A DNA stretch of 64,000 nucleotides from Oleiharenicola lentus (GTDB lineage Bacteria; Verrucomicrobiota; Verrucomicrobiia; Opitutales; Opitutaceae). A model generated the notes under the pieces. The model searched no databases. It saw only the letters and a program-made list of their open reading frames with translations, and was not told the DNA's origin. The stretch is from positions 2,049,693 to 2,113,692 of the forward strand of contig NZ_SDHX01000001.1 of NCBI RefSeq assembly GCF_004118375.1. The letters run 5' to 3'. Below are positions 1 to 64,000 of this stretch, one piece after another (position 1 is the first letter of the stretch; each line of letters opens with the position of its first letter). The position numbers were made by a program, and so were the translations under genes.

Positions 1-1356
1 GATTCGTTCATGCAGATTTGGGGTTCACCAAGCCTGATTGAGTTTTCCTGGTTCTGGATTGCGGGCTTTTCCATCATGATTGTCATCACCACCGCGGTTC
101 AGGCCAACCAGATGACGGCCTGCGGCTCGGCGAAAAGCGATTACGTCGCCCGCTACGGGTTTGTGGCCGGCGTGCTGCTCAAGCGCTACTCGAATGTCAT
201 GTGGGGGGTCGTCGCGCTGATGACCGTCGTGCTCTACGGAAATTCCATCTCCGACCCTGATTACGCGTGGGGGCTGGCGACCCGTGACTTGCTGGGCCCG
301 GTGAACCTGGGGCTGGTCGGCTTGATGATCGCCTGCCTGATCGCCGCATTGATGTCCTCGGTTTCGGCTTTCATGCTGACGGCGGCGGCGCTGATCACGA
401 ACAACCTTTACCGCCCGTTTCGGCCGCGGTGTTCCGAAGATCACTATGTTTGGGTCGGCAGGATTTTCAGCGCCGTGTACATGTTGGTTTCCGTTTACGT
501 CGCCGCGCAATCCAAGGGGCTGTTCGAACTCTTCAAGATGACGATGATGTTCAATAGTATCCTCGCGGCGGCCTTTTGGATGGGGATGCTCTGGCGTCGG
601 TCCAACCGCGCGGGTGCCTGGGCCTCGATGGTGTTCATGTTTGTCGCCACGGTCGTTCTGCCTTTCGGCCTGCCGTTGCTGCCGGGAATCCGCGATTCGG
701 CGTATCTGAGCAAGACCACGCAGGCCCTGACCGTCACCCGGACCTATACGGCCCGGGCCATGGATGTCAGTGAACGTGATCGCGCGATTGCCTCGTGGGA
801 TAAGGCCAAGGCCAGCGGTCAGGCGAAGGGCGAACGGCCCGCCATGCTGCGCGCCGGGGAAAAGTATGAGAAGAGCGTCCTGTTGCCCAAGAAGTCGGTT
901 TTCTGGAGCGATGGGCTTTCTGTCTCTGAAGGTAAGGTTTCCGGGCGAGGGTATCTGAAAGTCGAACTGGTGGTGTTAAACCGCCTCGGCTGGGACCTGG
1001 GCCGCAATTCGTATTCGCTGAACGAAACACTGACCTTCGTTTTTCGCATCATCCCGCCCTTCCTGATTCTCATGCTGGTCGCCTACCTGACGACGCCCGA
1101 GGCCAAGGAGCTGCTGGACCAGTTTTATGGCAAAATGCGCACTCCGGTGCTCGGGCACTCACCGGAGGAGGATGAACAGGCGATGGAGCTCACCCGGGCG
1201 GATCCGAACCGCTTCAATCACCTGAAGATGTTTCCAAATTCGAATTGGGAATTCCGTCGGTGGAACCGCGAGGACTGGACCGGCGTGCTCGGTTCAATCG
1301 GCGCCGCGGTGAGCGTGGTGCTCTTGTTGATGTTTGTGGTGAGCCTTGGCCGCTAG
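1..1356 (+). CDS. Sodium:solute symporter (SSS family), 5'-truncated by window edge
   Basis: The reading frame is open from base 1 and the first in-frame ATG is at 10, so the N-terminal half lies outside the window. Hydrophobic segments alternate with short loops. The stretch CLIAALMSSVSAFMLTAAAL at about residues 103-122 (from the ATG at 10) matches the conserved core helix of Na+/solute symporters, which import sugars, sialic acid, amino acids or similar solutes with Na+. Between later helices there is a hydrophilic insert of roughly 100 residues (about 230-335), followed by helices near 345-360 and a last helix at the C-terminus. The substrate cannot be read from the sequence; the neighbours suggest a sugar or sugar acid. 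The stop codon TAG forms the first three bases of a structured repeat. The family call is good, the substrate unknown. Confidence 0.85.
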   Translation, partial: DSFMQIWGSPSLIEFSWFWIAGFSIMIVITTAVQANQMTACGSAKSDYVARYGFVAGVLLKRYSNVMWGVVALMTVVLYGNSISDPDYAWGLATRDLLGPVNLGLVGLMIACLIAALMSSVSAFMLTAAALITNNLYRPFRPRCSEDHYVWVGRIFSAVYMLVSVYVAAQSKGLFELFKMTMMFNSILAAAFWMGMLWRRSNRAGAWASMVFMFVATVVLPFGLPLLPGIRDSAYLSKTTQALTVTRTYTARAMDVSERDRAIASWDKAKASGQAKGERPAMLRAGEKYEKSVLLPKKSVFWSDGLSVSEGKVSGRGYLKVELVVLNRLGWDLGRNSYSLNETLTFVFRIIPPFLILMLVAYLTTPEAKELLDQFYGKMRTPVLGHSPEEDEQAMELTRADPNRFNHLKMFPNSNWEFRRWNREDWTGVLGSIGAAVSVVLLLMFVVSLGR

Positions 1357-1420
1357 CCCGAACCTTTCACACCTGCTGGTGTGAAAGGTTCACCCTGTCG
1401 GGCCGACTCTATCCGGGCTA
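1354..1420 (+). repeat. Structured interspersed repeat, short copy A (67 bp)
   Basis: This copy begins TAGCCCGAAC and ends in CGGGCTA, giving perfect 7-bp terminal inverted repeats. Inside is a perfect 14-bp stem, GAACCTTTCACACC / GGTGTGAAAGGTTC, with a TGCT loop. The same element recurs at 12566 and 13385. Here an A-to-C change in the left arm is matched by a T-to-G change in the right arm, so pairing is kept. The element overlaps the stop codon of the symporter gene and could act as its terminator or mRNA 3' end structure. Confidence 0.8.
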
Positions 1421-1479
1421 GGGTGGGGCGCTGGCCAACCAAACCGATCGCCACCGGACAACGGCGCCGACCTTCGCAA

Positions 1480-2232
1480 TCAGGCGCGACCCCACTGGGC
1501 CAATCGGTCCACGCCGCGGCGTAAAGACTCGAACGGCTCATAGTTGAAGCGGTCCTGCTCCAGGATCAGCCATTCGGCTACAGCCACGGCATCGATCGCG
1601 GCAAACACCTTGGGGTAATCGACGGGACCATATCCAATCTCGGCCTCATCGCGCAGGTGAATGAGCGGGCATCGTGCACCCTGCTCCAGGAGAAAACGGG
1701 CGGGGTCGTAGCCTGCATGGTGGAGCCAATAGACGTCGGGCTCCATCGCCAGCAGGCGAGGGGGCGCGGCGCCGAGAATCCAGCTCAGAACCGACCGACC
1801 ATCGTGCACCGCCAGTTCCGCATCATGATTATGGAAACTGAACTGCAGTCCGACCGCCCGGAGATTGGCGCCGAATTCTGCCATGCGCAGGCCGATGCGT
1901 TCGCAGGCCGCAGCGGACACATAGTGCGTGCGGGGCCAGAAGGCGCAGGTCACATGCTTCGAGCCCAAGGTCAGCGCGTCATCGATGATCTGGTTGATTT
2001 CGCCGAGTTTGGCCGGGTTGATGTGCATGCCCGCCACGCGAAGGCCGGATGCATCCAAGGCGGCTTTGGTTCCGCGTGCGTCCAATCCGCCGTAGCCCGC
2101 GAGCTCGACGCCCTTGAATCCGAGCGCGGCCACTTTGGCGGCGGTGGCGGCGAAGTCTTTGGCCACGGAGTCCTTGACCGACCAAAGCTGCAAGGCCAGC
2201 GGCACGGGGCGCAAGGGGGGGGTAAGCGACAT
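1480..2232 (-). CDS. Sugar phosphate isomerase/epimerase-like TIM barrel (AP-endonuclease 2 fold)
   Basis: This 250-residue cytoplasmic protein has no signal peptide. It starts PLALQLWSVKDSV and carries the family's metal-ligand strands: SFHNHDAE in the middle, AMEPDVYWLHHAG, HLRDE, and LILEQD near the end. The family (xylose isomerase-like TIM barrel, as in IolE/IolI) isomerises, epimerises or dehydrates sugars and inositol derivatives with a divalent metal. The ATG at 2232 was chosen because the fold begins directly after it; a longer upstream reading frame has no family similarity. It is divergent from the aldo/keto reductase with 127 bp between, which suggests a shared control region and possibly one pathway. 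The exact substrate is unknown. Confidence 0.8.
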   Translation of the reverse strand: MSLTPPLRPVPLALQLWSVKDSVAKDFAATAAKVAALGFKGVELAGYGGLDARGTKAALDASGLRVAGMHINPAKLGEINQIIDDALTLGSKHVTCAFWPRTHYVSAAACERIGLRMAEFGANLRAVGLQFSFHNHDAELAVHDGRSVLSWILGAAPPRLLAMEPDVYWLHHAGYDPARFLLEQGARCPLIHLRDEAEIGYGPVDYPKVFAAIDAVAVAEWLILEQDRFNYEPFESLRRGVDRLAQWGRA

Positions 2233-2359
2233 GCGCGCGGTGCTAGCGCGCATCCGGGAGGTGGCAATCGCCGGGAAGTTGTTATTGAAAAGTTGGGAGC
2301 TGGCGGATGCAGACGATTGCCATTGCCACGGCAGGGCGACCGCGGGGACGCTGCGCGCG

Positions 2360-3364
2360 ATGGAATACCGCCCCTTCGGCCGCACTGGTCTGCAAGTTTC
2401 CCCCTTGGCACTCGGTTGCATGATGTTTGGCGGAGAAACGAACCAAGTCGACACCTGCGCGATCATGGCTCGGGCGCTCGACCACGGCATCAATGTTCTG
2501 GACACGGCCAATGTCTATCAAGGCGGCCGCAGCGAAGAGTTTGTCGGCGAGGCCCTGCGCCGGAATGGGCGGCGTGCCCAGGTCATACTCTGCTCCAAGG
2601 TAAACGGCATGGTGCAGCCGGGTGATCCGAACATGCGCGGGAGTTCCCGTCGGCACATCATCCAACAGTGCGAGGCGAGCCTCCGCCGATTGCAGACTGA
2701 CTATCTCGATCTGTACCAGCTGCACCGTCCGGATCCCACGACTCCCATTGAGGAATCGCTCGGGGCCATGGATGATCTGGTGCGGTCCGGCAAAGTGCGG
2801 TATGTTGGTACCAGCAACTTCGGAGCCTGGGAGGTGGTCGAAACCCTGTGGTGCGCCGAGGCAAGACGCCTCACCCGGATCGCTTGCGAACAACCGCCGT
2901 ATAATCTGCTCGACCGGCGAATTGAGCGTGAGCTGGTTCCCGCCTGCCAGACATTCGGCGTCGCGCTGATGCCATGGAGCCCGCTGGCCGGGGGCTTGTT
3001 GACCGGGAAGTATTCCAACGTGCAGGAGATCCCGCCTGGAACGCGATTTGCCGCGATGGCGACGAATCCCATCACCGCGAGCCGCTGGACGGAGGCGTCG
3101 CTTGCCCGGATCACTGCGCTCAAGCCGCTCGCCGTCGCCAAAGGGTTGACGCTTTCCCGGTTTGCGTTGGCCTGGGTCCTCCAGCAGCCAGGAGTCAGCA
3201 CGGTGCTGGTGGGGCCACGCACGCGAGATCAGTTCGACGATTACCTGACCGCCTTGGCGATTCGCTTTTCCGACGAGGAATTGAAGGAGATCAATGCGAT
3301 CGTGCCTCCGGGATCACACACGTCGCCCTATTACGAGGGTGGATTCAGGCCGCATGTGCGCTAG
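2360..3364 (+). CDS. Aldo/keto reductase
   Basis: This 334-residue protein begins MEYRPFGRTGLQVSPLALG, the typical aldo/keto reductase start. The catalytic tetrad is visible: Asp48 and Tyr53 in DTANVY, Lys80 in CSKV, and His122 in YQLHRPD. The later LAWVLQQPGVSTVLVGPR segment is the usual NADP-binding C-terminal part. The family reduces aldehydes and ketones, including sugar aldehydes, with NADPH. The ATG at 2360 is preferred over one at 2114, which would add about 80 residues without similarity and overlap the divergent gene. About 265 bp without a gene follow it. That stretch has an AT-rich segment near 3535-3565 that may hold the promoter of the next operon, but no clear -35/-10 pair. Confidence 0.88.
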   Translation: MEYRPFGRTGLQVSPLALGCMMFGGETNQVDTCAIMARALDHGINVLDTANVYQGGRSEEFVGEALRRNGRRAQVILCSKVNGMVQPGDPNMRGSSRRHIIQQCEASLRRLQTDYLDLYQLHRPDPTTPIEESLGAMDDLVRSGKVRYVGTSNFGAWEVVETLWCAEARRLTRIACEQPPYNLLDRRIERELVPACQTFGVALMPWSPLAGGLLTGKYSNVQEIPPGTRFAAMATNPITASRWTEASLARITALKPLAVAKGLTLSRFALAWVLQQPGVSTVLVGPRTRDQFDDYLTALAIRFSDEELKEINAIVPPGSHTSPYYEGGFRPHVR

Positions 3365-3629
3365 CCCGGTCGCTTGATCAAACCAGGGTCTGGCGCGGGC
3401 GGAGGCGTTGGCCGACCCGGCGTCGGGAGGGGATTTTCCGTGCCGGCCGCCGAAGCGGGCGTGGATTGGTGGGCGCCTTCACGCGGCGACAGCGGAGAAA
3501 TGGGAGCGCCGCAGCCGAGGCCCGGCCCGGATCATTGTTTTAGTTTTCGATAATATCATTGACTGATTTGCCATAGGGAGTGGCCGGCCGCATTCGCTTG
3601 GAGTCAGTTCGATAACCCCCACTACCCCT

Positions 3630-5924
3630 ATGAACCTATCCTCCCGTCGTTTCGTTCCCTTGCGTTTGCTATTCGCGTGCTTCCCGCTCGCTGTTTTCGC
3701 CCAAAAGGCGCCTGAGAAACCGGCCACCGCTGCGACCCAGACTGAAATGGAGGTCACGCTGCCAGCATTCACGGTTGGTGCCGACACGATTTCGCGGTAT
3801 CAGGCGGATGAGGCGACATCCGCAGCCCGCGTGCGCACGAATTTGTTTAGCTCGTCCTCCACGGTGAGCGTCCTGACCCCGGAGTTCCTGCGCGACACGG
3901 GCCCGGGTAAAGTCCTCGATGCGCTCAAGTTCGTTCCGGGTATCGCCGAGTCGACTCAACCGGTGGGCGGCGACCGCATGGCGGTGCGCGGCTTCCAGAC
4001 CGACGGGCAGATCATGGACGGCTTCGCGCGCACCGGCCCCTACAACCATCTCGAACCCTACCTGATTAACAGCGTTGAAATCGTCAAGGGACCCAACGCG
4101 ATTTTGAACCCATCAGGTCAGCCGGGTGGCACGGTCAACTACGTCAGCAAGAAGGCCGAGTTTGCCGATCGCGGCGAGGTGATCATGCAAGTTGGCCAGT
4201 ATGATGCCAACAAGGTGATGTTGGATATCAATCGCCAGGTGAACAAGAACGTCGCCATTCGGTTGGTGGGCGCCGCCATCCGGGATCGCGGATACTACGA
4301 CAATCCCAATCGCTCCTATAATTTCATGCCGAGCGCCACGTTTCGTTGGGGACGGACCCAGACGCTGACGCTCCAGGGAATTTTCCAGAAGACCAAACGC
4401 ACGTTTGTTGGCGGTGTGCCGATTTCTCCGCTGGCCAGTCCGACCAATGTCACGACCAAGCTCTGGCCGGGCATTACCGGGGACCGGAAGGTCTACGCGG
4501 ATGACAACAATCCCCGCAACGAACACGGCGAGCACTACCAGTTCCTCTATTCCGGTCGCATTAGCGATCGCCTCAGCGTCCGCGTCGCCGGTCACTTCCT
4601 GAATGACGGGCATGATGCGATTCAATATTCGAACAACTCGGCGAACGTTAACGGCCAGCCGGTGCTCACTGCGGCCTACATCAATCCGTTCACCGGCGTA
4701 TTCGATCCGACCCAATATTGGGGTGGGGCGCCGACCTTTACGGCCACACCGGCGCCGACACCGAGCAACATTTTCAATCGCAGCTCCTTCTCGGACTTCA
4801 CCACGACGAAGCAGTATGACTTTCAGAATGACTATGCCTATGAGCTGAAGGGCGAGAAATACTCCAGCACCACCACGGTCGGATTCTCTTGGCTGAAGAA
4901 CAAAGCCGACTACAAGAACGGAAACTTCAGCATTCCGGCGTACAACATCCTGGATCCGTTGGTTTACGTTGCGCCGGTGGACAATGGCGTTTCGAACGCC
5001 GGCAAGCGCAAGACCAGCGTCACCCAGATGTATCTGATGGAAAACCTTTCGATTCTATCTGATCGCGTGATCTTGACGGGCGGCTTGTCCAACAACGTCT
5101 ACCGGTCGCGTATTGCCAGCGTGACGAAGAACGGCGTCAAAGCCGTCAGCCAGACAGAGCTGTTTCCGTCCTACGGCGTGGTGGTCAAGGCGGCGGACGA
5201 TCTGGTGGTCTACTATGGCCACTCGGAGAGTGCCGCGATGAATCCGCCCGATGTCGGCTCGACCAATCCGCTGCTCCAAATTGGCCGGCAGTGGGAGGCG
5301 GGTGTGCGTTATCGGTTCCTCAAGAACAAGGCCACGGTCACGGCCGGTTACTTTGATGTCGCGCAGAGCAACGTTTCGGTGCCCAACCCCGCGAACCTCT
5401 TGTTTCCTGCTCCCGTTCCCCCGTTGCCCGGCCTCCTCTCGGATCGCACGGCCCGCGGGTGGGAGTATTCGCTGAACATGGAGTTGAATGACGAGATCTC
5501 GGTTATCGCCAATTACACGACCTTTCGCAATCGCGACGTAAACGGGTCGCCGATTCGTGGCACGGCGGAAAAGTCGGCGGCCGTCTGGGCCAAGTACACG
5601 GCGGCCAAGGACTCCAGTCTTGCCGGTTTTGGTGCGGGTTTGGGTATCTCCCACTCCGGTCAGCGGGCCGGTGATTCCCAGACCGGTTTCGCGCAGGCGA
5701 GTGTGATTGCCGGAAAGCCGGTCATCAAACAGCCGACGTTCTTCCTGCCCTCCTTTGTCCGTGTGGATCTGGCCCTGTCTTATCGCTTCAACAAGAGCTG
5801 GAGCACTTACGCCTTCGTCGAAAACATTCTGGACGAGACCTATCTCGCCGGATCGTTGAACCGGAACTCAGTAGTCGTGGGCATTCCGCGCAATATCAAG
5901 GCCAGCCTGACCTACTCCTTCTGA
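3630..5924 (+). CDS. TonB-dependent outer-membrane receptor (siderophore-receptor-like architecture)
   Basis: This is a 764-residue outer-membrane protein. A signal peptide (about residues 1-25, ending FPLAVFAQ) is followed by a TonB-box-like stretch, a plug domain (about 60-170; SVLTPEFLRDTG, then VEIVKGPNAIL and GGTVNYVSKK), and a beta barrel ending in aromatic SLTYSF as outer-membrane porins do. Receptors of this shape import iron chelates, vitamins or oligosaccharides using the TonB/ExbBD system. It is the first gene of a + strand run leading into Gfo/Idh, GH130 and GRE genes, so an oligosaccharide or glycoside ligand is inferred here rather than a siderophore. No clear Shine-Dalgarno precedes the ATG. 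Confidence 0.9.
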   Translation: MNLSSRRFVPLRLLFACFPLAVFAQKAPEKPATAATQTEMEVTLPAFTVGADTISRYQADEATSAARVRTNLFSSSSTVSVLTPEFLRDTGPGKVLDALKFVPGIAESTQPVGGDRMAVRGFQTDGQIMDGFARTGPYNHLEPYLINSVEIVKGPNAILNPSGQPGGTVNYVSKKAEFADRGEVIMQVGQYDANKVMLDINRQVNKNVAIRLVGAAIRDRGYYDNPNRSYNFMPSATFRWGRTQTLTLQGIFQKTKRTFVGGVPISPLASPTNVTTKLWPGITGDRKVYADDNNPRNEHGEHYQFLYSGRISDRLSVRVAGHFLNDGHDAIQYSNNSANVNGQPVLTAAYINPFTGVFDPTQYWGGAPTFTATPAPTPSNIFNRSSFSDFTTTKQYDFQNDYAYELKGEKYSSTTTVGFSWLKNKADYKNGNFSIPAYNILDPLVYVAPVDNGVSNAGKRKTSVTQMYLMENLSILSDRVILTGGLSNNVYRSRIASVTKNGVKAVSQTELFPSYGVVVKAADDLVVYYGHSESAAMNPPDVGSTNPLLQIGRQWEAGVRYRFLKNKATVTAGYFDVAQSNVSVPNPANLLFPAPVPPLPGLLSDRTARGWEYSLNMELNDEISVIANYTTFRNRDVNGSPIRGTAEKSAAVWAKYTAAKDSSLAGFGAGLGISHSGQRAGDSQTGFAQASVIAGKPVIKQPTFFLPSFVRVDLALSYRFNKSWSTYAFVENILDETYLAGSLNRNSVVVGIPRNIKASLTYSF

Positions 5925-5955
5925 AAACGTCCGACGCTTATACAAGAATCATAAC

Positions 5956-7005
5956 ATGACCGCAAAGAAACTCAGGGTTGGGGTGGTTGGACTCGGCATC
6001 GGCCGGGGACAAGTTGAGTGCTTTCAACTGGACGAGCGGGTTACCCTCGCCGCGATCGGTGAGAACGCCCTCAAGCTCAGGCGCGACGGCATGGCAACCG
6101 ACGCGTTTGTGGCGACGACGGGTGCCAAGCTCTATCGCGACGCCGTGGAAATGATCAACTCTGGGGACATCGATGCGGTCAGCCTGGCCGTCACGCCCAA
6201 GCACCGCCTCGTGCTCCTTGAGGCGGCGGCCCGGAAGGGCCTGCCGGTCCTGATGGAAAAGCCCATGGCGGCGAATCTTGACGATGCGATCGCCATGGCG
6301 CGCATCGTCAAGAAGTCGGGCATCTTTTTCATGATGGAGTACCCGATGCGCTACATGCCGCCGATGGTTAAGCTGCGTGAGTTGATCGATACCGGGGTCG
6401 TGGGTCCGGTGCTCTCGCTGAATGCGGAATTGCAGACAGGTTGGAATCCGCCGGAAGGGCACTGGGCTTGGGATCCGGCGAATGGCAACGGACTGCTAAA
6501 CGAGGCCATCATCCATCTGTATGATTCGGCGAACTTCGTCTGTGGTAAGCCGGTGGAAGTGTACGCCGTGGGGCGCCACTATTTTGGCACGACTCAACTC
6601 GAAGATTCCGCCGTTCTTACGATCAGGTATGAAAATGGCTCGGTGGCGGTCTTGAATGGCGGGGGTCTCGGCACCAACGCCATGGCGGCCGAACCGATGT
6701 CGATGCATGTGTTTGGTCGAAACGGCGAGGCCATCGTCACCGGCCGGGATTGGCAGTACAAGGCGATCAATTTCGCCACCCGTACGGACAAGGCGCCCAG
6801 CTCCCAATCCTGGGAGACCCCGCCACGATTCCAGCTGATGCGTTATAACCTCCGTGAGTTTGTCTCCTGCATCCTTGAAAAGCGGGCCACTGCGTGTGGG
6901 TTGGAGGCCGCCTTGCAGGCCCAATGCGTGGTTGAGGCCATGAAGGAATCCATCCGAACCGGGCAAGTCGCGAAAGTGCGATCCGTGGCCGAGTTCATCT
7001 CGTAA
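5956..7005 (+). CDS. Gfo/Idh/MocA family oxidoreductase
   Basis: This 349-residue cytoplasmic protein has an N-terminal Rossmann fold (RVGVVGLGIGRG, residues about 6-17), the conserved LMEKPMA motif near residue 100 that places the catalytic lysine by the nicotinamide, and the C-terminal alpha/beta substrate domain. The family oxidises or reduces sugars, inositols and glycosides with NAD(P). It lies 31 bp after the TonB gene and 172 bp before GH130, so it probably belongs to the same unit. It may oxidise a sugar hydroxyl before or after phosphorolysis; this is inference from context. Confidence 0.88.
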   Translation: MTAKKLRVGVVGLGIGRGQVECFQLDERVTLAAIGENALKLRRDGMATDAFVATTGAKLYRDAVEMINSGDIDAVSLAVTPKHRLVLLEAAARKGLPVLMEKPMAANLDDAIAMARIVKKSGIFFMMEYPMRYMPPMVKLRELIDTGVVGPVLSLNAELQTGWNPPEGHWAWDPANGNGLLNEAIIHLYDSANFVCGKPVEVYAVGRHYFGTTQLEDSAVLTIRYENGSVAVLNGGGLGTNAMAAEPMSMHVFGRNGEAIVTGRDWQYKAINFATRTDKAPSSQSWETPPRFQLMRYNLREFVSCILEKRATACGLEAALQAQCVVEAMKESIRTGQVAKVRSVAEFIS

Positions 7006-7100
7006 GCCGGCACGGTCAGCGCAAGCACCCGCACGAAATTAACCTCAGAACCCCGTTTCTTAACGAAACAGCAATTCTTATGTGACTCTAACGACTTAGA

Positions 7101-7116
7101 CCGGGCCAGGGCCCGG
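7101..7116 (+). other. Short GC-rich hairpin in the intergenic leader before GH130
   Basis: The 172-bp gap between the Gfo/Idh and GH130 genes holds three small inverted repeats: GTTTC/GAAAC near 7055-7070, the GC-rich CCGGGCC/GGCCCGG at 7101-7116, and TTACTC/GAGTAA at 7141-7157. None has a downstream T-run, so they are not obvious intrinsic terminators. They could be mRNA processing or stability structures inside the operon. The motif AAGAATCATA occurs both shortly before the Gfo/Idh ATG and before the GH130 ATG. Confidence 0.35.
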
Positions 7117-7177
7117 CAAGAAGGGCCCCGACACCGCGATTTACTCCGTCAAAGAGTAAGAATCATACGCGCCCTTC

Positions 7178-8191
7178 ATGAAAACGAAAAAAGTAGCGGT
7201 CAATAAACGCATCTTGGTGGGGAAACCCCTGCCCAATATTCCTTGGGAGGAGCGCCCGGCTGATTCCAACGCCCTGGTCTGGCGGCATAGTGGGAATCCG
7301 ATCATCGACCTGCATCCGTTTGCGAACGCGCGCAGCGCCTACAACAGCTGTGCCATGCCGTGGGGGAGTGGCTTCATCGGAGTATTCCGCGTCGATTGGC
7401 TGTGCATGACGCCTTATCTGCACCTCGGCCGGAGCCCGGACGGATTGAAGTGGGAGCTCGATCCCACCCCGATTCGCTTCGAGGGGGCTGATCCGCTTCT
7501 GGGCAAACCGACCTTCGCCTATGATCCCCGCCTCTGCAAGATCGGGGACAAGTATTACGTGACCTGGTGCAACTCATATTACGGCTCGACGATCGGCCAG
7601 GCGTGGACCAAGGACTTCAAGACCTTTCATCAGCTCGAGAACGCGTTCCTGCCCTATAACCGCAACGGCGTCCTCTTTCCCAAGAAGATCGGGGGCAAGT
7701 ACGCGATGCTGAGCCGGCCGATGGGCCTGGGCATGGCGGTGAATTACGGCGATATCTTCTATAGCGATAGCCCGGACCTGACCTATTGGGGCAAGCACCG
7801 CATCGTGATGACCCGGGGACCGCGCAAATGGGAACGCGTGAAAATCGGCCCCGGCCCCGTGCCGATTGAAACGACTGAGGGTTGGTTGCTGCTCTATCAT
7901 GGTGTTTCCGACACCTGCGACAGCTTCGTCTATTGCATGGGCGCCGCGTTGCTCGATCTCGATGAACCGTGGAAGGTCCTCTATCGCTGCCAATTCCCGA
8001 TCATGTCACCCGAGGTGATCTACGAGACCGCCGGGTATGTCGGAAATGTCGTTTTCCCCACGGCGGCCCTGACCGACAGCGCCACCGGACGGATCGCCAT
8101 TTACTATGGCGCGGCCGACACCTGCACGGCGGTGGCCTACACGAAAGCCGACGAACTCGTCGCGTATGTAAAGAAGCACGCCACCAAGTAA
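7178..8191 (+). CDS. GH130-family beta-mannoside phosphorylase-like glycosidase
   Basis: This 337-residue cytoplasmic protein has a five-bladed beta-propeller pattern. Family marks are the N-terminal NPIIDLHPFANARSAYN, the catalytic Asp116 in FAYDPRL (usually EDPR in relatives), and KIGPGPVPIETTEGWLLLYHG at about 225-245, which forms the phosphate/active-site region. GH130 enzymes mostly cleave beta-mannosides by phosphorolysis, giving mannose 1-phosphate; some members hydrolyse instead. It has no signal peptide, so it acts on imported oligosaccharides. It sits between a Gfo/Idh gene and the GRE gene. Phosphorolysis versus hydrolysis cannot be decided from sequence alone. Confidence 0.85.
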   Translation: MKTKKVAVNKRILVGKPLPNIPWEERPADSNALVWRHSGNPIIDLHPFANARSAYNSCAMPWGSGFIGVFRVDWLCMTPYLHLGRSPDGLKWELDPTPIRFEGADPLLGKPTFAYDPRLCKIGDKYYVTWCNSYYGSTIGQAWTKDFKTFHQLENAFLPYNRNGVLFPKKIGGKYAMLSRPMGLGMAVNYGDIFYSDSPDLTYWGKHRIVMTRGPRKWERVKIGPGPVPIETTEGWLLLYHGVSDTCDSFVYCMGAALLDLDEPWKVLYRCQFPIMSPEVIYETAGYVGNVVFPTAALTDSATGRIAIYYGAADTCTAVAYTKADELVAYVKKHATK

Positions 8192-8257
8192 TCACCCGGA
8201 CACTCTTCAAGCCGGCCAGTACCAGGCCGAATTAATTAACCAAAGACACTTACTGCC

Positions 8258-10519
8258 ATGACCAAGATTGACGATTTCTCCATGGAACTGGAGTTCACCC
8301 AAACCTACCGCAACAACATGCAATCCCATGTTGCCATCCGGGAGGCAAATTGCCTGCGGGTTCAATTTCCCGCGACCTTGGGTACGATTCAGGACGGCGA
8401 CCGGCTGGCCGGTCGCACCAACTGGGGCTGGGTTGGATTCTCCCCCCATAATGCCCCGCCGAACTGCGCCTATGGGTATTTCTGCCATGAGCAGAAAATC
8501 ATCGATGCCGTCGAGCGCGGAAACATCCCGATCGCCCAACGCGATGCGGTCATGGAGATGCTCCACTTCTGGAAGAAGGAAAATTCCAAGGCCAAGGTGG
8601 AGTCGGCCTTCACCCCGAAGATGCTGCCGGTGCTCTTCCGCGATGAGATCGTGCCGCTCCCTTATAATTTCAAGCCGATGATCGCCCAGCCGATCTATCG
8701 GATGGCGGGCGTCTTCGTCGACTACGAGAAGCTGGTTCGGCTGGGTCTGCCCGGACTCAAGCAGGAAGTGACGGAATACCGCGACAAGGCGAAAGCCTCA
8801 CAGGGCGACCATTTGCTGTTCGAGGGCCTGCTCATGGCCATCCAGGTGCTGGTCGACTCCTCCCTCCACTTCCAAAAGGAAGCCGAGGCCAAGGCGCAGG
8901 CCTGTTCGGATCCGGTCCGGGCCGAGCAGTTGAGAAAGTTGGCCGCGGTCCTGGGTTGGAATGCCGTGCGCAAGCCGGAGTCGTTCTACGAGGCCTTGCA
9001 GCTGTCATGGCTCTACACGCTCGTGAGCGGCTCGCTGGAGTTGGGCCGGATGGACGTCTATCTCGGCGATCTCTACGTGCACGACCTCGAGGCGGGTATC
9101 ATCACGGAACCGGAAGCGCTGTCCTTGATGCAGTCTCTCTGGAAGCTGATCAACCAGCTGTTCCGCGATGTCGATGGTCGGATCATCATCGGCGGCCGGG
9201 GCCGGCGCAACGAGGCCAATGCCGACCGGTTTGCCCTGCTGGCGCTCGAGACAACGCGGACCTACGGGCGGGCGATTCTGCCGCAGCTGACCCTGCGCTT
9301 CTATGAGGGCATGAATCCCCTCTTGATGGAACGCTCCCTTGAGCTGATCGGCGCCGGTCACACCTTCCCGCTGCTGTATAACGACGACGTTTTGGTTCCC
9401 GGCGTGGCCCATGCCTACGAAGTGACGGTCGAGGAGGCGGAGCAGTACATGCCCCTGGGCTGCGGGGAAATCGTTCTGGACCATGTTGGTTTTGGTACCC
9501 CGAGCGGCTCCCTCAACGTGTTGAAGGCCCTGGATGTAACCATGCGTGATGGCGTCGATCACATCATGAGCAAGCGCCTGGGCTTGCCGACCGGTGATTT
9601 GCGCGATTTCCGCACCTTCGAAGATTTCTTCGCCGCCTTCAAAAAGCAGCTGGCATTCTTCATCGAGATTCTGGCCGACCATGAGGAGCTGGAGTATGTC
9701 GAATCCGGCAAGCAGGCGTCTTATCTCTACCTCAGCCTGCTCTACGACGATTGCCTGCCGCGCGGAAAAGCCATCTTCTCCGGAGGCATCAAGTACCTGG
9801 GCGGCTCGCTCGAGTCCTTTGGCACGGTCAATGCCGCGGACAGCCTCACGGCGATCAAGAAACTGGTTTTCGATGACAAGGTGATCTCCGCCGAGCGGCT
9901 CATCCAGGCGTTGAACGCCAATTTCGTGGGCTTCGAGAAAGAGCGCCGCCTGATGATCGACTGCCCGAAATATGGCAACGACGATGCCTATGCGGATGAT
10001 ATCATGGTGGAATTGCACGAATTCATCTGCAACACCGTGCGCGACCAGCGAAAGCGCACGAACCTCGATTGGTACCTGAACGTGCTCATCAACAACAAGC
10101 AGAACACCATTCTGGGACGCTGGGTCGGAGCGACACCCGATGGACGCAAGGCGGGTGGACCCATGGCCAATGCGAACACCCCCGCGGGCGGAAACGACAA
10201 GAAGGGCATCACCGCCCTGATCAACTCGATCGTCAAACCGAGCCACGCGATCCACGCCGGGGCGGTCCAGAACATGCGGTTCGGGTATGATTTCTTCAGC
10301 AAGGACAAGGCCAAGCTGGAGGCGACCCTGACCACCTACTTCAAGAAGGGTGGGGCGCAGGCCATGATCACGGTGATCAACAAGGGGGATCTCGAACACG
10401 CGCTCGCCGAGCCCGAAAAGTACCAGGATCTCTTCGTCCGGATCGGCGGGTTTAGCGCCCGCTATATCGACCTGCCCAAGGATGTGCAGCTTGAGATCCT
10501 GAGCCGCAAGACCTACTGA
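8258..10519 (+). CDS. Glycyl radical enzyme, pyruvate formate-lyase-like, unknown substrate
   Basis: This 753-residue cytoplasmic protein has the PFL-like ten-stranded barrel fold. The radical glycine is Gly731 in RIGGFSARYIDL close to the C-terminus. The active-site cysteine is Cys402, followed by Gly403 and Glu404 (PLGCGEIVL). The C-x-E arrangement is that of eliminating and decarboxylating GREs such as diol dehydratases, where Glu acts as general base, and not the double Cys of true pyruvate formate-lyase. It is shorter than most diol dehydratases or choline lyase (about 790-850 residues). The activating enzyme is encoded 11 bp downstream. GRE proteins are destroyed by oxygen, so this step should be anaerobic. 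GH130 and two Gfo/Idh neighbours point to a sugar-derived substrate, possibly a polyol or deoxysugar. I cannot assign a characterised subgroup. Confidence 0.92.
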   Translation: MTKIDDFSMELEFTQTYRNNMQSHVAIREANCLRVQFPATLGTIQDGDRLAGRTNWGWVGFSPHNAPPNCAYGYFCHEQKIIDAVERGNIPIAQRDAVMEMLHFWKKENSKAKVESAFTPKMLPVLFRDEIVPLPYNFKPMIAQPIYRMAGVFVDYEKLVRLGLPGLKQEVTEYRDKAKASQGDHLLFEGLLMAIQVLVDSSLHFQKEAEAKAQACSDPVRAEQLRKLAAVLGWNAVRKPESFYEALQLSWLYTLVSGSLELGRMDVYLGDLYVHDLEAGIITEPEALSLMQSLWKLINQLFRDVDGRIIIGGRGRRNEANADRFALLALETTRTYGRAILPQLTLRFYEGMNPLLMERSLELIGAGHTFPLLYNDDVLVPGVAHAYEVTVEEAEQYMPLGCGEIVLDHVGFGTPSGSLNVLKALDVTMRDGVDHIMSKRLGLPTGDLRDFRTFEDFFAAFKKQLAFFIEILADHEELEYVESGKQASYLYLSLLYDDCLPRGKAIFSGGIKYLGGSLESFGTVNAADSLTAIKKLVFDDKVISAERLIQALNANFVGFEKERRLMIDCPKYGNDDAYADDIMVELHEFICNTVRDQRKRTNLDWYLNVLINNKQNTILGRWVGATPDGRKAGGPMANANTPAGGNDKKGITALINSIVKPSHAIHAGAVQNMRFGYDFFSKDKAKLEATLTTYFKKGGAQAMITVINKGDLEHALAEPEKYQDLFVRIGGFSARYIDLPKDVQLEILSRKTY

Positions 10520-10530
10520 GGCCCTCGCCT

Positions 10531-11439
10531 GTGAGCAAACGGGGCATCGTAACCGATATCCAACGGGCCTCCTTGCACGACGGCCCGGGAATCCGGACTA
10601 CGATCTTCCTCAAGGGGTGCCCGTTGCAATGCCTCTGGTGTCACAACCCAGAGGCGATTGCACCGCGACCGCAGCTCTTCTTTGCCGAAGAGCGCTGCGT
10701 GGCGTGCGGGTCCTGCGAGGCGGTCTGTCCCAACGGGGTCCATCACGTCGGGCCATCCGACCATGCGATCGAGTTCGGGCAATGTGCCACCTGCTCGCGG
10801 TGCGTCGATGAATGCAATGCGCGTGGCTTGAGGATCGTCGGCAAGGAGATGGACGCGGATGCCATCATGGCGGAGGTGTTGGCCGATGTGGAATTCTATC
10901 GCAATTCGGGCGGCGGGATGACGCTCAGCGGGGGGGAACCGCTCTACCAGCAGGCGTTCGCCCTGGAACTGTTGAATCGCGCCAAACAGATGAACATCCA
11001 CACCTGCGTCGAGACCTCGGGATTTGTCGCGGCGAAGAAGTTCGAGGCCGTGCTGCCCGCGGTGGATCTTTTGCTCTTCGATTACAAGGCCACGAAAGAT
11101 GAGGATCACCGTTCGTTTACCGGGGTTTCGAACGAGCTCATTCTGGCGAACCTCGACACCGCCTATCAGCGGGGGAATGATATCCTGCTCCGATGTCCGA
11201 TCGTGCCGGGGTTGAACGACACCGCGGAGCACTTCGCGGGAATCAGGGCGCTGGATGAAAAATACCCGCGCATACGCGGCATTGAGCTGATGCCGTATCA
11301 TGATTTCGGGAACAGCAAGCGGCCGAGTATCGGAATCGCCGAGGCATCTTCGCAGCTGCGCGTTCCGACCGCGACCGAACCGGGACAGTGGATCGAAGCC
11401 CTGAACGGGCTCGGTTGTCAGAAGGTGCGCATCGGATAA
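10531..11439 (+). CDS. Radical SAM glycyl-radical-enzyme activase with two ferredoxin-type clusters
   Basis: This 302-residue protein starts with GTG. The radical-SAM cluster motif CxxxCxxC is Cys30, Cys34 and Cys37. Two extra CxxCxxCxxxC sets follow, Cys56/59/62/66 and Cys85/88/91/95, a bacterial ferredoxin insert as in activases of diol-dehydratase-type GREs. MTLSGGEPLYQ is the SAM-binding GGE motif. It would abstract hydrogen from Gly731 of the GRE encoded directly upstream. The 11-bp spacing and the order GRE then activase are standard for these pairs. It ends 7 bp before the next Gfo/Idh gene, so all three are co-transcribed. Confidence 0.93.
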   Translation: MSKRGIVTDIQRASLHDGPGIRTTIFLKGCPLQCLWCHNPEAIAPRPQLFFAEERCVACGSCEAVCPNGVHHVGPSDHAIEFGQCATCSRCVDECNARGLRIVGKEMDADAIMAEVLADVEFYRNSGGGMTLSGGEPLYQQAFALELLNRAKQMNIHTCVETSGFVAAKKFEAVLPAVDLLLFDYKATKDEDHRSFTGVSNELILANLDTAYQRGNDILLRCPIVPGLNDTAEHFAGIRALDEKYPRIRGIELMPYHDFGNSKRPSIGIAEASSQLRVPTATEPGQWIEALNGLGCQKVRIG

Positions 11440-11446
11440 GGCCGGC

Positions 11447-12565
11447 ATGGAAGCCATTCGTCTTGGCGTCATCGGACTTGGCGTGATGGGCAAAGCCCAT
11501 GCGGCCAGTGTGGCGGCGGGGCATGTTCCCGGTCTGCAGCTGACCGCATTGGCCAAATGTGAATCGGCGGATTTCCTCGGGTCATCATCGGCCCGTTGTT
11601 TCCCATCGGCGGAGGCGCTGATTGAGTCCGCCGCGGTGGATGCCGTGCTGGTGGCCACACCTCATCCGACGCACAAAGATCTGTGCATTCGGGCCCTGCA
11701 AGCGGGGTTGCACGTCTTGGTGGAAAAGCCGGTGGGCATCCAGAAGAGTGATGTGGCGGCGATCTTGCAGGCGAGGCGCTCCGATTCCCAGGTGATGGCG
11801 GTCATGTTTCAGCAGAGAACCAATCCGATCTTCCAGCAGATCCGGGCCCTGGTGCAGGGTGGGGAACTCGGTGAAATTCGCCGTTTCAACTGGATTGTGA
11901 CCAATTGGTTTCGGCCGGCTGCGTACTATGCCACTTCCCCGTGGCGGGGTACCTGGGCGGGGGAGGGGGGCGGTCTGCTGTTGAATCAGTGCCCGCATCA
12001 ACTCGACCTCTGGCAATGGATCTTCGGCAGGCCGTGCCGAATCCGGGCCTTTTGTGGCTTTGGCCGCTATCACGACATCGAGGTTGAGGATGACGTAACC
12101 GCCTATTTGGAGTACGAGAACGGAACCTCCGGGGTGTTCATCGCCTCAACCGGCGAGTCACCTGGTACCAATCGCCTGGAAATTGTCGGGGAGCGCGGAC
12201 GGCTTGTTTACGAGAATGGCCAGTTGCAGCATCAGCAGAATGCGTCGGACATGACCGTCTTTTCCCGTCAGGCGTCGGCGCCTTTTGCCACTTTGCCTTG
12301 CGCGACGGTGCCACACCTGGCCGCTGATACGGGTGGTCGGCATGCGGATGTCATGGCCAACTTCGTGGCGGCGATTCGGCACGGGGGGCCATTGATCGCG
12401 GCGCTGCACGAGGGGGCCCATTCGCTCGAGTTGGCGAATGCGATGATCTTGTCGGCCTGGGAGAATCGCGCGGTCGATTTGCCGCTGGATGGCGAAAGAT
12501 ATGCCCGGGAGTTGGCGCAGCGGATCAAGAACTCGCGCGGCTTCAGATTGCCACGGGGTGGGTGA
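11447..12565 (+). CDS. Gfo/Idh/MocA family oxidoreductase
   Basis: This 372-residue cytoplasmic protein begins IRLGVIGLGVMGKAHA, a Rossmann NAD(P)-binding loop. LVEKPVG near residue 100 is the family's EKP motif, and GGGLLLNQCPHQLDLWQWIFG carries the conserved active-site Gly/His segment. It is the last gene of the + strand operon, starting 7 bp after the activase, so an oxidation or reduction linked to the GRE reaction is plausible. The stop codon at 12563-12565 is followed at once by the 156-bp repeat copy B, which may define the transcript end. The substrate is unknown. Confidence 0.88.
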   Translation: MEAIRLGVIGLGVMGKAHAASVAAGHVPGLQLTALAKCESADFLGSSSARCFPSAEALIESAAVDAVLVATPHPTHKDLCIRALQAGLHVLVEKPVGIQKSDVAAILQARRSDSQVMAVMFQQRTNPIFQQIRALVQGGELGEIRRFNWIVTNWFRPAAYYATSPWRGTWAGEGGGLLLNQCPHQLDLWQWIFGRPCRIRAFCGFGRYHDIEVEDDVTAYLEYENGTSGVFIASTGESPGTNRLEIVGERGRLVYENGQLQHQQNASDMTVFSRQASAPFATLPCATVPHLAADTGGRHADVMANFVAAIRHGGPLIAALHEGAHSLELANAMILSAWENRAVDLPLDGERYARELAQRIKNSRGFRLPRGG

Positions 12566-12721
12566 TAGCCCGAACATTTCACACCTGCTGGTGTGAATTG
12601 TTCGCCCTGTCGGGCCGACTCTGTCGGGGCAAACCGCGACTTGGTCGCTTTTCTTCGACTCGGCGTCGAAGAAAACGGATATTTTGTGATGGGTTTGGGA
12701 TCAATGGGTGAAAAATCCGGG
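12566..12721 (+). repeat. Structured interspersed repeat, full copy B (156 bp)
   Basis: This element starts TAGCCCGAAC immediately after the TGA of the upstream gene. It contains the GAACATTTCACACC stem with one mismatch in the right arm, then a CCCTGTCGGGCCGACTC segment, then a perfect 11-bp hairpin TTTTCTTCGAC-N5-GTCGAAGAAAA, and ends at TCCGGG. It is the same length as copy C and in the same orientation, with only about a dozen differences by eye. Together B and C flank the NUDIX gene as direct repeats. Confidence 0.85.
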
Positions 12722-12825
12722 ATAGGAACTTTGTCCGGAGCGAATAGGCGGTGCGAATCCGACATCATGCCTCGCCGATCTTGAATGATCTGGTCGAAGT
12801 GCGCCCGCCCACTCTCTGCGCAAAA

Positions 12826-13353
12826 TTATTCTCGGGCTGCGTTACTACGATAGTGGCGCCACGCTGACTGCATCGAGGGGAAGGCCAACTCCGCGGGATC
12901 AATCTGGGTAGCAGGTTTGATCACGAGGGCCGTGGTTTCTTCACCCGCAAACGCACCGCTGAAGCTGGGGACGCGCGCCCGAAAGAAAAGATCCAGCACG
13001 GGATAGCGGTAGCCGCCGTAGGCGTAAGTATTGGGTTGGGAGCAGAGAAAGGAGATATCCCTGATCTCGAGCCCGGTTTCTTCGCGTAGTTCGCGCCGCA
13101 GGCCGTCTTCGGCGGTTTCGCCGACATCGATGAAGCCGCCCGGAGGAGCCAGCATGCCCTTGCCGGGGTCATTCTGCCGCCGGATCAGCAGGACTTGGTT
13201 CGCATCGTCGAAGACGAAACATGCCGCCGCCGCGGCCGGGTTGATGAACCACTCGAACGCACAATCCTTACAGACGTGATGCTTGGGCGATCTTGCCGGA
13301 AAATTCGGTGACCCGCAGCGCGGGCAGAATTTGAGTACGGGAGTCACGGACAC
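12826..13353 (-). CDS. Zinc-ribbon NUDIX hydrolase (NADH pyrophosphatase-like)
   Basis: This 175-residue cytoplasmic protein probably starts with GTG at 13353. An N-terminal zinc ribbon is formed by Cys10, Cys13, Cys28 and Cys31. The Nudix box spans residues 73-95 (GFIDVGE then RELREETG), with the metal-binding glutamates intact. NudC-like relatives hydrolyse NADH, NAD-capped RNA or other nucleoside diphosphate compounds; this protein is shorter than NudC. It is unrelated in function to the sugar genes around it and is bracketed by repeat copies B and C, so it may be an independent housekeeping or inserted gene. Confidence 0.88.
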   Translation of the reverse strand: MSVTPVLKFCPRCGSPNFPARSPKHHVCKDCAFEWFINPAAAAACFVFDDANQVLLIRRQNDPGKGMLAPPGGFIDVGETAEDGLRRELREETGLEIRDISFLCSQPNTYAYGGYRYPVLDLFFRARVPSFSGAFAGEETTALVIKPATQIDPAELAFPSMQSAWRHYRSNAARE

Positions 13354-13384
13354 AAAGTCGCAGTTACAGGAAGCCGAAACAACT

Positions 13385-13540
13385 TAGCCCGAACATTTCA
13401 CACCTGCTGGTGTGGAATGTTCGCCCTGTCGGGCCGACTCGGTCGGGGCTAACCGCGACCTGGTCGCTTTTCTTCGACTCAGCGTCGAAGAAAACGGGTA
13501 TTTTGTCATAGGTTTTGGATCAAGGTGTGAAATATCCGGG
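13385..13540 (+). repeat. Structured interspersed repeat, full copy C (156 bp)
   Basis: This is a direct-repeat partner of copy B, with the same start (TAGCCCGAAC), the same two hairpins and the same end (TCCGGG). The 11-bp hairpin TTTTCTTCGAC-N5-GTCGAAGAAAA is perfect. Its right end abuts the stop codon of the convergently read aldolase gene (stop complement at 13541), and its left end lies 31 bp upstream of the NUDIX start. Confidence 0.85.
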
Positions 13541-14512
13541 TCAACTACGGCCGAGTGTGGAGAGGAATCGAGTCCCGGCACAGAATCCACCCAGCAGTTT
13601 GATGCGATCAACTACCTTGGGCACATAGCGGGAGGCGACGAACGCCTGCAGTCCGTTGTCCATCGCCGTGTTTTTCCAATCCTTGTGCTTTTTGTCCAGC
13701 TGCGCGAGATGGGCGGAGAAGTATTCCTGGGCCGCTTGCGACCTGAGCAAGAGGGACTCGCTGGACCAGTTGACTTTGGACACCCCGGCCTGAACGGCGG
13801 CCTGCAAGCTGGCGACGGGCAACCCGGAAGAACCGTGCAAGGCTATGCCAATGGGGCGTCCCGCCAACGCGGTGGCCCGTTTCTGGTGCGCGCCAACCGC
13901 CTCGGCGCTGAAGGTCGGGTAGCCATCGGAACCGAGTCCGTGCTGCGTGCCTACGCCGGGGGCCCACCAAGCGAGGTAGCCCGGATTGTTTTTCTCGGCG
14001 GCACCGAAGAGCGTATCGCAATCAGTCAAAGGCGACACGCCGGCGTCCACGCCGGCCTCCATCTCGAGCGTCAGCGGAAGATTCCTCTGCGTCGCGCTGG
14101 CGCACAATTTGCCAATGGCCGCGATGTTCTCCGCCGGTGTCATTTCCGAGGAATCGAGCGAGAGGGAGGAGAAACGAGGCATCGCCGATTCCAGAATCGC
14201 GGTCGTTTCGGGCCCCTTGATATGGTCGGTATGCAGGACCACGGGCACCTGCTGAAAAGTGGCGTGGTTGGCCAGCACGTTGAGCTCGGCATGATACCGG
14301 GAGAGCCCGAGCAGGGCATCCCCGGCACCGAAGCTGCGCCCCTTCAACTGCCAAAGGCTGGTTTCGATCATGATGGGAGCATCGCATTGGCGGGCGGCCT
14401 CGAGCACGTCGTATACGGAGGCGGGGCTGTCAGCGTTGACTGCGAGCACCGCATATTTGTGTTGGAGCGCATCGGCGATGAGCTCCCGGGTTTGGGTGGG
14501 GGTGAGGAGCAT
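13541..14512 (-). CDS. Class II aldolase of the fructose-bisphosphate/tagatose-bisphosphate aldolase family
   Basis: This 323-residue cytoplasmic protein starts with YAVLAVNADSPAS, as in FbaA/GatY/KbaY relatives. Zinc and active-site motifs are HTDH at 94-97, LEMEAGVD, HGSSG near 223, and KVNWSSE near 245, which replaces the usual KVNIDT phosphate-binding stretch. The family splits ketose (bis)phosphates into dihydroxyacetone phosphate and an aldehyde; IolJ does the same in inositol breakdown. It is the last gene of the seven-gene minus-strand operon that starts at 21698, 19 bp after the aldehyde dehydrogenase. The altered KVNWSSE motif suggests a substrate other than fructose 1,6-bisphosphate. 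Confidence 0.82.
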   Translation of the reverse strand: MLLTPTQTRELIADALQHKYAVLAVNADSPASVYDVLEAARQCDAPIMIETSLWQLKGRSFGAGDALLGLSRYHAELNVLANHATFQQVPVVLHTDHIKGPETTAILESAMPRFSSLSLDSSEMTPAENIAAIGKLCASATQRNLPLTLEMEAGVDAGVSPLTDCDTLFGAAEKNNPGYLAWWAPGVGTQHGLGSDGYPTFSAEAVGAHQKRATALAGRPIGIALHGSSGLPVASLQAAVQAGVSKVNWSSESLLLRSQAAQEYFSAHLAQLDKKHKDWKNTAMDNGLQAFVASRYVPKVVDRIKLLGGFCAGTRFLSTLGRS

Positions 14513-14531
14513 GATAGGTGGCGCCTAAACT

Positions 14532-15992
14532 CTAGATAGCAGTTTTGATGTGCTTGATTTTGAGATATTCGAACACCGCTTTGCGGGACAGCTCGACCCC
14601 GTAGCCGCTGTCCTTCCAGCCTGCGTAGGGACCGTAATTGGTGTTCACGGCGCCATGGTTCACGCAGACGGTGCCAGCTTCCAAAGCTTCCGAGATCTTC
14701 ACCGTGGCGGTGTGGTCCTTGGTAAAGAGGTAGGCGGCGAGGCCATAGGAAGTGTCGTTGGCCAGCGCGATGGCCTGCTCGTTGGTGTCGAATGCTTGGA
14801 AGGGAATCACCGGGCCAAAAGTCTCCTCTCGCATGACAAGCATGTCGGCGGAGCAACCGGTGAGGATGGTGGGCGGGAAATAGAGGCCTGCGGCGAACGC
14901 CGCGCCGGTGAGACGCTGGCCGCCGGTAACCAGTTTGGCGCCCTTCTGCACGGCGTCCTTCACATGAGCCAGAGAGGTCTTGGGGCCGCTGGCGGTGGCC
15001 ATGGGCCCGAGGTCTACCTTCGGATCGGTAATGCCGTCACCAATCGTCATCTTTTCCCCGATGGCCTTCAATTTCGCGACGAGCGCGTCGTGAATGGAGC
15101 GATGGGCATAGACGCGGTTCACGGAGCTGCAGGATTGACCGCAGTTCCTGAATCCCTTGTAGGCGATGATCTTCGCGGCGAGGTCGAGATCCGCATCGGA
15201 GCAGACAATGGCCGGACAGTGGCCGCCCAGTTCGAGGGACACCTTTTTGAGGAAAGGGGAGACGACCTGCATGATCCGTTTACCCACTTCGCTGGACCCG
15301 GTCATGGCGATCTTCTTGACCAACGGATGCTGCATGAGCGCCTCACCCAGCGAGGCGCCGGGGCCGTTGAGCACATTGATGACACCGGCCGGAATGCCGC
15401 CCTCGACGAGGGTCTGGCAGAAGGCGGTCGGCGACATCGGCGTGACCGTCGTGGGCTTGACGACCACCGTGCATCCTGTGGCCAGGGCCGGGCCGAGTTT
15501 CCAACTCAGCAGGGAGACCGGGTAGTTCCAAGGTGTGATGAGGGCGCAGACGCCCACCGGCTGATAAATGATGGAAGAACGGTAGGCGCGATCCTCGGTG
15601 GGGCTGATGACGCCCTCGATGCGGACGCCCTCGGCGGCGTAGTAGTCCAGGGTGTCGCAGGAGCCGCCGATCTCCGAAACCGACTGGGCGAGCGGTTTAC
15701 CCTGCTCCAGCGCCATGAGGCGGCCGATGTGGTCGGCGCGCGTGCGCACATAGCCCGTTGCCTTGGTGATGATCTTCTGGCGCTCGTAGGCGGTAAGTGC
15801 GGCCCAAACGGGAAACGCGCTTTGCGCGGAGCCGACGGCCCGGTCGACATCCGCTTGACCGGCCTTGGCAATCTGGCCAATCGGCTCACCGGTGGCCGGA
15901 GACTTGATGGTGAAGGTCGCGCCATCAGCAGCGGGGCACGGTCGGCCGTCGATGAGGTTGCGGATTTCGTGGATGGTTTCAGTAAGTGGCAT
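14532..15992 (-). CDS. NAD(P)-dependent aldehyde dehydrogenase
   Basis: This 486-residue cytoplasmic enzyme has a complete active site: Asn156 in PWNYP, Glu254 in LELGG, and Cys288 in GQSCSS. TGSSEVGKRI is the NAD-binding helix. It resembles the succinate-semialdehyde/lactaldehyde dehydrogenase group, which oxidises small aldehydes to acids. It is encoded between the MDR dehydrogenase and the aldolase, consistent with oxidising an aldehyde made by the aldolase or by alcohol oxidation. The substrate is not determinable here. Confidence 0.88.
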   Translation of the reverse strand: MPLTETIHEIRNLIDGRPCPAADGATFTIKSPATGEPIGQIAKAGQADVDRAVGSAQSAFPVWAALTAYERQKIITKATGYVRTRADHIGRLMALEQGKPLAQSVSEIGGSCDTLDYYAAEGVRIEGVISPTEDRAYRSSIIYQPVGVCALITPWNYPVSLLSWKLGPALATGCTVVVKPTTVTPMSPTAFCQTLVEGGIPAGVINVLNGPGASLGEALMQHPLVKKIAMTGSSEVGKRIMQVVSPFLKKVSLELGGHCPAIVCSDADLDLAAKIIAYKGFRNCGQSCSSVNRVYAHRSIHDALVAKLKAIGEKMTIGDGITDPKVDLGPMATASGPKTSLAHVKDAVQKGAKLVTGGQRLTGAAFAAGLYFPPTILTGCSADMLVMREETFGPVIPFQAFDTNEQAIALANDTSYGLAAYLFTKDHTATVKISEALEAGTVCVNHGAVNTNYGPYAGWKDSGYGVELSRKAVFEYLKIKHIKTAI

Positions 15993-16010
15993 GGCGAAAA
16001 AGGAATCGGA

Positions 16011-17057
16011 TTACAGTTGCGGATGAATGCAGACCTTGAGGGCTTCACCGGACTCCATCAGGCCGAAGGCCTCTTCGATCCGGGCAAGCGGCAGGGTGTG
16101 GGTGACGATCTTGCCGGCGGGGAAGCGGCCGCTGTTGATCAGCGCGAAGGCCGCTTGGAAATCGCTCTTCTTCTCCGAATAGGAGCCGCTGATCTCGAGT
16201 TCCTTGTAGTGGATGGTGTTCACGTTGAGCGTGGCGGTCGGAGCCGACTTGGGCAGGCCGGCAAAGAAGTTCACGCGTCCGGCCTTGCCGGCGATTTCGA
16301 GGGCGTCGTTCTGGGCGGCGGCCGCACTGACCGCGACGATGACGACATCCGGGCCGAAGCCGCCCGTGAGGCGGGCCACTTCCTCGCGGTGGGAGCCGTC
16401 AGGCTTGACCAGCACGGTGGCGTCGAGGTCGAACGCGCGGGCCATTTCGAGCCGGCGCGGATTGTTGTCGAGGACGATGACCTGTTGCGCGCCCTGCAGG
16501 CGGGCAAGCGTGGCATGCATGATGCCAATGGGACCGGCACCGATGACGGCGACCGTGTCCTTGAGGCCGATGCCGAGACGGCTGTGGGCGTTCATGCAAC
16601 AGCCCAGCGGCTCCGCCACGCTGAGGTGATCGGAGGGGAGATCGTTGGTGGCCTTGAAGAGATTGCCCTGACGGACGGCGAGGGCGGGGACCTTCATGAA
16701 CGGGGCGAAGGCCCCGTCATGATGATAGGAGATGGTCGTGCGGTTCGCCGTCAGGTTGGCGCGTCCCGCCTCGACATAGCGGTCCGTGCCACTGACGAGC
16801 ACGATGTACATGACAACCCGATCACCGACCTTGATGGGGGAGTCGGGGGCTCGTGATTCGACCACGCGGCCGCAGAACTCATGGCCGAGGATCCGCGGCG
16901 GCTTGATTTTGGCGTCACCATGGCGATAGGTGCGCAGGTCGGTGCCGCAAACACTGCATGAATCGATGGCCAGCAGCATTTCCCCATCGTCGAGGGTCGG
17001 GTCGGCGACGGTTTGGACGGGCAGTTGTTCTTTTCCGAGATAGACAGCAGCTTTCAT
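16011..17057 (-). CDS. Zinc-type medium-chain alcohol/polyol dehydrogenase lacking structural zinc cysteines
   Basis: This 348-residue MDR enzyme has catalytic zinc ligands Cys37 (CSVCGTD) and His59-Glu60 (LGHE), plus VAEPLGCCMNAH. The NAD fold has VIGAGPIGIMHA at about 170-181. It resembles sorbitol or threonine dehydrogenases, which oxidise a secondary alcohol of a polyol. An odd feature is the structural-zinc lobe at about 85-105 (VLVSGTDRYVEAGRANLT), which keeps the family's spacing but has none of the four usual cysteines, so the structural zinc should be absent, as in some sorbitol dehydrogenases. It is co-transcribed with two aldehyde dehydrogenases. Confidence 0.85.
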   Translation of the reverse strand: MKAAVYLGKEQLPVQTVADPTLDDGEMLLAIDSCSVCGTDLRTYRHGDAKIKPPRILGHEFCGRVVESRAPDSPIKVGDRVVMYIVLVSGTDRYVEAGRANLTANRTTISYHHDGAFAPFMKVPALAVRQGNLFKATNDLPSDHLSVAEPLGCCMNAHSRLGIGLKDTVAVIGAGPIGIMHATLARLQGAQQVIVLDNNPRRLEMARAFDLDATVLVKPDGSHREEVARLTGGFGPDVVIVAVSAAAAQNDALEIAGKAGRVNFFAGLPKSAPTATLNVNTIHYKELEISGSYSEKKSDFQAAFALINSGRFPAGKIVTHTLPLARIEEAFGLMESGEALKVCIHPQL

Positions 17058-17070
17058 GGGAAGGTTGGGT

Positions 17071-18552
17071 TCAGCTCATCCAGTTCTTGGCGGAGGCGGC
17101 GGACCATTTTTTCGTGACCTTCCGGGTCTTGGTCCAGAAAGCCAGGCCATCGCGGCCGGTGATGTCGCCGATGCCGAAACGGGATTCGTTCCAGCCGCCG
17201 AAGGCGAAGGGTTCGCGGGGCACTGGCACGCCGATGTTGATGCCGACCATGCCGGCGTTGGCCCGGGCCTCGAAGTAGGCGGCGGTGCCGCCATCGCTGG
17301 TGTAGATGGCGGCGGCGTTGCCAAAGGGGCTGGCGTTCTCGATCGCGAGCGCCTCGTCCAGGGCCTTCACCCGCAGGATGGAGAGCACCGGTCCGAAGAT
17401 CTCGTCGCAGGCCCATTCCTGGCCGGGCACCACGCCGTCAATGATGGTGGGGCCGACGTAGTTGCCGCCCTCCTTGCCCGCCACCTTGGCGCCGCGGCCG
17501 TCGAGCAGGACCTTGGTGGAGCCGGCGGCAGCGCGGTCGATGTAGCCGACGATGCGGTCGCGCGCCTTCGGATTGATGATGGCGCCCATGTCCTGGCCCA
17601 AGCGGATGCCGCGAGCCACATTGATGATGGCTTCGATGATATGGTCGCAGTTGCCGACGGCGAGCAGCACGCTGGCGGCCATACAGCGCTGGCCGGCGCA
17701 GCCCATGGCGGAACTGACGACGTTGCGCGCCGTGACCTCCGGATCGGCATCCGGCATGACGACGAGGTGGTTTTTGGCGCCACCGAGGGCCAGCATGCGC
17801 TTGCCGGCGGCGGTGCCGCGGGCGTAGACCGTGCGGGCCACCGGGGTGGAGCCGACAAAGGCGGCGGCGGCGATACCGCGGTGATCGAGCAGCGCCTCGA
17901 CGGTCTCGCGACCGCCCTGCAGCACGTTAAAAACACCGGCAGGCAGTCCGGCCTGGCTCAGCAACTCGGCCAGCCGCAAGGGAGTGAACGGAACCTGATC
18001 AGACGGCTTCAGGATGAAGCTGTTTCCCGTCGCGATCGCCAAGGGAAACATCCAAAAGGGGACCATGGCCGGGAAATTGAACGGAGTGATGCCGGCGGTG
18101 ACGCCGAGCGGGTAGCTGCGCGTGTAGCAGTCGACCCCGCTGCTCACTTCCAGGAGTTCGCCGGTGATGAGCTGCGGCAGGGAAGTGGCATACTCGACGA
18201 CCTCAAGGCCCTTGCGAATGCCGGCCTCGGACTCGGCCGGGGTCTTGCCGTTCTCGGCTGTGACGAGTTGCGAGAGTTCGGCGATGTTGTCTTCGACGAG
18301 CTGCTTGAAGCGGAAGAGCGGTTGCACCCGTTCCTTCACCGGGGTGGCGCGCCACTCAAGGAAGGCCTTTTGAGCCGCCGCCACGGTTTGGTCCAACTCG
18401 GCGGTCGAGGCGGGATGGAGAAGACCCAGAGGCTTGCCATCCACCGGGGAATTCAAGGTTGTGCCGGCCGCGCCGGAGCTAGGCAGGCGTTGACCGCCAA
18501 TGTAGTGATCGACCGCCTTGAGCGTCGGGGCCGTGGAAGCTGATGGATTCAT
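17071..18552 (-). CDS. mmsA: CoA-acylating methylmalonate-semialdehyde dehydrogenase (MmsA/IolA type)
   Basis: This 493-residue cytoplasmic enzyme has the typical ITPFNFPAMVPFWM block at about 155-168 and catalytic Cys290 in GQRCMA. The general-base Glu of ordinary aldehyde dehydrogenases is replaced in LALGGAKNH, the feature that marks this CoA-dependent branch. The C-terminal REPFAFGGWNESRFG also fits. The family converts (methyl)malonate semialdehyde plus CoA and NAD to acetyl- or propionyl-CoA, CO2 and NADH, in valine or inositol breakdown. Placement beside a Gfo/Idh protein, a TIM barrel, a kinase and a class II aldolase favours an inositol-like sugar route here. Confidence 0.88.
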   Translation of the reverse strand: MNPSASTAPTLKAVDHYIGGQRLPSSGAAGTTLNSPVDGKPLGLLHPASTAELDQTVAAAQKAFLEWRATPVKERVQPLFRFKQLVEDNIAELSQLVTAENGKTPAESEAGIRKGLEVVEYATSLPQLITGELLEVSSGVDCYTRSYPLGVTAGITPFNFPAMVPFWMFPLAIATGNSFILKPSDQVPFTPLRLAELLSQAGLPAGVFNVLQGGRETVEALLDHRGIAAAAFVGSTPVARTVYARGTAAGKRMLALGGAKNHLVVMPDADPEVTARNVVSSAMGCAGQRCMAASVLLAVGNCDHIIEAIINVARGIRLGQDMGAIINPKARDRIVGYIDRAAAGSTKVLLDGRGAKVAGKEGGNYVGPTIIDGVVPGQEWACDEIFGPVLSILRVKALDEALAIENASPFGNAAAIYTSDGGTAAYFEARANAGMVGINIGVPVPREPFAFGGWNESRFGIGDITGRDGLAFWTKTRKVTKKWSAASAKNWMS

Positions 18553-18589
18553 AGATTTGGGATCAAAAGGTTGATTGCGGGAGAAGTTA

Positions 18590-19570
18590 CTATGCTCGGC
18601 GCACGCCGCCTTGGACCGCGACGGCGAGACCGCCCAAGACGCCGGCGCGAGTTCCGAGTTGGGAGCGCAAAATGCGGATATCGTCGGGGGGAAACATTTT
18701 CACCCGCTGCAGGAGAGTGCGACGAAGCGGGACGATCAGCAGGTCGTCCAACGCCGCCACGCCGCCACCGAGGACAATCAGCTCAGGATGCAGGGTCAGC
18801 ACCACGCCCGCCGCCACCTGTCCCAGGTAGCTGCCGGCGCGGTCGAGGGCGGCCTGCACGCCGGGATCGCCGGCCCGCGCCGCCGCTCCCATGAGTTCGC
18901 AGCTGACCCGGGCGACATCACCGGCGCAGAGCTCGTGCAAGCGGGGGGCATTGCCACTGAGAAGGAGGCGGATGCCCTCGGCGGTCAGGGCCGGTCCGCT
19001 CACCAGCGTTTCCAAGCAACCCTGGCTGCCGCAGCTGCACCACGGGCCGTCCGGTTGCACGCAAATGTGGCCCAGCTCACCCGCCGCTCCCAACGGGCCC
19101 AGCCGAAGTTGTCCGTCAATGACCACTCCCCCGCCAACACCGGTGCCCAGGGTGAACAAGATCATGGACTGGACGTCCCGTCCGTGGCCGAACATGAATT
19201 CACCCAAGGTCGCCGCCCGGGCATCATTCAACAGATACACGGGGCATTTCAGTCGGGCGGAAAGATTCGCCCCCACATGCACATCGCGCCATTGGGTCGG
19301 CAAATTGGGCAGAAAACGAGTCACGCCGGTGGGGACATCCACCAGACCGGGCACGCCGAGCCCCACCGCGGCCGGCCGTTGTCCGGCCCGGGCCGCCAGG
19401 CGGTCGATCGTATCGGCGATGCGTTCCACCACGGCCGCCGGACCTTCATGACTCGCCGTCGGCTGCTTTTCCTCGGCCACGAGTTGGCCGCTGGCGTCGC
19501 CGAAACCGACGGTGAAGTTGGTGCCACCGAGATCGACGCCGGCAAACAGTCTCTTCTTATCCGGGCTCAT
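18590..19570 (-). CDS. ROK-family sugar kinase (glucokinase-like)
   Basis: This 326-residue cytoplasmic protein has the phosphate loop DLGGTN at 13-18, LLND at 113-116 with the catalytic Asp, GELGH at 164-168, and the ROK zinc motif CSCGSQGC at 178-185. ROK kinases phosphorylate glucose, mannose, fructose, N-acetylmannosamine and related hexoses with ATP. It lacks an N-terminal helix-turn-helix, so it is an enzyme and not a NagC-type repressor. Its start codon overlaps the stop of the upstream TIM-barrel gene by 4 bp (ATGA), which indicates translational coupling. In this mannose-rich locus a hexokinase role is likely. Confidence 0.9.
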
Positions 19571-20484
19571 CTGGACAGGAGCGGCTGCAGGAATGCCCCG
19601 CTTTCGCGCAGCGCCCTTTGCCGGGATTCGAGGGAGCCCTCATAGGCGCGGTCTTCGACCTCAATGCAAACGGGCCCCTGGTAGCCAATGGCGGAAAGGG
19701 TCTGGAAAAAGAGGGGCCAGTCGACCACACCCCGGCCGGGCAGCACCGGTTGGTGAAACTCCAAGGGCGTGGCCATGATGCCGACGTCGTTCAGCTTTGC
19801 CCGATCGATCTGAACATCCTTGGCGTGGACATGGAAGATGCGACTGGCGAACTCCCGCAGTGGGCTGATCGGATCCATCATCTGCCAGGCCAGATGAGAC
19901 GGATCATAATTTAGACCGAGGGCCGGACTGGGGATGCGGCGGAAGAGTTCCCGCCAATTGCGCGGAGAGGTGGCGAGGTTCTTCCCGCCGGGCCACTCGT
20001 CCTGACTGAAGAACATCGGACAGTTCTCGATGCCGATCCGCACCCCCGTTTGCTCGGCATGGCAAACGATGACCGGCCAGCGTTCCTCGAACACCTGCCA
20101 GTTGTCGGCGAGCGAACGAGCCGGGTCACGGCCGATGAAGGTGTTGACCTGATTCACGCCCAACAGGGCGGCAGCAGAGATCACCTTCTTCAGGTGTTCG
20201 ATGTACACGGCCGCTTCGGCTGCATCAGGGCTGAGCGGGTTGGGATAGTAACCAAGTCCCGAAAGGCCGATGCCGGCGGCGGTGAATTTCGCCCGGATGG
20301 CGGCGGCGCCGGCGGCGTCGAGGGTCGTGACATCAATGTGGGTCACGCCCGCGTAGCGGCGCTCGGCCTTGCCGACGGGCCAGCACATGATCTCAACTGT
20401 TTGAAAACGGTTGGCCCTGGCGAAGGCCAGCACTTCGTCGAGGGACTGATCAGGCAGAATGGCGGAAACGAATCCTAATTTCAT
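19567..20484 (-). CDS. Sugar phosphate isomerase/epimerase-like TIM barrel
   Basis: This 305-residue cytoplasmic protein carries metal-ligand strands [27 protein letters not shown] and [11 protein letters not shown], the full set of the xylose isomerase-like (AP-endonuclease 2) family. Members epimerise or isomerise ketoses, or dehydrate keto-inositols (IolE). It is coupled by a 4-bp overlap to the ROK kinase and follows the Gfo/Idh gene by 26 bp, matching the oxidise, then isomerise or dehydrate, then phosphorylate order of an inositol-like route. The substrate is inferred only from context. Confidence 0.86.
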
Positions 20485-20510
20485 GGGGTAGGGATGGGGT
20501 TAACAGTTTT

Positions 20511-21698
20511 TCAGGATCCGACTTTCACCCAGGCTCCGGTGCGATGGCTGCGGGCGATGGCTTCGCAAAGCAGAAGTTCGCGGTGACCGTCGGCAAAAGT
20601 CGCATAAAGCGGTTCGGCGGAACGGCGCCCGGCGCTGATGTCCGCGTAGATGGCCCGGTAGAGTTGCTTGAAGCCGTCGGGGAAACCCTCGGCGTGGCCG
20701 GCGGGGTAGTTCGAATAGGCGGCGACATCCGCACTCAGCATCGACGGATCACGCAACATGAGCTGATTGGGCGCACCGCGTTGGCCCAGCCAGAGCTCAT
20801 CAGGGCGCTCGCTGTTCCAAGCCAGGGCCTGTTTGGAGCCTGCGACTTCCAGGCGGACACAGTTTTTTCGGCCGGCTGTGACTTGGGAAACCGTCACACA
20901 GCCGCGCGCGCCACCCTTGAAGCGCAGCAAGATCGATGCGTAGTCGTCGGTGGTGATCGCCACGGGTTTAACCGCGGGGGGTGGGGCGCCTTTCTTCCCG
21001 GAAAAAGTCTCAACCGAGCCTTGGGCGGGGCGCTGGCGCACGGGGTGGACCGTGCGGAGGTCCGCGCAGACTTCCTCCACCTCCAAGCCGGTGACAAATT
21101 GGGCCAGATCGAGCCAGTGTGTGCCAACATCGCCGACGGCGCGGAGTTCGCCGCCCTCCTCTGCGAGCACGCGCCAGTTGAAATCGGTCGGCAGGAGCAG
21201 CCAGTCCTGCTCGTAGCTGCCGTGCAGGTGGAACACCTCGCCCAGTTCCCAGCGCTGGATAAGCGACCGGGCGTGCAGCATGCAGGGATAAAAGCGGATG
21301 TTGTAGTTTACCGCGCAGATCAGGTGCGGATTCGCGGCGGCCGCCGCCACCAGTTCGGCTGTCTCCGCCGAGGTCATGCCGAGCGGTTTCTCGCAGATCA
21401 CGTGTTTGCCGGCGGCTAGGGCGTCGATCACCTGCCGGTGGTGGAGCCGGTTGGGGGAGGTGAGGTGGAGGACCTGTACGTTTGGATCGGCGAGGATTTC
21501 GGCGAAGGAGGCGTAGCCGACAGCAAGTCCATGGCTGCGCGCGGCGGCAGTGGACTTTTCTGGCGTCGAGCCAAGAATTCCGCGCACGGGAATCGCCAGG
21601 CGTCGCAAGGCCTCGAGGTGAACTGGGCCGATGAAACCGGTGCCGACGATGGCAGCAGTGGGAGAGGCAGGAGTTGGCCGTGGCATGGTGTGATCCAT
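20511..21698 (-). CDS. Gfo/Idh/MocA family oxidoreductase, first gene of catabolic operon
   Basis: This protein of about 395 residues has the Rossmann start AAIVGTGFIGPVHLEAL, the ICEKPLGMT motif near residue 110, and GDVGTHWLDLAQFVTG in the substrate domain. There is no signal peptide, so it is cytoplasmic. An in-frame ATG at 21686 could be the true start. It heads the minus-strand operon running to the aldolase. Enzymes of this family oxidise a sugar or inositol hydroxyl to a ketone with NAD, a step the following TIM-barrel enzyme could use. About 364 bp without a gene lie upstream and should contain its promoter. Confidence 0.88.
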   Translation of the reverse strand: MDHTMPRPTPASPTAAIVGTGFIGPVHLEALRRLAIPVRGILGSTPEKSTAAARSHGLAVGYASFAEILADPNVQVLHLTSPNRLHHRQVIDALAAGKHVICEKPLGMTSAETAELVAAAAANPHLICAVNYNIRFYPCMLHARSLIQRWELGEVFHLHGSYEQDWLLLPTDFNWRVLAEEGGELRAVGDVGTHWLDLAQFVTGLEVEEVCADLRTVHPVRQRPAQGSVETFSGKKGAPPPAVKPVAITTDDYASILLRFKGGARGCVTVSQVTAGRKNCVRLEVAGSKQALAWNSERPDELWLGQRGAPNQLMLRDPSMLSADVAAYSNYPAGHAEGFPDGFKQLYRAIYADISAGRRSAEPLYATFADGHRELLLCEAIARSHRTGAWVKVGS

Positions 21699-22062
21699 AT
21701 CGGTTTCAGCATCAGGTTGGGTGAGACGAACCGGGCGAAAACGCGCTTAATATAGCCTTTGTTGCCGCGAGCAGCCATGTCTGTGGCGGCAAAGGCATGC
21801 TTATTTGCGCACGATTGAGACGACCGGAGCAGGCCTGGAGTTCGGGGGAGCAGGTGGCCTCTTGCCCCTGTCCGTACTCAGGTAAGGATTGCTGCTGCAC
21901 GCCAAAAGCTGGCGCAGCAATATATATCTGGGTTGCGGACAAGAGCCTGCCGGCACTGTAGCCAGCCTGCGCGAGGGCGGCACAGCTCCAAAATGCGAAA
22001 CCTCGTGGCAGAGGCGCCGATCGAGGTGGCTCGACCGCGATTGGATCAGAGACTTTGCTGGT
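21699..22062. other. Intergenic region (364 bp) with one stem-loop
   Basis: No convincing gene is visible on either strand. The region lies downstream of the exported Gfo/Idh gene and upstream of the cytoplasmic one, both on the minus strand, so it should hold a terminator and a promoter. The only clear structure is the stem-loop at 21888-21921. I found no copy of the CATCCC palindrome or of the 156-bp repeat here. Confidence 0.6.
21888..21921 (-). terminator. Candidate stem-loop terminator after the exported Gfo/Idh gene
   Basis: The arms ATTGCTGC and GCAGCAAT are perfectly complementary, and an inner GCCA/TGGC pair extends the stem around a short loop. On the minus strand the structure lies about 140 bp beyond the stop at 22063. 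There is no strong T-run after it, so intrinsic termination is uncertain. Confidence 0.4.
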
Positions 22063-23394
22063 TCACACTTTTGGCTCCCAACCCGGCTCGTAATCGCGGC
22101 GCCACAACTTGGCGGCCTCGGCGTCGTGTTGTATGCGTCCGTTGGTCGGATCGCACTGGAGGGTGCGACCGACGCGGGCGGCAATGTTGCCCAGGTGCAG
22201 CATCGTGACGCTCGGATTGGCCTCGGAGATCGGCGATGTGAGTTTGGCTCCTTCGCGGATCGCATCGGCAAAGTTCCGGAAGTGCGCCTTGTCGGCCTCG
22301 AGTCCGGTGCTGCTCAGCGTGTTGGTCGAATCCACGGCGCTCCCGGGCTTCACTTCCTTGATGAGCTTGTTCTTCGGGTCGTAGAAGGCGTAATACTCGC
22401 CGTCGAGCAGCGCGGAGCCCTCGGTCCCGTGCACCATGGCGCCGCGCGAGCGGCCCTCGATGGGATAGCTGTTACAGCTGCGTCCCTCCCAGGACATGCT
22501 TTTCCCGTCGGCATACTCCCAACCGATCACCTGCGTGTCAGGTGTCTCCCAATCGTCCTGATAGTGATAGCGACCGCCCGACGAAGTGACCTTGGTGGGA
22601 TGCGTCCCGCCGAGCGCCCAGCGACAGACGTCCATCTCGTGGGTGCCGTTGTTGAGAGCCTCGCCTGTGCCCCAATGCCAGTGCCAGTGCCACTTGTAGT
22701 GGATGACATTGTCGTTGAAGGGGCGGCGTGGAGCCGGCCCCTGCCAGAGTTCATAATCGAGCCAGGCGGGCACCGGCGCGAGCTTGCCGCGACCGATGGA
22801 CGGGCGGGCATTGGTGTACCAGCCACGCGCAAAGTAGGCGCGACCGATGGCGCCGGCGTGGATCTGCGCGATCGCCTCCTGCATGGCGGGAAACGAACGG
22901 CGCTGGTTGCCCATCTGCACGAGACGGCCGTACTTCGCGACGGCTTGGAGCAACAGTTCGCCCTCGTGTGGGTTATGGCTGCACGGCTTCTCCACGTACA
23001 CGTGCTTGCCCGCAGCCAGCGCCATGATCGTCATGGGCGCGTGCCAGTGATCGGGGGTGGCGATACCGAGGGCATCGACGTCCTTGTCTTCGAGGGCACG
23101 ACGAAAATCCTTGATGGTTTTGGGCACGCTTGTCTGGACCTTGGCGGTCGCAGCGAGCCCTTTGGCGAGGGCCCGGTCGTCGACATCGCAAAGGTAGGCG
23201 ATCTCGGTGTTGGGCAGCGACGCGAAGCATTGGATCAAGGCGATGCCCCGGCTGTTGAGACCGGCGATGGCGACCCGCAGGCGACTGTTGGCGGAGGCCG
23301 GAGCAGCGGCACGTGCCGAGGGAGAAAAGCGGTGAAGCAGGCCCAGGCCGATGCCGGCCACGACTGATTGATGGATAAATTTGCGACGGTTCAT
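22063..23394 (-). CDS. Exported (Tat) Gfo/Idh/MocA family oxidoreductase
   Basis: This 443-residue protein starts MNRRKFIHQSVVAGIGLGLL, a twin-arginine signal peptide, so it is exported folded with its NAD(P) cofactor. The Rossmann fold follows (RVAIAGLNSRGIAL), with VEKPCSHNPHEGELL as the family's EKP motif. WHWHWGTGEALNNGTHEMDVCRWALGG and the C-terminal part match the large exported Gfo/Idh group common in Planctomycetes and Verrucomicrobiota. With tightly bound NAD, such enzymes can act as redox-neutral glycosidases (GH109) or 3-keto-glycoside-forming oxidases. It is the last gene of the unit containing the exported TIM barrel and a sulfatase. Confidence 0.88.
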   Translation of the reverse strand: MNRRKFIHQSVVAGIGLGLLHRFSPSARAAAPASANSRLRVAIAGLNSRGIALIQCFASLPNTEIAYLCDVDDRALAKGLAATAKVQTSVPKTIKDFRRALEDKDVDALGIATPDHWHAPMTIMALAAGKHVYVEKPCSHNPHEGELLLQAVAKYGRLVQMGNQRRSFPAMQEAIAQIHAGAIGRAYFARGWYTNARPSIGRGKLAPVPAWLDYELWQGPAPRRPFNDNVIHYKWHWHWHWGTGEALNNGTHEMDVCRWALGGTHPTKVTSSGGRYHYQDDWETPDTQVIGWEYADGKSMSWEGRSCNSYPIEGRSRGAMVHGTEGSALLDGEYYAFYDPKNKLIKEVKPGSAVDSTNTLSSTGLEADKAHFRNFADAIREGAKLTSPISEANPSVTMLHLGNIAARVGRTLQCDPTNGRIQHDAEAAKLWRRDYEPGWEPKV

Positions 23395-23436
23395 GGTCAG
23401 GATATGGGTTGATGGCGTTGGGAGAAATGAATCATT

Positions 23437-24543
23437 TCAGGATTTTCGGCCAGCCGGGCCGTGGGCCCGCAGATAGGCCAGGCTGCGTTCAAGCTCGCCG
23501 CGCTGGTATTCTTGTTCGAAAGCCTCCGGATCGGCGCCTGCGGGCGCCTGGACAGTCGGGATCGCGTGCCCGCGCCGGCAAAGGGCCAGGAATTCCACGA
23601 TGTCGGCGGCGCGCACGGCCGGATAGACTTTCCAGTAGTCAGGTTGCAGGTACGGGATGGGGCGGGGCGAATTGGAGATGGTCTCCAGCAGCAAGGGCAC
23701 GTCCGGGCAGAGCCGGGCCATCGTGGCGACATACGCGGGCACATCCATCAAGCCCTCGCCGACCGCCGTCCACTGAAACATGGCTCCCTCCGGCGTCGGC
23801 CAGACCATGTAATCGCGGATGCTGGTGCAGGCCACGTAGCGGCCGAGCTGCTCGAGCTGGCGCATGGGATCCTCCATGGCCCAAAGGGCGTTGCCCGGAT
23901 CCAGCATGACGCCCGTGGTATCGGCTCCGGCCGCCTGGATGACCTGCAACATTTCTTCGGTGCGCAGGTCGGCGGCATGGTTTTCCACCGCGAACTTCAA
24001 GCCGGCGTCCTGCGCGCGCGTCCGCACGGACCGCAGGGCGTGGATCAACTCGGCCATGCGCGCCTCGATTCCACCGGGAGTGGAACGATCCGCTAGGTTG
24101 CCGATCCGACAGTTCACCACCGATGAGCCCAGCGCCGTCGCCACCCGCACGCCCAGCGTGAGCAGATCATCCACGCTGCCGTAGTCCTTAAGAAAGGTTG
24201 TGCTTCCCGGAGTGACGCTGCCGATCCCGACATAGAGGCGAATGCCTGCACTCGCGGCCGCCTGCCGCAGACCGGTCAGGTAGGCATCATCGAGCCGCTC
24301 GAACGCCTTCAGGCCGTTGAACAACACGGCATCGAGCCGTTGTTCGGCAGCGTAGGCAATCAGGCGGCTGGCCGGCCACTTGTAGGCCCGCAGCGAATAC
24401 GCGTCCATGCCGAGCGGTACGTTGCCTCCCGCTCCCGGGGACGCGGCCCGAAGCGAACACGCGAGTGAGCTCGCCGCCGCCATGGCGGTGAGGCGGATGA
24501 ATTCCCGGCGCGGCAGGCCGGATGATGGGGAGCAAGCTGTCAT
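23437..24543 (-). CDS. Exported (Tat) TIM-barrel sugar isomerase/epimerase-like protein
   Basis: From the ATG at 24543 the protein has about 368 residues and begins MTACSPSSGLPRREFIRLTA, a twin-arginine signal followed by a hydrophobic stretch. An in-frame ATG at 24603 would add 20 residues; I prefer the shorter form because the twin Arg then lies close to the N-terminus. Metal-ligand strands are KFAVENHAADL, MLDPGNALWAM, CTSIRDYMVW and LLLETIS. Exported relatives are thought to act on oxidised glycosides or free sugars outside the cytoplasm. It is followed 42 bp later by the Tat-exported Gfo/Idh protein, suggesting that the two work together. Confidence 0.8.
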   Translation of the reverse strand: MTACSPSSGLPRREFIRLTAMAAASSLACSLRAASPGAGGNVPLGMDAYSLRAYKWPASRLIAYAAEQRLDAVLFNGLKAFERLDDAYLTGLRQAAASAGIRLYVGIGSVTPGSTTFLKDYGSVDDLLTLGVRVATALGSSVVNCRIGNLADRSTPGGIEARMAELIHALRSVRTRAQDAGLKFAVENHAADLRTEEMLQVIQAAGADTTGVMLDPGNALWAMEDPMRQLEQLGRYVACTSIRDYMVWPTPEGAMFQWTAVGEGLMDVPAYVATMARLCPDVPLLLETISNSPRPIPYLQPDYWKVYPAVRAADIVEFLALCRRGHAIPTVQAPAGADPEAFEQEYQRGELERSLAYLRAHGPAGRKS

Positions 24544-24621
24544 GGGAGGAAGCGTTGGGCTGGGATCCGGGCGGACGGACATTTCGGTGGGGGCAGCTTT
24601 CATGCGTGTGCAATCTCTGGG

Positions 24622-26205
24622 TTAGTCGTTCTTCGCGGCGCCCTTCGCTTTCTTTCCGCCGGGCGGCTTGGGCTCCCAGCGGAAACTCTCGCCCTCGGTG
24701 ATCAGGCGCAGCTGGTTCGTCTCCGGTCCGGCCGGGGCGAATGACTTCGGCGCGCTCGCCTTCATCCGCTCGATCACGGCCTGATGGCCGCCGGCGGGCG
24801 CGAGATTGTTCCACTCGTTTGGATCTTCGGTGAGGTTGTAGAGTTCCTCCGTATCGTCCGCGTAATGGATGTAGCGCCACTGCTGGTTCACGACGGTGTA
24901 GCCGCCCGGCTTGATTTCGCACAGCAACACCTCGCGATCCCTGGCCTGCGCGGGATCGCGCAGGACTGCAGCCAGTGACTTCCCTTCCAGGCCCGAGTCC
25001 GGAGCAAGACCGCAGAGATCAACCAGGGTTGGATACATGTCGATGGCGCTGACCGTCGTGTCGACCTTGGCCGGGCGCGCGATCCCCGGTCCGGCCCAGA
25101 TGAAGGGAATGCGGGCGGTCTCCTTCCAGAGCGTGTGCTTGCCCCATTGGCCCTTCTCTCCGTGGTGGTAGCCTTGGTCGCTCCAGAAGATGACGATGGT
25201 GTTGTCCCGCTCCGGGCTCGCCTCCAAGGCATCCAAGACGCGGCCCACCTGCGCATCGGCATAGGAGGTGCAGGCGAGATAGGCCCGCAGGACTTCCTTC
25301 ATGATACCCAGTTCATTGAGCTTGTCGTGAATGGAGGCCTTGCGGTGATCGTAGAACTTGCGAATGGCCGGCGGCAGATCAGCCGTATCATCCTCCTTGA
25401 TCTGGGGAAGCTGGATTTCATCGAGCGGATACAGGTCGTAGTATTTCTGCGGCGCGTAGTTCTGGAAGTGCGGGGCGTACAGGCCCAAGGCGATGAAGAA
25501 GGGCTGGGCGTGCTGGCGCTGGAGGACGTTGATCACCCAGTCGGTCTGCTGCGTATCGGCCATGTCCTTTTCCACCTCGTTGGGCAGCGGAGCGTATTCC
25601 ATGAAGGACCGATCGGTGCCGGGATTCTGCTGGCGCGTGAAACGACTGAAAGGCAGCGGGGTCGGCAGCGGCGCGCCTTGCCGCCAACTGTCCACCGGCC
25701 ACCCGCTTTCACGCTGGGCCTGGGTGCGGACATGGAAGTCGGTCCAGCCGCGCACATCCACGAAACCGGCCGGGTGATGAAACACCTTGCCCGTACCGTA
25801 CGTCTGGTAGCCCGCCTGCTGGAAGGCCACCTGCAACGGCCGAAGGTCGGGACGGTCGCGCCAGTAGACTTGAGTAGTATAGGCTCCCGTGGTCGAGGGA
25901 TGCCGCCCAGTGAACAAGGCGGAACGCGCAGGCGCACAGAAGCTGCCGCAGGCCTGTGCGTGCATGAACGTCACCCCGCGGGCCGCCAGGCGATCTAGAT
26001 TGGGTGTCTTGGCCTTGATGGGCGAATCCAAGGGGCCGACCCAAGCGTTGAGGTCATCCGTGGCGATGAAGATGATGTTGGGCGCCTTGCTGGGAGAGGC
26101 AGCCGACGCCATCAGCGGGGAGATGATCATCGCCGCCAGCACGATGATCACAGTCCTTGGACTAATGCGGAAACCACCCAAGTGCGATGCGAGTAGGAGA
26201 TTCAT
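24622..26205 (-). CDS. Exported sulfatase, iduronate-2-sulfatase-like (S1 family)
   Basis: This 527-residue protein has an N-terminal hydrophobic signal (about 17-36). The metal site Asp50-Asp51 lies in IFIATDDLN, and the sulfatase signature Cys90-A-P-A-Arg94 is intact; Cys90 must be converted to formylglycine. GTGKVFHHPAG is the mark of the iduronate-2-sulfatase-like branch, and WSDQGYHHGEKGQWGKHTLW provides the second metal-site residues. It would remove sulfate esters from a polysaccharide outside the cytoplasm. It lies between the TIM-barrel/propeller gene and the exported TIM-barrel gene on the same strand. The C-terminus is rich in Lys and Pro. Confidence 0.93.
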   Translation of the reverse strand: MNLLLASHLGGFRISPRTVIIVLAAMIISPLMASAASPSKAPNIIFIATDDLNAWVGPLDSPIKAKTPNLDRLAARGVTFMHAQACGSFCAPARSALFTGRHPSTTGAYTTQVYWRDRPDLRPLQVAFQQAGYQTYGTGKVFHHPAGFVDVRGWTDFHVRTQAQRESGWPVDSWRQGAPLPTPLPFSRFTRQQNPGTDRSFMEYAPLPNEVEKDMADTQQTDWVINVLQRQHAQPFFIALGLYAPHFQNYAPQKYYDLYPLDEIQLPQIKEDDTADLPPAIRKFYDHRKASIHDKLNELGIMKEVLRAYLACTSYADAQVGRVLDALEASPERDNTIVIFWSDQGYHHGEKGQWGKHTLWKETARIPFIWAGPGIARPAKVDTTVSAIDMYPTLVDLCGLAPDSGLEGKSLAAVLRDPAQARDREVLLCEIKPGGYTVVNQQWRYIHYADDTEELYNLTEDPNEWNNLAPAGGHQAVIERMKASAPKSFAPAGPETNQLRLITEGESFRWEPKPPGGKKAKGAAKND

Positions 26206-26262
26206 ATCTGAGCCCGGGTTGGTTGCGCTGGGGTTTACGTTTGGGTTCTCGGCCCGTTTTCC

Positions 26263-28002
26263 TCACCGCGAGGAGGATGGCGGAAGATTGTCCACTGAGA
26301 GGAAGAAGACTTGGTCGCCCGTGTGCTGCGGAAAGGCCAACACGCCCAGTTCCGGCGAGAAACCCGGGTCGGTCGGGTTGCGCAGACCGGAAAGTACCAC
26401 GCTGACCCGGCCGGTTTGCGCATGAATCCTCAGCAGTTTGCCGGCGGCCCAATCAGTGACGTAATAACTGTCGCCCGCCTTGGTGATTCCCTCCAGATTT
26501 CCGGCTTCCCTGGAGAGCGTCTCAATTTTCCGCGTGACCAGGTCGATGCGCAGAAGATCGCCGACTTTCGAGGTGTTGAAGGTTCCGGGTTCACTCAAAA
26601 CGCCCCATGAGGCCACGATGAGTTTGCCCGCATCGATTGTGAGTCCATCGGGGGCTTCCAAGCGATCGGTTTCAAGCCAGACCTCGACTGCGCCGGATGC
26701 TGGCACGATCCGGTAGATCCGGTTGGCGAAGAAGTCCGAGACGTAGAGGTCGCCGTTGCCGGCGAGGGCGATGTCATTGAGGAACTTTCCCTCGGGGATG
26801 GGGAAGAACCGCGAAATCGTCCGCCGCCCGATGTCGATCTGGTGCACACCCTCCCGGTCGACAACGTAGAGAAAGCGGTCGGTCGCCACCATGCCGGACG
26901 GCGCGTGCATCCGCTCGGTCAGGCCGATCCAAAAGGGCTCGATGACCTTGCCGGTGGCGTCGAGCCGGGAGATCCAGCCGTAGGCGTCCTTGGCCAGCGA
27001 GATGCCACCGCCCAGATTCGAGACGAACCACGTCTTGCTCGGCGCGTGCCAGGTGCATTGGTCCGGCGCATCAAACGGCTGCGCCGGCAAGGCGTTCAAA
27101 TCCTGAATCCACTTCCCGTAAGTGGATTTTGACAGGGGAAGATAGACGTCCGGTGCTTCGGCGATCCGGTGGTTGATGAAGCCGATGGCCCCCCGGTAAT
27201 CGAGGCTGCGAAGTTTCTTCAGCACGCGGGTCAGGTCGAAATTGCCCCGGTAGAGAGGCTTGAGCGTGGAGTATTCCCACTCGCTGCCGTTGACCTGACT
27301 GGGGAGATTGTCGCTTCCGGCAATCGTGACGTAGCCCAGATGATCCTTCACGTTCTCCAGCACCTGCTCGATGCGATCCGCGTTGCCGGCCCGGATCTCA
27401 TGGCAGGTGTGCACAGCCAGAGTGAAGTTCGGGCGGTTGATCTTTTTGACGTAAACCAGCGCCTCCTCCGCCGTGGCGATCACGTTCTTGCTGTGAGGAT
27501 AGAGGGTGACCTTGAGTGATTTGCCGGAGGCGTATTCGACCAGCGCCCGGATTTCTGTTTCCAACCGATCGGGGGTGATTCCGTCCTGCGGCTTGCCCGT
27601 GATCAGCCAGAGGTCGGTGCCGGTCCCGGCCAGCCGATCCACCACTTGCACCCAGTCGCGGCTGAAACCGGTCTGGGGGTCGTAGCCGAGGACGTAGAAC
27701 GCGGCGAAAATCCTGACGTCAGCTCCCTGCCGGGCGGCTTCTTCATACTGGGACAAGTTCGCCAATTTGGCCGCGCTCCCGATGTCCACGGCCAGGCCGG
27801 CATAACCGTGGCGGCGCAGCATGCTCACCTGCTCTGCGACGGGCAATTTTTCCAGTCCGCCAAAATTGTAGGTGAACAAGGGCCAGTCATAGCGAAGAGC
27901 GGGACTCGCTTCGACCCGACCCGACCAGGCGAGCAGGAATGACGCGAGATAGAGCAGCGCCCTGCCGACGGCATGGAGAGGGTTTTTAGCGGGAAGACTC
28001 AT
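26263..28002 (-). CDS. Exported fusion of TIM-barrel isomerase-like domain and SMP-30/NHL-type beta-propeller
   Basis: The protein has 579 residues from the ATG at 28002, which sits just ahead of a signal peptide (about 1-32, ending GRVEAS). Residues about 40-310 look like a xylose isomerase-type TIM barrel (HGYAGLAVDIGSA, LWLITGKPQDG, LAVHTCHEIRAG, VTIAGSD, GAIGFINHR). Residues about 325-575 are repeated blades of a gluconolactonase/NHL-like propeller (APSGMVATDRFLYVVD, LNDIALAGNGDLYVSDF, PDGLTIDAGKLIVASWG, NLEGITKAGDSYYVTDW). SMP-30-like propellers open sugar lactones or bind ligands. The start overlaps the end of the upstream glycosidase-like gene by 17 bp. A longer reading frame upstream is antisense-like overlap and was rejected. 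Confidence 0.78.
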   Translation of the reverse strand: MSLPAKNPLHAVGRALLYLASFLLAWSGRVEASPALRYDWPLFTYNFGGLEKLPVAEQVSMLRRHGYAGLAVDIGSAAKLANLSQYEEAARQGADVRIFAAFYVLGYDPQTGFSRDWVQVVDRLAGTGTDLWLITGKPQDGITPDRLETEIRALVEYASGKSLKVTLYPHSKNVIATAEEALVYVKKINRPNFTLAVHTCHEIRAGNADRIEQVLENVKDHLGYVTIAGSDNLPSQVNGSEWEYSTLKPLYRGNFDLTRVLKKLRSLDYRGAIGFINHRIAEAPDVYLPLSKSTYGKWIQDLNALPAQPFDAPDQCTWHAPSKTWFVSNLGGGISLAKDAYGWISRLDATGKVIEPFWIGLTERMHAPSGMVATDRFLYVVDREGVHQIDIGRRTISRFFPIPEGKFLNDIALAGNGDLYVSDFFANRIYRIVPASGAVEVWLETDRLEAPDGLTIDAGKLIVASWGVLSEPGTFNTSKVGDLLRIDLVTRKIETLSREAGNLEGITKAGDSYYVTDWAAGKLLRIHAQTGRVSVVLSGLRNPTDPGFSPELGVLAFPQHTGDQVFFLSVDNLPPSSSR

Positions 28003-29305
28003 GGGGTTGCGAGGGTGTTGTCGGGGTGGACGTAGCAGTTGGAAAACCCGACCGGGCGGTAGGTTCAGCGGTATTTTCCGCGGACAGTAGCGAGTAGACG
28101 CTGATGGCGCTGTTGAAGAAGTCGGGCAGGACGGTAACGCCGCCGTTGATCCATTCATGGATGCCCCGCTCGCGAAAGTCGGCCAGGCAGTCCCGCAGGG
28201 CGCGTTGGGCCAGAGTGGGATCGCGGCGGGCGAGGACGGGCACCAACCAGGCGAGCGGAGTGGCCCAGTAACCACCATTCTGGTAGACGCCCTCGGGACG
28301 GTATTCAAAGGTCGATTGCCAGGTTGAATAGGTGAGCAAATGACGGATCTGCCCTTTCTGCGCATACCGGTCGTAGTTGTTGACGAGAAAATTGAGGGCC
28401 TTCTGCTCCTGTTCGTTGGTCGCCAGATTGCGACTGATCACAAAGGCAGTACCCCACACGTCGTATTGTCGGCACAGGCCGTCCGCGGCGTAGAAAGCCC
28501 CCGAATCCCGGTCCCACAACCGCCCGATATTCTTTTTGATGAGTTCGGCCCGGCGCAGGTATTCGTCTGGCTCGCCGACGCCCGCCTTCTGGCAAACCCG
28601 GGCCATCTGGCTGCAAGCTTCGTAGTAGAGGGCGGAGCACATGAGCAGATGTCCGGTCTGACGCACGATGTCGGTGTAGCCATAAACGCACTGAGGGTTG
28701 TCCGGCCGGTTGTAGACCAGGCCGTTTTCCGCCCGGTTGATGTGGTCCAGTCCGCGGCGGAGGGCGCGTTCATGCCGGCGCAAAAAATCGAGGTCCCCGG
28801 TTCGTTCCACGTAACGGCAGACCGCACTCGCCAGGAACGCGGCATTCTCCAGCGCGTGGTCGGCCATGGGGGAGCGTTCACCTCCCGGGCTGTAAATCGG
28901 TTTGCCGGCGGCCGTGACCCGGTCGGGAATGCAACCGTCCTTCCGTTGCCCGGCCAGCAGGAATTCCAGGTAACCGCTGGTTTCCTGGGGCGACAGGAGA
29001 TCACCAGCGAACTCGACGAAATACGCGAAGTCGCGGGTAAAGAGCAGACCGTAGTGTTTCAGCGCATCAGTATAAAAGACGGTGCGTCCGTCCTTGTAGG
29101 TGGCGCGGTTCGTGGCCACCAAGCCGGCGGTGTAGGTTTGCAGCCATCGGGCGTCCTGTTGAAATTCAGCGTCCGTGGGCACAAAGGCCGGGAGGGCGGC
29201 CGGCAGGGAAATCGGGAGCGAGCAGGTCATCGCGGTGGCGAGCACGCCCAGGCGGAAGCGGGTGACCGCTCGCGCGAGAATAGTGCGTTGGGGGGGCGGT
29301 TTCAT
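27986..29305 (-). CDS. Six-hairpin (alpha/alpha toroid) glycosidase-like protein, family unassigned
   Basis: This 439-residue protein has a signal peptide (about 15-37, ending LPAALPA). The remainder is helical, with repeated aromatic/acidic motifs typical of (alpha/alpha)6 glycosidases: GLLFTRDFAYFVEFAGDLL, RKDGCIPDRVTAAGKP, ALENAAFLASAVCRYVERTGD, YGYTDIVRQTG and YQNGGYWATPLAWLVP. It somewhat recalls glycogen-debranching or amylo-glucosidase-type catalytic domains, but I cannot assign a GH family. Asp and Glu residues in the RDF, ENA and PDR motifs are candidate catalytic residues. It is downstream of a CATCCC operator (29456-29475) and 17-bp overlapped with the TIM-barrel/propeller gene, so both are co-expressed. 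Confidence 0.75.
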   Translation of the reverse strand: MKPPPQRTILARAVTRFRLGVLATAMTCSLPISLPAALPAFVPTDAEFQQDARWLQTYTAGLVATNRATYKDGRTVFYTDALKHYGLLFTRDFAYFVEFAGDLLSPQETSGYLEFLLAGQRKDGCIPDRVTAAGKPIYSPGGERSPMADHALENAAFLASAVCRYVERTGDLDFLRRHERALRRGLDHINRAENGLVYNRPDNPQCVYGYTDIVRQTGHLLMCSALYYEACSQMARVCQKAGVGEPDEYLRRAELIKKNIGRLWDRDSGAFYAADGLCRQYDVWGTAFVISRNLATNEQEQKALNFLVNNYDRYAQKGQIRHLLTYSTWQSTFEYRPEGVYQNGGYWATPLAWLVPVLARRDPTLAQRALRDCLADFRERGIHEWINGGVTVLPDFFNSAISVYSLLSAENTAEPTARSGFPTATSTPTTPSQPHESSR

Positions 29306-29429
29306 GACGGTGAACGGCGAGCGGGGAGGGGGGAACAGACCGATGGAGGGCGAGGCCAGACGAGGAACGGGTATGCAGAAGGGGCGTGGCCGACCAGGAG
29401 GCGAGGATAGGCAGGTAGCGAGGCGATGA

Positions 29430-29475
29430 GAGTATCAGGCCCAGGCGGGGTGGGGCATCCCATTAACAGGGGATG
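29430..29475 (-). promoter_or_regulatory. CATCCC-N8-GGGATG operator with promoter for the 29305 gene
   Basis: The palindrome occupies 29456-29475 with perfect 6-bp half sites. On the minus strand it is followed, after a 13-bp gap, by GCCTGATACTC (29440-29430), which contains a -10-like GATACT. The same GCCTGATACTC block sits at exactly the same distance at 33418-33428. The predicted start near 29424 puts the palindrome centre at about -41.5, a position usual for activators that touch RNA polymerase. It controls the glycosidase/propeller unit. Confidence 0.65.
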
Positions 29476-29509
29476 CGCGGCGCCTCGCGCAGCCAGACGA
29501 CGGGCGAAA

Positions 29510-31768
29510 TCAGGGCGACGGGTATCCGGGCGGAGGCTGGCCGAGGCCCCAGATTTTGTCAGGTAATTCGCCCAGTTCCAATTCCAAGGTGCCACCTTGC
29601 ATGATCGCCGCGTGGCTGATGAACGGTGTGTCCAGCGGTCGGCCGTTGAGCCTGGCTTTCTGAATATACTTCTTCTCGCGGCTGGCGCCGGGCGCGACGA
29701 CCGTGAACGATCTGCCGTTTTGCAGATGGATCGTGGTCCGCGTGAATATCGGACTGGTGATCGTGTAATATGGCAGTCCTGGGGTGACGGGATACAACCC
29801 CATCGAGGTGAAAACGACGAAGGCCGACATGCCGCCACCGTCCTCGTCACCGGGGATGCCAAAGATGTTATCCTTGAACCACACATCCAGGAGGAAGCGG
29901 GTGCGCTTCTGGGTCTTCCAAGGGGCTCCGACATAATTGTAGAGAAACGGAATGTGGAACGACGGCTCGTTGCCCATGGCGAACTGGCCGACCAAGCCGG
30001 TTGAATTCGCTCCATCAACATAGAACAGCCTGCGCGGCATCCCGAGCGGCTCGCGGAACAGCTGGTCGAGCCGGGCCTCCGTCGCCTTGGCCCCCCCGAG
30101 CAGTTCGACCAACCCGGGGATGTCGTGCTGGACCTGCCAGGCATAGGTCCAGCCGTTGTTCTCGTCGTAATACTCCCGGTAGCCCGGTCCGCCGGCGGTC
30201 TTCGGATCGATCATGATCCACTCGCCCTTGTCGTCTTTCGGCATGAAGAGCCGCTCCTGCGGATGCCAGAGATTCCGGTAAAATCCCCCCACGAGGGAGA
30301 AGGATTCGAAATCATCCGTCTTGCCGAGATCCTTGGCCAATTGCGCGAGCGTCCATGCGTCGAACGCCACGCCGAGCGTGATCGCGACGGGCTGGCGTTT
30401 CTCAAAGCCATCCACCAGCGGTTCGGTCTCCTTTTCGCCCGGGTGCAGGGCCGGGAAGTAACCTTGCGCATAGAAGAAGTCGTCGAACCCGACCTTGGCG
30501 TGTCCCTGTCGCCACGGGAGGAGGGTTCCTTCGGTCAGGTTCTTTTTGATACCGGCGTACGCGACCTGCAGGTCGTAGCCTGTGATGCCCTTGCGGTGGG
30601 CGTCCAGAAAGAGCGACGCCGAGTGATAGGCGTTCATGCACATCCGGTTGCCGAAAACCTGCGGGAAGGTCGGCAGCCAGCCGCTTTGCTGATACATGAG
30701 CGTGTAGGAGTTCAGCACGTCGCTTTGCATCTGCGGGTCGAGGATCGTGCGCAGGGGATGCGTGGCGAGGTAGGTGTCCCAGACCCAGTCATCGACGTAG
30801 AAGGGACGGTCGCTGCGATGCACCTGTCGGTCATAGCCGCTGAAATACCGGCCGTGCTCGTTGATATCGACCATGCGCTCGTGCGTGCGATAGAGTGCGG
30901 TGTAGAAGGAGCGGCGTTGTGCCTCGGTGCCGCCCTCGACCGCGATCTGTTCTGTGACTTTGGCCCAGGCGGCCTGTCCCTGCTCCAGCAGCGTCGCAAA
31001 CGAGGAATCTCCGGCCTCGAGATCGTAGTTCCTCTTCGCCTGCTCGATGCTGATGTAGGAGATGCCGTAGCAGAGCAATACGCGGGCGGGGGCCTCGGCC
31101 GGCAGAGCGAGGGCGGCTTTGCGCTGGGTGGTGTCGAGTTGCGTGCCTGCGATGGGCCGGCCGCTCTCGTCCTTGAGCTCCGCATACGCATAGACCGTCT
31201 GACTGAGCACCGTCGGCGTGACGCCGCCGTTCGTGAAGCTGAACTCGTCCTCGAAGGTGAATGCATTCGGACCGGCGGAGGTCACCTTCAACTGCTCGCT
31301 GCCGGTGAACAGCAGGTGCCGTGCTGTGGTCGTAGGGGCGGGAAAATCGATCTGGTAGATCGCGGCCTTGGCGGCGGGCGTGAAACTCACCCGGACGGCA
31401 CTCTCGATTAGGTAGGTGGAGTAGTGCCACGGACGGACGACCTCGAGATCGTGATCAATCGGCATCTTGCTTTTCCACGAATCGGTCGTGACCGAGCCGA
31501 GCACGATCTTCATCGGGAAGACGCCCGCCTGGCGATGGGCGCCAACCTGCAACGGGAAGCCGGCCACCTGATCGTCGATGTAATCCGTCTTGGCGGGCAC
31601 AATCCGGAGCATCTGATTCGGCCGGCTGAAGGTCGGATAGGTCGGCACGAGCAGTATCGAGACATTGCCGATGCGCGGATCGATATACTGCGTGGAATCC
31701 TGACCAAACGCCGAATGGCCCAGACCGACGCCCAGGGCCAGACAAACCAAGAGCGAGGGAAGACGCAT
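29510..31768 (-). CDS. GH92-like alpha-mannosidase, variant subgroup
   Basis: This 752-residue exported protein has a signal peptide about 1-22 (ending HSAFGQ). The C-terminal toroid has GH92 marks: GNEPSFHIPFLYNYVGAPWKTQ and GIPGDEDGGGMSAFVVFTSMGLYPV near residue 640. Canonical GH92 enzymes have GNEDxGQMSA there and begin DPFIGTGxxGHTFPGAT; this one begins YIDPRIGNVSILLVPTYPT and has DED in place of NED. GH92 enzymes are Ca2+-dependent inverting exo-alpha-mannosidases. The variant start may change substrate or linkage. It is translated 42 bp after a sulfatase gene, within one unit led by the operator at 33444. Confidence 0.85.
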   Translation of the reverse strand: MRLPSLLVCLALGVGLGHSAFGQDSTQYIDPRIGNVSILLVPTYPTFSRPNQMLRIVPAKTDYIDDQVAGFPLQVGAHRQAGVFPMKIVLGSVTTDSWKSKMPIDHDLEVVRPWHYSTYLIESAVRVSFTPAAKAAIYQIDFPAPTTTARHLLFTGSEQLKVTSAGPNAFTFEDEFSFTNGGVTPTVLSQTVYAYAELKDESGRPIAGTQLDTTQRKAALALPAEAPARVLLCYGISYISIEQAKRNYDLEAGDSSFATLLEQGQAAWAKVTEQIAVEGGTEAQRRSFYTALYRTHERMVDINEHGRYFSGYDRQVHRSDRPFYVDDWVWDTYLATHPLRTILDPQMQSDVLNSYTLMYQQSGWLPTFPQVFGNRMCMNAYHSASLFLDAHRKGITGYDLQVAYAGIKKNLTEGTLLPWRQGHAKVGFDDFFYAQGYFPALHPGEKETEPLVDGFEKRQPVAITLGVAFDAWTLAQLAKDLGKTDDFESFSLVGGFYRNLWHPQERLFMPKDDKGEWIMIDPKTAGGPGYREYYDENNGWTYAWQVQHDIPGLVELLGGAKATEARLDQLFREPLGMPRRLFYVDGANSTGLVGQFAMGNEPSFHIPFLYNYVGAPWKTQKRTRFLLDVWFKDNIFGIPGDEDGGGMSAFVVFTSMGLYPVTPGLPYYTITSPIFTRTTIHLQNGRSFTVVAPGASREKKYIQKARLNGRPLDTPFISHAAIMQGGTLELELGELPDKIWGLGQPPPGYPSP

Positions 31769-31810
31769 GGAGGAGGTGAGGGAGCGGGTCGAAAATGCCC
31801 GGCACCTCGA

Positions 31811-33361
31811 TCAGGAGCTCTTCGGGTTCGGGTTGGTCGACCCTTTTGCGTTTTGCTCGGCTTGCGCCAGCAACGCCTTGGCCCGGGCCAGCACCGCGGC
31901 GTGATCCTTGTTGCTTACGAGGTTCGTGAATTCCCCGGGATCGGCATCCAAGTCGTAAAGCTCCGCCTTGTCGGGCGAGCCCCACTCGGTATAGCGCCAG
32001 TGATCAAACCGGATGGCACGACCGAGTTGCTCACCCCGTTTGACCACCGTGTAGGCGCACTCCTTTCCTGCCACCGTGGAGTCCCTCAGCAGCGGTACGA
32101 ACGAACGCCCCTGCAAGCTGGACGGAGGCGTGAAACCACTCAACGCGACCAGCGTGGGGAAGAGGTCGACCATTTCCACCAAGGCCTTGCTGGAGTTGCC
32201 CTTGGTCATGCCCGGAACCCTGACGAGCATGGGCATCCGGGCCGCCTCCTCGAACAGTGTCACCTTGCCCCACATAAAGTGTTCGCCCAGATGATAACCG
32301 TGATCACCGACGAACACGATGATGGTGTTCTCCCACTGACCGCTCTGGTGCAGGGCTTCGATGATGAGGCCGAGCTGGGCATCAATGAAGGAGATGCAGG
32401 CGTAGTAGGCCTGCATGAACCCACGACGACGGGCCTCATCCTCTTGCCCGAGCGCAGGGAACCCGTAGTCCAGATACTGGTTGGTCTTCGCCAGTGCCGG
32501 AATGTCGTTCCAGTCGTCGGCAGGTGAGCGACTCAGCTTGATGGAGTCGACCGGATACTTCGCGAAATAGGCATCGGGCGCCAAAAAGGGGATGTGGGGT
32601 TTGTGGAAACCGCAGGCGATGAAGAAGGGTCGGTTGCCGCTCGCGTTATCACTGATCCAGGCGGCGACCTGCCGGGCATTCTTGCCATCGGCGTGTTGGT
32701 CGTCGCGCAGTCCCGTGGGTCCAAACCCCGGCCCGAGGCCTTTGACCCCCTGGTTACGGGTCTGCGGGGCAATCGTGAGCAGGTGATCCTTCCACGCTCT
32801 GCGGTTCTTGGGCGTGGTGATCGGACCGTGCTCCCGCTCAAACGCGACCCGCGCGACCCGCTCCAGTTCCATCTCATCGTTCTCAAACGCCAGCGTCTGG
32901 TCCCAGGTATCGTTGCCCGGGTTGTCCAGGGGGCGGTGAAACACCTTGCCCACCGCCGCCGTCCAGTATCCAGCCTGACGAAAGGCCTTGGGGAGCGACA
33001 CCGCACCGGGGAGGGCTTCGGCGAACTTGGCTTCATTGTCCAAAACACCCGTGGTTTGTGGGTACATGCCACTCAGAAAGGAAGCGCGGGAGGGCCCGCA
33101 GACGGGATACTGACAGTAGCTGCGCTGGAAAGTCGTGGCCTCCTTGGCCAGACGATCGAGCACCGGGGTCATGACACCTTCATAGCCTGTCGGCCGGATA
33201 CGCGAGCTAAGATCATCGCTGATCACAAACAACACGTTTGGTCGCTTTTGAGTCGGAGTTGGTTCGGCCTGAACCAGCCCGCCGCAACCCAGCGCCGTGA
33301 ACATCGACAGGGTCAGGTAAATCAGACCATTCGAGCGAGAGAGAATTGTAGGGGTGTTCAT
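31811..33361 (-). CDS. Exported sulfatase, iduronate-2-sulfatase-like (S1 family)
   Basis: This 516-residue protein starts at the ATG at 33361. A signal sequence is present; ALGC at about 23-26 is a weak lipobox, otherwise cleavage is near VQA-EP. Metal Asp49-Asp50 lie in FVISDDLSS, and the signature Cys88-G-P-S-Arg92 is intact. AVGKVFHRPLDN and VFVGDHGYHLGEHFMWGKVTLFEEAAR are typical of the iduronate-2-sulfatase-like group. It is the first gene after the operator at 33444-33463 and precedes a GH92-like mannosidase, suggesting that desulfation and mannose release are co-regulated. Confidence 0.93.
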   Translation of the reverse strand: MNTPTILSRSNGLIYLTLSMFTALGCGGLVQAEPTPTQKRPNVLFVISDDLSSRIRPTGYEGVMTPVLDRLAKEATTFQRSYCQYPVCGPSRASFLSGMYPQTTGVLDNEAKFAEALPGAVSLPKAFRQAGYWTAAVGKVFHRPLDNPGNDTWDQTLAFENDEMELERVARVAFEREHGPITTPKNRRAWKDHLLTIAPQTRNQGVKGLGPGFGPTGLRDDQHADGKNARQVAAWISDNASGNRPFFIACGFHKPHIPFLAPDAYFAKYPVDSIKLSRSPADDWNDIPALAKTNQYLDYGFPALGQEDEARRRGFMQAYYACISFIDAQLGLIIEALHQSGQWENTIIVFVGDHGYHLGEHFMWGKVTLFEEAARMPMLVRVPGMTKGNSSKALVEMVDLFPTLVALSGFTPPSSLQGRSFVPLLRDSTVAGKECAYTVVKRGEQLGRAIRFDHWRYTEWGSPDKAELYDLDADPGEFTNLVSNKDHAAVLARAKALLAQAEQNAKGSTNPNPKSS

Positions 33362-33417
33362 GCGAAGCGAATGGTTGCGACAAGGTGGGGTGGCGGTGTC
33401 CGATGCTGAGTGAATAA

Positions 33418-33463
33418 GAGTATCAGGCTCTTCCGTTGTCAGGCATCCCCTGTTAAGGGGATA
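33418..33463 (-). promoter_or_regulatory. CATCCC-N8-GGGATA operator with promoter for the 33361 sulfatase gene
   Basis: The palindrome is at 33444-33463, with one half site changed to GGGATA. On the minus strand GCCTGATACTC follows after 13 bp, exactly as at 29430-29440. A -10-like GATACT at 33424-33419 predicts a start near 33412, about 50 bases before the ATG, and puts the palindrome centre at about -41.5. Confidence 0.65.
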
Positions 33464-33497
33464 AAGTCTAGGGTTCGGGTGACGCGCAGGACTACGG

Positions 33498-34919
33498 TCA
33501 GTCGCCACGTGAGATATGCGCCAGTCTCTGCCTCAATTTGGCCACGACTTCCGGTCTCGCGCCGGCCAAGTTCTTGGTTTCGCCGGGATCGGTTCCGAGA
33601 TCGTAAAGTTCCTCCTCGACCTTGGGCCCCTTGACGCTCGGGGGAAATTGATCACTGATGTACTTGTACGCCCCTGCGACGAGCGCGCGGCGACCGTTCA
33701 CATCGCGCAACACGAGATCCTCGCGCTGATATCTTTCGCCCGGATGGGTGAGCAATGCTCGGAAGCTTCGACCGTCGAACTGCTCGTCTTGCAGGGGCGT
33801 ATCGATCACCTCGGCGAGCGTGGGAAACAGGTCGATGGTGGACACGGTGCCTGTCGCCACGGCCCCGCTCGTGAGTCTGTCCGGCCAGCGGATCACCATC
33901 GGCACGCGGAAGCCGCCATTGTAGATCTGGTGTTTGTCGCCCCGGTGATCGCCGTTGGGCTTGAGACCGGCGGCTATGGCCTGCCGCTCGGGCGTCTTTC
34001 CATCCTCCGGGATGTCGCCGCCGTTGTCGCTGGTGAAGACGAAAAGCGTATTCTGATCCAGGCCGCGCACCTTCAGGGCGTCCACCAACAGCCCGACCGA
34101 GTAATCCAGGTCGTGGATGAAATCTCCGTAAGCGCCGGCGGAACTCGTTCCTCGCATGCGTTCGGAGGGCATGATGGGGTGATGCACCGCCACCGGAGCG
34201 AAGTAGATGAAGAACGGCTTGGTTCGATCGCGTCGGTCGATCCAGGCGATCGCCTTTTCCGTGATGACCTTCATGACTTCCGGCTCGTTCCTCTGCGGCG
34301 CATCGTAGCCCGCATACTGCTTGCCGTAGTAGCTCTTGCCGTAGGGGGACGTGCGCTTGCTCCTCAGGCCGAAGATGCCGTCGTTCTCGACATAGACCTT
34401 GTGCACATCGTCCATGTTGTTCGGCACCCCGAAATGATGGTCGAACCCGACGCAGTTGGGCCCGACCGCGGCCGCATCCGCGAGGCTCTGGAAGGGGGCG
34501 GCGCCATAACCCAGGTGCCACTTTCCGAAGTGAGAGGTCTGATAACCCCGCTGCTTCAGCCAGAGCGCCAAAGTCACCCGCCCATTTTCAATCAGCAGGG
34601 GATCATATTCGTCCACCACCGCGTGCTTGAGGTGCGTGCGCCAGGAGTAGCGGGCGGTGAGAAAGTCATAGCGGGTCGGCGAACAAACCGATGCGGTCGT
34701 GTAGGCCCGGTCAAAACGGATGCCTTCTTTGGCCAGTTGATCGATATGCGGTGTTCTAACGAGACCGGGATCGGCGCCGTAGGCACCAACCGAACCGTAG
34801 CCGAGGTCATCGGCCAGAACGATGACGACATTGGGGCGATCCTGGGCGAAGGCAGCGGTGGCGAACCACAGGGCAAAGGCAGACCCGAGGACCTTGCCTG
34901 GTTTGAGCCGTGATTTCAT
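33498..34919 (-). CDS. Exported sulfatase, arylsulfatase-like (S1 family)
   Basis: This 473-residue protein has a signal peptide about 1-26 (ending TAAFAQ). Metal Asp37-Asp38 are in VLADDLGYG, and the signature is Cys79-S-P-T-Arg83. SHFGKWHLGYG places it in the arylsulfatase A-like branch, unlike its downstream neighbour. IYFAPVAVHHPIMP carries a conserved His. It would desulfate a sugar or glycan in the periplasm or outside. It is downstream of another sulfatase and a GH99-like gene, with 51 bp to the former. Confidence 0.93.
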   Translation of the reverse strand: MKSRLKPGKVLGSAFALWFATAAFAQDRPNVVIVLADDLGYGSVGAYGADPGLVRTPHIDQLAKEGIRFDRAYTTASVCSPTRYDFLTARYSWRTHLKHAVVDEYDPLLIENGRVTLALWLKQRGYQTSHFGKWHLGYGAAPFQSLADAAAVGPNCVGFDHHFGVPNNMDDVHKVYVENDGIFGLRSKRTSPYGKSYYGKQYAGYDAPQRNEPEVMKVITEKAIAWIDRRDRTKPFFIYFAPVAVHHPIMPSERMRGTSSAGAYGDFIHDLDYSVGLLVDALKVRGLDQNTLFVFTSDNGGDIPEDGKTPERQAIAAGLKPNGDHRGDKHQIYNGGFRVPMVIRWPDRLTSGAVATGTVSTIDLFPTLAEVIDTPLQDEQFDGRSFRALLTHPGERYQREDLVLRDVNGRRALVAGAYKYISDQFPPSVKGPKVEEELYDLGTDPGETKNLAGARPEVVAKLRQRLAHISRGD

Positions 34920-34970
34920 GAGGGAGGAGAGGGAGGGGTGCGGGGGAGGCGGTCTGTTGATCCGGCAGAG

Positions 34971-36452
34971 CTACGGCGGGGAGAGTTCTCCCGCCAGGCT
35001 ACCCGGCTGGCCCCAATCCGGTGGGCGATCGACGAAACGCGGCACGCGGAAGCCCACCTCCCGCGCCAGCCGGTTATGTTCCGCGAGCATCCGCGCCTTC
35101 AGCGCGGCGGCGGCGGGATCATCGATGAGGTTTTGGGTTTCGTAGGGATCGCTTTTGAGGTCGAACAGTTCGGTCCAGGCCGGGTGCCCGGGATACTTGA
35201 TCAATTTGGCATCGACGGTGCGCACCGCGGTCAGGTCCGGCACGCGGGTGTTATTCTGGTTCTCCGTGAAGTATTCGTAGAACCAACTCTGCCGCCAGGA
35301 TGCCGCCGGTCCGGTCAGCAACGGCCGCCAGCTTCGGCCCTGCATCGCCGGCGCCGCCAAGCCGGCGAAATCCAGCAGCGTAGGAGCCAGGTCCAGATTG
35401 AGCACCATCTCATCCACGACACGGCCCCGGGCCGCAGGCCCCAGCGCGGGGAAACGTACGAGAAAGGGAACCCGCAAGCTCTCGTCGTAGGCACTGCGCT
35501 TGTCGCCCGTGGCGTGCGCGCCAAGATAAACCCCATTGTCTGAGGTGAAGACGACGATCGTGTTTTCCGCCATTCCCGATTGCTTGAGCGCCGCCAGGAG
35601 GCGCCCTACGCAATCATCCATGGCCTTGAGGCAGCGAAAATAGCCGAGGTTGGTGGTCGCGGTGGGCGGAACCGCCTGACTGCTGCGGTTCTTGCCCTGG
35701 GCGCGCAGATAGGGAGGCGGCGTGTTGAAATTGGGCACGGTCCGGGCGACGGCCCCGGCGTACAAATCCTTGGTCCGGGCCGGGGGCTCCCAGGGCTGGT
35801 GCGGTGTCTTGAAGCCGAGAACGAGCGACCAGGGTTTGGGTGAGGCCTTTTGTCTTTCGATAAAGGCGATCGCGTAGTCAGTGGCGGCGTCGTCGACCCA
35901 CCCAGTGGAGGAGGTTTCCTTCCCATCAACGATGAAGGGGCAGTTCTCGTAACGTCCGTGCCCCAAATAAGTGGCGTGATGGTCGAATCCGGGCCGTTCC
36001 CGCTGGTTGTCCATGTGCCACTTTCCAACGTAGGCCGTCGTGTAGCCGGCCTCACGCATCAAGGTGGCATGCGTGACGTTGCTGGCGGCAAAGGGTCGAA
36101 AGTTGGACGCGATGCCGTTGCCATCCTCGTGATTATAGAGACCGGTCAGGTTCACCGCGCGGCTGGGAGAACACAGGGAATTGGTCACAAAAGCGTTGCG
36201 AAAACGCACCCCCTCGGAGGCGAGCCGGTCCAAGTTGGGCGTATCCAGCCAGGGGAAACGACCCTGCGCGCCCTGCTCCCTTTGGACGATCGAAAGGGCG
36301 TCGTAGGATTGGTCGTCGGTGATGATGAAGAGGACGTTGGGCCGGGCAGGCGGCTCCGCCGCGATGGCACCGGGCAGAGCAAGGGAAAGCCCGATGAGCC
36401 TTGCGGCGAAGACGGTACGGATGAGGTGGCGCACGGGAACAACTGGAGACAA
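34971..36452 (-). CDS. Exported sulfatase (S1 family), TTG start
   Basis: This protein of about 493 residues most likely starts at TTG (36452); GGAAAG lies upstream on the minus strand at a workable distance. The signal peptide runs to about residue 32 (GAIAA). Metal Asp46-Asp47 are in IITDDQSYD, and the signature is Cys94-S-P-S-Arg98. YVGKWHMDNQRERPGFDHH and FTSDNGVYLGAHATGDKRSAY are sulfatase marks of the GKWHM type. It follows the GH99-like gene by only 5 bp, so the two are translationally close. The exact sulfate position it removes is unknown. Confidence 0.92.
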   Translation of the reverse strand: MSPVVPVRHLIRTVFAARLIGLSLALPGAIAAEPPARPNVLFIITDDQSYDALSIVQREQGAQGRFPWLDTPNLDRLASEGVRFRNAFVTNSLCSPSRAVNLTGLYNHEDGNGIASNFRPFAASNVTHATLMREAGYTTAYVGKWHMDNQRERPGFDHHATYLGHGRYENCPFIVDGKETSSTGWVDDAATDYAIAFIERQKASPKPWSLVLGFKTPHQPWEPPARTKDLYAGAVARTVPNFNTPPPYLRAQGKNRSSQAVPPTATTNLGYFRCLKAMDDCVGRLLAALKQSGMAENTIVVFTSDNGVYLGAHATGDKRSAYDESLRVPFLVRFPALGPAARGRVVDEMVLNLDLAPTLLDFAGLAAPAMQGRSWRPLLTGPAASWRQSWFYEYFTENQNNTRVPDLTAVRTVDAKLIKYPGHPAWTELFDLKSDPYETQNLIDDPAAAALKARMLAEHNRLAREVGFRVPRFVDRPPDWGQPGSLAGELSPP

Positions 36453-36457
36453 TTCTG

Positions 36458-37765
36458 CTATTTTCTTTCCGGCATCTGAAGGCTGAGAGGAATCTCCCGT
36501 CGCAGCATTTTGGCCCCGAGGCCCGTCAGCCAGAGATAGTGATCCGAAGGTACGCCGTCATTGCCGACGAAATGGAACCGATCACTTACGGGTGGGTTGT
36601 CTGAAACCTTGAAGATGGCGGTGCCCTCGTCGATCTCATCAAACATGGCCACATAGATCATCTCGGCGCCGGCGCTGATCATGGTGGTCATCTGGTCCCA
36701 GTAGAAGCGTCCGCCCAACCGGGGGATGGCACCGTAGGCCGTGTAGCGGGCGAGATCCGGTTTGCCCAGCGACAGATTCCTCCAGCTGAAACCGGGATAG
36801 ATCAGGGGCGCGTAGTCCACCCCCCGTTCCTTGGTCCATCGGATGTCCGCCAGGACGTGATCCCTGATGTGCTCGATCGGATTGTGGACCAGGGGAGTCC
36901 AGCGCTGGGCCATCCAAGGCATGACAATATCCACGGACTCGATCAGCTCGTGCAGATAGGGGGCGCTCGTGCAGTCCTTGTCCAAATCCCGAAAGTAGGT
37001 GGGCACTCCGAGCATCACGGAACACCCGCCATATACCGGATCATTTTTGAGAAAATCGATGAGTCGGTTGATCCCGATATTCCGGATATTGTAGCTGCGA
37101 TCGGGAAACCCCACCCCCCAGATCGCGACGAGGGGTTTGCCGTTGTGGTAGAGGTAAGGTTGGTCCGCTCCCTGGTTGGTCACCTTCAGTTCGTCGACCA
37201 GCATCTTCCAGTCTTCGATGACCGAAGAGCAGTCCTCTCCGGTGGTTTTCAGGCCTGACAGGTCGTACATCACCGCCAGGGCCCGGCCGTTGGCCTTGGC
37301 GGCAGCCAGGGCGTTGCGCAGAATATGGTCCTGGGACTTGTCCGACTTCTGATGGCCCCGCGTGACGTGAAAGAATCGCTGCATGAACACCCCGTCCACG
37401 CCGTATTGCTGCATCCATTTGAAATGCAGCTCCGTCGTGCTCCGGTCGGCGGAGCTGAATACCTTGGCGACGCTGCCGCCGGGATGCGTGAAGCTTGTGG
37501 GATAGATCTTTTCGTATTCAGAAACATCCGGCCAAAAATCGATCGTGACGCTTTCCGCATCGAACTTCTTGTTCCGGCCATAATGGACCCAGCCTTCGCC
37601 GGAGCTGTCCCCTTCAGCGCGGAACCATCCCTGATAGCCGGCCATCACCAAGCCCTTGTAGGTGGGATGCCGGGTGGAAGGTCCGTGTTTGTTCTCGGCG
37701 GAAAGACCGGGAATGGAGGCCAGGAGGCATAGAAACGCCAAGAGTGGGGGCAGGAGTGTTTTCAT
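36458..37765 (-). CDS. GH71/GH99-like exported glycosidase (endo-alpha-mannosidase-like)
   Basis: This 435-residue protein has a signal peptide about 1-23 (PGLSAE). VMAGYQGWFRAEGD, VDGVFMQRFF, LAVMYDLSGL and PGFSWRNL fit the TIM-barrel fold of the GH99/GH71-like group. AMFDEIDEGTAIF near residue 375 has two glutamates three residues apart, as in the GH99 endo-alpha-1,2-mannosidase active site. GH99 enzymes cut inside alpha-mannose chains through an epoxide-type intermediate. It is co-transcribed with two downstream sulfatases. A paralogue is encoded at 45399-46691. Assignment to GH99 itself is tentative; a GH99-like fold is well supported. Confidence 0.78.
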   Translation of the reverse strand: MKTLLPPLLAFLCLLASIPGLSAENKHGPSTRHPTYKGLVMAGYQGWFRAEGDSSGEGWVHYGRNKKFDAESVTIDFWPDVSEYEKIYPTSFTHPGGSVAKVFSSADRSTTELHFKWMQQYGVDGVFMQRFFHVTRGHQKSDKSQDHILRNALAAAKANGRALAVMYDLSGLKTTGEDCSSVIEDWKMLVDELKVTNQGADQPYLYHNGKPLVAIWGVGFPDRSYNIRNIGINRLIDFLKNDPVYGGCSVMLGVPTYFRDLDKDCTSAPYLHELIESVDIVMPWMAQRWTPLVHNPIEHIRDHVLADIRWTKERGVDYAPLIYPGFSWRNLSLGKPDLARYTAYGAIPRLGGRFYWDQMTTMISAGAEMIYVAMFDEIDEGTAIFKVSDNPPVSDRFHFVGNDGVPSDHYLWLTGLGAKMLRREIPLSLQMPERK

Positions 37766-37814
37766 GAGCTTGAATAGGGGTGAAGGCCCCCAAGTGAAGC
37801 GGCTAATTTAGAAA

Positions 37815-37903
37815 TAAAAAATCCAGCTGGATCGCTTCGGAGAAGGTTCCAGCTGGATCGTTGGGCGGCTCCGCGTCCGGCCGAAGCGCGGCCGCGGAGC
37901 CCA
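37815..37903 (-). terminator. Tandem stem-loops ending in a T-run after the TonB receptor gene
   Basis: On the minus strand, directly after the receptor stop, a long hairpin forms between GGGCTCCGCG and CGCGGAGCC (about 37862-37903). A second hairpin follows, whose arms are two copies of the self-complementary TCCAGCTGGA, followed by TTTTTT at about 37820-37815. This is the best intrinsic terminator in the window and separates the receptor from the GH99-like/sulfatase unit downstream. Confidence 0.8.
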
Positions 37904-37910
37904 ACTGACT

Positions 37911-40900
37911 TTAGAATCTCATCCCGGCCGTGAGCTCGTAGGTGCGCGGCTGCACGTAGATCCGCTGTAGGTAGTGCGGCACGCCATTGCCGTAATCGAC
38001 GGCGCTGTTGGGATAGGTTTCGCTGTCGTCCAGAATGTTCCGCACCCGCAGTGACACCGACCAGTTGGTGTTTCGATCAAGGAGCTTGGTCTTCCAGGAA
38101 TATGAGGCGAAAGCGCTCGTGATAAACGACTCCGCGCCCTTGAAGGGATTTTTCGTGTCGAAGGTGCCGGCCACCTCCGGGTACCCGATGGTGTTGGCAT
38201 CGCGCCAGCGCACATCCCCACCCACCCGCAGGCCCTTCAACGGGCCTTCGTCGAAGGCGTAGCTGCCGACCAGATTCACGATCCAGTTGTTGCCCCGAAT
38301 GCGGGATCCGCCGATCTGCGCTTCGTGGTAGTTCAGGCGGCGGGCCATGCCGTCAATATACTCTCCGATGGTCCGGGTGGCGTTGAACGTAGGATTGGCG
38401 ATCGGCGCGCGGATCGCCGCATCAGTCGCGTAGGGTTTGACGTATTGGTCAAACCACGGCCGCGTGAATTTGTAAGTGGCGTTCAAGGTGGAGTCGTTGT
38501 AGGAGACGTTGACCAAGATCCGGAGCTGTTTGGTGGGATTGAGGGTGGCCTCCAGTTCGTAGCCTTCCGTCTTGTCCGACTCCACGTCCGACCAGAGCTG
38601 ATTGCCCGTGTAATTGGCAAAGCGGGGAGATCCGGCCACCTTGTCTCCAAAACCATTGAGGACCATGCCTTCGAGATATCTTTCGACGTAACCGTTCTGA
38701 CGGGCCATTTCGATGCCGATGGCTCCATCGCGAAGGGGGTCCGAGACGCGGTTCAGGAGTTCGTTGCTGAAGTAGTTCAGCTTGAGTATGACCCGGTCAT
38801 CCCAAAAAAAGCCGCGCAATCCCAAATCGAAACCTTCGCCCTCCTGATCGGGCAGCCGTTCGTTGAAGATGTTATAGTTGGTGCCACCGGCACCCACGGT
38901 GTTCGTGGCCGTGTTAGCATACACATCCAGCCACTTGGCGACCCGGACCACGGCGCCGAAATTGTAGTTCTTGACCGAGGACTCGGTCGCCGGGCTGAAA
39001 GCACCTTCGCCCCGGTTGCTAAAAAGCTTGGTGACTGGATTCTGGGTGAAGACAAAATTCTTCGAGCTGATATCATCCTGCCGGATGCCCCCGGTGAGGA
39101 TCAACCGCCGGGAGAACAGTTCCCATTGACCGATGGCGGCATAGGATTTGGTTGTTTCGGGCGCGTAAACGGGATTCAGACGGTTCAAGAAACCCGAGGA
39201 GATCGCGGGGATAACGCCGCCTGGAACCGAGGCGTTGGCGGTCTGGTTGATTGTGGCGGTCCGATAGTCGAGGGCGGGAAAGTGGACCGGTTGCCCCGGC
39301 AGCAGGTAATAACGCCGACGAATCTGATTTTGGGTATCACCAACGACGCCGGTCGTCAGCTGCGAGGTGCTGGTCATTTCCTCCGGCTGGGAGAAATAGC
39401 TGTCTGTCGACCGGTAGTAATGAAATGCAACCACGCTGAATTTTCCGAGATCAAACCCATTGATCGGCTCGATGCCACTCAGGTCGAATTGATGGGTCAG
39501 GGTTGCACGGAACTGTTTGGTCACCGTGTCGCGGCGCTCGAGCTTGGCGTTGCCCTCGACATAGGGGACGCCGAAATAGGGATTGAGCGGCTTGGTGGGA
39601 TCCGGATTGTTCGACGCCAGCTGGGTTGGGAGATAGTAGTTGGGGTCGATAAAGACTTCGTAGTCGCCGCGGGTGATGGGCTGCCAATCCTCGTTGAAGA
39701 CGTCTTCGTAGGATCCAGCCACCTCGAGGTAGGTCTTCTCCAGCAACTTCTGCTGCAAGGAAGCCGAATACTTGTCGTAGAGAGTGTCGAAGTGTTCCGA
39801 CGGTCCGGGCACCATGGTGTCCAGCGGGAAGTTTACCCCCGGCACGACGGTTAGTTCTGAAATGCTGGTCTGGTTTTGGTTGTTCCCATTTACGCGGACT
39901 TCCGATCCGCGAGATTTCCACTTAAAGTTCTGCACACCCAGCTCGGGGGCGTTCATGATATAGACGAGATAATTGGTGGTGGAGAATCCCTGGGTGACCC
40001 CGGTGATAAGATTGCGGGCGGCATTGCGGGCTGTCGTGCTGCCGGAAGTGACGAGGAGATTGTCGATCCGGTTGGCCTTATTGAATGGGGTCAGTGGGCT
40101 GCTTAACCAGGCGGAAACACTGTCATAGGCCAGGTAGGACCTGGGGACGGATTCTTCAAGCCGCCCCATTTCCGCATTCAGGTTGATCGTTGTGTTCTTG
40201 AACGGCTGGATCGTGAAATTGATATAGGCGGAATTCCGCCGCGCATATTGCAGGTCGCGGGGGGTGCGTTGATCGGTGGAGAGGGCGGCAAAGCGGACCG
40301 CGAGCTTCTTGGGGATGAGGATCTGATTGGTATCAACACTGATGCGTTTGGATCCCTCGGAGTCGAATCGGACCTCTGCGCCATAACTGTTGGTGCTGAA
40401 CCGGCCCTGCTTGGCCGTGGCGTCGAGGCCACCACCCACCGAACCCAGGCCAAAGAGCAAGGAGTTCGGTCCCCGCGATTGGGTGAGCGTCTCGGTGTTG
40501 TAGTTATCCACCTTGATGCGACTGGTGAAGAAATTGTTGGTCAGCGCGGTGGAACGGAAACCACGAACCATGTAGGGCGTGCCCGTGCGGTTGGTCACTC
40601 CCTCCGTATCCGAGGCGTCCCCCTTGAATTCGCGGGTGCTGGGCAGGAACTCCAGGGCTTCCTGGTAGTTCACCGCTCCGATATCCCGCATGAATTCTTC
40701 CGTGAGAACCGTGATCGGGTTCGCCAGATCACGGATCTGGGACTTCAATTGCGTCCCGGATAGGGTCTCGGACGCGTAATAGCCGCTGGTGGAGTCCGCG
40801 GTCACGACGAAGGGATTCAGCACGATCGTTTCCTGCTCCTGGCCCGCCGGGGCGGTCGGAGCCGTCTGGGCAAACGCAGGTAAAGGCAGGAAAATCAGAC

Positions 40901-40952
40901 TCATTCCCATTATGAGGGGGAGACTGGCGGGGGCGGGTCTTGGGGTTTTCAT
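37911..40952 (-). CDS. Large TonB-dependent outer-membrane receptor
   Basis: This 1013-residue protein starts at the ATG at 40952, just before a signal peptide (about 1-29, ending LPAFAQ). NPFVVTADSTSGYYASETL is the plug entry common in Opitutus-type receptors. The plug continues with PITVLTEEFMRDIGAV, VRGFRSTALTNNFF and SRGPNSLLFGLGSVGG, and the barrel ends in YELTAGMRF with a terminal Phe. It has no carboxypeptidase-like N-terminal extension and no SusD partner is encoded, so uptake would follow the Verrucomicrobial rather than the Bacteroidetes scheme. Its location inside the sulfatase/GH92 locus suggests import of sulfated oligosaccharides. It is probably a single-gene unit bounded by a terminator. 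Confidence 0.92.
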   Translation of the reverse strand: MKTPRPAPASLPLIMGMSLIFLPLPAFAQTAPTAPAGQEQETIVLNPFVVTADSTSGYYASETLSGTQLKSQIRDLANPITVLTEEFMRDIGAVNYQEALEFLPSTREFKGDASDTEGVTNRTGTPYMVRGFRSTALTNNFFTSRIKVDNYNTETLTQSRGPNSLLFGLGSVGGGLDATAKQGRFSTNSYGAEVRFDSEGSKRISVDTNQILIPKKLAVRFAALSTDQRTPRDLQYARRNSAYINFTIQPFKNTTINLNAEMGRLEESVPRSYLAYDSVSAWLSSPLTPFNKANRIDNLLVTSGSTTARNAARNLITGVTQGFSTTNYLVYIMNAPELGVQNFKWKSRGSEVRVNGNNQNQTSISELTVVPGVNFPLDTMVPGPSEHFDTLYDKYSASLQQKLLEKTYLEVAGSYEDVFNEDWQPITRGDYEVFIDPNYYLPTQLASNNPDPTKPLNPYFGVPYVEGNAKLERRDTVTKQFRATLTHQFDLSGIEPINGFDLGKFSVVAFHYYRSTDSYFSQPEEMTSTSQLTTGVVGDTQNQIRRRYYLLPGQPVHFPALDYRTATINQTANASVPGGVIPAISSGFLNRLNPVYAPETTKSYAAIGQWELFSRRLILTGGIRQDDISSKNFVFTQNPVTKLFSNRGEGAFSPATESSVKNYNFGAVVRVAKWLDVYANTATNTVGAGGTNYNIFNERLPDQEGEGFDLGLRGFFWDDRVILKLNYFSNELLNRVSDPLRDGAIGIEMARQNGYVERYLEGMVLNGFGDKVAGSPRFANYTGNQLWSDVESDKTEGYELEATLNPTKQLRILVNVSYNDSTLNATYKFTRPWFDQYVKPYATDAAIRAPIANPTFNATRTIGEYIDGMARRLNYHEAQIGGSRIRGNNWIVNLVGSYAFDEGPLKGLRVGGDVRWRDANTIGYPEVAGTFDTKNPFKGAESFITSAFASYSWKTKLLDRNTNWSVSLRVRNILDDSETYPNSAVDYGNGVPHYLQRIYVQPRTYELTAGMRF

Positions 40953-41277
40953 GGCTGTGGTGTTTGGCCGTCTGCGGCGCGACGCTGAGCGACCGGCCGA
41001 TGGCGACAATGTCAGATTCAGGTGGGGTTGAGGGGTTTTGGGGTTGGGACTACAGATAGCGTGGGGGCTGGGCACGGACCTAGCAGCTGTCTGGGCTTAG
41101 CCTCGCATATTCCCAACGCGGCAAACATCCCATGTTCGGGGGATGGCGGGCGACGGTTGCGGTCACTATGATCCGCTGATCGCCGGCGTTTGTCGGGCAA
41201 AATAAGCCCGGAGAGCGCGCGGGAGCTAACCCGCAATTCTCAAACCCAGCTTGTGTGACTGCACAGCAATCATCCCC
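40953..41277. other. Divergent intergenic region (325 bp) between TonB receptor and PhoD-like genes
   Basis: No gene is visible. The region contains the CATCCC palindrome at 41126-41145 roughly in its middle, with a + strand -10-like element. The palindrome is symmetric, so it could also serve the receptor gene; on the minus strand a weak GGAATATG lies about 12 bp past it. The remainder is G-rich sequence without clear repeats. Confidence 0.6.
41126..41173 (+). promoter_or_regulatory. CATCCC-N8-GGGATG operator with promoter, divergent TonB/PhoD region
   Basis: The palindrome is at 41126-41145 (spacer ATGTTCGG). CTATGATC follows at 41166-41173 at the same distance as in the copy before the histidine kinase gene (58697-58704). 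TATGAT is a good -10 match and predicts a start near 41179, about 100 bases before the PhoD-like ATG, with the palindrome centred at about -43.5. Confidence 0.6.
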
Positions 41278-42423
41278 ATGAATATACGCCTTCTCCCGCT
41301 TGTGCCCTACGGTCTGTTGCTCCCGATTCTCTCCCTGGCGGCACCGGCTCCGCCGAGCGCGGACGTGTCGGATCGGGTGTCGGTCCGACCTGAACTGACC
41401 ATCTCCACTCTCGGGTTCGGCTCCTGCGCCCGCCAGGAGCGGCCCCAGCCCATCTGGGAGGCCATCAATGCGGCGCATTGCGATGCCTTTGTCCTGTGCG
41501 GTGACAACATCTACGGTGATTCCGCCGACCCGGACGTGCTCCGTGTCAAATACGCCTTGCTTGCCGCCATGCCGGGCTTCGCTCAGCTCCGCCAGGCCAC
41601 CCCGCTCTACGCCACGTGGGACGATCATGATTATGGTCTCAATGACGGCGGCGCCGGGTTTCCCGGTGCCGCGGCGGCCCAAAAGGAATTTTGCGATTTC
41701 TTCCAGGTGCCGAGCGATTCGCCTCGGCGCACTACGCCGGGCGTGTTCGACTGCGTCACGTTTGGGCCGGCGGGTAAGCGGGTTCAGCTCATTCTGCTGG
41801 ATACGCGGACGTTCCGCTCGCCGTTGAAAAAGGATCCGAGCAACGCGAAGGTCACGCGGCCAAACACCGACCCGGACGCGACGATACTTGGTGCCGGGCA
41901 ATGGGCCTGGCTTGAGCGCCGCCTGCGCGAGCCGGCTGAGATCCGCGTGGTGATTTCCAGCATCCAATTGGTCGCGACGGAACACGGTTCCGAGAAATGG
42001 GATAATTTCCCCGCGGAACGCACGCGATTTCTGGCGATGCTCCGCCGCACCCAAGCCCATGGCGTGGTGGTGATCAGCGGAGACCGTCATCTCGCGGAGC
42101 TTGCCATGCTGGCCCCGACCGACGGCGCGCCCTATCCGCTCCACGATCTGACCAGCAGCGGTCTGAATCAGCCGATCGCGCAAGAACCTGCGGCTCGGGC
42201 AAAAGCCCTGACCGGGGTTGAGGCCGGGCCAACGCCCCCGAAGCCGCAACCCAATCGGCATCGGCTCCACGAGCGTCCCTACACGGGCTCCAATTTCGCT
42301 CTCTTGCGGGTCAAGTGGGCTGGGGCCGCGTCATCCCTGCGCCTGGAAGTCTGCGGGTTGGGGGGGGAGGTGGTGCTTTCCCGCGACATCCCGCTCGCGG
42401 AGCTCCGCCCGAGATCCCAATGA
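41278..42423 (+). CDS. Exported PhoD-like metallophosphatase
   Basis: This 381-residue protein starts at the ATG at 41278, with a signal peptide to about residue 22 (LSLAAPA). GFGSCARQ, FVLCGDNIYGD (Asp76-Asn77), WDDHDYGLND (115-124) and ISGDRHLAEL are the metal-binding blocks of PhoD-type calcineurin-like phosphatases, which hydrolyse phosphomonoesters or diesters using Fe/Ca or similar metals. It is the only + strand gene between 12566 and 58715. It may release phosphate from phosphorylated glycans or simply scavenge phosphate. It converges with the sulfatase gene at 42447, only 23 bp apart. Confidence 0.85.
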   Translation: MNIRLLPLVPYGLLLPILSLAAPAPPSADVSDRVSVRPELTISTLGFGSCARQERPQPIWEAINAAHCDAFVLCGDNIYGDSADPDVLRVKYALLAAMPGFAQLRQATPLYATWDDHDYGLNDGGAGFPGAAAAQKEFCDFFQVPSDSPRRTTPGVFDCVTFGPAGKRVQLILLDTRTFRSPLKKDPSNAKVTRPNTDPDATILGAGQWAWLERRLREPAEIRVVISSIQLVATEHGSEKWDNFPAERTRFLAMLRRTQAHGVVVISGDRHLAELAMLAPTDGAPYPLHDLTSSGLNQPIAQEPAARAKALTGVEAGPTPPKPQPNRHRLHERPYTGSNFALLRVKWAGAASSLRLEVCGLGGEVVLSRDIPLAELRPRSQ

Positions 42424-42446
42424 TCCGGCCGGGCCGAGCTGCCACG

Positions 42447-43946
42447 TCATCCCTTCGTTTTTGCCGGGAGGTGCTGTTTGCTGAAGAAAGTATCCGGATC
42501 CATCGCCTCAAGTTCGGTGGCGTTCGGACCGCCGCCGAACTGTTGCCAGTAAAGTTCCTTGAAGGGATTCAGCTTCGGCAGCGGGGCGTCTTCGTTGACG
42601 AGCTGCGGGCGCATCTCATCCCACCACTGGTCGTAATTAGCAGCCAGTTTTTGCACCACGCCGGGGTGGGTGGCCGCCACGTCGTGCTGTTCACCGGGAT
42701 CGTTGACGTAGTCGTAAAGTTGCCACGCCGGTTCGGTTGCACCCTTGATTGAGACGAGGCGCCAGCGGGAGTCGCGGATCGCGACGTTGCGGTATTTCCA
42801 GGCTTCGGGCGGGGTGCCGCGGGGCCAGCGACCGACGTGGGTGACGAGCGTGCGGTCGGCCCAGGGAGCGACGGGGTTTTCCAGCAGTGGCACGAGGCTG
42901 CGGCCCTCGATCTGGGCGCGGGTCTCGGCGGCGAGGGGCACGCCCGCGAGTTCCGCCAGGGTCGGGAAGAAGTCGATGTGAGCGGCCGGCACCGCGACCT
43001 CGCCCGGGGTGATCCGACCCGGCCAAGACCAGAACGAGACGGCGCGCACCCCGCCTCGCCAGGGCGTGACTTTCTGGCCGCGCATGCCGTGGTTCCAAAT
43101 GCGGACGCCGCTGAGGCCGCCATTGTCGGTCATGAAGATGACGAGAGTGTCGCGCTCGAGGCCACGGACTCTGAGGTGATCGAGCAGGCGGCCGACATTG
43201 TCGTCAATGTTGGCCACCATGCCCAGATACTTGGCGGTCTCGGCGTCGGGAGCTATGCCCGCGTAACGGGCCTCGTCTGCCGGCCGCACTTGGAGTGGGA
43301 TGTGCGGGGCGTTGGTGGCGAGGTGAGCGTAGAAGGGTTTTCCAGTCGCGGCCGCCACGTCGATCCAGCGCATGGCCTGATTGAAGAAAACATCGGTGCA
43401 GTAACCAACGGTCCTTTCGAATTTCCCGTTGTGATAGATCGTGGGGTCAAAGTAGGTGTTGCCAGGGGCGTCGCCACAGGACCCGGGATAGGTCTGGCCG
43501 ATGCCGCCGGCGCCATGGATGAAGACCTCGTCGAAGCCGCGACGCTCGGGGCGGTAGGCCGCTTCGTCGCCGAGGTGCCACTTGCCGAAGATGCCGGTGG
43601 CATAGCCGGCGGTGCGGAGCACCTCGGCCAGCGTGGTGGCGTCGAGGGTCAGGCGTTCCCGCTCGAGGATGGTGTGGGTGACGCCGTTCTTAAACTCGTG
43701 GCGGCCGGTGAGCAACGCGCTGCGGGTGGGAGCGCAGGTCGGGCTGACCTGAAAATCCGTGAAACGCACGCTTGCGGCGTGGAGCCGGTCGAGATTCGGC
43801 GTTTGGAGGATCGGATGACCGTGGGCGGCGATGTCCCCGTAGCCCTGATCGTCGGTGAGAATGAACACGATGTTGGGCGGCCTGACCGGCGCAGCCGGAA
43901 GGGCGCAGGCAAGCACCAGGGGGCACAACCAGACCAGGAATTTCAT
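42447..43946 (-). CDS. Exported sulfatase, arylsulfatase-like (S1 family)
   Basis: This 499-residue protein has a signal peptide about 1-19. Metal Asp32-Asp33 lie in FILTDDQGYGD, and the signature is Cys71-A-P-T-Arg75. IFGKWHLGDE and FMTDNGGLSG place it in the arylsulfatase A/N-acetylgalactosamine-6-sulfatase-like branch. It is the last gene of the ten-gene minus-strand unit that starts at 58493, 43 bp after the preceding sulfatase. Confidence 0.93.
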   Translation of the reverse strand: MKFLVWLCPLVLACALPAAPVRPPNIVFILTDDQGYGDIAAHGHPILQTPNLDRLHAASVRFTDFQVSPTCAPTRSALLTGRHEFKNGVTHTILERERLTLDATTLAEVLRTAGYATGIFGKWHLGDEAAYRPERRGFDEVFIHGAGGIGQTYPGSCGDAPGNTYFDPTIYHNGKFERTVGYCTDVFFNQAMRWIDVAAATGKPFYAHLATNAPHIPLQVRPADEARYAGIAPDAETAKYLGMVANIDDNVGRLLDHLRVRGLERDTLVIFMTDNGGLSGVRIWNHGMRGQKVTPWRGGVRAVSFWSWPGRITPGEVAVPAAHIDFFPTLAELAGVPLAAETRAQIEGRSLVPLLENPVAPWADRTLVTHVGRWPRGTPPEAWKYRNVAIRDSRWRLVSIKGATEPAWQLYDYVNDPGEQHDVAATHPGVVQKLAANYDQWWDEMRPQLVNEDAPLPKLNPFKELYWQQFGGGPNATELEAMDPDTFFSKQHLPAKTKG

Positions 43947-43989
43947 ATTGGTTTCGGGAGTCCAGAGCGGCCGCGGGTGGGACCGTAAG

Positions 43990-45402
43990 TCATGGGCCGG
44001 GAGAAGAGCGGCCGGGACCAGCGGCGGCGAGCGCCGCCGAGAGCCGGTCGCTCAGATCACGGATGAGGTCCGGATGCGCCGCAGCGACATTATGGTCCTC
44101 CTCGGGGTCAAGAGTGTGATCGTAGAGTTCGCTGGTTCCGTCGCTCCAGCGGGTGAAGCGCCACTGGTCGGTGCGGATGGAATCACCGCGCGAACGGCCG
44201 CGGACCACGATCGTGATGGCGGCGGGTTTGCCCGCGCCCTTCGGGTCGCGCAGGAGCGGGAGCAGGCTCTGACCCGCAAGATTCGGCGGCGGGGTGAGCC
44301 GGCAGAGCTCGGCGACCGTGGGATAGAGATCGATGAACTCCACCAGCCCGCGGGCGACACCGGGTTTGATCCCGGGTGCGGCGATGAGCAGCGGTGCCCG
44401 GCAGGTGCGCTCAAACAGCGTGTCCTTGTTCCACCAGTCGCGCTCGCCCAGATGATAGCCGTGGTCGCCGAGCAGGATCACGATGGTGTTCTCCCAGAGG
44501 TTGAGCCGGTCGAGCGTGGCGAGCACGCGCCCGACCTGGGCGTCCACATAGGTGGTGCAAGCATAGTAGGCGCGCAGAAACTCCTCCCGGTCGCGGTCGG
44601 CAAATTGGGCAAACGCGGCACCGAGCCCTCCGAACCCGACGGCCAGCGGCGGTGCGGGCGTTTGGTCGCCGGGCGGGCGCGTCAGGCGGAGCGAGCCTTC
44701 GGGGTAGAGATCGAAATATTTCTTCGGGGCGAGAAACGGATCATGCGGTTTCATGAAGCCGGCACCGATGACCCACGGCCGGTCGTCGCACCGCTCAATT
44801 TCCTCGATGACCGCGCGGGCGATCTGTCCGTCGGGCTGGTCGTCGTCGTCACCGTCCATGGCGCCCCAGTGACACCAAGACAATTTTCCGTTCGAGAGAT
44901 CGCGGCCGGCCAGCTTGATCCTGCCACGCGGAGTGGCCTCATACGGCCGGGCGGTGTGCCAGGACAGCGGCAGATCAGCCCACTGCGCACGCAAGGCCTC
45001 GTCGCGTCCGCCGCCCAGATGGAGAATCTTGCCGAATGCGGTCGAGTGGCGACCGTCGTTCTTCAGCAACTGGGGCAGCGTGACGACCTCCGGCAGGCGT
45101 TCCCGAAGAATCGTGTGGTTGTCGGTGACGCCGGTTTGGTCGGGCCGCAGGCCGGTGAGGAACGAACTGCGGCTGGCATTGCAGACGGGGTATTGCACGT
45201 AGGCGCGGTCGAAACGGACCGCGCGGGCGGCGAGCCGATTGATGTGGGGGGTCAGCACGGCGGGATTGCCGTAGCAGCCGAGAGTGTCGCGCAGATCGTC
45301 GATCGTGATGAGCAGAACGTTGAGCTTGCCCGCCGACGTCGTGGCGGGGGCTCCGCAGCATAGGGCGGTAAGGCCGGCAAACAGTAGCAGATAAGGTCTC
45401 AT
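43990..45402 (-). CDS. Exported sulfatase with CNASR signature, iduronate-2-sulfatase-like
   Basis: This 470-residue protein has a signal peptide to about residue 24. Metal Asp35-Asp36 are in ITIDDLRDTLGCYG. The signature is Cys74-N-A-S-Arg78, so the usual Pro is Ala, which is allowed in the C/S-x-P/A-x-R consensus but seen in only this one of the nine sulfatases here. FGKILHLGGG replaces the more common GKVFH. ILLGDHGYHLGERDWWNKDTLFERTCRAP is intact. Its start overlaps the upstream GH99-like stop by 4 bp, indicating coupled translation. Confidence 0.92.
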   Translation of the reverse strand: MRPYLLLFAGLTALCCGAPATTSAGKLNVLLITIDDLRDTLGCYGNPAVLTPHINRLAARAVRFDRAYVQYPVCNASRSSFLTGLRPDQTGVTDNHTILRERLPEVVTLPQLLKNDGRHSTAFGKILHLGGGRDEALRAQWADLPLSWHTARPYEATPRGRIKLAGRDLSNGKLSWCHWGAMDGDDDDQPDGQIARAVIEEIERCDDRPWVIGAGFMKPHDPFLAPKKYFDLYPEGSLRLTRPPGDQTPAPPLAVGFGGLGAAFAQFADRDREEFLRAYYACTTYVDAQVGRVLATLDRLNLWENTIVILLGDHGYHLGERDWWNKDTLFERTCRAPLLIAAPGIKPGVARGLVEFIDLYPTVAELCRLTPPPNLAGQSLLPLLRDPKGAGKPAAITIVVRGRSRGDSIRTDQWRFTRWSDGTSELYDHTLDPEEDHNVAAAHPDLIRDLSDRLSAALAAAGPGRSSPGP

Positions 45403-46691
45403 GGAGTGGTGGCGGTGGTGACAGGCAGGGGTGGTTCGGCGGTGGGGGGGAGTTCGCCCCGGATGACCTTGCCGGCGAGTCCGGTCAGACGAAGGTAGTG
45501 ATCGCTTCGCAGACCCTCGTAGGTGACGAACTTGGCGCCATTGCCGACTGGCGGCGTGTTGGTCACCTTGAAAATCGCGGTGCCTTCATCGACCTCGTCG
45601 AACATGGCGACATACAGCATGCTGGCGCCGGCGTCTTTGGCGGCAGCGATCTGCGACCAGAAGAACCGGCCTTGCAGCCGGGGAATGTCATCGAGTGGAG
45701 CGTCCTTCATGTTGTGCCAGCTGAAACCGGGAAAGGCGACGGGGAGAAAGTCGATCTGGCGCTCGCGGAGCCAGGCGATGTCCGGTTGCCACACGGTGGC
45801 TGCGTGGGTGGTCGCGGCCTCCGGCGTGCGATAGCGGCCCGGGGTCCAAGGGGAGACCACATCGGCCAGGGCGATGAGTTCATGCAACATGGGATCTGGC
45901 ACCGAGTCGCGGGTCAACGTGCGCCACTGGCTGGGCACGCCGAGCATGATGGCGAGGCCGCCGCTGGTCTTGTCCTCCTTCAGAAACGTGAGAATCTTGC
46001 GCCAATCCTCGAGCGTGGGCCGGGGTTTGTCGTGATCGAGGAAACCACAACCCCATAGAGCCAAAAGGGGTTTGCCCCGGTGATGCAGGTAGTTCGGATC
46101 GCTCGTGAGCCGGGTGTCGCGGAGCAGTTTTTTCCAGTCGTCGATCAGCACATCGGCATGCCCGGGACGGAGGCCACTGAGGTCATACATGAGGGCGTAA
46201 ACGCGTCCGTGGGCGCGCGCGCCCGCCCGGACATTTTCGAGGACTGCGTTGTTGGCGGCGAGGGAGGTGCCACGGGCCAGTGAGCTGACGAAACGTTGTA
46301 GAAAAACGCCGTCGATGCCGTGCTCTTCCATCCACGCAAAGTGCCGGACCACGGTGGGGCGGCGATAGGAGCTGAACACCTCCGCAGGAGTGCCATCGGC
46401 ATGCCGCAGCTTGGTTGGAAAACGCTCGGAGGCAGGGAACTCGCTCAAATCCGGCCAGAGATCCACTCGCACGTTGTCCGGCGCCGGCTGTTTGCCGTCA
46501 CGAGTCCAGTGGTTGTAACCCCGGCCGGAGCCATCGCCCTCGGCGTTGAACCAGCCTTGGTAACCGACCATGACCTTGCCCGTCAGGGAGGACGAGTTGA
46601 CCGGCTTGGTGCCCGGTCCGGCGCAGCTGGTGAACAGCACCGCGAGTAGCGTGCTGGCGGCTAGCAGCCGCGGTAGGGAAAGGGTGGTCAT
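45399..46691 (-). CDS. GH71/GH99-like glycosidase, probable lipoprotein
   Basis: This 430-residue protein starts at the ATG at 46691; a longer upstream extension has no similarity. The N-terminus ends in LFTSCAG, a plausible lipobox, so the mature protein is probably lipid-anchored. VMVGYQGWFNAEGDGSG, IDGVFLQRF, YALMYDLSGLRPG and AFPGFSWHNM parallel the protein at 36458-37765. AMFDEVDEGTAIF near residue 365 has the same pair of glutamates three apart as the GH99 active site. It would cut inside alpha-mannoside chains at the cell surface. It is translationally coupled to the downstream sulfatase. Confidence 0.78.
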   Translation of the reverse strand: MTTLSLPRLLAASTLLAVLFTSCAGPGTKPVNSSSLTGKVMVGYQGWFNAEGDGSGRGYNHWTRDGKQPAPDNVRVDLWPDLSEFPASERFPTKLRHADGTPAEVFSSYRRPTVVRHFAWMEEHGIDGVFLQRFVSSLARGTSLAANNAVLENVRAGARAHGRVYALMYDLSGLRPGHADVLIDDWKKLLRDTRLTSDPNYLHHRGKPLLALWGCGFLDHDKPRPTLEDWRKILTFLKEDKTSGGLAIMLGVPSQWRTLTRDSVPDPMLHELIALADVVSPWTPGRYRTPEAATTHAATVWQPDIAWLRERQIDFLPVAFPGFSWHNMKDAPLDDIPRLQGRFFWSQIAAAKDAGASMLYVAMFDEVDEGTAIFKVTNTPPVGNGAKFVTYEGLRSDHYLRLTGLAGKVIRGELPPTAEPPLPVTTATTP

Positions 46692-46722
46692 GCGGAAAAG
46701 GAGGAGGGTTTGGGTGCAGAAT

Positions 46723-48150
46723 TCAGGAAGGGGGCGGGGCAGGGGACTCAGCCGCAGCCTGCATGAGGTTTTCGTAGTGCTGGCGCAGTCGGACCACGAT
46801 TTCCGGATGCGCGGCGGCCACATCGTGTTGCTCGCCGGGATCAGACTCCAAGTCGAAGAGTTGCATGGGGGCCGGGGCGTCGCCGTTGGTGAGGCCGGGA
46901 TAATGGTCCGGCGAATATTGTTCGGCGGGAGCCAGAATAGTGACGCCGTCAGGACCGCGCGGGTCGAGCCAGCGTTCGCCGGGCGGCGCCCTTCGGCTGC
47001 GCTGATCCGAGGCCGGGAGCACGTGCAATTTCCAGCGGGCGTCACGGATGGTGGCAACGCGTGGCCCGAGCTGACCGAGGATCACTTTGTGGGGACTGGC
47101 GGCGTCAGAGGTCAACTGGGGCATGAGGTCGCGTCCGTCGATGACGCGGTCCGCCGGCGGCGCGATGCCCGCGGCATTCAGGGTGGTGGTGAAGAGGTCC
47201 ATCATGACGGCGGGGGAGCGGTTGGTGTGGCCAGCGGGGATTTTCCCCGGCCAGCGGGCAAGGCAGGGTGTGCGGTAGCCGCCCTCGTAGGAACTGGCCT
47301 TCATGCCGCGTAACCCGCCCGTGCTCCCGCCATAAAAGGGGCCGTTGTCGCCGGCGAAGATTACGAGGGTTTTCTCCTCGAGGCCGAGTTCGCGGAGGGT
47401 CTTCATAACCTCGCCGACGCTCCAGTCGAGTTCGGTCATCACATCGCCGTATAGACCGGTTCCGGACTTCCGGTAGAATGCCTCGGACGCGGCGAGGGGT
47501 TTGTGGGGCATCGCGTGCGCGAGGTAGAGGAAGAACCCCCGCGACTGGTTGCGTTTGATGAAGTTGATCGCGCGGGCGGTGTAGCGCTGGGTGAGGTTGG
47601 CCTGCACAAGCGGATATTCAATGGGCTGCTCGCTCTCGACCAATTGCACGGGGCGCATGTCGTTGGAATACAAAATGCCGAGGTATTCATCGAACCCGCG
47701 CCGGGTGGGAAGCCACTCCGGGCGCGCGTGGCCAAGATGCCACTTGCCCACCATCCCCGTGGCGTAGCCTGCCTGCTGGAAGAGCTGGGCCAGGGTGATT
47801 TCGCCGGTGGGCAGATGGAGGCTGTCTTCCTCGGCGCGCTGCCCGTCGGGAGCCGGGTTGCCCGTCAGGCCATGGCGGAATGGATAGCGTCCCGTGAGCA
47901 GCGATGCCCGGGTGGGCGCGCAATAGGGGGCCGGACAATTAAACTGCGTGAAACGTGCACCGGTGGCGGCCAGCCGGTCGAGGTTTGGCGTTTTCACGGT
48001 CGGGTGCCCGTAACAGCCGAGGTCGCCGTAACCGAGATCGTCGGCGAGGATGATGACGACGTTGGGACGTTCCGCCGAATCAGGCGCACCGGCGTGCAGC
48101 AGGCCGGTGCAGGTGAGGAGAAGGGATGAAAGGAGGGCGGTCAGTTTCAT
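46723..48150 (-). CDS. Exported sulfatase, arylsulfatase-like (S1 family)
   Basis: This 475-residue protein has a signal peptide about 1-20. Metal Asp37-Asp38 lie in ILADDLGYGDLGCYG, and the signature is Cys77-A-P-T-Arg81. MVGKWHLGHARPEW and FAGDNGPFYGGSTGG are of the arylsulfatase A/galactosamine-6-sulfatase type. It starts 1 bp after the stop of the canonical GH92 gene (48152), so desulfation and mannose trimming are tightly co-expressed. Confidence 0.93.
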   Translation of the reverse strand: MKLTALLSSLLLTCTGLLHAGAPDSAERPNVVIILADDLGYGDLGCYGHPTVKTPNLDRLAATGARFTQFNCPAPYCAPTRASLLTGRYPFRHGLTGNPAPDGQRAEEDSLHLPTGEITLAQLFQQAGYATGMVGKWHLGHARPEWLPTRRGFDEYLGILYSNDMRPVQLVESEQPIEYPLVQANLTQRYTARAINFIKRNQSRGFFLYLAHAMPHKPLAASEAFYRKSGTGLYGDVMTELDWSVGEVMKTLRELGLEEKTLVIFAGDNGPFYGGSTGGLRGMKASSYEGGYRTPCLARWPGKIPAGHTNRSPAVMMDLFTTTLNAAGIAPPADRVIDGRDLMPQLTSDAASPHKVILGQLGPRVATIRDARWKLHVLPASDQRSRRAPPGERWLDPRGPDGVTILAPAEQYSPDHYPGLTNGDAPAPMQLFDLESDPGEQHDVAAAHPEIVVRLRQHYENLMQAAAESPAPPPS

Positions 48151-48151
48151 T

Positions 48152-50437
48152 TTAGGGTAAGTTCCAGAAGACTTTCTTTTCGGCGCCCATCTCAAACACC
48201 AGTTCCTTGCCGGCCATGATGTCGACATAGGTGACGAAGGGCGTCTTCAATTGCTCTCCATTGAGGGTTACACGCTGGACATAGGGGTGATTCGCGGTCC
48301 CGTTTTTCATGCGCACGACAAAGAACTTTCCGTTCGGCAACGTCACTCGGGCTTCGTCAAACAGCGGACGGCCGAGTGAGAAATTCGGGTCGCCCGGCGC
48401 CACCTGATAGATGCCCAGCGCACTCAGCACGAACCACGCGGACATCTGGCCGGCGTCTTCGTTGCCAATCAGGCCAGCGGGGGTGGCGAGGTAAAACTCG
48501 GTCATGATCTGGTGGACGATGTCCGCGGTGCGCCAGGGCTGCTCCGCCCAGTTGAACAAATAGGCGGTGTGGTGACTCGGCTCGTTGCCGTGGGCGTATT
48601 GGCCGATCAGCCCAGTGACGTCGCTGGAGATGTGTGCACCCGTGAGGCGGGAGTCGGTTGTGAACAAGGCATTCAGTTTTGCCGCGAAGGGCTCCCGTCC
48701 GCCGAATAGGTTCATCAGACCCGGAACATCGTGCGGCACAAACCAGGTCCATTGCCAGGCGTTGCCTTCCACATAGCCGAGGACGCGGGCGTCGGTGTCG
48801 GTGGGGGTAAAGGGCGTCACCCAGGTGCCGTCAGAATTCTTCGCCCGCATGAAGCCGGTGGCGGGGTCGAAATACTTGCGGTAATAGCCCGCGCGCCCGA
48901 TATACTCCGCGGCCGTTTCCTCGCGGCCCAGAGCTCGGGCCAACGTGGCGATGGTCCAGTCATTGTAGGCAAACTCCAGCGCCTTGGAGATGGATCGGGT
49001 TTCGAGATCGGCCGGAATATGGCCCTTGGTCGCGTTGTAGAGCTTGGCCTTCGGCATGAGCCGCGCTCGGGTATCGTCCGAGTTGTAGGGAATCGGCTTC
49101 TGGTCGTCATACCGCGACGCAAACACGACCGCCTCCATCGCCTTGTCTAGATCGTAGTCGCGCAGCCCCTTGACGTAGGCGTCCACGATCACCGGCACGG
49201 CGTGGTAGCCGATCATGCAGCCCGTGTAGTTGGAGGCCAATTCCCACATCGGAAGGATGCCGCCCTCGTCATGTTTGCGGAGCAGGGAGCGAATCCAAGC
49301 CTGGTCCAGCTCGGGGTTGAGGATTGTGTAGAGCGGGTGCTGGGCGCGAAAGGTATCCCAGAGGGAAAAGACCGTGTAGTTAGTGTAGCCGGTGTCTTGG
49401 TGGTTCTTCTGGTCCATGCCGCGGTAGCGGCCGTCCACATCGCTGGCCACATTGGGACAGATGGCGGTGTGGTAGAGCGCGGTGGTGAAGACCGTCCGCT
49501 GCTCGTCCGTGCCGCCTTGCACCTGAATCTGCGTGAGATGCTTGGTCCAGAGCGCTGCGGCTTGCTTCACGGCACCGTCGAAGTCCCAGCCGGGCGCTTC
49601 CGCGCGCAGATTCTTCTTCGCGCCGTCGCGATCGACGTGGCTGAGACCGATTTTGACCAGCACGGTGTCGGACTCGTTCGTGGCAAAGTTGAGCCGGGCC
49701 TTGACGTTCTGTCCGGTGACGGAGGCCTTTCCCGGCTGCAGGCTGTCCGCGACAAAAAGCTCGGCGGTGAACGGCCTGGAAAACTCCGCGTGAAAATAGA
49801 TCCAGCGGTTTTGCGCCCAGCCACGCACATGCCGCCACCCGGCGATCTCACGCTCGTTGAGGACTTCGATCTCCGCTGCCAGGATCTCACGATTCTGGAT
49901 ACTGTGCTTCAGGTCGATGACCATGCCCGCCTTCGCGGCCGGCGGGAAAGTATAGCGGTGCAGACCCACGCGCGGCGTCGCTGACAGCTCCGCTTGGACC
50001 TGAAAGCGGTCGAGCAGGACGCGGTAATAGCCCGGCGTGGCGAACTGCTTCTTTTTGTCGAAGGCGGACCGATACCCGTACTCCGGTTTCTGGGGCGTGC
50101 CCGAGCCGATGCTGATGTCGCCCGTGAAGGGCATCAGGAGCACATCACCATAGTCACCGATGCCCGTGCCACTGAGATGCGTGTGGCTGAAGCCCAAGAT
50201 TTCTGCGTCAGCATCGTAGTATCCGCCGCAGGCATCCCAGCCGCTCGTGCGGGTATCCGGGCTGAGCTGTACCATGCCAAACGGCGTGGTCGCCCCGGGG
50301 AAGGTGTGGCCGTGAAACCCCGTGCCGATGAATGGATCGACCTGCTGCAAGATGTCGTCCGCATCAACAGCCGGAGACTGATTTACTCCAGCCACGGCAA
50401 GCACTGCACCAAGTGAGGCGAAAGAGATGAGTTTCAT
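48152..50437 (-). CDS. GH92 alpha-mannosidase (canonical)
   Basis: This 761-residue protein starts at the ATG at 50437, followed by a signal peptide (about 1-23). It opens with the classic GH92 motif VDPFIGTGFHGHTFPGATTP and MVQLSPDTRTSGWDACGGYY. The second domain has GNEPSHHTAYLFNW and LIGNEDAGQMSAWFVLSALGIYQV near residue 655, with the calcium and catalytic residues intact. GH92 enzymes are Ca2+-dependent inverting exo-alpha-mannosidases acting on alpha-1,2, 1,3 or 1,4 bonds. The linkage preference cannot be read here. It lies between two sulfatase genes in the ten-gene operon and probably trims mannose once sulfate is removed. Confidence 0.93.
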   Translation of the reverse strand: MKLISFASLGAVLAVAGVNQSPAVDADDILQQVDPFIGTGFHGHTFPGATTPFGMVQLSPDTRTSGWDACGGYYDADAEILGFSHTHLSGTGIGDYGDVLLMPFTGDISIGSGTPQKPEYGYRSAFDKKKQFATPGYYRVLLDRFQVQAELSATPRVGLHRYTFPPAAKAGMVIDLKHSIQNREILAAEIEVLNEREIAGWRHVRGWAQNRWIYFHAEFSRPFTAELFVADSLQPGKASVTGQNVKARLNFATNESDTVLVKIGLSHVDRDGAKKNLRAEAPGWDFDGAVKQAAALWTKHLTQIQVQGGTDEQRTVFTTALYHTAICPNVASDVDGRYRGMDQKNHQDTGYTNYTVFSLWDTFRAQHPLYTILNPELDQAWIRSLLRKHDEGGILPMWELASNYTGCMIGYHAVPVIVDAYVKGLRDYDLDKAMEAVVFASRYDDQKPIPYNSDDTRARLMPKAKLYNATKGHIPADLETRSISKALEFAYNDWTIATLARALGREETAAEYIGRAGYYRKYFDPATGFMRAKNSDGTWVTPFTPTDTDARVLGYVEGNAWQWTWFVPHDVPGLMNLFGGREPFAAKLNALFTTDSRLTGAHISSDVTGLIGQYAHGNEPSHHTAYLFNWAEQPWRTADIVHQIMTEFYLATPAGLIGNEDAGQMSAWFVLSALGIYQVAPGDPNFSLGRPLFDEARVTLPNGKFFVVRMKNGTANHPYVQRVTLNGEQLKTPFVTYVDIMAGKELVFEMGAEKKVFWNLP

Positions 50438-50501
50438 GTCGGATGAGATAAACCGCAGCCGGCAAGGGCGGTGCGACGGGGGACTGGGTTGGTGTTTCGG
50501 A

Positions 50502-52052
50502 TCAATTGGCGTTCTTGTTGATCGGTTGATCCACCACCGCGGGCAGCGGGAAGTCCGATGCTTGGTCACCGCCGCGACCGCGTAGACGCTTGTTGTTTAT
50601 TCCGCCGGCCGGCTGATTGAGCGGGATCTCCATCCCGCCCAGGAGCTGCATCTTGGCGTAGAGCTGGTTTTCCATCTCCTGGGCCAGCGGGCGAAACTGC
50701 GGATCATAAAGGAGATTGCGGGTTTCGTCGGGATCGCTCTGCAGGTCGTAGAGTTCGTCGGCATCCCACAGACCGTAATAGGTGATGTATTTGTAGCGGT
50801 CGCCGCGCAGCGAGAAGACCGTGGGCGTCTGTGGGAAGTTTTTCTCCCAGTAGTAAACGTAGAGAAAGTCTTTGCGCCACGGAACGGTCTTGCCCTCGGC
50901 CAGCGGGAGAATGCTCTGCCCGTCCATGTGCGCGGGCCTTTGCAGACCCATCGCCTCCATGACCGTCGGCGCAATGTCGATATTGGCGACCATCTCGTCC
51001 ACGACGGTGCCGCCTTTGATGAGCGCGGGGCACTGCATGAGCAGGGGCACGCGGATCGAGGGTTCGTAGGCCACCCGCTTGTCGATCAGCCCGTGCTCGC
51101 CAAACATGAAACCGTTGTCGCCCATGTAAATGACGAGCGTGTCTTCATAGACGCCCATGTCCTTCAGCTGTTGCAGGACGCGGCCGATGCTATCGTCCAC
51201 GGAAGAGAGGGTTTCGCAGTAGCGTTTGTAGTAGTTTTCGATGTCCAGCTCACTGTGGTAGGGGAAATCCACGCCGTGCCAGGAATTACGCTGGTCCCGC
51301 AGCCAGCGGGGTTTGAGCCGGTTGGCCGCAGTGCTCGCCTCGGACGCCGGGCGGTGGAAGGGCAGTTCCTTGAATCTGCCCTCGTATTTGGGCTCGGGCG
51401 TGAAGTTGGCGTGCACGGCCTTGTGTGACAGGTAGAGGAAGAAGGGCTTTTCGGCCGGATTCTGCTGCTTCAGCCAGTCGATGGCGTAATCGGTCAGTTC
51501 CGTGGTGATGTATCCTCTCTGCGGCACGCGCTTGCCGTCCACGTTGAGGGTATAGTTTGGGTTGGGCGCGAGGTATTCACCTTGCCCGCGGAAGCTGACC
51601 CACCGATCCCAGCCGGGCTGGGGCTCGTCGCTCTCGCCGCCCATGTGCCATTTGCCGATGAAGGCGGTAGCGTAACCGGCCTTTTGCAAATACTGCGGAA
51701 AGTACACGGTGCCCGGCGGGATCGCGCGGTTGTTGTCAATCACACGATGCCGAAACGTATAAAGTCCGGTGAGGATGGACGCACGACTGGGGGAACACAG
51801 GGCGGTCGTCACGAGCGCGTTCTTCAGGTGGGTTCCGTTTTTTGCCATCGAGTCCATGACGGGGGTCAGGGCGAATTGATGCCCCAGGAAACTCATGGCG
51901 TCGTAGCGATGATCGTCTGAGAGAATGAAAACGACGTTGCGCGGCTTGGCGCCGGCGATGCGTTCGGGGACGATGGCGGTGGGAACAGGCACGACCTCGG
52001 CAACAAGGGCGGTGCCGGCAAGCGCCAGACCCGGGAGAAGGAGGCGACGCAT
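50502..52052 (-). CDS. Exported sulfatase, N-acetylglucosamine-6-sulfatase-like (S1 family)
   Basis: This 516-residue protein starts at the ATG at 52052 with a signal peptide (about 1-19). Metal Asp46-Asp47 lie in FILSDDHRYDAMSF, and the signature is Cys86-S-P-S-Arg90 within LVTTALCSPSRASILTGLY. FIGKWHMGGESDEPQPGWDRW and MGDNGFMFGEHGLIDKR resemble glucosamine-6-sulfatase-type enzymes (S1_11-like by recollection, not searched). The sulfated sugar it acts on is not certain. A 126-bp gap to the kinase gene upstream could hold an internal promoter, but no clear one is seen. Confidence 0.9.
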   Translation of the reverse strand: MRRLLLPGLALAGTALVAEVVPVPTAIVPERIAGAKPRNVVFILSDDHRYDAMSFLGHQFALTPVMDSMAKNGTHLKNALVTTALCSPSRASILTGLYTFRHRVIDNNRAIPPGTVYFPQYLQKAGYATAFIGKWHMGGESDEPQPGWDRWVSFRGQGEYLAPNPNYTLNVDGKRVPQRGYITTELTDYAIDWLKQQNPAEKPFFLYLSHKAVHANFTPEPKYEGRFKELPFHRPASEASTAANRLKPRWLRDQRNSWHGVDFPYHSELDIENYYKRYCETLSSVDDSIGRVLQQLKDMGVYEDTLVIYMGDNGFMFGEHGLIDKRVAYEPSIRVPLLMQCPALIKGGTVVDEMVANIDIAPTVMEAMGLQRPAHMDGQSILPLAEGKTVPWRKDFLYVYYWEKNFPQTPTVFSLRGDRYKYITYYGLWDADELYDLQSDPDETRNLLYDPQFRPLAQEMENQLYAKMQLLGGMEIPLNQPAGGINNKRLRGRGGDQASDFPLPAVVDQPINKNAN

Positions 52053-52178
52053 TGACGTGGCGAAGACTCCGCAGATCACGGCGAAACTTGAGAAAATCCG
52101 CTCCGTGGCCTTCGCAGCAGAATGGCATGATGTGAAGGTTAGCATGCTGGGTAGAGGTGAGCCCTAGAAGGGTTCTGA

Positions 52179-53330
52179 CTAAAGACGGTCTGAGAGGGTA
52201 CCCGCGGCCCAGGCATCGAGCAGCCGGCACATGTCCACGAACGAGGCAGAACGTCCTGAACGGATGAAGTGGCCACTGGCGCAGTTGCCGGCCAGCACGA
52301 TGCCCGTGTCGTCGGCGCCCCGGAGGGCGGCGGCCACACAGCCGGCGCCGAAGTTGTCCCCTGCGCCGGTCGAGATCAGCGGATCGGCGCAGTAGGGACC
52401 CGGCACATACACTGTGCCCTGGGCGCTGGCGCAGGCGGCGCCATTGTTCGGGTGCACGATGACCCGGTCCACGTCGATGTGCGATCGCAGGTAGGCGGTC
52501 AACTCGGCCACAGTGGCGGCGTCCTTGTGGCCCTGATAGGCGCCGCCGAAAACCTCGGCCATCTGCCAGGCTTCCTTGAGGTTGAAGCTCAGGATCGTTT
52601 CGCACTGGCGCGTGATCGGTCCGAGGCGGCCAAGCAGTTCCTCGCGGTCCGCGAACGGACGGCTTTCGAACTCAGCCAGATCCATGAAATAGAGGACCTT
52701 CTTGGGGGCCACACCCAGCGACCCTAGGCGGGTCGCCAGATTGCTCCAGATGACGCCGGCATGCGGCAGCTTGCCCCAGTTGACGGCGCTGATGAAACGG
52801 GCCGACTTCAGTTCCGCATCCAGGGCGTCCGCCCCGATGCAGGAGAGCAGGCTCTCCCAGGTGACTTCGGCGCACGCCGACATGTCGTTCAGCATGACCT
52901 TGCCGTCGGTGTATTCCAGGCAGGTGGTTTGGGCGGCCCGCCCCAGCGTGTAGAGTTTCCTGGTCTTGGCCCCGAGCGCGGCCTGGAAGATCGGCAAAAC
53001 CTCCGGATGCCCTAAGGCGCCGATATAGGTCACGTCGATATTTCCGGCGAAAATGTCGTTGAGCGCGGCCGCAAAGAGCGGGCCGTTGCCGCCGAATTTG
53101 TCTCCGAGGTGGCGGGCGGGATAGGACGCGGCGACCCCTGCGGCCGCCGCCACTTTCGCGCCGAATTCAGCCATGGAAGGGGGCGATTGGAGGCGGACAA
53201 AGGTGTCAATGAAACCGTCAAACCCGCACAGGCCGGAAAACCGCTCCGGGGCGGCCGCGCGCAGACCCGCCTTGAATCCGGCAACGACCGGGGCGAGCGA
53301 CTGAATGTCAGGATATAGGGTGTTGCTCAT
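52179..53330 (-). CDS. PfkB/ribokinase-family carbohydrate kinase
   Basis: This 383-residue cytoplasmic protein starts at the ATG at 53330. FGGNGPLFAAALND is the substrate-binding Gly-rich stretch and ISTGAGDNFGAG near residue 320, with catalytic Asp325, is the PfkB ATP/anion-hole motif. The N-terminal CGFDGFIDTFV is unusual for ribokinase-like members. The family phosphorylates fructose, keto-deoxy acids, inosine or similar. Its start overlaps the end of the sugar transporter gene by 4 bp, so the transporter's sugar is very likely the kinase substrate. The precise sugar is unknown. Confidence 0.85.
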   Translation of the reverse strand: MSNTLYPDIQSLAPVVAGFKAGLRAAAPERFSGLCGFDGFIDTFVRLQSPPSMAEFGAKVAAAAGVAASYPARHLGDKFGGNGPLFAAALNDIFAGNIDVTYIGALGHPEVLPIFQAALGAKTRKLYTLGRAAQTTCLEYTDGKVMLNDMSACAEVTWESLLSCIGADALDAELKSARFISAVNWGKLPHAGVIWSNLATRLGSLGVAPKKVLYFMDLAEFESRPFADREELLGRLGPITRQCETILSFNLKEAWQMAEVFGGAYQGHKDAATVAELTAYLRSHIDVDRVIVHPNNGAACASAQGTVYVPGPYCADPLISTGAGDNFGAGCVAAALRGADDTGIVLAGNCASGHFIRSGRSASFVDMCRLLDAWAAGTLSDRL

Positions 53331-54811
53331 GAGGAGAGTTCTTTGCGTCCGACGCGGTGGCCGATCGCCCCGTAAAAGGCAACGTAGGCATAGCCGAGCA
53401 GAGGAATGAGGAACGAAACGTGGAGGCTGAGCTGGTCTGCCACCCAACCCTGCACCGGAGGCAAAATGGCTCCACCCAAAATCGCCATCACCAGGAGTGA
53501 GGAGGCCTGGCTTTTGTGATGGCCGATGCCCTCGATCGCGAGGGAGAAGGTGTTCGACCAGCCGATGGAGCTGAACAAACCCACCGCAACGACACACCAT
53601 AACGCGAGCTTGCCTCCGACCAAAATGGCGATGCCAAGCAGGCACACCGCGGTCAGCGCGAAGATCGTCAGCGTGCGGTCCGCCAGGGACTTGCCCAAAC
53701 GGAACAGCACCCAGCACAGGCCGATGAAAGGCAGGTAGTTTCGGAAAACCGCCCAATCGCTGAGAAACCGCTGACTCCAAAACGAGGCAAAGTCGCCGAA
53801 GGAGTGGCTCTGCAGGTAGTCGATCGGGCAACTCTTGGCCGCCCAGAGAAAGAGAAACGCCGCCAACGGGATGACGACCATGAGCACGTGTTTGCGGACC
53901 CTTGCAATCTCGCTGAGCTCAACGGCGCCCATAAAGCGACCGATCATCAGGCCGCCCCAGAAGATCGCCACATACTTGCTGGCCTCGATCTCGGTGAGGC
54001 CCGCGATCTCCGGCAGAGCCAGATAACTGATGATCGCACTGCCCACCGCCACCTCGGCACCGACGTAGGCGAAGATCGCCAGAATGCCGAGTTTGACGTG
54101 CGGGTAGCGCAGCGCGCCGCTGCCTTTCTCAATTTTGCCTTCCCCGATATGGGGCAGCTTGATGAAGAAGAAAACCACCGCCAGCACGATGAAGACGATG
54201 CAGAACCCCAGGTAGGGGAGTTTGACGGATTCTGCTCCGTGCGCGCCGGTCTTGGCGAAGTATTCAAAGATGAGGTAACCACCGATCAGCGGGCCCGTGG
54301 TGGTACCGAAGGAGTTGAAGCCTTGGGCGAGATTCAACCGGCTGGAAGCGGTTTTCTCCGCACCGAGAATCGTCACATAGGGGTTCGCGGCGATCTGCAG
54401 CATGGCGAAACCGAGACCGACGACAAAGAGCGCGCACAGAAACAGCGGATAGGATGACAACGAGGCGGCGGGCCAGAACAGGGCGCTGCCCGTCGCGGAA
54501 ATCAGGAGGCCGAGTACGACACCGTTCTTGTAGCCGATTCGCGCGATCGGATCGCCCTTGAGCATCGAAACGACGAAGTAGATCAGCGCGCCGACAAAAT
54601 AGGCGCCGAAGAACGCAAACTGGACGAGCATCGCGCGAAAGTAATCCAGCGTGAAGGCCTCCTTGAAGCGCGGGATCAGGATGTCGTTGAACACTGTCAT
54701 GAAGCCCCAGAGGAAGAAGAGGCTCGTCATGATGGCGAAGGCGCCACGGGAAGCGCTGCCGTTGCCGTTGGCTTGGGACGTGGACTGAGTGGAGGGTAGA
54801 GTTGCGGCCAT
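53327..54811 (-). CDS. FucP-type sugar:H+ symporter (major facilitator family)
   Basis: This 494-residue inner-membrane protein has twelve or so predicted helices. LFFLWGFMTVFNDILIPRFK, QFAFFGAYFVGALIY, QIAANPYVTILG, NLAQGFNSFGTTTGPL and HHKSQASSLLVMAILGGAILPPVQG are signature blocks of the L-fucose/glucose/galactose permease family. It imports a monosaccharide with protons. It is coupled by a 4-bp overlap to a PfkB kinase and follows a GH92-like gene by 18 bp, so the sugar released outside (mannose or fucose likely) enters here. The substrate is inferred. Confidence 0.92.
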   Translation of the reverse strand: MAATLPSTQSTSQANGNGSASRGAFAIMTSLFFLWGFMTVFNDILIPRFKEAFTLDYFRAMLVQFAFFGAYFVGALIYFVVSMLKGDPIARIGYKNGVVLGLLISATGSALFWPAASLSSYPLFLCALFVVGLGFAMLQIAANPYVTILGAEKTASSRLNLAQGFNSFGTTTGPLIGGYLIFEYFAKTGAHGAESVKLPYLGFCIVFIVLAVVFFFIKLPHIGEGKIEKGSGALRYPHVKLGILAIFAYVGAEVAVGSAIISYLALPEIAGLTEIEASKYVAIFWGGLMIGRFMGAVELSEIARVRKHVLMVVIPLAAFLFLWAAKSCPIDYLQSHSFGDFASFWSQRFLSDWAVFRNYLPFIGLCWVLFRLGKSLADRTLTIFALTAVCLLGIAILVGGKLALWCVVAVGLFSSIGWSNTFSLAIEGIGHHKSQASSLLVMAILGGAILPPVQGWVADQLSLHVSFLIPLLGYAYVAFYGAIGHRVGRKELSS

Positions 54812-54829
54812 GGAGAAAGGGCGTGGAGG

Positions 54830-57040
54830 TTACTTGATCGAGACGGGATCGAGGGTCAGGCGCGAGGGAGGCAGATCCGCGTCGCGGGTGCCGAGCACCT
54901 GGTTGGGTTTCGTGCTCATTTCGAGGTCGAGCCGGCCGCCCTGCGTGAGTTCATCGTGCGTGAACCAGATTTTGGTCCGTGCCTGGTTGTTGAGTTTCAC
55001 GGAGTCGATGTATTTGTGGTCTCGCGACGTGTTCCGGGCCGTGAGGGTGAACGTCTTGCCGTCGGGCAGTTTGATATCAACCCGGTCGAAAACCGGGCTG
55101 CCGAGGACATAGACGGGCACTCCCGAGGTCACGGGATAGAAGCCCATCATGGACATGACCACGAAGGCGCTCATGCCGCCGCCATCCTCGTCACCGGGGA
55201 TGCCGTGAATCTGGTCGGGATAGAAAGCCTCGAGGAGCTGGCGGATGCGCTTCTGGGTTTTCCAGGGCGAGCCGAGATAATTGTAGAGGTAGGGGATGTG
55301 GAACGAGGGTTCGTTCGCCATGGTGAACTGGCCGACCAGGCCGGTGGAGTCGGGGAACGTGGCGAAATACTCGAATTTCGAGCGGCCAAGGCTGTCGCGG
55401 AAGGTGTTGTCCAGTTTCGCCTCGGCGGCTTTCACTCCGCCCATGGAAGCGACGAGCCCTTCGAAGTCGTGGCGCGGAAGCCAGTTGTAGGTGTAGGCGT
55501 TGTTTTCGGTGAAGAAGAGACGACCGCCCTGGCCGCCGGAGAACTTCGGATCAAAGGGCTCGATCCAGTCGCCCTTCGCGTCCTTGGGCCACATGAAGCC
55601 GTGGTCGGCGCGGAAGACGTTTTTCCACCAGCTGCCCCGCTGGGTGAGCAGATCCGCATCGTCCTTTTTGCCGATCGCGCGGGCGAGCTGCGCCAGGCAC
55701 CAGTCGGCAAAGGCGTGTTCTAGGGTGACCGAGACGGATTGCCGCCGTTCGAAGGAGTGCACTTCGGGCACCGTTTCCGTTTCGTCGGGGCGGATGGCGG
55801 GCATGAATCCGTTTTCCGCGTGGAAAACATCCAGGCTGGAGCGCGGTCCGTTGCGCCAGGGCAGCAGCGTTCCCTCCAGGGCATTTTTGCGCAGTCCTTC
55901 ATAGGCCGCCTGCACATCGTAATCGCGAATGCCCTTGGCCCAGGAGTCGGCGATCCAGGCCGAAGCGTGGTTGCCGGTCATGCAGGGATGATCGCCGTAG
56001 AGCACGGCAAACGACGGCATCCAACCGGATTGTTGATACATGCGGACGTAGGACGCGATCTTGTCGGCCTGCATCTTCGGGTTGAGGATGGCGTGCAGGG
56101 GCTCGAGGGCCAGGTAGGTATCCCAAATCCAATTATCCACGTAGAAGGGGCGGGTATCGTCGTGGACCTGGTGATCGTAGGCGCTGTAGTAGCGGCCGTC
56201 CTCCGAGATGTTGATCATGCGCTCATGGGAACGGTAGAGCGCGGTGTAGAAGGTGCGTTTCTGCGCGTCGGTGCCGCCGGTCACCTGGATTTTTCCCAGC
56301 GTGTCGTTCCAGCGGGTGCGCGCGGTCCGGGCCACGGCATCGAGGTCCCACGTTTTCATTTCGCGGGCCAGGTTCTTTCTGGCCTGCTCGTGGCTGATGA
56401 ACGAGATCGCGTAGCGGAACTGGACGGCCCGGGCCGTGGCGGCCACGGGCGAGGCGGCGAGGCGGCCCGTGTTTTCCTTCACGCTGCTCGCGGTCACGGT
56501 CATCGGTTGGTCGAACTCGCCGTAGAGGTAGGCCTGCATGCCGTGGAAGCGCTCGATGCCGGTGACGCTTTGTGGGCCGGCGACGGCCATTTCGCCTTCC
56601 TTGCGAGTGGCGAGCAGGACGACGGGGGCCCGGTCGCGTGCGGTGAAGCGGAATAGGCCGGTGCGTTCGCCCGGAGCGAACTCCAGCTTGAGCGCCGGCT
56701 CCTCAAGCCAGACGGAGTAGTGGTAGGGCGTCGGCTTTTCGTGGTCGTAGGTGATCGGGGTGGTCCAGCTCTTCGCGTCGATGGCCCCCGTCGTGGCCTG
56801 CAGGGTGAAAATCTCGCCGAGACGATGGGAGATCATGGTCAGCGGGAAACCGTTGATCTGGTCGTCGAGGAAATCGTCACGCAACGGATGCACCCGGATC
56901 ATGGAATTGGGCAGGTGCGCGGTGGGCCGGGTTGGCACGAGGAGGATGCCGACGTTGCCGATGGTGGGATCGACGTATTCGACCTGCGCCAGCGCGGTCG
57001 AGGCCAGGGCGAGGACGGAGAGGAACAGCTTGAGTTTCAT
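54830..57040 (-). CDS. GH92-like alpha-mannosidase, variant subgroup
   Basis: This 736-residue protein starts at the ATG at 57040 with a signal peptide (about 1-18, ending ALAQ). It begins VEYVDPTIGNVGILLVPTRP, without the GxxGHTFPGAT motif, and closely parallels the protein at 29510-31768. ANEPSFHIPYLYNYLGSPWKTQ and GIPGDEDGGGMSAFVVMSM near residue 614 are GH92 hallmarks with DED instead of NED. It is therefore probably an alpha-mannosidase or related exo-glycosidase with altered specificity. It is the second gene of the ten-gene unit, after a sulfatase. Confidence 0.85.
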   Translation of the reverse strand: MKLKLFLSVLALASTALAQVEYVDPTIGNVGILLVPTRPTAHLPNSMIRVHPLRDDFLDDQINGFPLTMISHRLGEIFTLQATTGAIDAKSWTTPITYDHEKPTPYHYSVWLEEPALKLEFAPGERTGLFRFTARDRAPVVLLATRKEGEMAVAGPQSVTGIERFHGMQAYLYGEFDQPMTVTASSVKENTGRLAASPVAATARAVQFRYAISFISHEQARKNLAREMKTWDLDAVARTARTRWNDTLGKIQVTGGTDAQKRTFYTALYRSHERMINISEDGRYYSAYDHQVHDDTRPFYVDNWIWDTYLALEPLHAILNPKMQADKIASYVRMYQQSGWMPSFAVLYGDHPCMTGNHASAWIADSWAKGIRDYDVQAAYEGLRKNALEGTLLPWRNGPRSSLDVFHAENGFMPAIRPDETETVPEVHSFERRQSVSVTLEHAFADWCLAQLARAIGKKDDADLLTQRGSWWKNVFRADHGFMWPKDAKGDWIEPFDPKFSGGQGGRLFFTENNAYTYNWLPRHDFEGLVASMGGVKAAEAKLDNTFRDSLGRSKFEYFATFPDSTGLVGQFTMANEPSFHIPYLYNYLGSPWKTQKRIRQLLEAFYPDQIHGIPGDEDGGGMSAFVVMSMMGFYPVTSGVPVYVLGSPVFDRVDIKLPDGKTFTLTARNTSRDHKYIDSVKLNNQARTKIWFTHDELTQGGRLDLEMSTKPNQVLGTRDADLPPSRLTLDPVSIK

Positions 57041-57080
57041 GCTTTGAGTTTTTCCGTGGGGTGAGGGGAGGGACGAGGCA

Positions 57081-58493
57081 TCAGGGGTAGCGCGGGAGTT
57101 CGGCAAAAAGGGCCTGCAATGAGGTCATGGTCTGGGCGTGAGCGGGATCGCGGGAGAGGTCGTGGTATTCGCCGGGGTCGGCCGTTTCGTCGTAGAGTTC
57201 GATGCCTTCGCGGCCACCATCCCACTCCGTGTAGCGCCAGCGCGCGGTGCGCACGCTGCGGCCCACGAGGGTGCCGCGAGTCACCAGGCTGAAGGCGGCG
57301 GCTTTGCCCGGGCCGGCGGGATTTTCCAGAAGCGGGCGAAGCGACGTACCCGCGAGGGCCTGCACGGGAGAGATGCCGCAATAGTCCAGAATCGTCGGAT
57401 AGAGGTCGACCAGCTCGGTCAGGCCCCGAGTGGTGGATCCTTGGGATACACCGGGGCCGGCCATGATCAGGGGCACCCGGCAGCTGGGCTCGAAGAGGGT
57501 CACTTTGTTCCACCACTCGCGTTCGCCCAGGTGAAAGCCGTTGTCGCCGATGAAAATCACGAGCGTGCGGTCGCGCAGTCCGCGGCGGTCGAGCGCGTCC
57601 AGGACCCGGCCGACCTGGGCGTCCATGAACGACGTGCAGGCGTAGTAGGCTCGCAAATACTCCCGCCGCTCCTGGTCGGTGAATTGCTTGAACACCTCGT
57701 GCATCTCCGGGGCGAAAGCCAGCTTCGGCGCAGCCGTCAGGCCCGGCGGATCGATGTGCGGCGTGAGCGAGGCGAGCGGGTAGAGGTCGAAATACTGTTG
57801 CGGGGCGAAGAACGGATCGTGGGGCCGGTGAAAACCGGCCGCGATGAACCACGGTTTTTCCCCTGCACGATCGATGGCCGCGATGGCGGCGCTGGCGGTC
57901 AGGTAGTCGGGCTGGTTCTCGCCTTCGCCGACGGTGATGCCCCATTCGCACCACTTGAGCTTGTCGCCTGTCAAATTGCGGTGGGCGGTGAAAGCGGGCC
58001 GGTCATCAATGCCAACGGCTTCATGGGCCTCGTCCCACGAGTGCGCAGCATCGAGCCACTTCTGGCGATCGCCGGCACTGTGGAACACCTTGCCGTAGCC
58101 TGCGGTATACCAGCCCGCCTGGCGCAGCGCCTGTGGCAGTGTCACGACGTCCGGGATCACATCGCGAAAGAAGGTTCCGTTACCCATTATGCGGGTCTGC
58201 TCCGGCCGCCAGCCGGTCATGAAGGAAGTCCGGCTGGGGCCGCAGACTGGATACTGCACGTAGGTACGGTCGAATCTCTGTCCGCGTCGGGCCAGGGCGT
58301 CGATATGCGGCGTCTTTACGGTGAGATGGCCGTAGCAGCCGAGCGCATCACGCAGATCGTCGGCGACGATCAGCAGCACATTCATGGGCGGTGGTGACGC
58401 GGCCGAAGCCAGTGCCCCGAGAGAGAAACCTAAAACGGTGACGAAAAATCTCACGGAGGGGAGAACGAGGCCGATGGGCTTGGGTTGCGGCAT
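57081..58493 (-). CDS. Exported sulfatase, iduronate-2-sulfatase-like; first gene of ten-gene operon
   Basis: This 470-residue protein starts at the ATG at 58493 with a signal peptide to about residue 32 (LASAA). Metal Asp45-Asp46 lie in IVADDLRDALGCYG, and the signature is Cys84-G-P-S-Arg88. AGYGKVFHSAGDRQKW and FIGDNGFHLGEREWWNKVTLFE are of the iduronate-2-sulfatase-like branch. It heads the minus-strand operon extending to 42447. The CATCCC palindrome at 58657-58676 lies about 165 bp upstream and may act in both directions. Confidence 0.93.
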   Translation of the reverse strand: MPQPKPIGLVLPSVRFFVTVLGFSLGALASAASPPPMNVLLIVADDLRDALGCYGHLTVKTPHIDALARRGQRFDRTYVQYPVCGPSRTSFMTGWRPEQTRIMGNGTFFRDVIPDVVTLPQALRQAGWYTAGYGKVFHSAGDRQKWLDAAHSWDEAHEAVGIDDRPAFTAHRNLTGDKLKWCEWGITVGEGENQPDYLTASAAIAAIDRAGEKPWFIAAGFHRPHDPFFAPQQYFDLYPLASLTPHIDPPGLTAAPKLAFAPEMHEVFKQFTDQERREYLRAYYACTSFMDAQVGRVLDALDRRGLRDRTLVIFIGDNGFHLGEREWWNKVTLFEPSCRVPLIMAGPGVSQGSTTRGLTELVDLYPTILDYCGISPVQALAGTSLRPLLENPAGPGKAAAFSLVTRGTLVGRSVRTARWRYTEWDGGREGIELYDETADPGEYHDLSRDPAHAQTMTSLQALFAELPRYP

Positions 58494-58656
58494 GGTAACG
58501 TGGCCATTTAGTGTCAACCGAAGGGGGCGTTTGGTTTGTTGTGGCGGGAGGAAGCCGTCTGGGGAGGCATGGCAGGCCGGGTGGGCAGTGTCAGGCGAGC
58601 CCGAGGAGGCCGGCTGGCAAGTAGTCCCAATCATCCACTATTTTGGTCGCATTGCG

Positions 58657-58704
58657 CATCCCATGTTAGGGGGATGGGCAGAGATTAACCGAGCCGCTAT
58701 GATC
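58657..58704 (+). promoter_or_regulatory. CATCCC-N8-GGGATG operator with promoter for the two-component system
   Basis: The palindrome is at 58657-58676 (spacer ATGTTAGG), followed by CTATGATC at 58697-58704, spaced exactly as in the copy at 41126. The -10-like TATGAT predicts a start near 58710, so the palindrome centre is near -43.5. It sits between divergent operons (kinase/regulator and the ten-gene sulfatase/GH92 unit). On the minus strand an AAAATAGT lies 12 bp past it. Confidence 0.65.
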
Positions 58705-58757
58705 GGGGTGCTGTCATGCGCCTCGCCCAAGAATTTAGGCTCGGAACCAACGTCCTG

Positions 58758-60524
58758 ATGAGGACGATGGGAGTTGTGCGCGCACCCTTTCCCTCAACGG
58801 CGTTGTTGGCCTTGGCCTTCTTGGCCGGCGGAACGTTGCCCCGGCTGCATGCCGTGGATGAAAAGGTCCGTTACTCAGCCAAGCCGGTGATCACGGAAAT
58901 CGTGGTTGGCGGGCGGGCGGTCCCGGTGAAGAGCTCCCCACAAGCGGACGGCATCGGCGAGGTAAGCTATGAGGGCATTTCGCTGCTCCGGGGGGAGTTT
59001 CCACTCAACCTCGCCCTGGACACCGCGGCCCCGGGTAAACCTCCCATCGTGCGCCTGCGCACCCGCCTAGAAGGATGGGAGAGCGAATGGCGCGACCATG
59101 AGAGCCAGATGTATCTCGTGCTGCGTTTTATCGATGAGAACAACCGTGCCGTCAGCAGCGAGTCGTTCATACGTCAGGGCCACAGCCCGGGCTGGGGCGG
59201 CCTGCCCCAAAATTCCCGCTGGCACAGTCAGGTGAACGAAGTCGAAGTGCCGGAACGATCCCACCGGGTCCAGATTCTGCTGGTTTCCGGCGGCACGCCG
59301 CGCACGACCGGCTTCTGGGCCGTGCGCCGCCTGCGCCTGTCAGTCCGCTCGGCGGACAATGAGGCGCCAACCGGAATCCAGCTCTATCAGCTTGAATCCC
59401 TGAGCGGACTGGGTCTCGACTCCCCCCGGGGGAATCCCAATGGATGGTTGCGCGATGGCACCGGACTCGACATCCCGATCCTGTATTCTCGCCTTGAAGA
59501 CGACGGCCCTGCCGAGCCCGTGCTCGCGCTGCTTGATACCAGCCCGGACAACACGGGAGGCTGGTTGCAGATGGTCCCCGCCGCCGCGCGGATCGTGCCC
59601 GGTCAGCACCTGCGACTGGAGGTCGAGGAAAAGTACAGTATTGGTCGCGGTCGCGATGCTGATGTCAGCTTTCTCTCGCTCCCCGTGGGAGACTACGTCT
59701 TTCGCGCCTGGGCCACCGACGAGTTGGGGCGCCCCACGGGGCCTTCCCTGCGGGTGCCCGTGGTGGTGAGGCCGCCCTTCTATGCCACGGCCTGGTTTCG
59801 GATGTTCGGCGCCGTATTTTTGACCGCGGCTCTGTTGGCTGCGGTGCGGTATCTGTCTTGGCGCAAGATGCAGGAGCAGATGCGGCTACTGGAGCAACGC
59901 CGGGCCGTTGAGGAAGAGCGGACCCGTCTCGCCCGCGATCTGCATGACGAAATGGGGTCCCGGTTCACACAAATTTCCCTGCTGGCCGGACGCGCGCTGA
60001 TCTCCGCTCCCGCCGATCAGGCAGTGCGCGAGCCCATTCGCAGCATCAATGGGGCCGTGAAAGAACTGGCTTCTGCCTTGGAGGAGATTGTCTGGGCCGC
60101 CAACCCGAAGCACGATACGCTTGAGGGGTTCGGCAACTATCTCGCCCAATACACCGGTGCCGTAGTCCGGGATGCCGACCTGCGGTGCCGGCTGGACATT
60201 CCCACAGCGCTGCCCGAACACAGCCTGCCCAGTGGTTTCCGGCATCGACTGATGATGGCCGTGAAAGAGGCGCTGAACAATACCCTAAAGCATGCGCACG
60301 CCACCGAGGTATCCGTGCAGCTCGAACTCGATGGCTCCCGGTTGCTGGTGACGGTGTCCGACAACGGCAAGGGTTTTGATCCCGGGACGGTGAAACGTGG
60401 CAATGGCCTCGATCATTTGGAACGGCGTATGGTGGAAATTTGCGGGACCTGCGAAATTGAATCGCGGCAAGCCGGAGGCACTCGCATCCACCTGGCCGTG
60501 CCCTTGCCTAAGAGTGCTTTATGA
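58758..60524 (+). CDS. Membrane sensor histidine kinase (NarX/LiaS-like, HisKA_3) with extracytoplasmic sensor
   Basis: From the ATG at 58758 the protein has about 588 residues; an in-frame ATG at 58716 would add 14. I prefer 58758 because a signal sequence starts there and the predicted transcript starts near 58710. The extracytoplasmic part (about 35-345) is unlike known sugar-binding domains, but its end (LPVGDYVFRAWATDELGRP, VVVRPPFYATAWFR) looks like a Y_Y_Y domain. One transmembrane helix follows, then a coiled-coil and RTRLARDLHDEMGS with the phospho-accepting His (codon at 59943-59945), and an ATPase with EALNNTLKHAHA and VSDNGKGFD. It overlaps the regulator gene by 4 bp. Confidence 0.9.
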   Translation: MRTMGVVRAPFPSTALLALAFLAGGTLPRLHAVDEKVRYSAKPVITEIVVGGRAVPVKSSPQADGIGEVSYEGISLLRGEFPLNLALDTAAPGKPPIVRLRTRLEGWESEWRDHESQMYLVLRFIDENNRAVSSESFIRQGHSPGWGGLPQNSRWHSQVNEVEVPERSHRVQILLVSGGTPRTTGFWAVRRLRLSVRSADNEAPTGIQLYQLESLSGLGLDSPRGNPNGWLRDGTGLDIPILYSRLEDDGPAEPVLALLDTSPDNTGGWLQMVPAAARIVPGQHLRLEVEEKYSIGRGRDADVSFLSLPVGDYVFRAWATDELGRPTGPSLRVPVVVRPPFYATAWFRMFGAVFLTAALLAAVRYLSWRKMQEQMRLLEQRRAVEEERTRLARDLHDEMGSRFTQISLLAGRALISAPADQAVREPIRSINGAVKELASALEEIVWAANPKHDTLEGFGNYLAQYTGAVVRDADLRCRLDIPTALPEHSLPSGFRHRLMMAVKEALNNTLKHAHATEVSVQLELDGSRLLVTVSDNGKGFDPGTVKRGNGLDHLERRMVEICGTCEIESRQAGGTRIHLAVPLPKSAL

Positions 60525-61156
60525 GAACCGGTGTAGTCATTGTGGAGGACGACAGTGCGGTGCGGGAAAATCTCGCAGCGTTGATCAACATGGACGAACG
60601 GCTGCGGCTGCTCGGCTCCTTCGGTTCGGCGGAGGTCGCGTTGCGTGAGATCCCGGCGCTGCAGCCGAAGCTCGCGGTGATGGACATCAATCTGCCGCGC
60701 CTGAACGGTATCGAGTGTGTGGCGCGGCTTAAGCTTATCGTGCCGTCTCTGCTCGTGCTCATGCTCACGGTTTACGAGGACGACGACAGTGTATTCCGGG
60801 CCCTGAAGGCGGGAGCCAACGGCTATCTGGTCAAGCGGGACGCGGCGGAAAAGCTCTTGAGCGCTCTTCAAGACGTCCAGCAAGGCGGCGCACCGATGTC
60901 CGCGCACATCGCCCGTCAGGTCGTGCAGTTTTTTCATCGGAGCGCGGCCCCGGCAGCGGAGTCCGAACGGCTCTCCCCTCGTGAGACCGAGATTCTCAAT
61001 CTGCTCGTACGGGGTTTGATTCTGAAGGAAGTGGCGGACCAACTCGGCATAGGTCTGGAAACGGTGCGGACGCACGTGAACCACATCTATCTTAAGCTGC
61101 ATGTGCGCAGCCGCGCCGAGGCGATCGTGAAATACCTTCGCCAGCACCCGGAGTAA
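60521..61156 (+). CDS. NarL/LuxR-family response regulator
   Basis: This 211-residue protein has a receiver domain with the acidic cluster VEDD at 8-11, phospho-acceptor Asp55 in VMDINLPRLNG, and LVKRD with the conserved Lys near 104. The C-terminal LuxR helix-turn-helix (about 145-210) has LSPRETEILNLLVRG and ETVRTHVNHIYLKL. Translation is coupled to the kinase by the 4-bp overlap. It is the best local candidate to bind the CATCCC palindromes, since NarL-type regulators bind inverted half sites and one such site precedes its own operon; this is inference. The DUF1080 gene starts 9 bp after its stop. Confidence 0.93.
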   Translation: MRTGVVIVEDDSAVRENLAALINMDERLRLLGSFGSAEVALREIPALQPKLAVMDINLPRLNGIECVARLKLIVPSLLVLMLTVYEDDDSVFRALKAGANGYLVKRDAAEKLLSALQDVQQGGAPMSAHIARQVVQFFHRSAAPAAESERLSPRETEILNLLVRGLILKEVADQLGIGLETVRTHVNHIYLKLHVRSRAEAIVKYLRQHPE

Positions 61157-61165
61157 ATTTTCTGC

Positions 61166-62596
61166 ATGCACCACAAATCCATCATCAACTCGGCCTTGTT
61201 CACCTGCGCACTGTCTCTGGTGTGCCAGGCCCAAACCCCGGTTCCGCTTTTCAACGGCCGCGACCTCTCAGGCTGGGTGCAGCGCGGAGGCAAGGCGACC
61301 TATGCCATCGAGGGCAACGAAATCGTTGGCACATCGGTGCTCGATACCGGGAACACTTTTCTCTGCACGGCCCAGAACTACGGCGACTTCATCTTGGAAT
61401 ACGAATTCAAGGTGGACCCGAAGTTGAACTCCGGCGTGCAGATTCGCAGCGAGGTCTTCGACGAGGCGAAGACCGTCGAGTGGCAGGGACGCACGATCCA
61501 GATCCCCGCCAAGCGGGTGCATGGCTACCAGATCGAGATCGATCCGGACGTGAAGCGGCAGAGAATGTGGAGCGCGGGCATCTTCGACGAGGCCCGGCGG
61601 GCTTGGCTCGTGCCCGACGACGGCCAGACCGGCCCGAACGGCCGCGCCTTCAGCGAACGGGGGCGGAAGATTTTCAAGCCGAACGACTGGAATCATGTCC
61701 GCGTCGAGGCGGTCGGCGATTCCATCAGTACCTGGCTCAACGGCACGCCCTGCGCCGAGTTGAAGGACTCCATGACTTCGCACGGCTTTATTGCGCTGCA
61801 AGTGCACGGTATCGGCAAGGACGTGGAGAAGAACGGTACCCAGGTGCGCTGGCGAAATCTGACGATCACGGAAGTCAAGGCTCCGGCGAAATCCGCGGCA
61901 AACACGCTTACCCCCGAGGAAATAGCCGCGGGTTGGCGCCTGCTCTGGGACGGACAGACCACCACGGGCTGGCGCAGCGCCAAGGGGGAGGAGTTTCCCG
62001 CCCATGGCTGGTTGATCCAAGATGGCCAGTTGAACGTGCTCGACAGCGGTGGGAAGGAAGCCGTCGGTGGCGGCGACATCATCACGCGCGAGACTTTCAC
62101 GGAGTTTGAGCTGCTGGTCGACTTCAAGCTCACCCCGGGTGCGAACAGCGGCATCAAGTATTTCGTCCAACCCGGCTTGGCCGCCATCACCGCCACCGGC
62201 GCGAAAGCCGCGGTCGGCTCGGCCATCGGGCTGGAGTTCCAGATCCTGGATGATGCATTGCACCCCGACGCCAAGCTCGGCCGCGACGGCAACCGCACCG
62301 TCAGCTCCCTCTACGACCTTATCCCCGCATCCGCCAGCAAGCAACCAAACGCCATCGGCGAGTGGAACACCGCCCGCGTTTTGGTCCGGGGCAACCACGT
62401 CGAGCATTGGCTCAATGACACCAAGGTGGTGGAGTACGAGCGTGATTCCCCGGCGTTCCGCGCCGCCGTGGCGGCGAGCAAGTACAAGAACATTCCCGGC
62501 TTCGGCGAATGGCCGAGTGGCCATATCCTGTTGCAGGAGCACGGCGACGCCGTGTCGTTCCGCAACGTCAAGGTCCGCGCCATCGTCGGGCCCTGA
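61166..62596 (+). CDS. Exported tandem DUF1080 (3-keto-glycoside hydrolase-like) protein
   Basis: This 476-residue protein has a signal peptide about 1-22 (VCQAQ). It contains two copies of the concanavalin-like DUF1080 fold: residues about 25-245 (PLFNGRDLSGWVQRGGKATY, DFILEYEFKVDPKLNSGVQIR, HGYQIEIDPDVKR, WNHVRVEAVGDSISTWLNG) and about 265-473 (LLWDGQTTTGWRSAKGEEFP, FELLVDFKLTPGANSGIKYFV, GLEFQILDD, WNTARVLVRGNHVEHWLND). The family was named 3-keto-disaccharide hydrolase because members cleave glycosides already oxidised at C3. That fits the exported Gfo/Idh and TIM-barrel genes in this locus. It is co-transcribed with the two-component system. Confidence 0.88.
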   Translation: MHHKSIINSALFTCALSLVCQAQTPVPLFNGRDLSGWVQRGGKATYAIEGNEIVGTSVLDTGNTFLCTAQNYGDFILEYEFKVDPKLNSGVQIRSEVFDEAKTVEWQGRTIQIPAKRVHGYQIEIDPDVKRQRMWSAGIFDEARRAWLVPDDGQTGPNGRAFSERGRKIFKPNDWNHVRVEAVGDSISTWLNGTPCAELKDSMTSHGFIALQVHGIGKDVEKNGTQVRWRNLTITEVKAPAKSAANTLTPEEIAAGWRLLWDGQTTTGWRSAKGEEFPAHGWLIQDGQLNVLDSGGKEAVGGGDIITRETFTEFELLVDFKLTPGANSGIKYFVQPGLAAITATGAKAAVGSAIGLEFQILDDALHPDAKLGRDGNRTVSSLYDLIPASASKQPNAIGEWNTARVLVRGNHVEHWLNDTKVVEYERDSPAFRAAVAASKYKNIPGFGEWPSGHILLQEHGDAVSFRNVKVRAIVGP

Positions 62597-62911
62597 TTTT
62601 TCCACGGCACCCCGTTAGAATATCATCAGGAAAGTGCCCGGATTGCACCGGGCCAGACGGTGCTGGCTGATCTGCTCCTTGCGGTCTTTGGCGCGATCTC
62701 CCCGGTCTGCGCAGTACCATCGCACAGATCAGGTGCGCTCAGTCGCATTGCGTGGCAAGGGGACCGGGCCATGCATTTCAGATGGATGGTTTGCCAGGCC
62801 TTATTGGAATTGAGCCACATTCATCACGTCGCGGCTGAGCTCCGGAATATCGTTTTCGCAGTTGCACTCGTCCCCTAAGGAATACCTATTTCGCGCAGTA
62901 TAATCCCTTTC
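62597..62911. other. Intergenic region (315 bp) before the AraC regulator gene
   Basis: No gene is visible. A small hairpin GCCCGG-N6-CCGGGC lies at 62636-62653, about 40 bp after the DUF1080 stop, without a T-run. A good -10 hexamer is at 62899-62904. The middle is unremarkable GC-rich sequence, and no CATCCC palindrome is present. Confidence 0.55.
62899..62904 (+). promoter_or_regulatory. Perfect TATAAT -10 element directly before the AraC ATG
   Basis: TATAAT ends 7 bp before the ATG at 62912, so transcription should start at or next to the start codon. No good -35 is seen at the usual distance (TTGCAC at 62862 is too far). If used, the mRNA would be leaderless. Confidence 0.45.
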
Positions 62912-63760
62912 ATGCGCGTTAACAAGCAGCGCTTCCGCCGGCCTCAGGCTGGCAATGACGGCACCCGGATCCGCCCGGTTTTCGAGGATTTCCACCTGCT
63001 GAGCATGGAGGGTGATTACGAGTACCCGCGGCACCAGCACACCAACTACGAGGTGATCCTGGTCGAACGCGGACCTTATCGTTGTGAGCTCAATGGAGAG
63101 CAGCTCACGCTGGTGGATGGTCAGGTGCTTGTGATCAAGCCGGGGGATTGGCATCAGGACCACCTGTGCGACGGGCAGCGTCACTACGTTTTGCATTTTC
63201 GCCTGACGGGAATGCTCCAGGGGGAGGCTGCCCGTTCGCTGTTTCGGGATGATACTCACCCAGCGGGCCAGATTTGCACGGGCAATTATTTGCGGGATAC
63301 CTTTTTCATGCGGGAACTCCGCAGGGAGGCGCAACAGAAGGCCCCGCATTCAGCGGCTGTGCAAGACAGCCTGCTAGAGGCACTATTTTGGCGTCTTGTG
63401 CGCGGGTTGCCTGAGTCGAGCCTGAGCGAGACAATTCGCTGCCTTCCTCACGCCGAGGCCCGACGAGAGGCGATCAAGGTGGTGTTTGATCGTCACCTCC
63501 GAACGAATCCCACGGTGGCAGATCTCGCTGTCGAGGCCAAGATGAGCCCTCGCCATTTGACGTCGTTTTGCCGGAATAATTTTGGGGCCGGTCCGGCTCG
63601 GTATCTTCTGCAGTTAAAACTTCGTCGGGCGCAGGAGATGTTGCGTTACCGTGGACAGCGGGTGAAAGAGGTCAGTGACGCGCTTGGCTTCGCCAATCCT
63701 TATCATTTCTCGCGTGTTTACCGACGCTATTTCGGGCATCCGCCCTCGCGGGCGTTGTAG
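62912..63760 (+). CDS. AraC-family transcriptional regulator
   Basis: This 282-residue protein has an N-terminal cupin-like sensor domain (about 20-110; YEYPRHQHTNYEVILVERG with metal/sugar-site histidines, and LTLVDGQVLVIKPGDWHQ). The C-terminal double helix-turn-helix (about 185-280) includes VADLAVEAKMSPRHLTSFCRNNFG and VKEVSDALGFANPYHFSRVYRRYFG. Such proteins usually activate sugar-use genes when a sugar binds. It is a monocistronic gene downstream of the DUF1080 gene. Its target could be this locus, but AraC sites are normally direct repeats, so it fits the CATCCC palindrome less well than the NarL-type regulator. Confidence 0.92.
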   Translation: MRVNKQRFRRPQAGNDGTRIRPVFEDFHLLSMEGDYEYPRHQHTNYEVILVERGPYRCELNGEQLTLVDGQVLVIKPGDWHQDHLCDGQRHYVLHFRLTGMLQGEAARSLFRDDTHPAGQICTGNYLRDTFFMRELRREAQQKAPHSAAVQDSLLEALFWRLVRGLPESSLSETIRCLPHAEARREAIKVVFDRHLRTNPTVADLAVEAKMSPRHLTSFCRNNFGAGPARYLLQLKLRRAQEMLRYRGQRVKEVSDALGFANPYHFSRVYRRYFGHPPSRAL

Positions 63761-64000
63761 TGAAAAAACAGCGTTCCGATCAGACCGGCAACAAGGCTGA
63801 ATGGCAGCGATAGTCGCATCGAAACTTGGGGCATTTGCCAATAATGCACCGACCCGAGATCGCAAAACCATCGGGCGGTTGTTTTATCGTCACTCAATCA
63901 AGCGCAGGGTCACCCGGGGGCATGGAATCTAATCCCCCCACCGGGAGGGGATCGCTACGAACGATAGTGACGATTTGCGAATGTAACAAGTTTCAGCCGC
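63761..64000. other. Non-coding window end with weak terminator-like hairpin
   Basis: No gene is supported in the last 240 bp. At 63864-63885 AAAACC and GGTTGTTTT can pair around a 7-base loop and are followed by a T-rich stretch, a weak terminator candidate for the AraC gene. Near 63930-63950 ATCCCC and GGGGAT face each other with a 9-base spacer; this differs from the CATCCC-N8-GGGATG spacing. Confidence 0.35.

Follow-up and report, generated by a model that had tools for sequence, protein, structure and literature searches.

What does a glycyl radical enzyme (GRE) act on when its active site reads G-C-G-E, and when it is encoded beside a mannoside phosphorylase-like protein and two oxidoreductases? 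The locus that raises this question lies in Oleiharenicola lentus, within the window analysed here, a stretch of DNA of 64,000 nucleotides. The features on which the argument rests are given below; L033, against which several of them were compared, is a Lacunisphaera MAG.

10..1356, + strand: SSS-type symporter, 448 aa (PF00474), probably cut by the window start
3630..5924, + strand: TonB-dependent receptor, upstream of the GRE on the same strand (L033 ortholog, 59%)
5956..7005, + strand: Gfo/Idh/MocA oxidoreductase 1 (profile match; L033 ortholog, 85%)
7178..8191, + strand: GH130 mannoside phosphorylase-like enzyme, 337 aa (PF04041, 201 bits)
7718..7753, + strand: PMGLGMAVNYGD codons (GH130 residues 181-192), the rewritten acceptor-site segment
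8258..10519, + strand: GCGE-type GRE, 753 aa, ATG start (Pfam PFL-like, 357 bits; Gly_radical, PF01228, 59 bits against a cut-off of 22)
9458..9469, + strand: G401-C402-G403-E404 codons, with the predicted radical-relay Cys, the predicted general acid/base Glu and the family-specific Gly between them
10448..10450, + strand: Gly731 codon (RIGGF, a C-terminal loop of the RVxGY type), predicted glycyl radical site (Pfam Gly_radical, alignment A2)
10531..11439, + strand: radical-SAM GRE activase, 302 aa, GTG start, two ferredoxin-type motifs
11447..12565, + strand: Gfo/Idh/MocA oxidoreductase 2 (matches L033 in two separated pieces)

From the coordinates, the intergenic gaps are 66 bp (GH130 to GRE), 11 bp (GRE to activase) and 7 bp (activase to Gfo/Idh). 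The open reading frame of 753 residues, the Gly731 loop and the Cys402-Gly-Glu404 site reported in the preliminary description agree with the coordinates, the Pfam matches and the alignment, and the two ferredoxin clusters that it ascribed to the activase can be read by eye as two CX2CX2CX3C motifs, in addition to a CX3CX2C motif; Fer4 matches fall around residues 50-97. The activase scores 323 bits against NCBIfam TIGR02494, for which the cut-off is 174, and the GRE is the sole PFL-like match in its own genome. By eye, the GH130 protein has no obvious signal peptide.

A GRE subfamily marked by C-G-E

One scan found 279 relatives of the GRE, and the 80 that were kept and fetched, among which the window enzyme itself recurs once as a copy, have C-G-E without exception, which rules out a quirk of sequencing or annotation as the source of the GCGE site. 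The family matters because of its breadth, as its members come from many phyla and named isolates, such as Ruminiclostridium cellobioparum subsp. termitidis, are among the carriers; the viral contigs searched yielded no relative. In alignment A2, residues 401-404 (GCGE) are invariant, and Cys402, Glu404 and Gly731 are kept in 58 of 58 rows. An activase lies in the fetched flank of 73 of the 80 relatives, at a distance of 300 bp or less in 67 of these, and tblastn detected none at the loci of the other seven. Two alignments place N612-N613 differently in the second subgroup.

A tree was built from the C-G-E proteins and six characterised GREs, none of them an IslA, HpsG, PFL, decarboxylase or succinate synthase; in it the C-G-E proteins form one group with a support of 100/100 and a long stem of 1.19 changes per column. 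The earlier opinion that the GCGE enzyme did not match the GCVE-type diol, choline or hydroxyproline enzymes is thus borne out for the characterised groups placed in this tree, and no clustering inside a characterised subgroup was seen among the six. The same group takes in a protein from the Persicobacter plasmid pPP4 (40.6% identity), which bears the generic NCBI name 'pyruvate formate lyase family protein', without functional content. Judged from sequence, GCGE is the mark of an uncharacterised GRE subfamily. Among the papers listed by our searches, the newest on GREs included, none presents a GCGE family in its title or at the start of its abstract, and a term search of the main text of PMC11528403 did not return GCGE. 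A passage in PMC11574389 describes many abundant GREs of unknown function in the human gut.

Comparison with characterised GREs

The AF2 model of the GRE (pLDDT 93.1) has a whole-chain GRE fold. Glycerol and propanediol dehydratases head the Foldseek list, with TM values of 0.86-0.87, and the TM by query spans 0.83-0.87 among the 50 matches listed; in profile searches glycerol dehydratase ranked first, with choline lyase and propanediol dehydratase also high. Such rankings would be expected if the protein simply carried out a known GRE reaction (that of a glycerol or diol dehydratase, a choline lyase or PFL) in a divergent sequence, a reading that we nevertheless regard as extremely unlikely. 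The glycerol and 1,2-propanediol dehydratases (1r8w, 5i2g, 9rco) share the fold, the C-x-E arrangement and the glycyl loop with the window GRE, but they have GCVE, show 24-25% Foldseek identity to it and are separated from it in the tree by the 100/100 branch, and their pocket residues are not kept. The diol pocket of glycerol dehydratase includes His164, His281 and Asp447; in the alignment H164 falls at G151, D447 at P415 and Y640 at I611, and the H281/S282 loop is deleted.

Likewise, CutC and HypD have the eliminase fold and C-x-E in common with the GRE (best VIA-align Z about 41), but they have GCVE, are about 23-26% identical to it and fall on the tree's other side. The corresponding scores stay hundreds of bits below the equivalog cut-offs, for choline TMA-lyase (TIGR04394, 237 bits against 1050) as for HypD (NF043068, 271 against 1100) and the sulfopropanediol dehydratases HpsG (NF048011, 258) and HpfG (NF048009, 241; cut-off 1000 for both), and the GRE reached none of the NCBIfam equivalog cut-offs. 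An adjacent Cys-Cys pair is the hallmark of PFL; the window GRE has C402-G403 in its place, and scores 83 bits against the TIGR01255 cut-off of 994. For PflB, the pair is described in the abstract of PMC12338860. Moreover, microcompartment shell genes, which the preliminary description had reported to be lacking nearby, were not matched by PF00936 anywhere in the window's own genome, in a search whose control returned shell gene matches in 2 of 14 genomes.

In VIA-align as in Foldseek, many GREs rank near one another and no subgroup is picked out. IslA, of which the tree has no row, was seen among the structure matches.

The GH130 partner

The window GH130 is 53-54% identical to UhgbMP, RaMP2 and TM1225 and has the catalytic Asp and two Arg in common with them, its D116, R162 and R180 aligning with D104, R150 and R168 of UhgbMP, of which we take R150 and R168 to be phosphate-site residues. 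It differs in the acceptor site. The solved GH130s have PSDxGHT-PFGD, whereas in the window protein this segment is rewritten, one residue is inserted and CNG has become CDS; residues 181-186 read PMGLGM, and the SDxxH segment of the UhgbMP type is absent.

GH130 proteins of this variant type, in which the catalytic Asp is kept and RPSDxxHT is changed to RPMGx(G/A)(M/L)A, occur in all 14 genomes of the GRE's close branch, in keeping with the partnership first suggested from the window. The ordinary RPSDxxHT is kept in 42 of 42 control GH130s of about half identity, and the variant in none (28 from L148-L175 and 14 from L184-L197; fetched loci only, among the rows listed). Thirteen remoter loci (L135-L147, 29-38% identity), which have neither pattern, were left out of these controls, and the motifs were read without L134 and with L128 read as L042_0. 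Among the genomes examined, the variant motif is found only in those that carry a close-branch GRE. The linkage includes the transporter, as SSS orthologs with 65-84% identity are present in L033, L034, L036 and L045, and in Bacteroidota they immediately precede the GH130 gene. With a confidently predicted fold and genes that recur together in other phyla, the GRE observation is more than chance.

The 14 close-branch genomes are not independent, since they are related and the whole block has probably been transferred from phylum to phylum. Moreover, the neighbouring glycosidase varies from one distant member to another and many loci consist of AraC, GRE and activase alone, so that the link to GH130 may be confined to a single branch. 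A co-occurrence sample of 344 genomes contained the close pair in two genomes, both already known as carriers; as the sample was centred on a genome with both genes, it speaks to absence elsewhere more than to independent linkage. The probable transfer of the block could mean that the GRE and GH130 are co-transferred neighbours without a joint pathway, and outside the close branch a GH130 was met in the fetched flanks at L085 only, where it is of the ordinary type. This explanation seems to us improbable, given that the variant accompanies the close-branch GRE in 14 of 14 genomes and was seen only there, that the GH130s of about half identity in the L046 and L033 genomes are ordinary, and that the genomes of L041 and L043, whose contigs begin near or at the GRE, have the variant GH130 nonetheless. 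One branch of the family thus has a built-in clue to function, in that the acceptor segment of a phosphorylase is altered exactly where the GRE occurs.

A proposed route

The GRE and the altered GH130 together suggest an undescribed anaerobic breakdown of a sugar-derived compound. We give an even chance to the reading that the GRE is an active radical eliminase (C-O lyase) working on an unphosphorylated sugar-derived compound and fed, at this locus, by GH130 phosphorolysis of an unusual beta-mannoside. Glu404 stands two residues past Cys402, the C-x-E arrangement of GRE eliminases. By analogy with characterised GREs, from which we infer the radical steps, the activase would take a hydrogen from Gly731 and the radical would pass from Gly731 to Cys402, whose thiyl would abstract a hydrogen from a substrate C-H beside a hydroxyl. 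Glu404 would assist the departure of the adjacent C-O bond, and the product radical would regain its hydrogen from Cys402. The net reaction would be a redox-neutral elimination, either a dehydration or the cleavage of an ether or ring C-O bond, on a small unphosphorylated sugar-derived compound.

For the window's branch we further infer the transport, the activity and direction of GH130 and the class of substrate: a beta-mannoside would be imported by the SSS symporter, and the co-evolved GH130 would convert it to mannose-1-phosphate and an unusual acceptor. The substrate of the GRE would be the acceptor so released, or the glycoside. Anaerobic use in this host can only be assumed, as its genome contains four COX1-type matches and NrdD was not found in it.

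Neighbourhoods and alternative substrates

Of the co-encoding proposed earlier for the GRE, GH130 and two Gfo/Idh genes, all of which are present in the window, the GH130 part is strong and the Gfo/Idh part is loose. Apart from L032, which is nearly identical to the window, L033 is the only one of seven loci searched to have both Gfo/Idh genes. The Gfo/Idh of L036 corresponds to another one of the window, at 26% identity, and none was found at L034, L042 and L045; a separate scan of neighbours showed a distant one (27%) at L046. These results rule out Gfo/Idh as the defining partner of the GRE, although some distant GCGE members have Gfo/Idh genes nearby (clusters of 8 and 3). An inositol pathway was not borne out either, the Gfo/Idh proteins scoring 101 and 118 bits, far under the inositol dehydrogenase cut-off of 355.

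Gfo/Idh genes flank the window GRE, and their family includes anhydrofructose reductases. A Gfo/Idh enzyme could supply an anhydro sugar from 1,5-anhydrofructose, and the GRE could then be an unphosphorylated counterpart of YbiW and PflD, opening the ring of free 1,5-anhydro sugars (anhydromannitol or anhydroglucitol) to yield a 1-deoxy-ketose. The precedent is a real one, as a passage of PMC12441222 describes the cleavage of 1,5-anhydro sugar phosphates by the GREs YbiW and PflD, and the PDB titles of 8id7 and 8id0, from the Foldseek search, agree with it. Radical sugar chemistry is accordingly already known, and what is new here is the GCGE subfamily. These enzymes resemble the proposed one in acting on a sugar derivative, but they have GCIE or GCVE, use phosphorylated substrates and stand, with a different pocket signature, across the 100/100 branch from the C-G-E group. 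In E. coli a PTS lies beside pflD and fsaA beside ybiW, whereas neither a PTS gene nor a fructose-6-phosphate aldolase was met among the scanned neighbours of GCGE members. With Gfo/Idh so inconsistent as a partner, we consider the 1,5-anhydro sugar substrate unlikely.

Which glycosidase accompanies a member depends on its lineage (GH130, GH42-like, GH92, GH2, GH5, GH94-like, GH106 and GH127), and the GRE is constant. In the distant members scanned, where a sugar solute-binding protein and AraC regulators are also nearby, the neighbouring glycosidase is usually other than GH130 (GH42-like, GH2, GH94-like and others), so the GRE need not see mannose itself. The oxidised or reduced mannose derivative put forward in the preliminary description would be one candidate substrate; what has changed in the GH130 is its acceptor site, and its catalytic Asp has not. 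A GRE that cleaved glycosides directly, by abstracting the C2 hydrogen and eliminating C1-OR to give a 1,5-anhydro-2-ketose and a free aglycone, would work beside many kinds of glycosidase. It would also make the steady phosphorylase pairing of the close branch redundant, GREs are not known to attack intact glycosides, and the probability of this alternative is low in our estimation.

Arg308 is invariant in alignments A1 and A2 and missing from the reference rows compared, and it could point to an acidic substrate instead of a neutral polyol. The GRE might then be a sugar-acid or uronate lyase in which Arg308, perhaps with Arg316, grips the carboxylate, the GH130 substrate being a mannosyl-glucuronate; a Man-GlcA phosphorylase of GH130 is indeed mentioned in a passage of PMC8950772, and some members have genes for SMP-30/gluconolactonase-like, Zn-ADH and Gfo/Idh proteins in their vicinity. 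Arg316, also invariant, is no special mark, because Arg is found at this position in CutC and in two uncharacterised sequences too, and no uronate pathway gene was recognised adjoining the window GRE; this alternative appears quite unlikely.

Returning to the radical eliminase, we extend it tentatively, and with more doubt than conviction, to the whole family: GCGE would define a widespread group of sugar GREs of so far undescribed function that break C-O bonds by radical chemistry in unphosphorylated substrates derived from saccharides, perhaps even in the glycoside. In the window's branch, the pairing with the acceptor-remodelled GH130 would then define an anaerobic route, not described so far, for a beta-mannoside with an unusual aglycone. 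Among the other glycosidases, the GH42-like neighbours were considered as GH164-type mannosidases, but this was not borne out: their best solved matches are beta-galactosidases, and the GH164 enzyme 6t5o matched one of the two weakly.

A family of glycyl radical enzymes with a Cys-Gly-Glu active site

The glycyl radical enzyme (GRE) belongs to a plus-strand run that opens with an SSS symporter gene, probably truncated at the window start, an aldo-keto reductase and a TonB receptor, and continues as follows:

5956-7005, +, Gfo/Idh 1
7178-8191, +, GH130, mannoside phosphorylase-like
8258-10519, +, GRE
10531-11439, +, activase
11447-12565, +, Gfo/Idh 2

The preliminary description placed Cys402 and Glu404 in the active site and Gly731 in an intact glycyl loop, and rightly so. 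These residues, with G401 and G403, are invariant among the 58 rows of the GRE alignment. The AlphaFold2 model (pTM 0.92, pLDDT 93.1) has glycerol dehydratase as its best Foldseek match (TM 0.87 by query), every one of the 50 matches listed is a GRE (identity 19-25%), and VIA-align against 34 GRE entries gave Z values of 35-42, with the top scores bunched. None of the NCBIfam equivalog cut-offs was reached by the window GRE (271 bits against 1100 for HypD, 258 against 1000 for HpsG, 237 against 1050 for CutC and 83 against 994 for PFL). In a 51-row tree, the 31 C-G-E rows (Gly between Cys and Glu) stand together on one side of a 100/100 branch with a stem of 1.19, opposite YbiW, PflD, CutC, HypD, glycerol dehydratase and propanediol dehydratase. 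This branch and the low equivalog scores uphold the earlier view that the enzyme does not match GCVE-type diol, choline or hydroxyproline GREs.

Compared with the characterised reference rows, the C-G-E family lacks the His281-bearing loop, and His164, Asp447 and Tyr640 (glycerol dehydratase numbering) are replaced by Gly, Pro415 and Ile611. The family has R308 and an N612-N613 pair of its own. Residues 666-669 read HAGA or a close variant, and the radical glycine is in most members followed by SARF or SARY. All members share R316, and the CutC row has Arg at that position too. From these alignments we infer an unchanged catalytic core within a remodelled pocket.

A GRE match at 1e-30 occurs in 94 of 387 Verrucomicrobiota genomes; in a 30-row alignment of a subset of them (the window and 29 fetched loci), C-G-E is found in ten rows (nine GCGE, one DCGE) and V, I or T at that site in 20. 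The reference-genome scan gave 279 relatives, of which 80 were retained, among them one copy of the window's own GRE and some near-duplicates; C-G-E occurs in all 80, as does a glycyl loop of the form GG[FWL]. NCBI names a family member 'pyruvate formate lyase family protein', nothing more specific, and no paper on the GCGE family was found among the matches listed in largely open-access literature (titles and abstract openings). The C-G-E group was rated a new GRE subfamily with a candidate sugar-derived substrate; the superfamily itself is not new.

A second C-G-E subgroup in Verrucomicrobiota (L005, L006, L008, L010, L011; 100/100 in the tree) is without R148 and has a KHIE-like loop and one Asn of the N612-N613 pair (a single Asn in L005, L008 and L010); it possibly acts on a different substrate.

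The partner GH130

The GH130 is 53-54% identical to the mannoside phosphorylases UhgbMP, RaMP2 and TM1225, and its R162 and R180 correspond to UhgbMP R150 and R168, residues of the phosphate site. The segment bearing UhgbMP H174, an acceptor-site residue, reads PMGLGMAVNYGD in the window, in place of PSDNGHT-PFGD. D116 corresponds to D104, the key aspartate of UhgbMP according to excerpts of PMC4599007. The variant segment is present in all 14 close-branch genomes (the window and L033-L045; GRE at least 74% identical to that of the window), 13 of them read from one extraction and L042 from a separate alignment. Ten of the 14 have the GH130 immediately upstream of the GRE, while in L039 and L040 two genes separate them; in L041 and L043 it is on a different contig, and the GRE contigs begin at or near the GRE.

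RPSDxxHT is kept in 28 of 28 other fetched GH130s from the Bacteroidota order sample (L148-L175) and in 14 of 14 fetched from Verrucomicrobiota (L184-L197); the remoter L135-L147 show neither this motif nor the variant one. The order sample of 344 genomes is centred on one of the two genomes carrying both genes; GH130 identity exceeds 57% in those two alone, and they are the sole carriers of a 78% GRE; two further genomes have a GRE at 39-41% and no GH130 at 1e-80. Outside the window's own genome, the best GH130 among the 387 Verrucomicrobiota genomes reaches 57%, and in L046 (GRE 64%) all GH130s found at 1e-20 are of the ordinary type.

Neighbouring genes

Neighbour families were assigned from scanned representatives of neighbour clusters. 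SSS orthologs at 65-84% occur in L033, L034, L036 and L045, one at 43% in L042, and blastp adds SSS neighbours in L035, L037-L040 and L044. A divergent AraC-cluster gene (identified from a scan of one member) lies at most two genes upstream of the GRE in 31 of 80 loci. Downstream of the GRE, many Spirochaetota and some Bacillota encode a solute-binding protein, two permease-like proteins (unscanned) and a GH42-like enzyme, and GH2, GH5, GH92, GH94-like, GH106 and GH127 glycosidases also occur near GREs. In Ruminiclostridium termitidis (GRE 58%), a GH94-like protein comes after the activase (L047:5150-7894; 85 bits); GH94 is a family that includes phosphorylases.

Since the close-branch Bacteroidota loci also carry phosphoesterases (some secretion-tailed), sulfatases, GH92 alpha-mannosidases and DUF5010-CBM35 proteins, their gene content suggests a mannose-rich, phosphorylated or sulfated glycan. 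In L034, L035, L039, L040 and L043 the GH130 or GRE has nearby genes of the metallophosphoesterase, endonuclease/exonuclease/phosphatase or alkaline phosphatase families, a hint of a phosphorylated glycan.

Proposed reaction

The GRE would catalyse a radical 1,2-elimination, with a sugar-derived compound that bears no phosphate as its substrate. The radical steps are proposed by analogy with GREs of known function; here the C-x-E pair has been observed and the fold predicted. In the window's branch, the substrate would likely be supplied by phosphorolysis of a beta-mannoside bearing an unusual acceptor. Because the GRE is constant while neighbouring glycosidases vary, it probably handles a moiety shared among several glycosides. 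The nearest functional precedent is YbiW/PflD, described in excerpts of PMC12441222 as opening 1,5-anhydro sugar phosphates; in E. coli these have aldolase or PTS neighbours, neither of which was met among the scanned neighbours of C-G-E GREs.

Some loci place a PhyH-type dioxygenase (Fe/2-oxoglutarate, oxygen-using) beside or close to the oxygen-sensitive GRE, identified by Pfam for L069 and L084 and by annotation for a Persicobacter plasmid. The candidates are:

L084:13160-13906, PhyH-type
L114:14143-14898, PhyH-type
cluster c15, in 9 loci, PhyH-type

The two enzymes are perhaps oxic and anoxic forms of a single step.

Host genome and surrounding genes

The host genome (two contigs, 4.71 Mb, estimated completeness 100%) has the GRE as its only PFL-like match and no match to PF00936 microcompartment shell genes. 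It has four COX1 matches and none to NrdD; the oxygen-sensitive GRE is therefore housed in an apparently respiring organism. By GRE, the closest named records are two MAGs, one of Verrucomicrobiota (L032, 100% identical) and one of Lacunisphaera (L033, 89%). Gene order is conserved in the latter, where the Gfo/Idh 2 match falls into two parts with about 2.9 kb between them (L033:13217-17208), as if split by an insertion; this separation suggests that Gfo/Idh 2 is dispensable in that organism.

Two minus-strand stretches were also noted:

13541-26205, -, second sugar-catabolism gene run: class II aldolase-like, two aldehyde dehydrogenases, Zn-ADH, ROK protein, two AP_endonuc_2, two Gfo/Idh, sulfatase
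26263-58634, -, past the sulfatase, extended series of large ORFs of about 400-1050 aa
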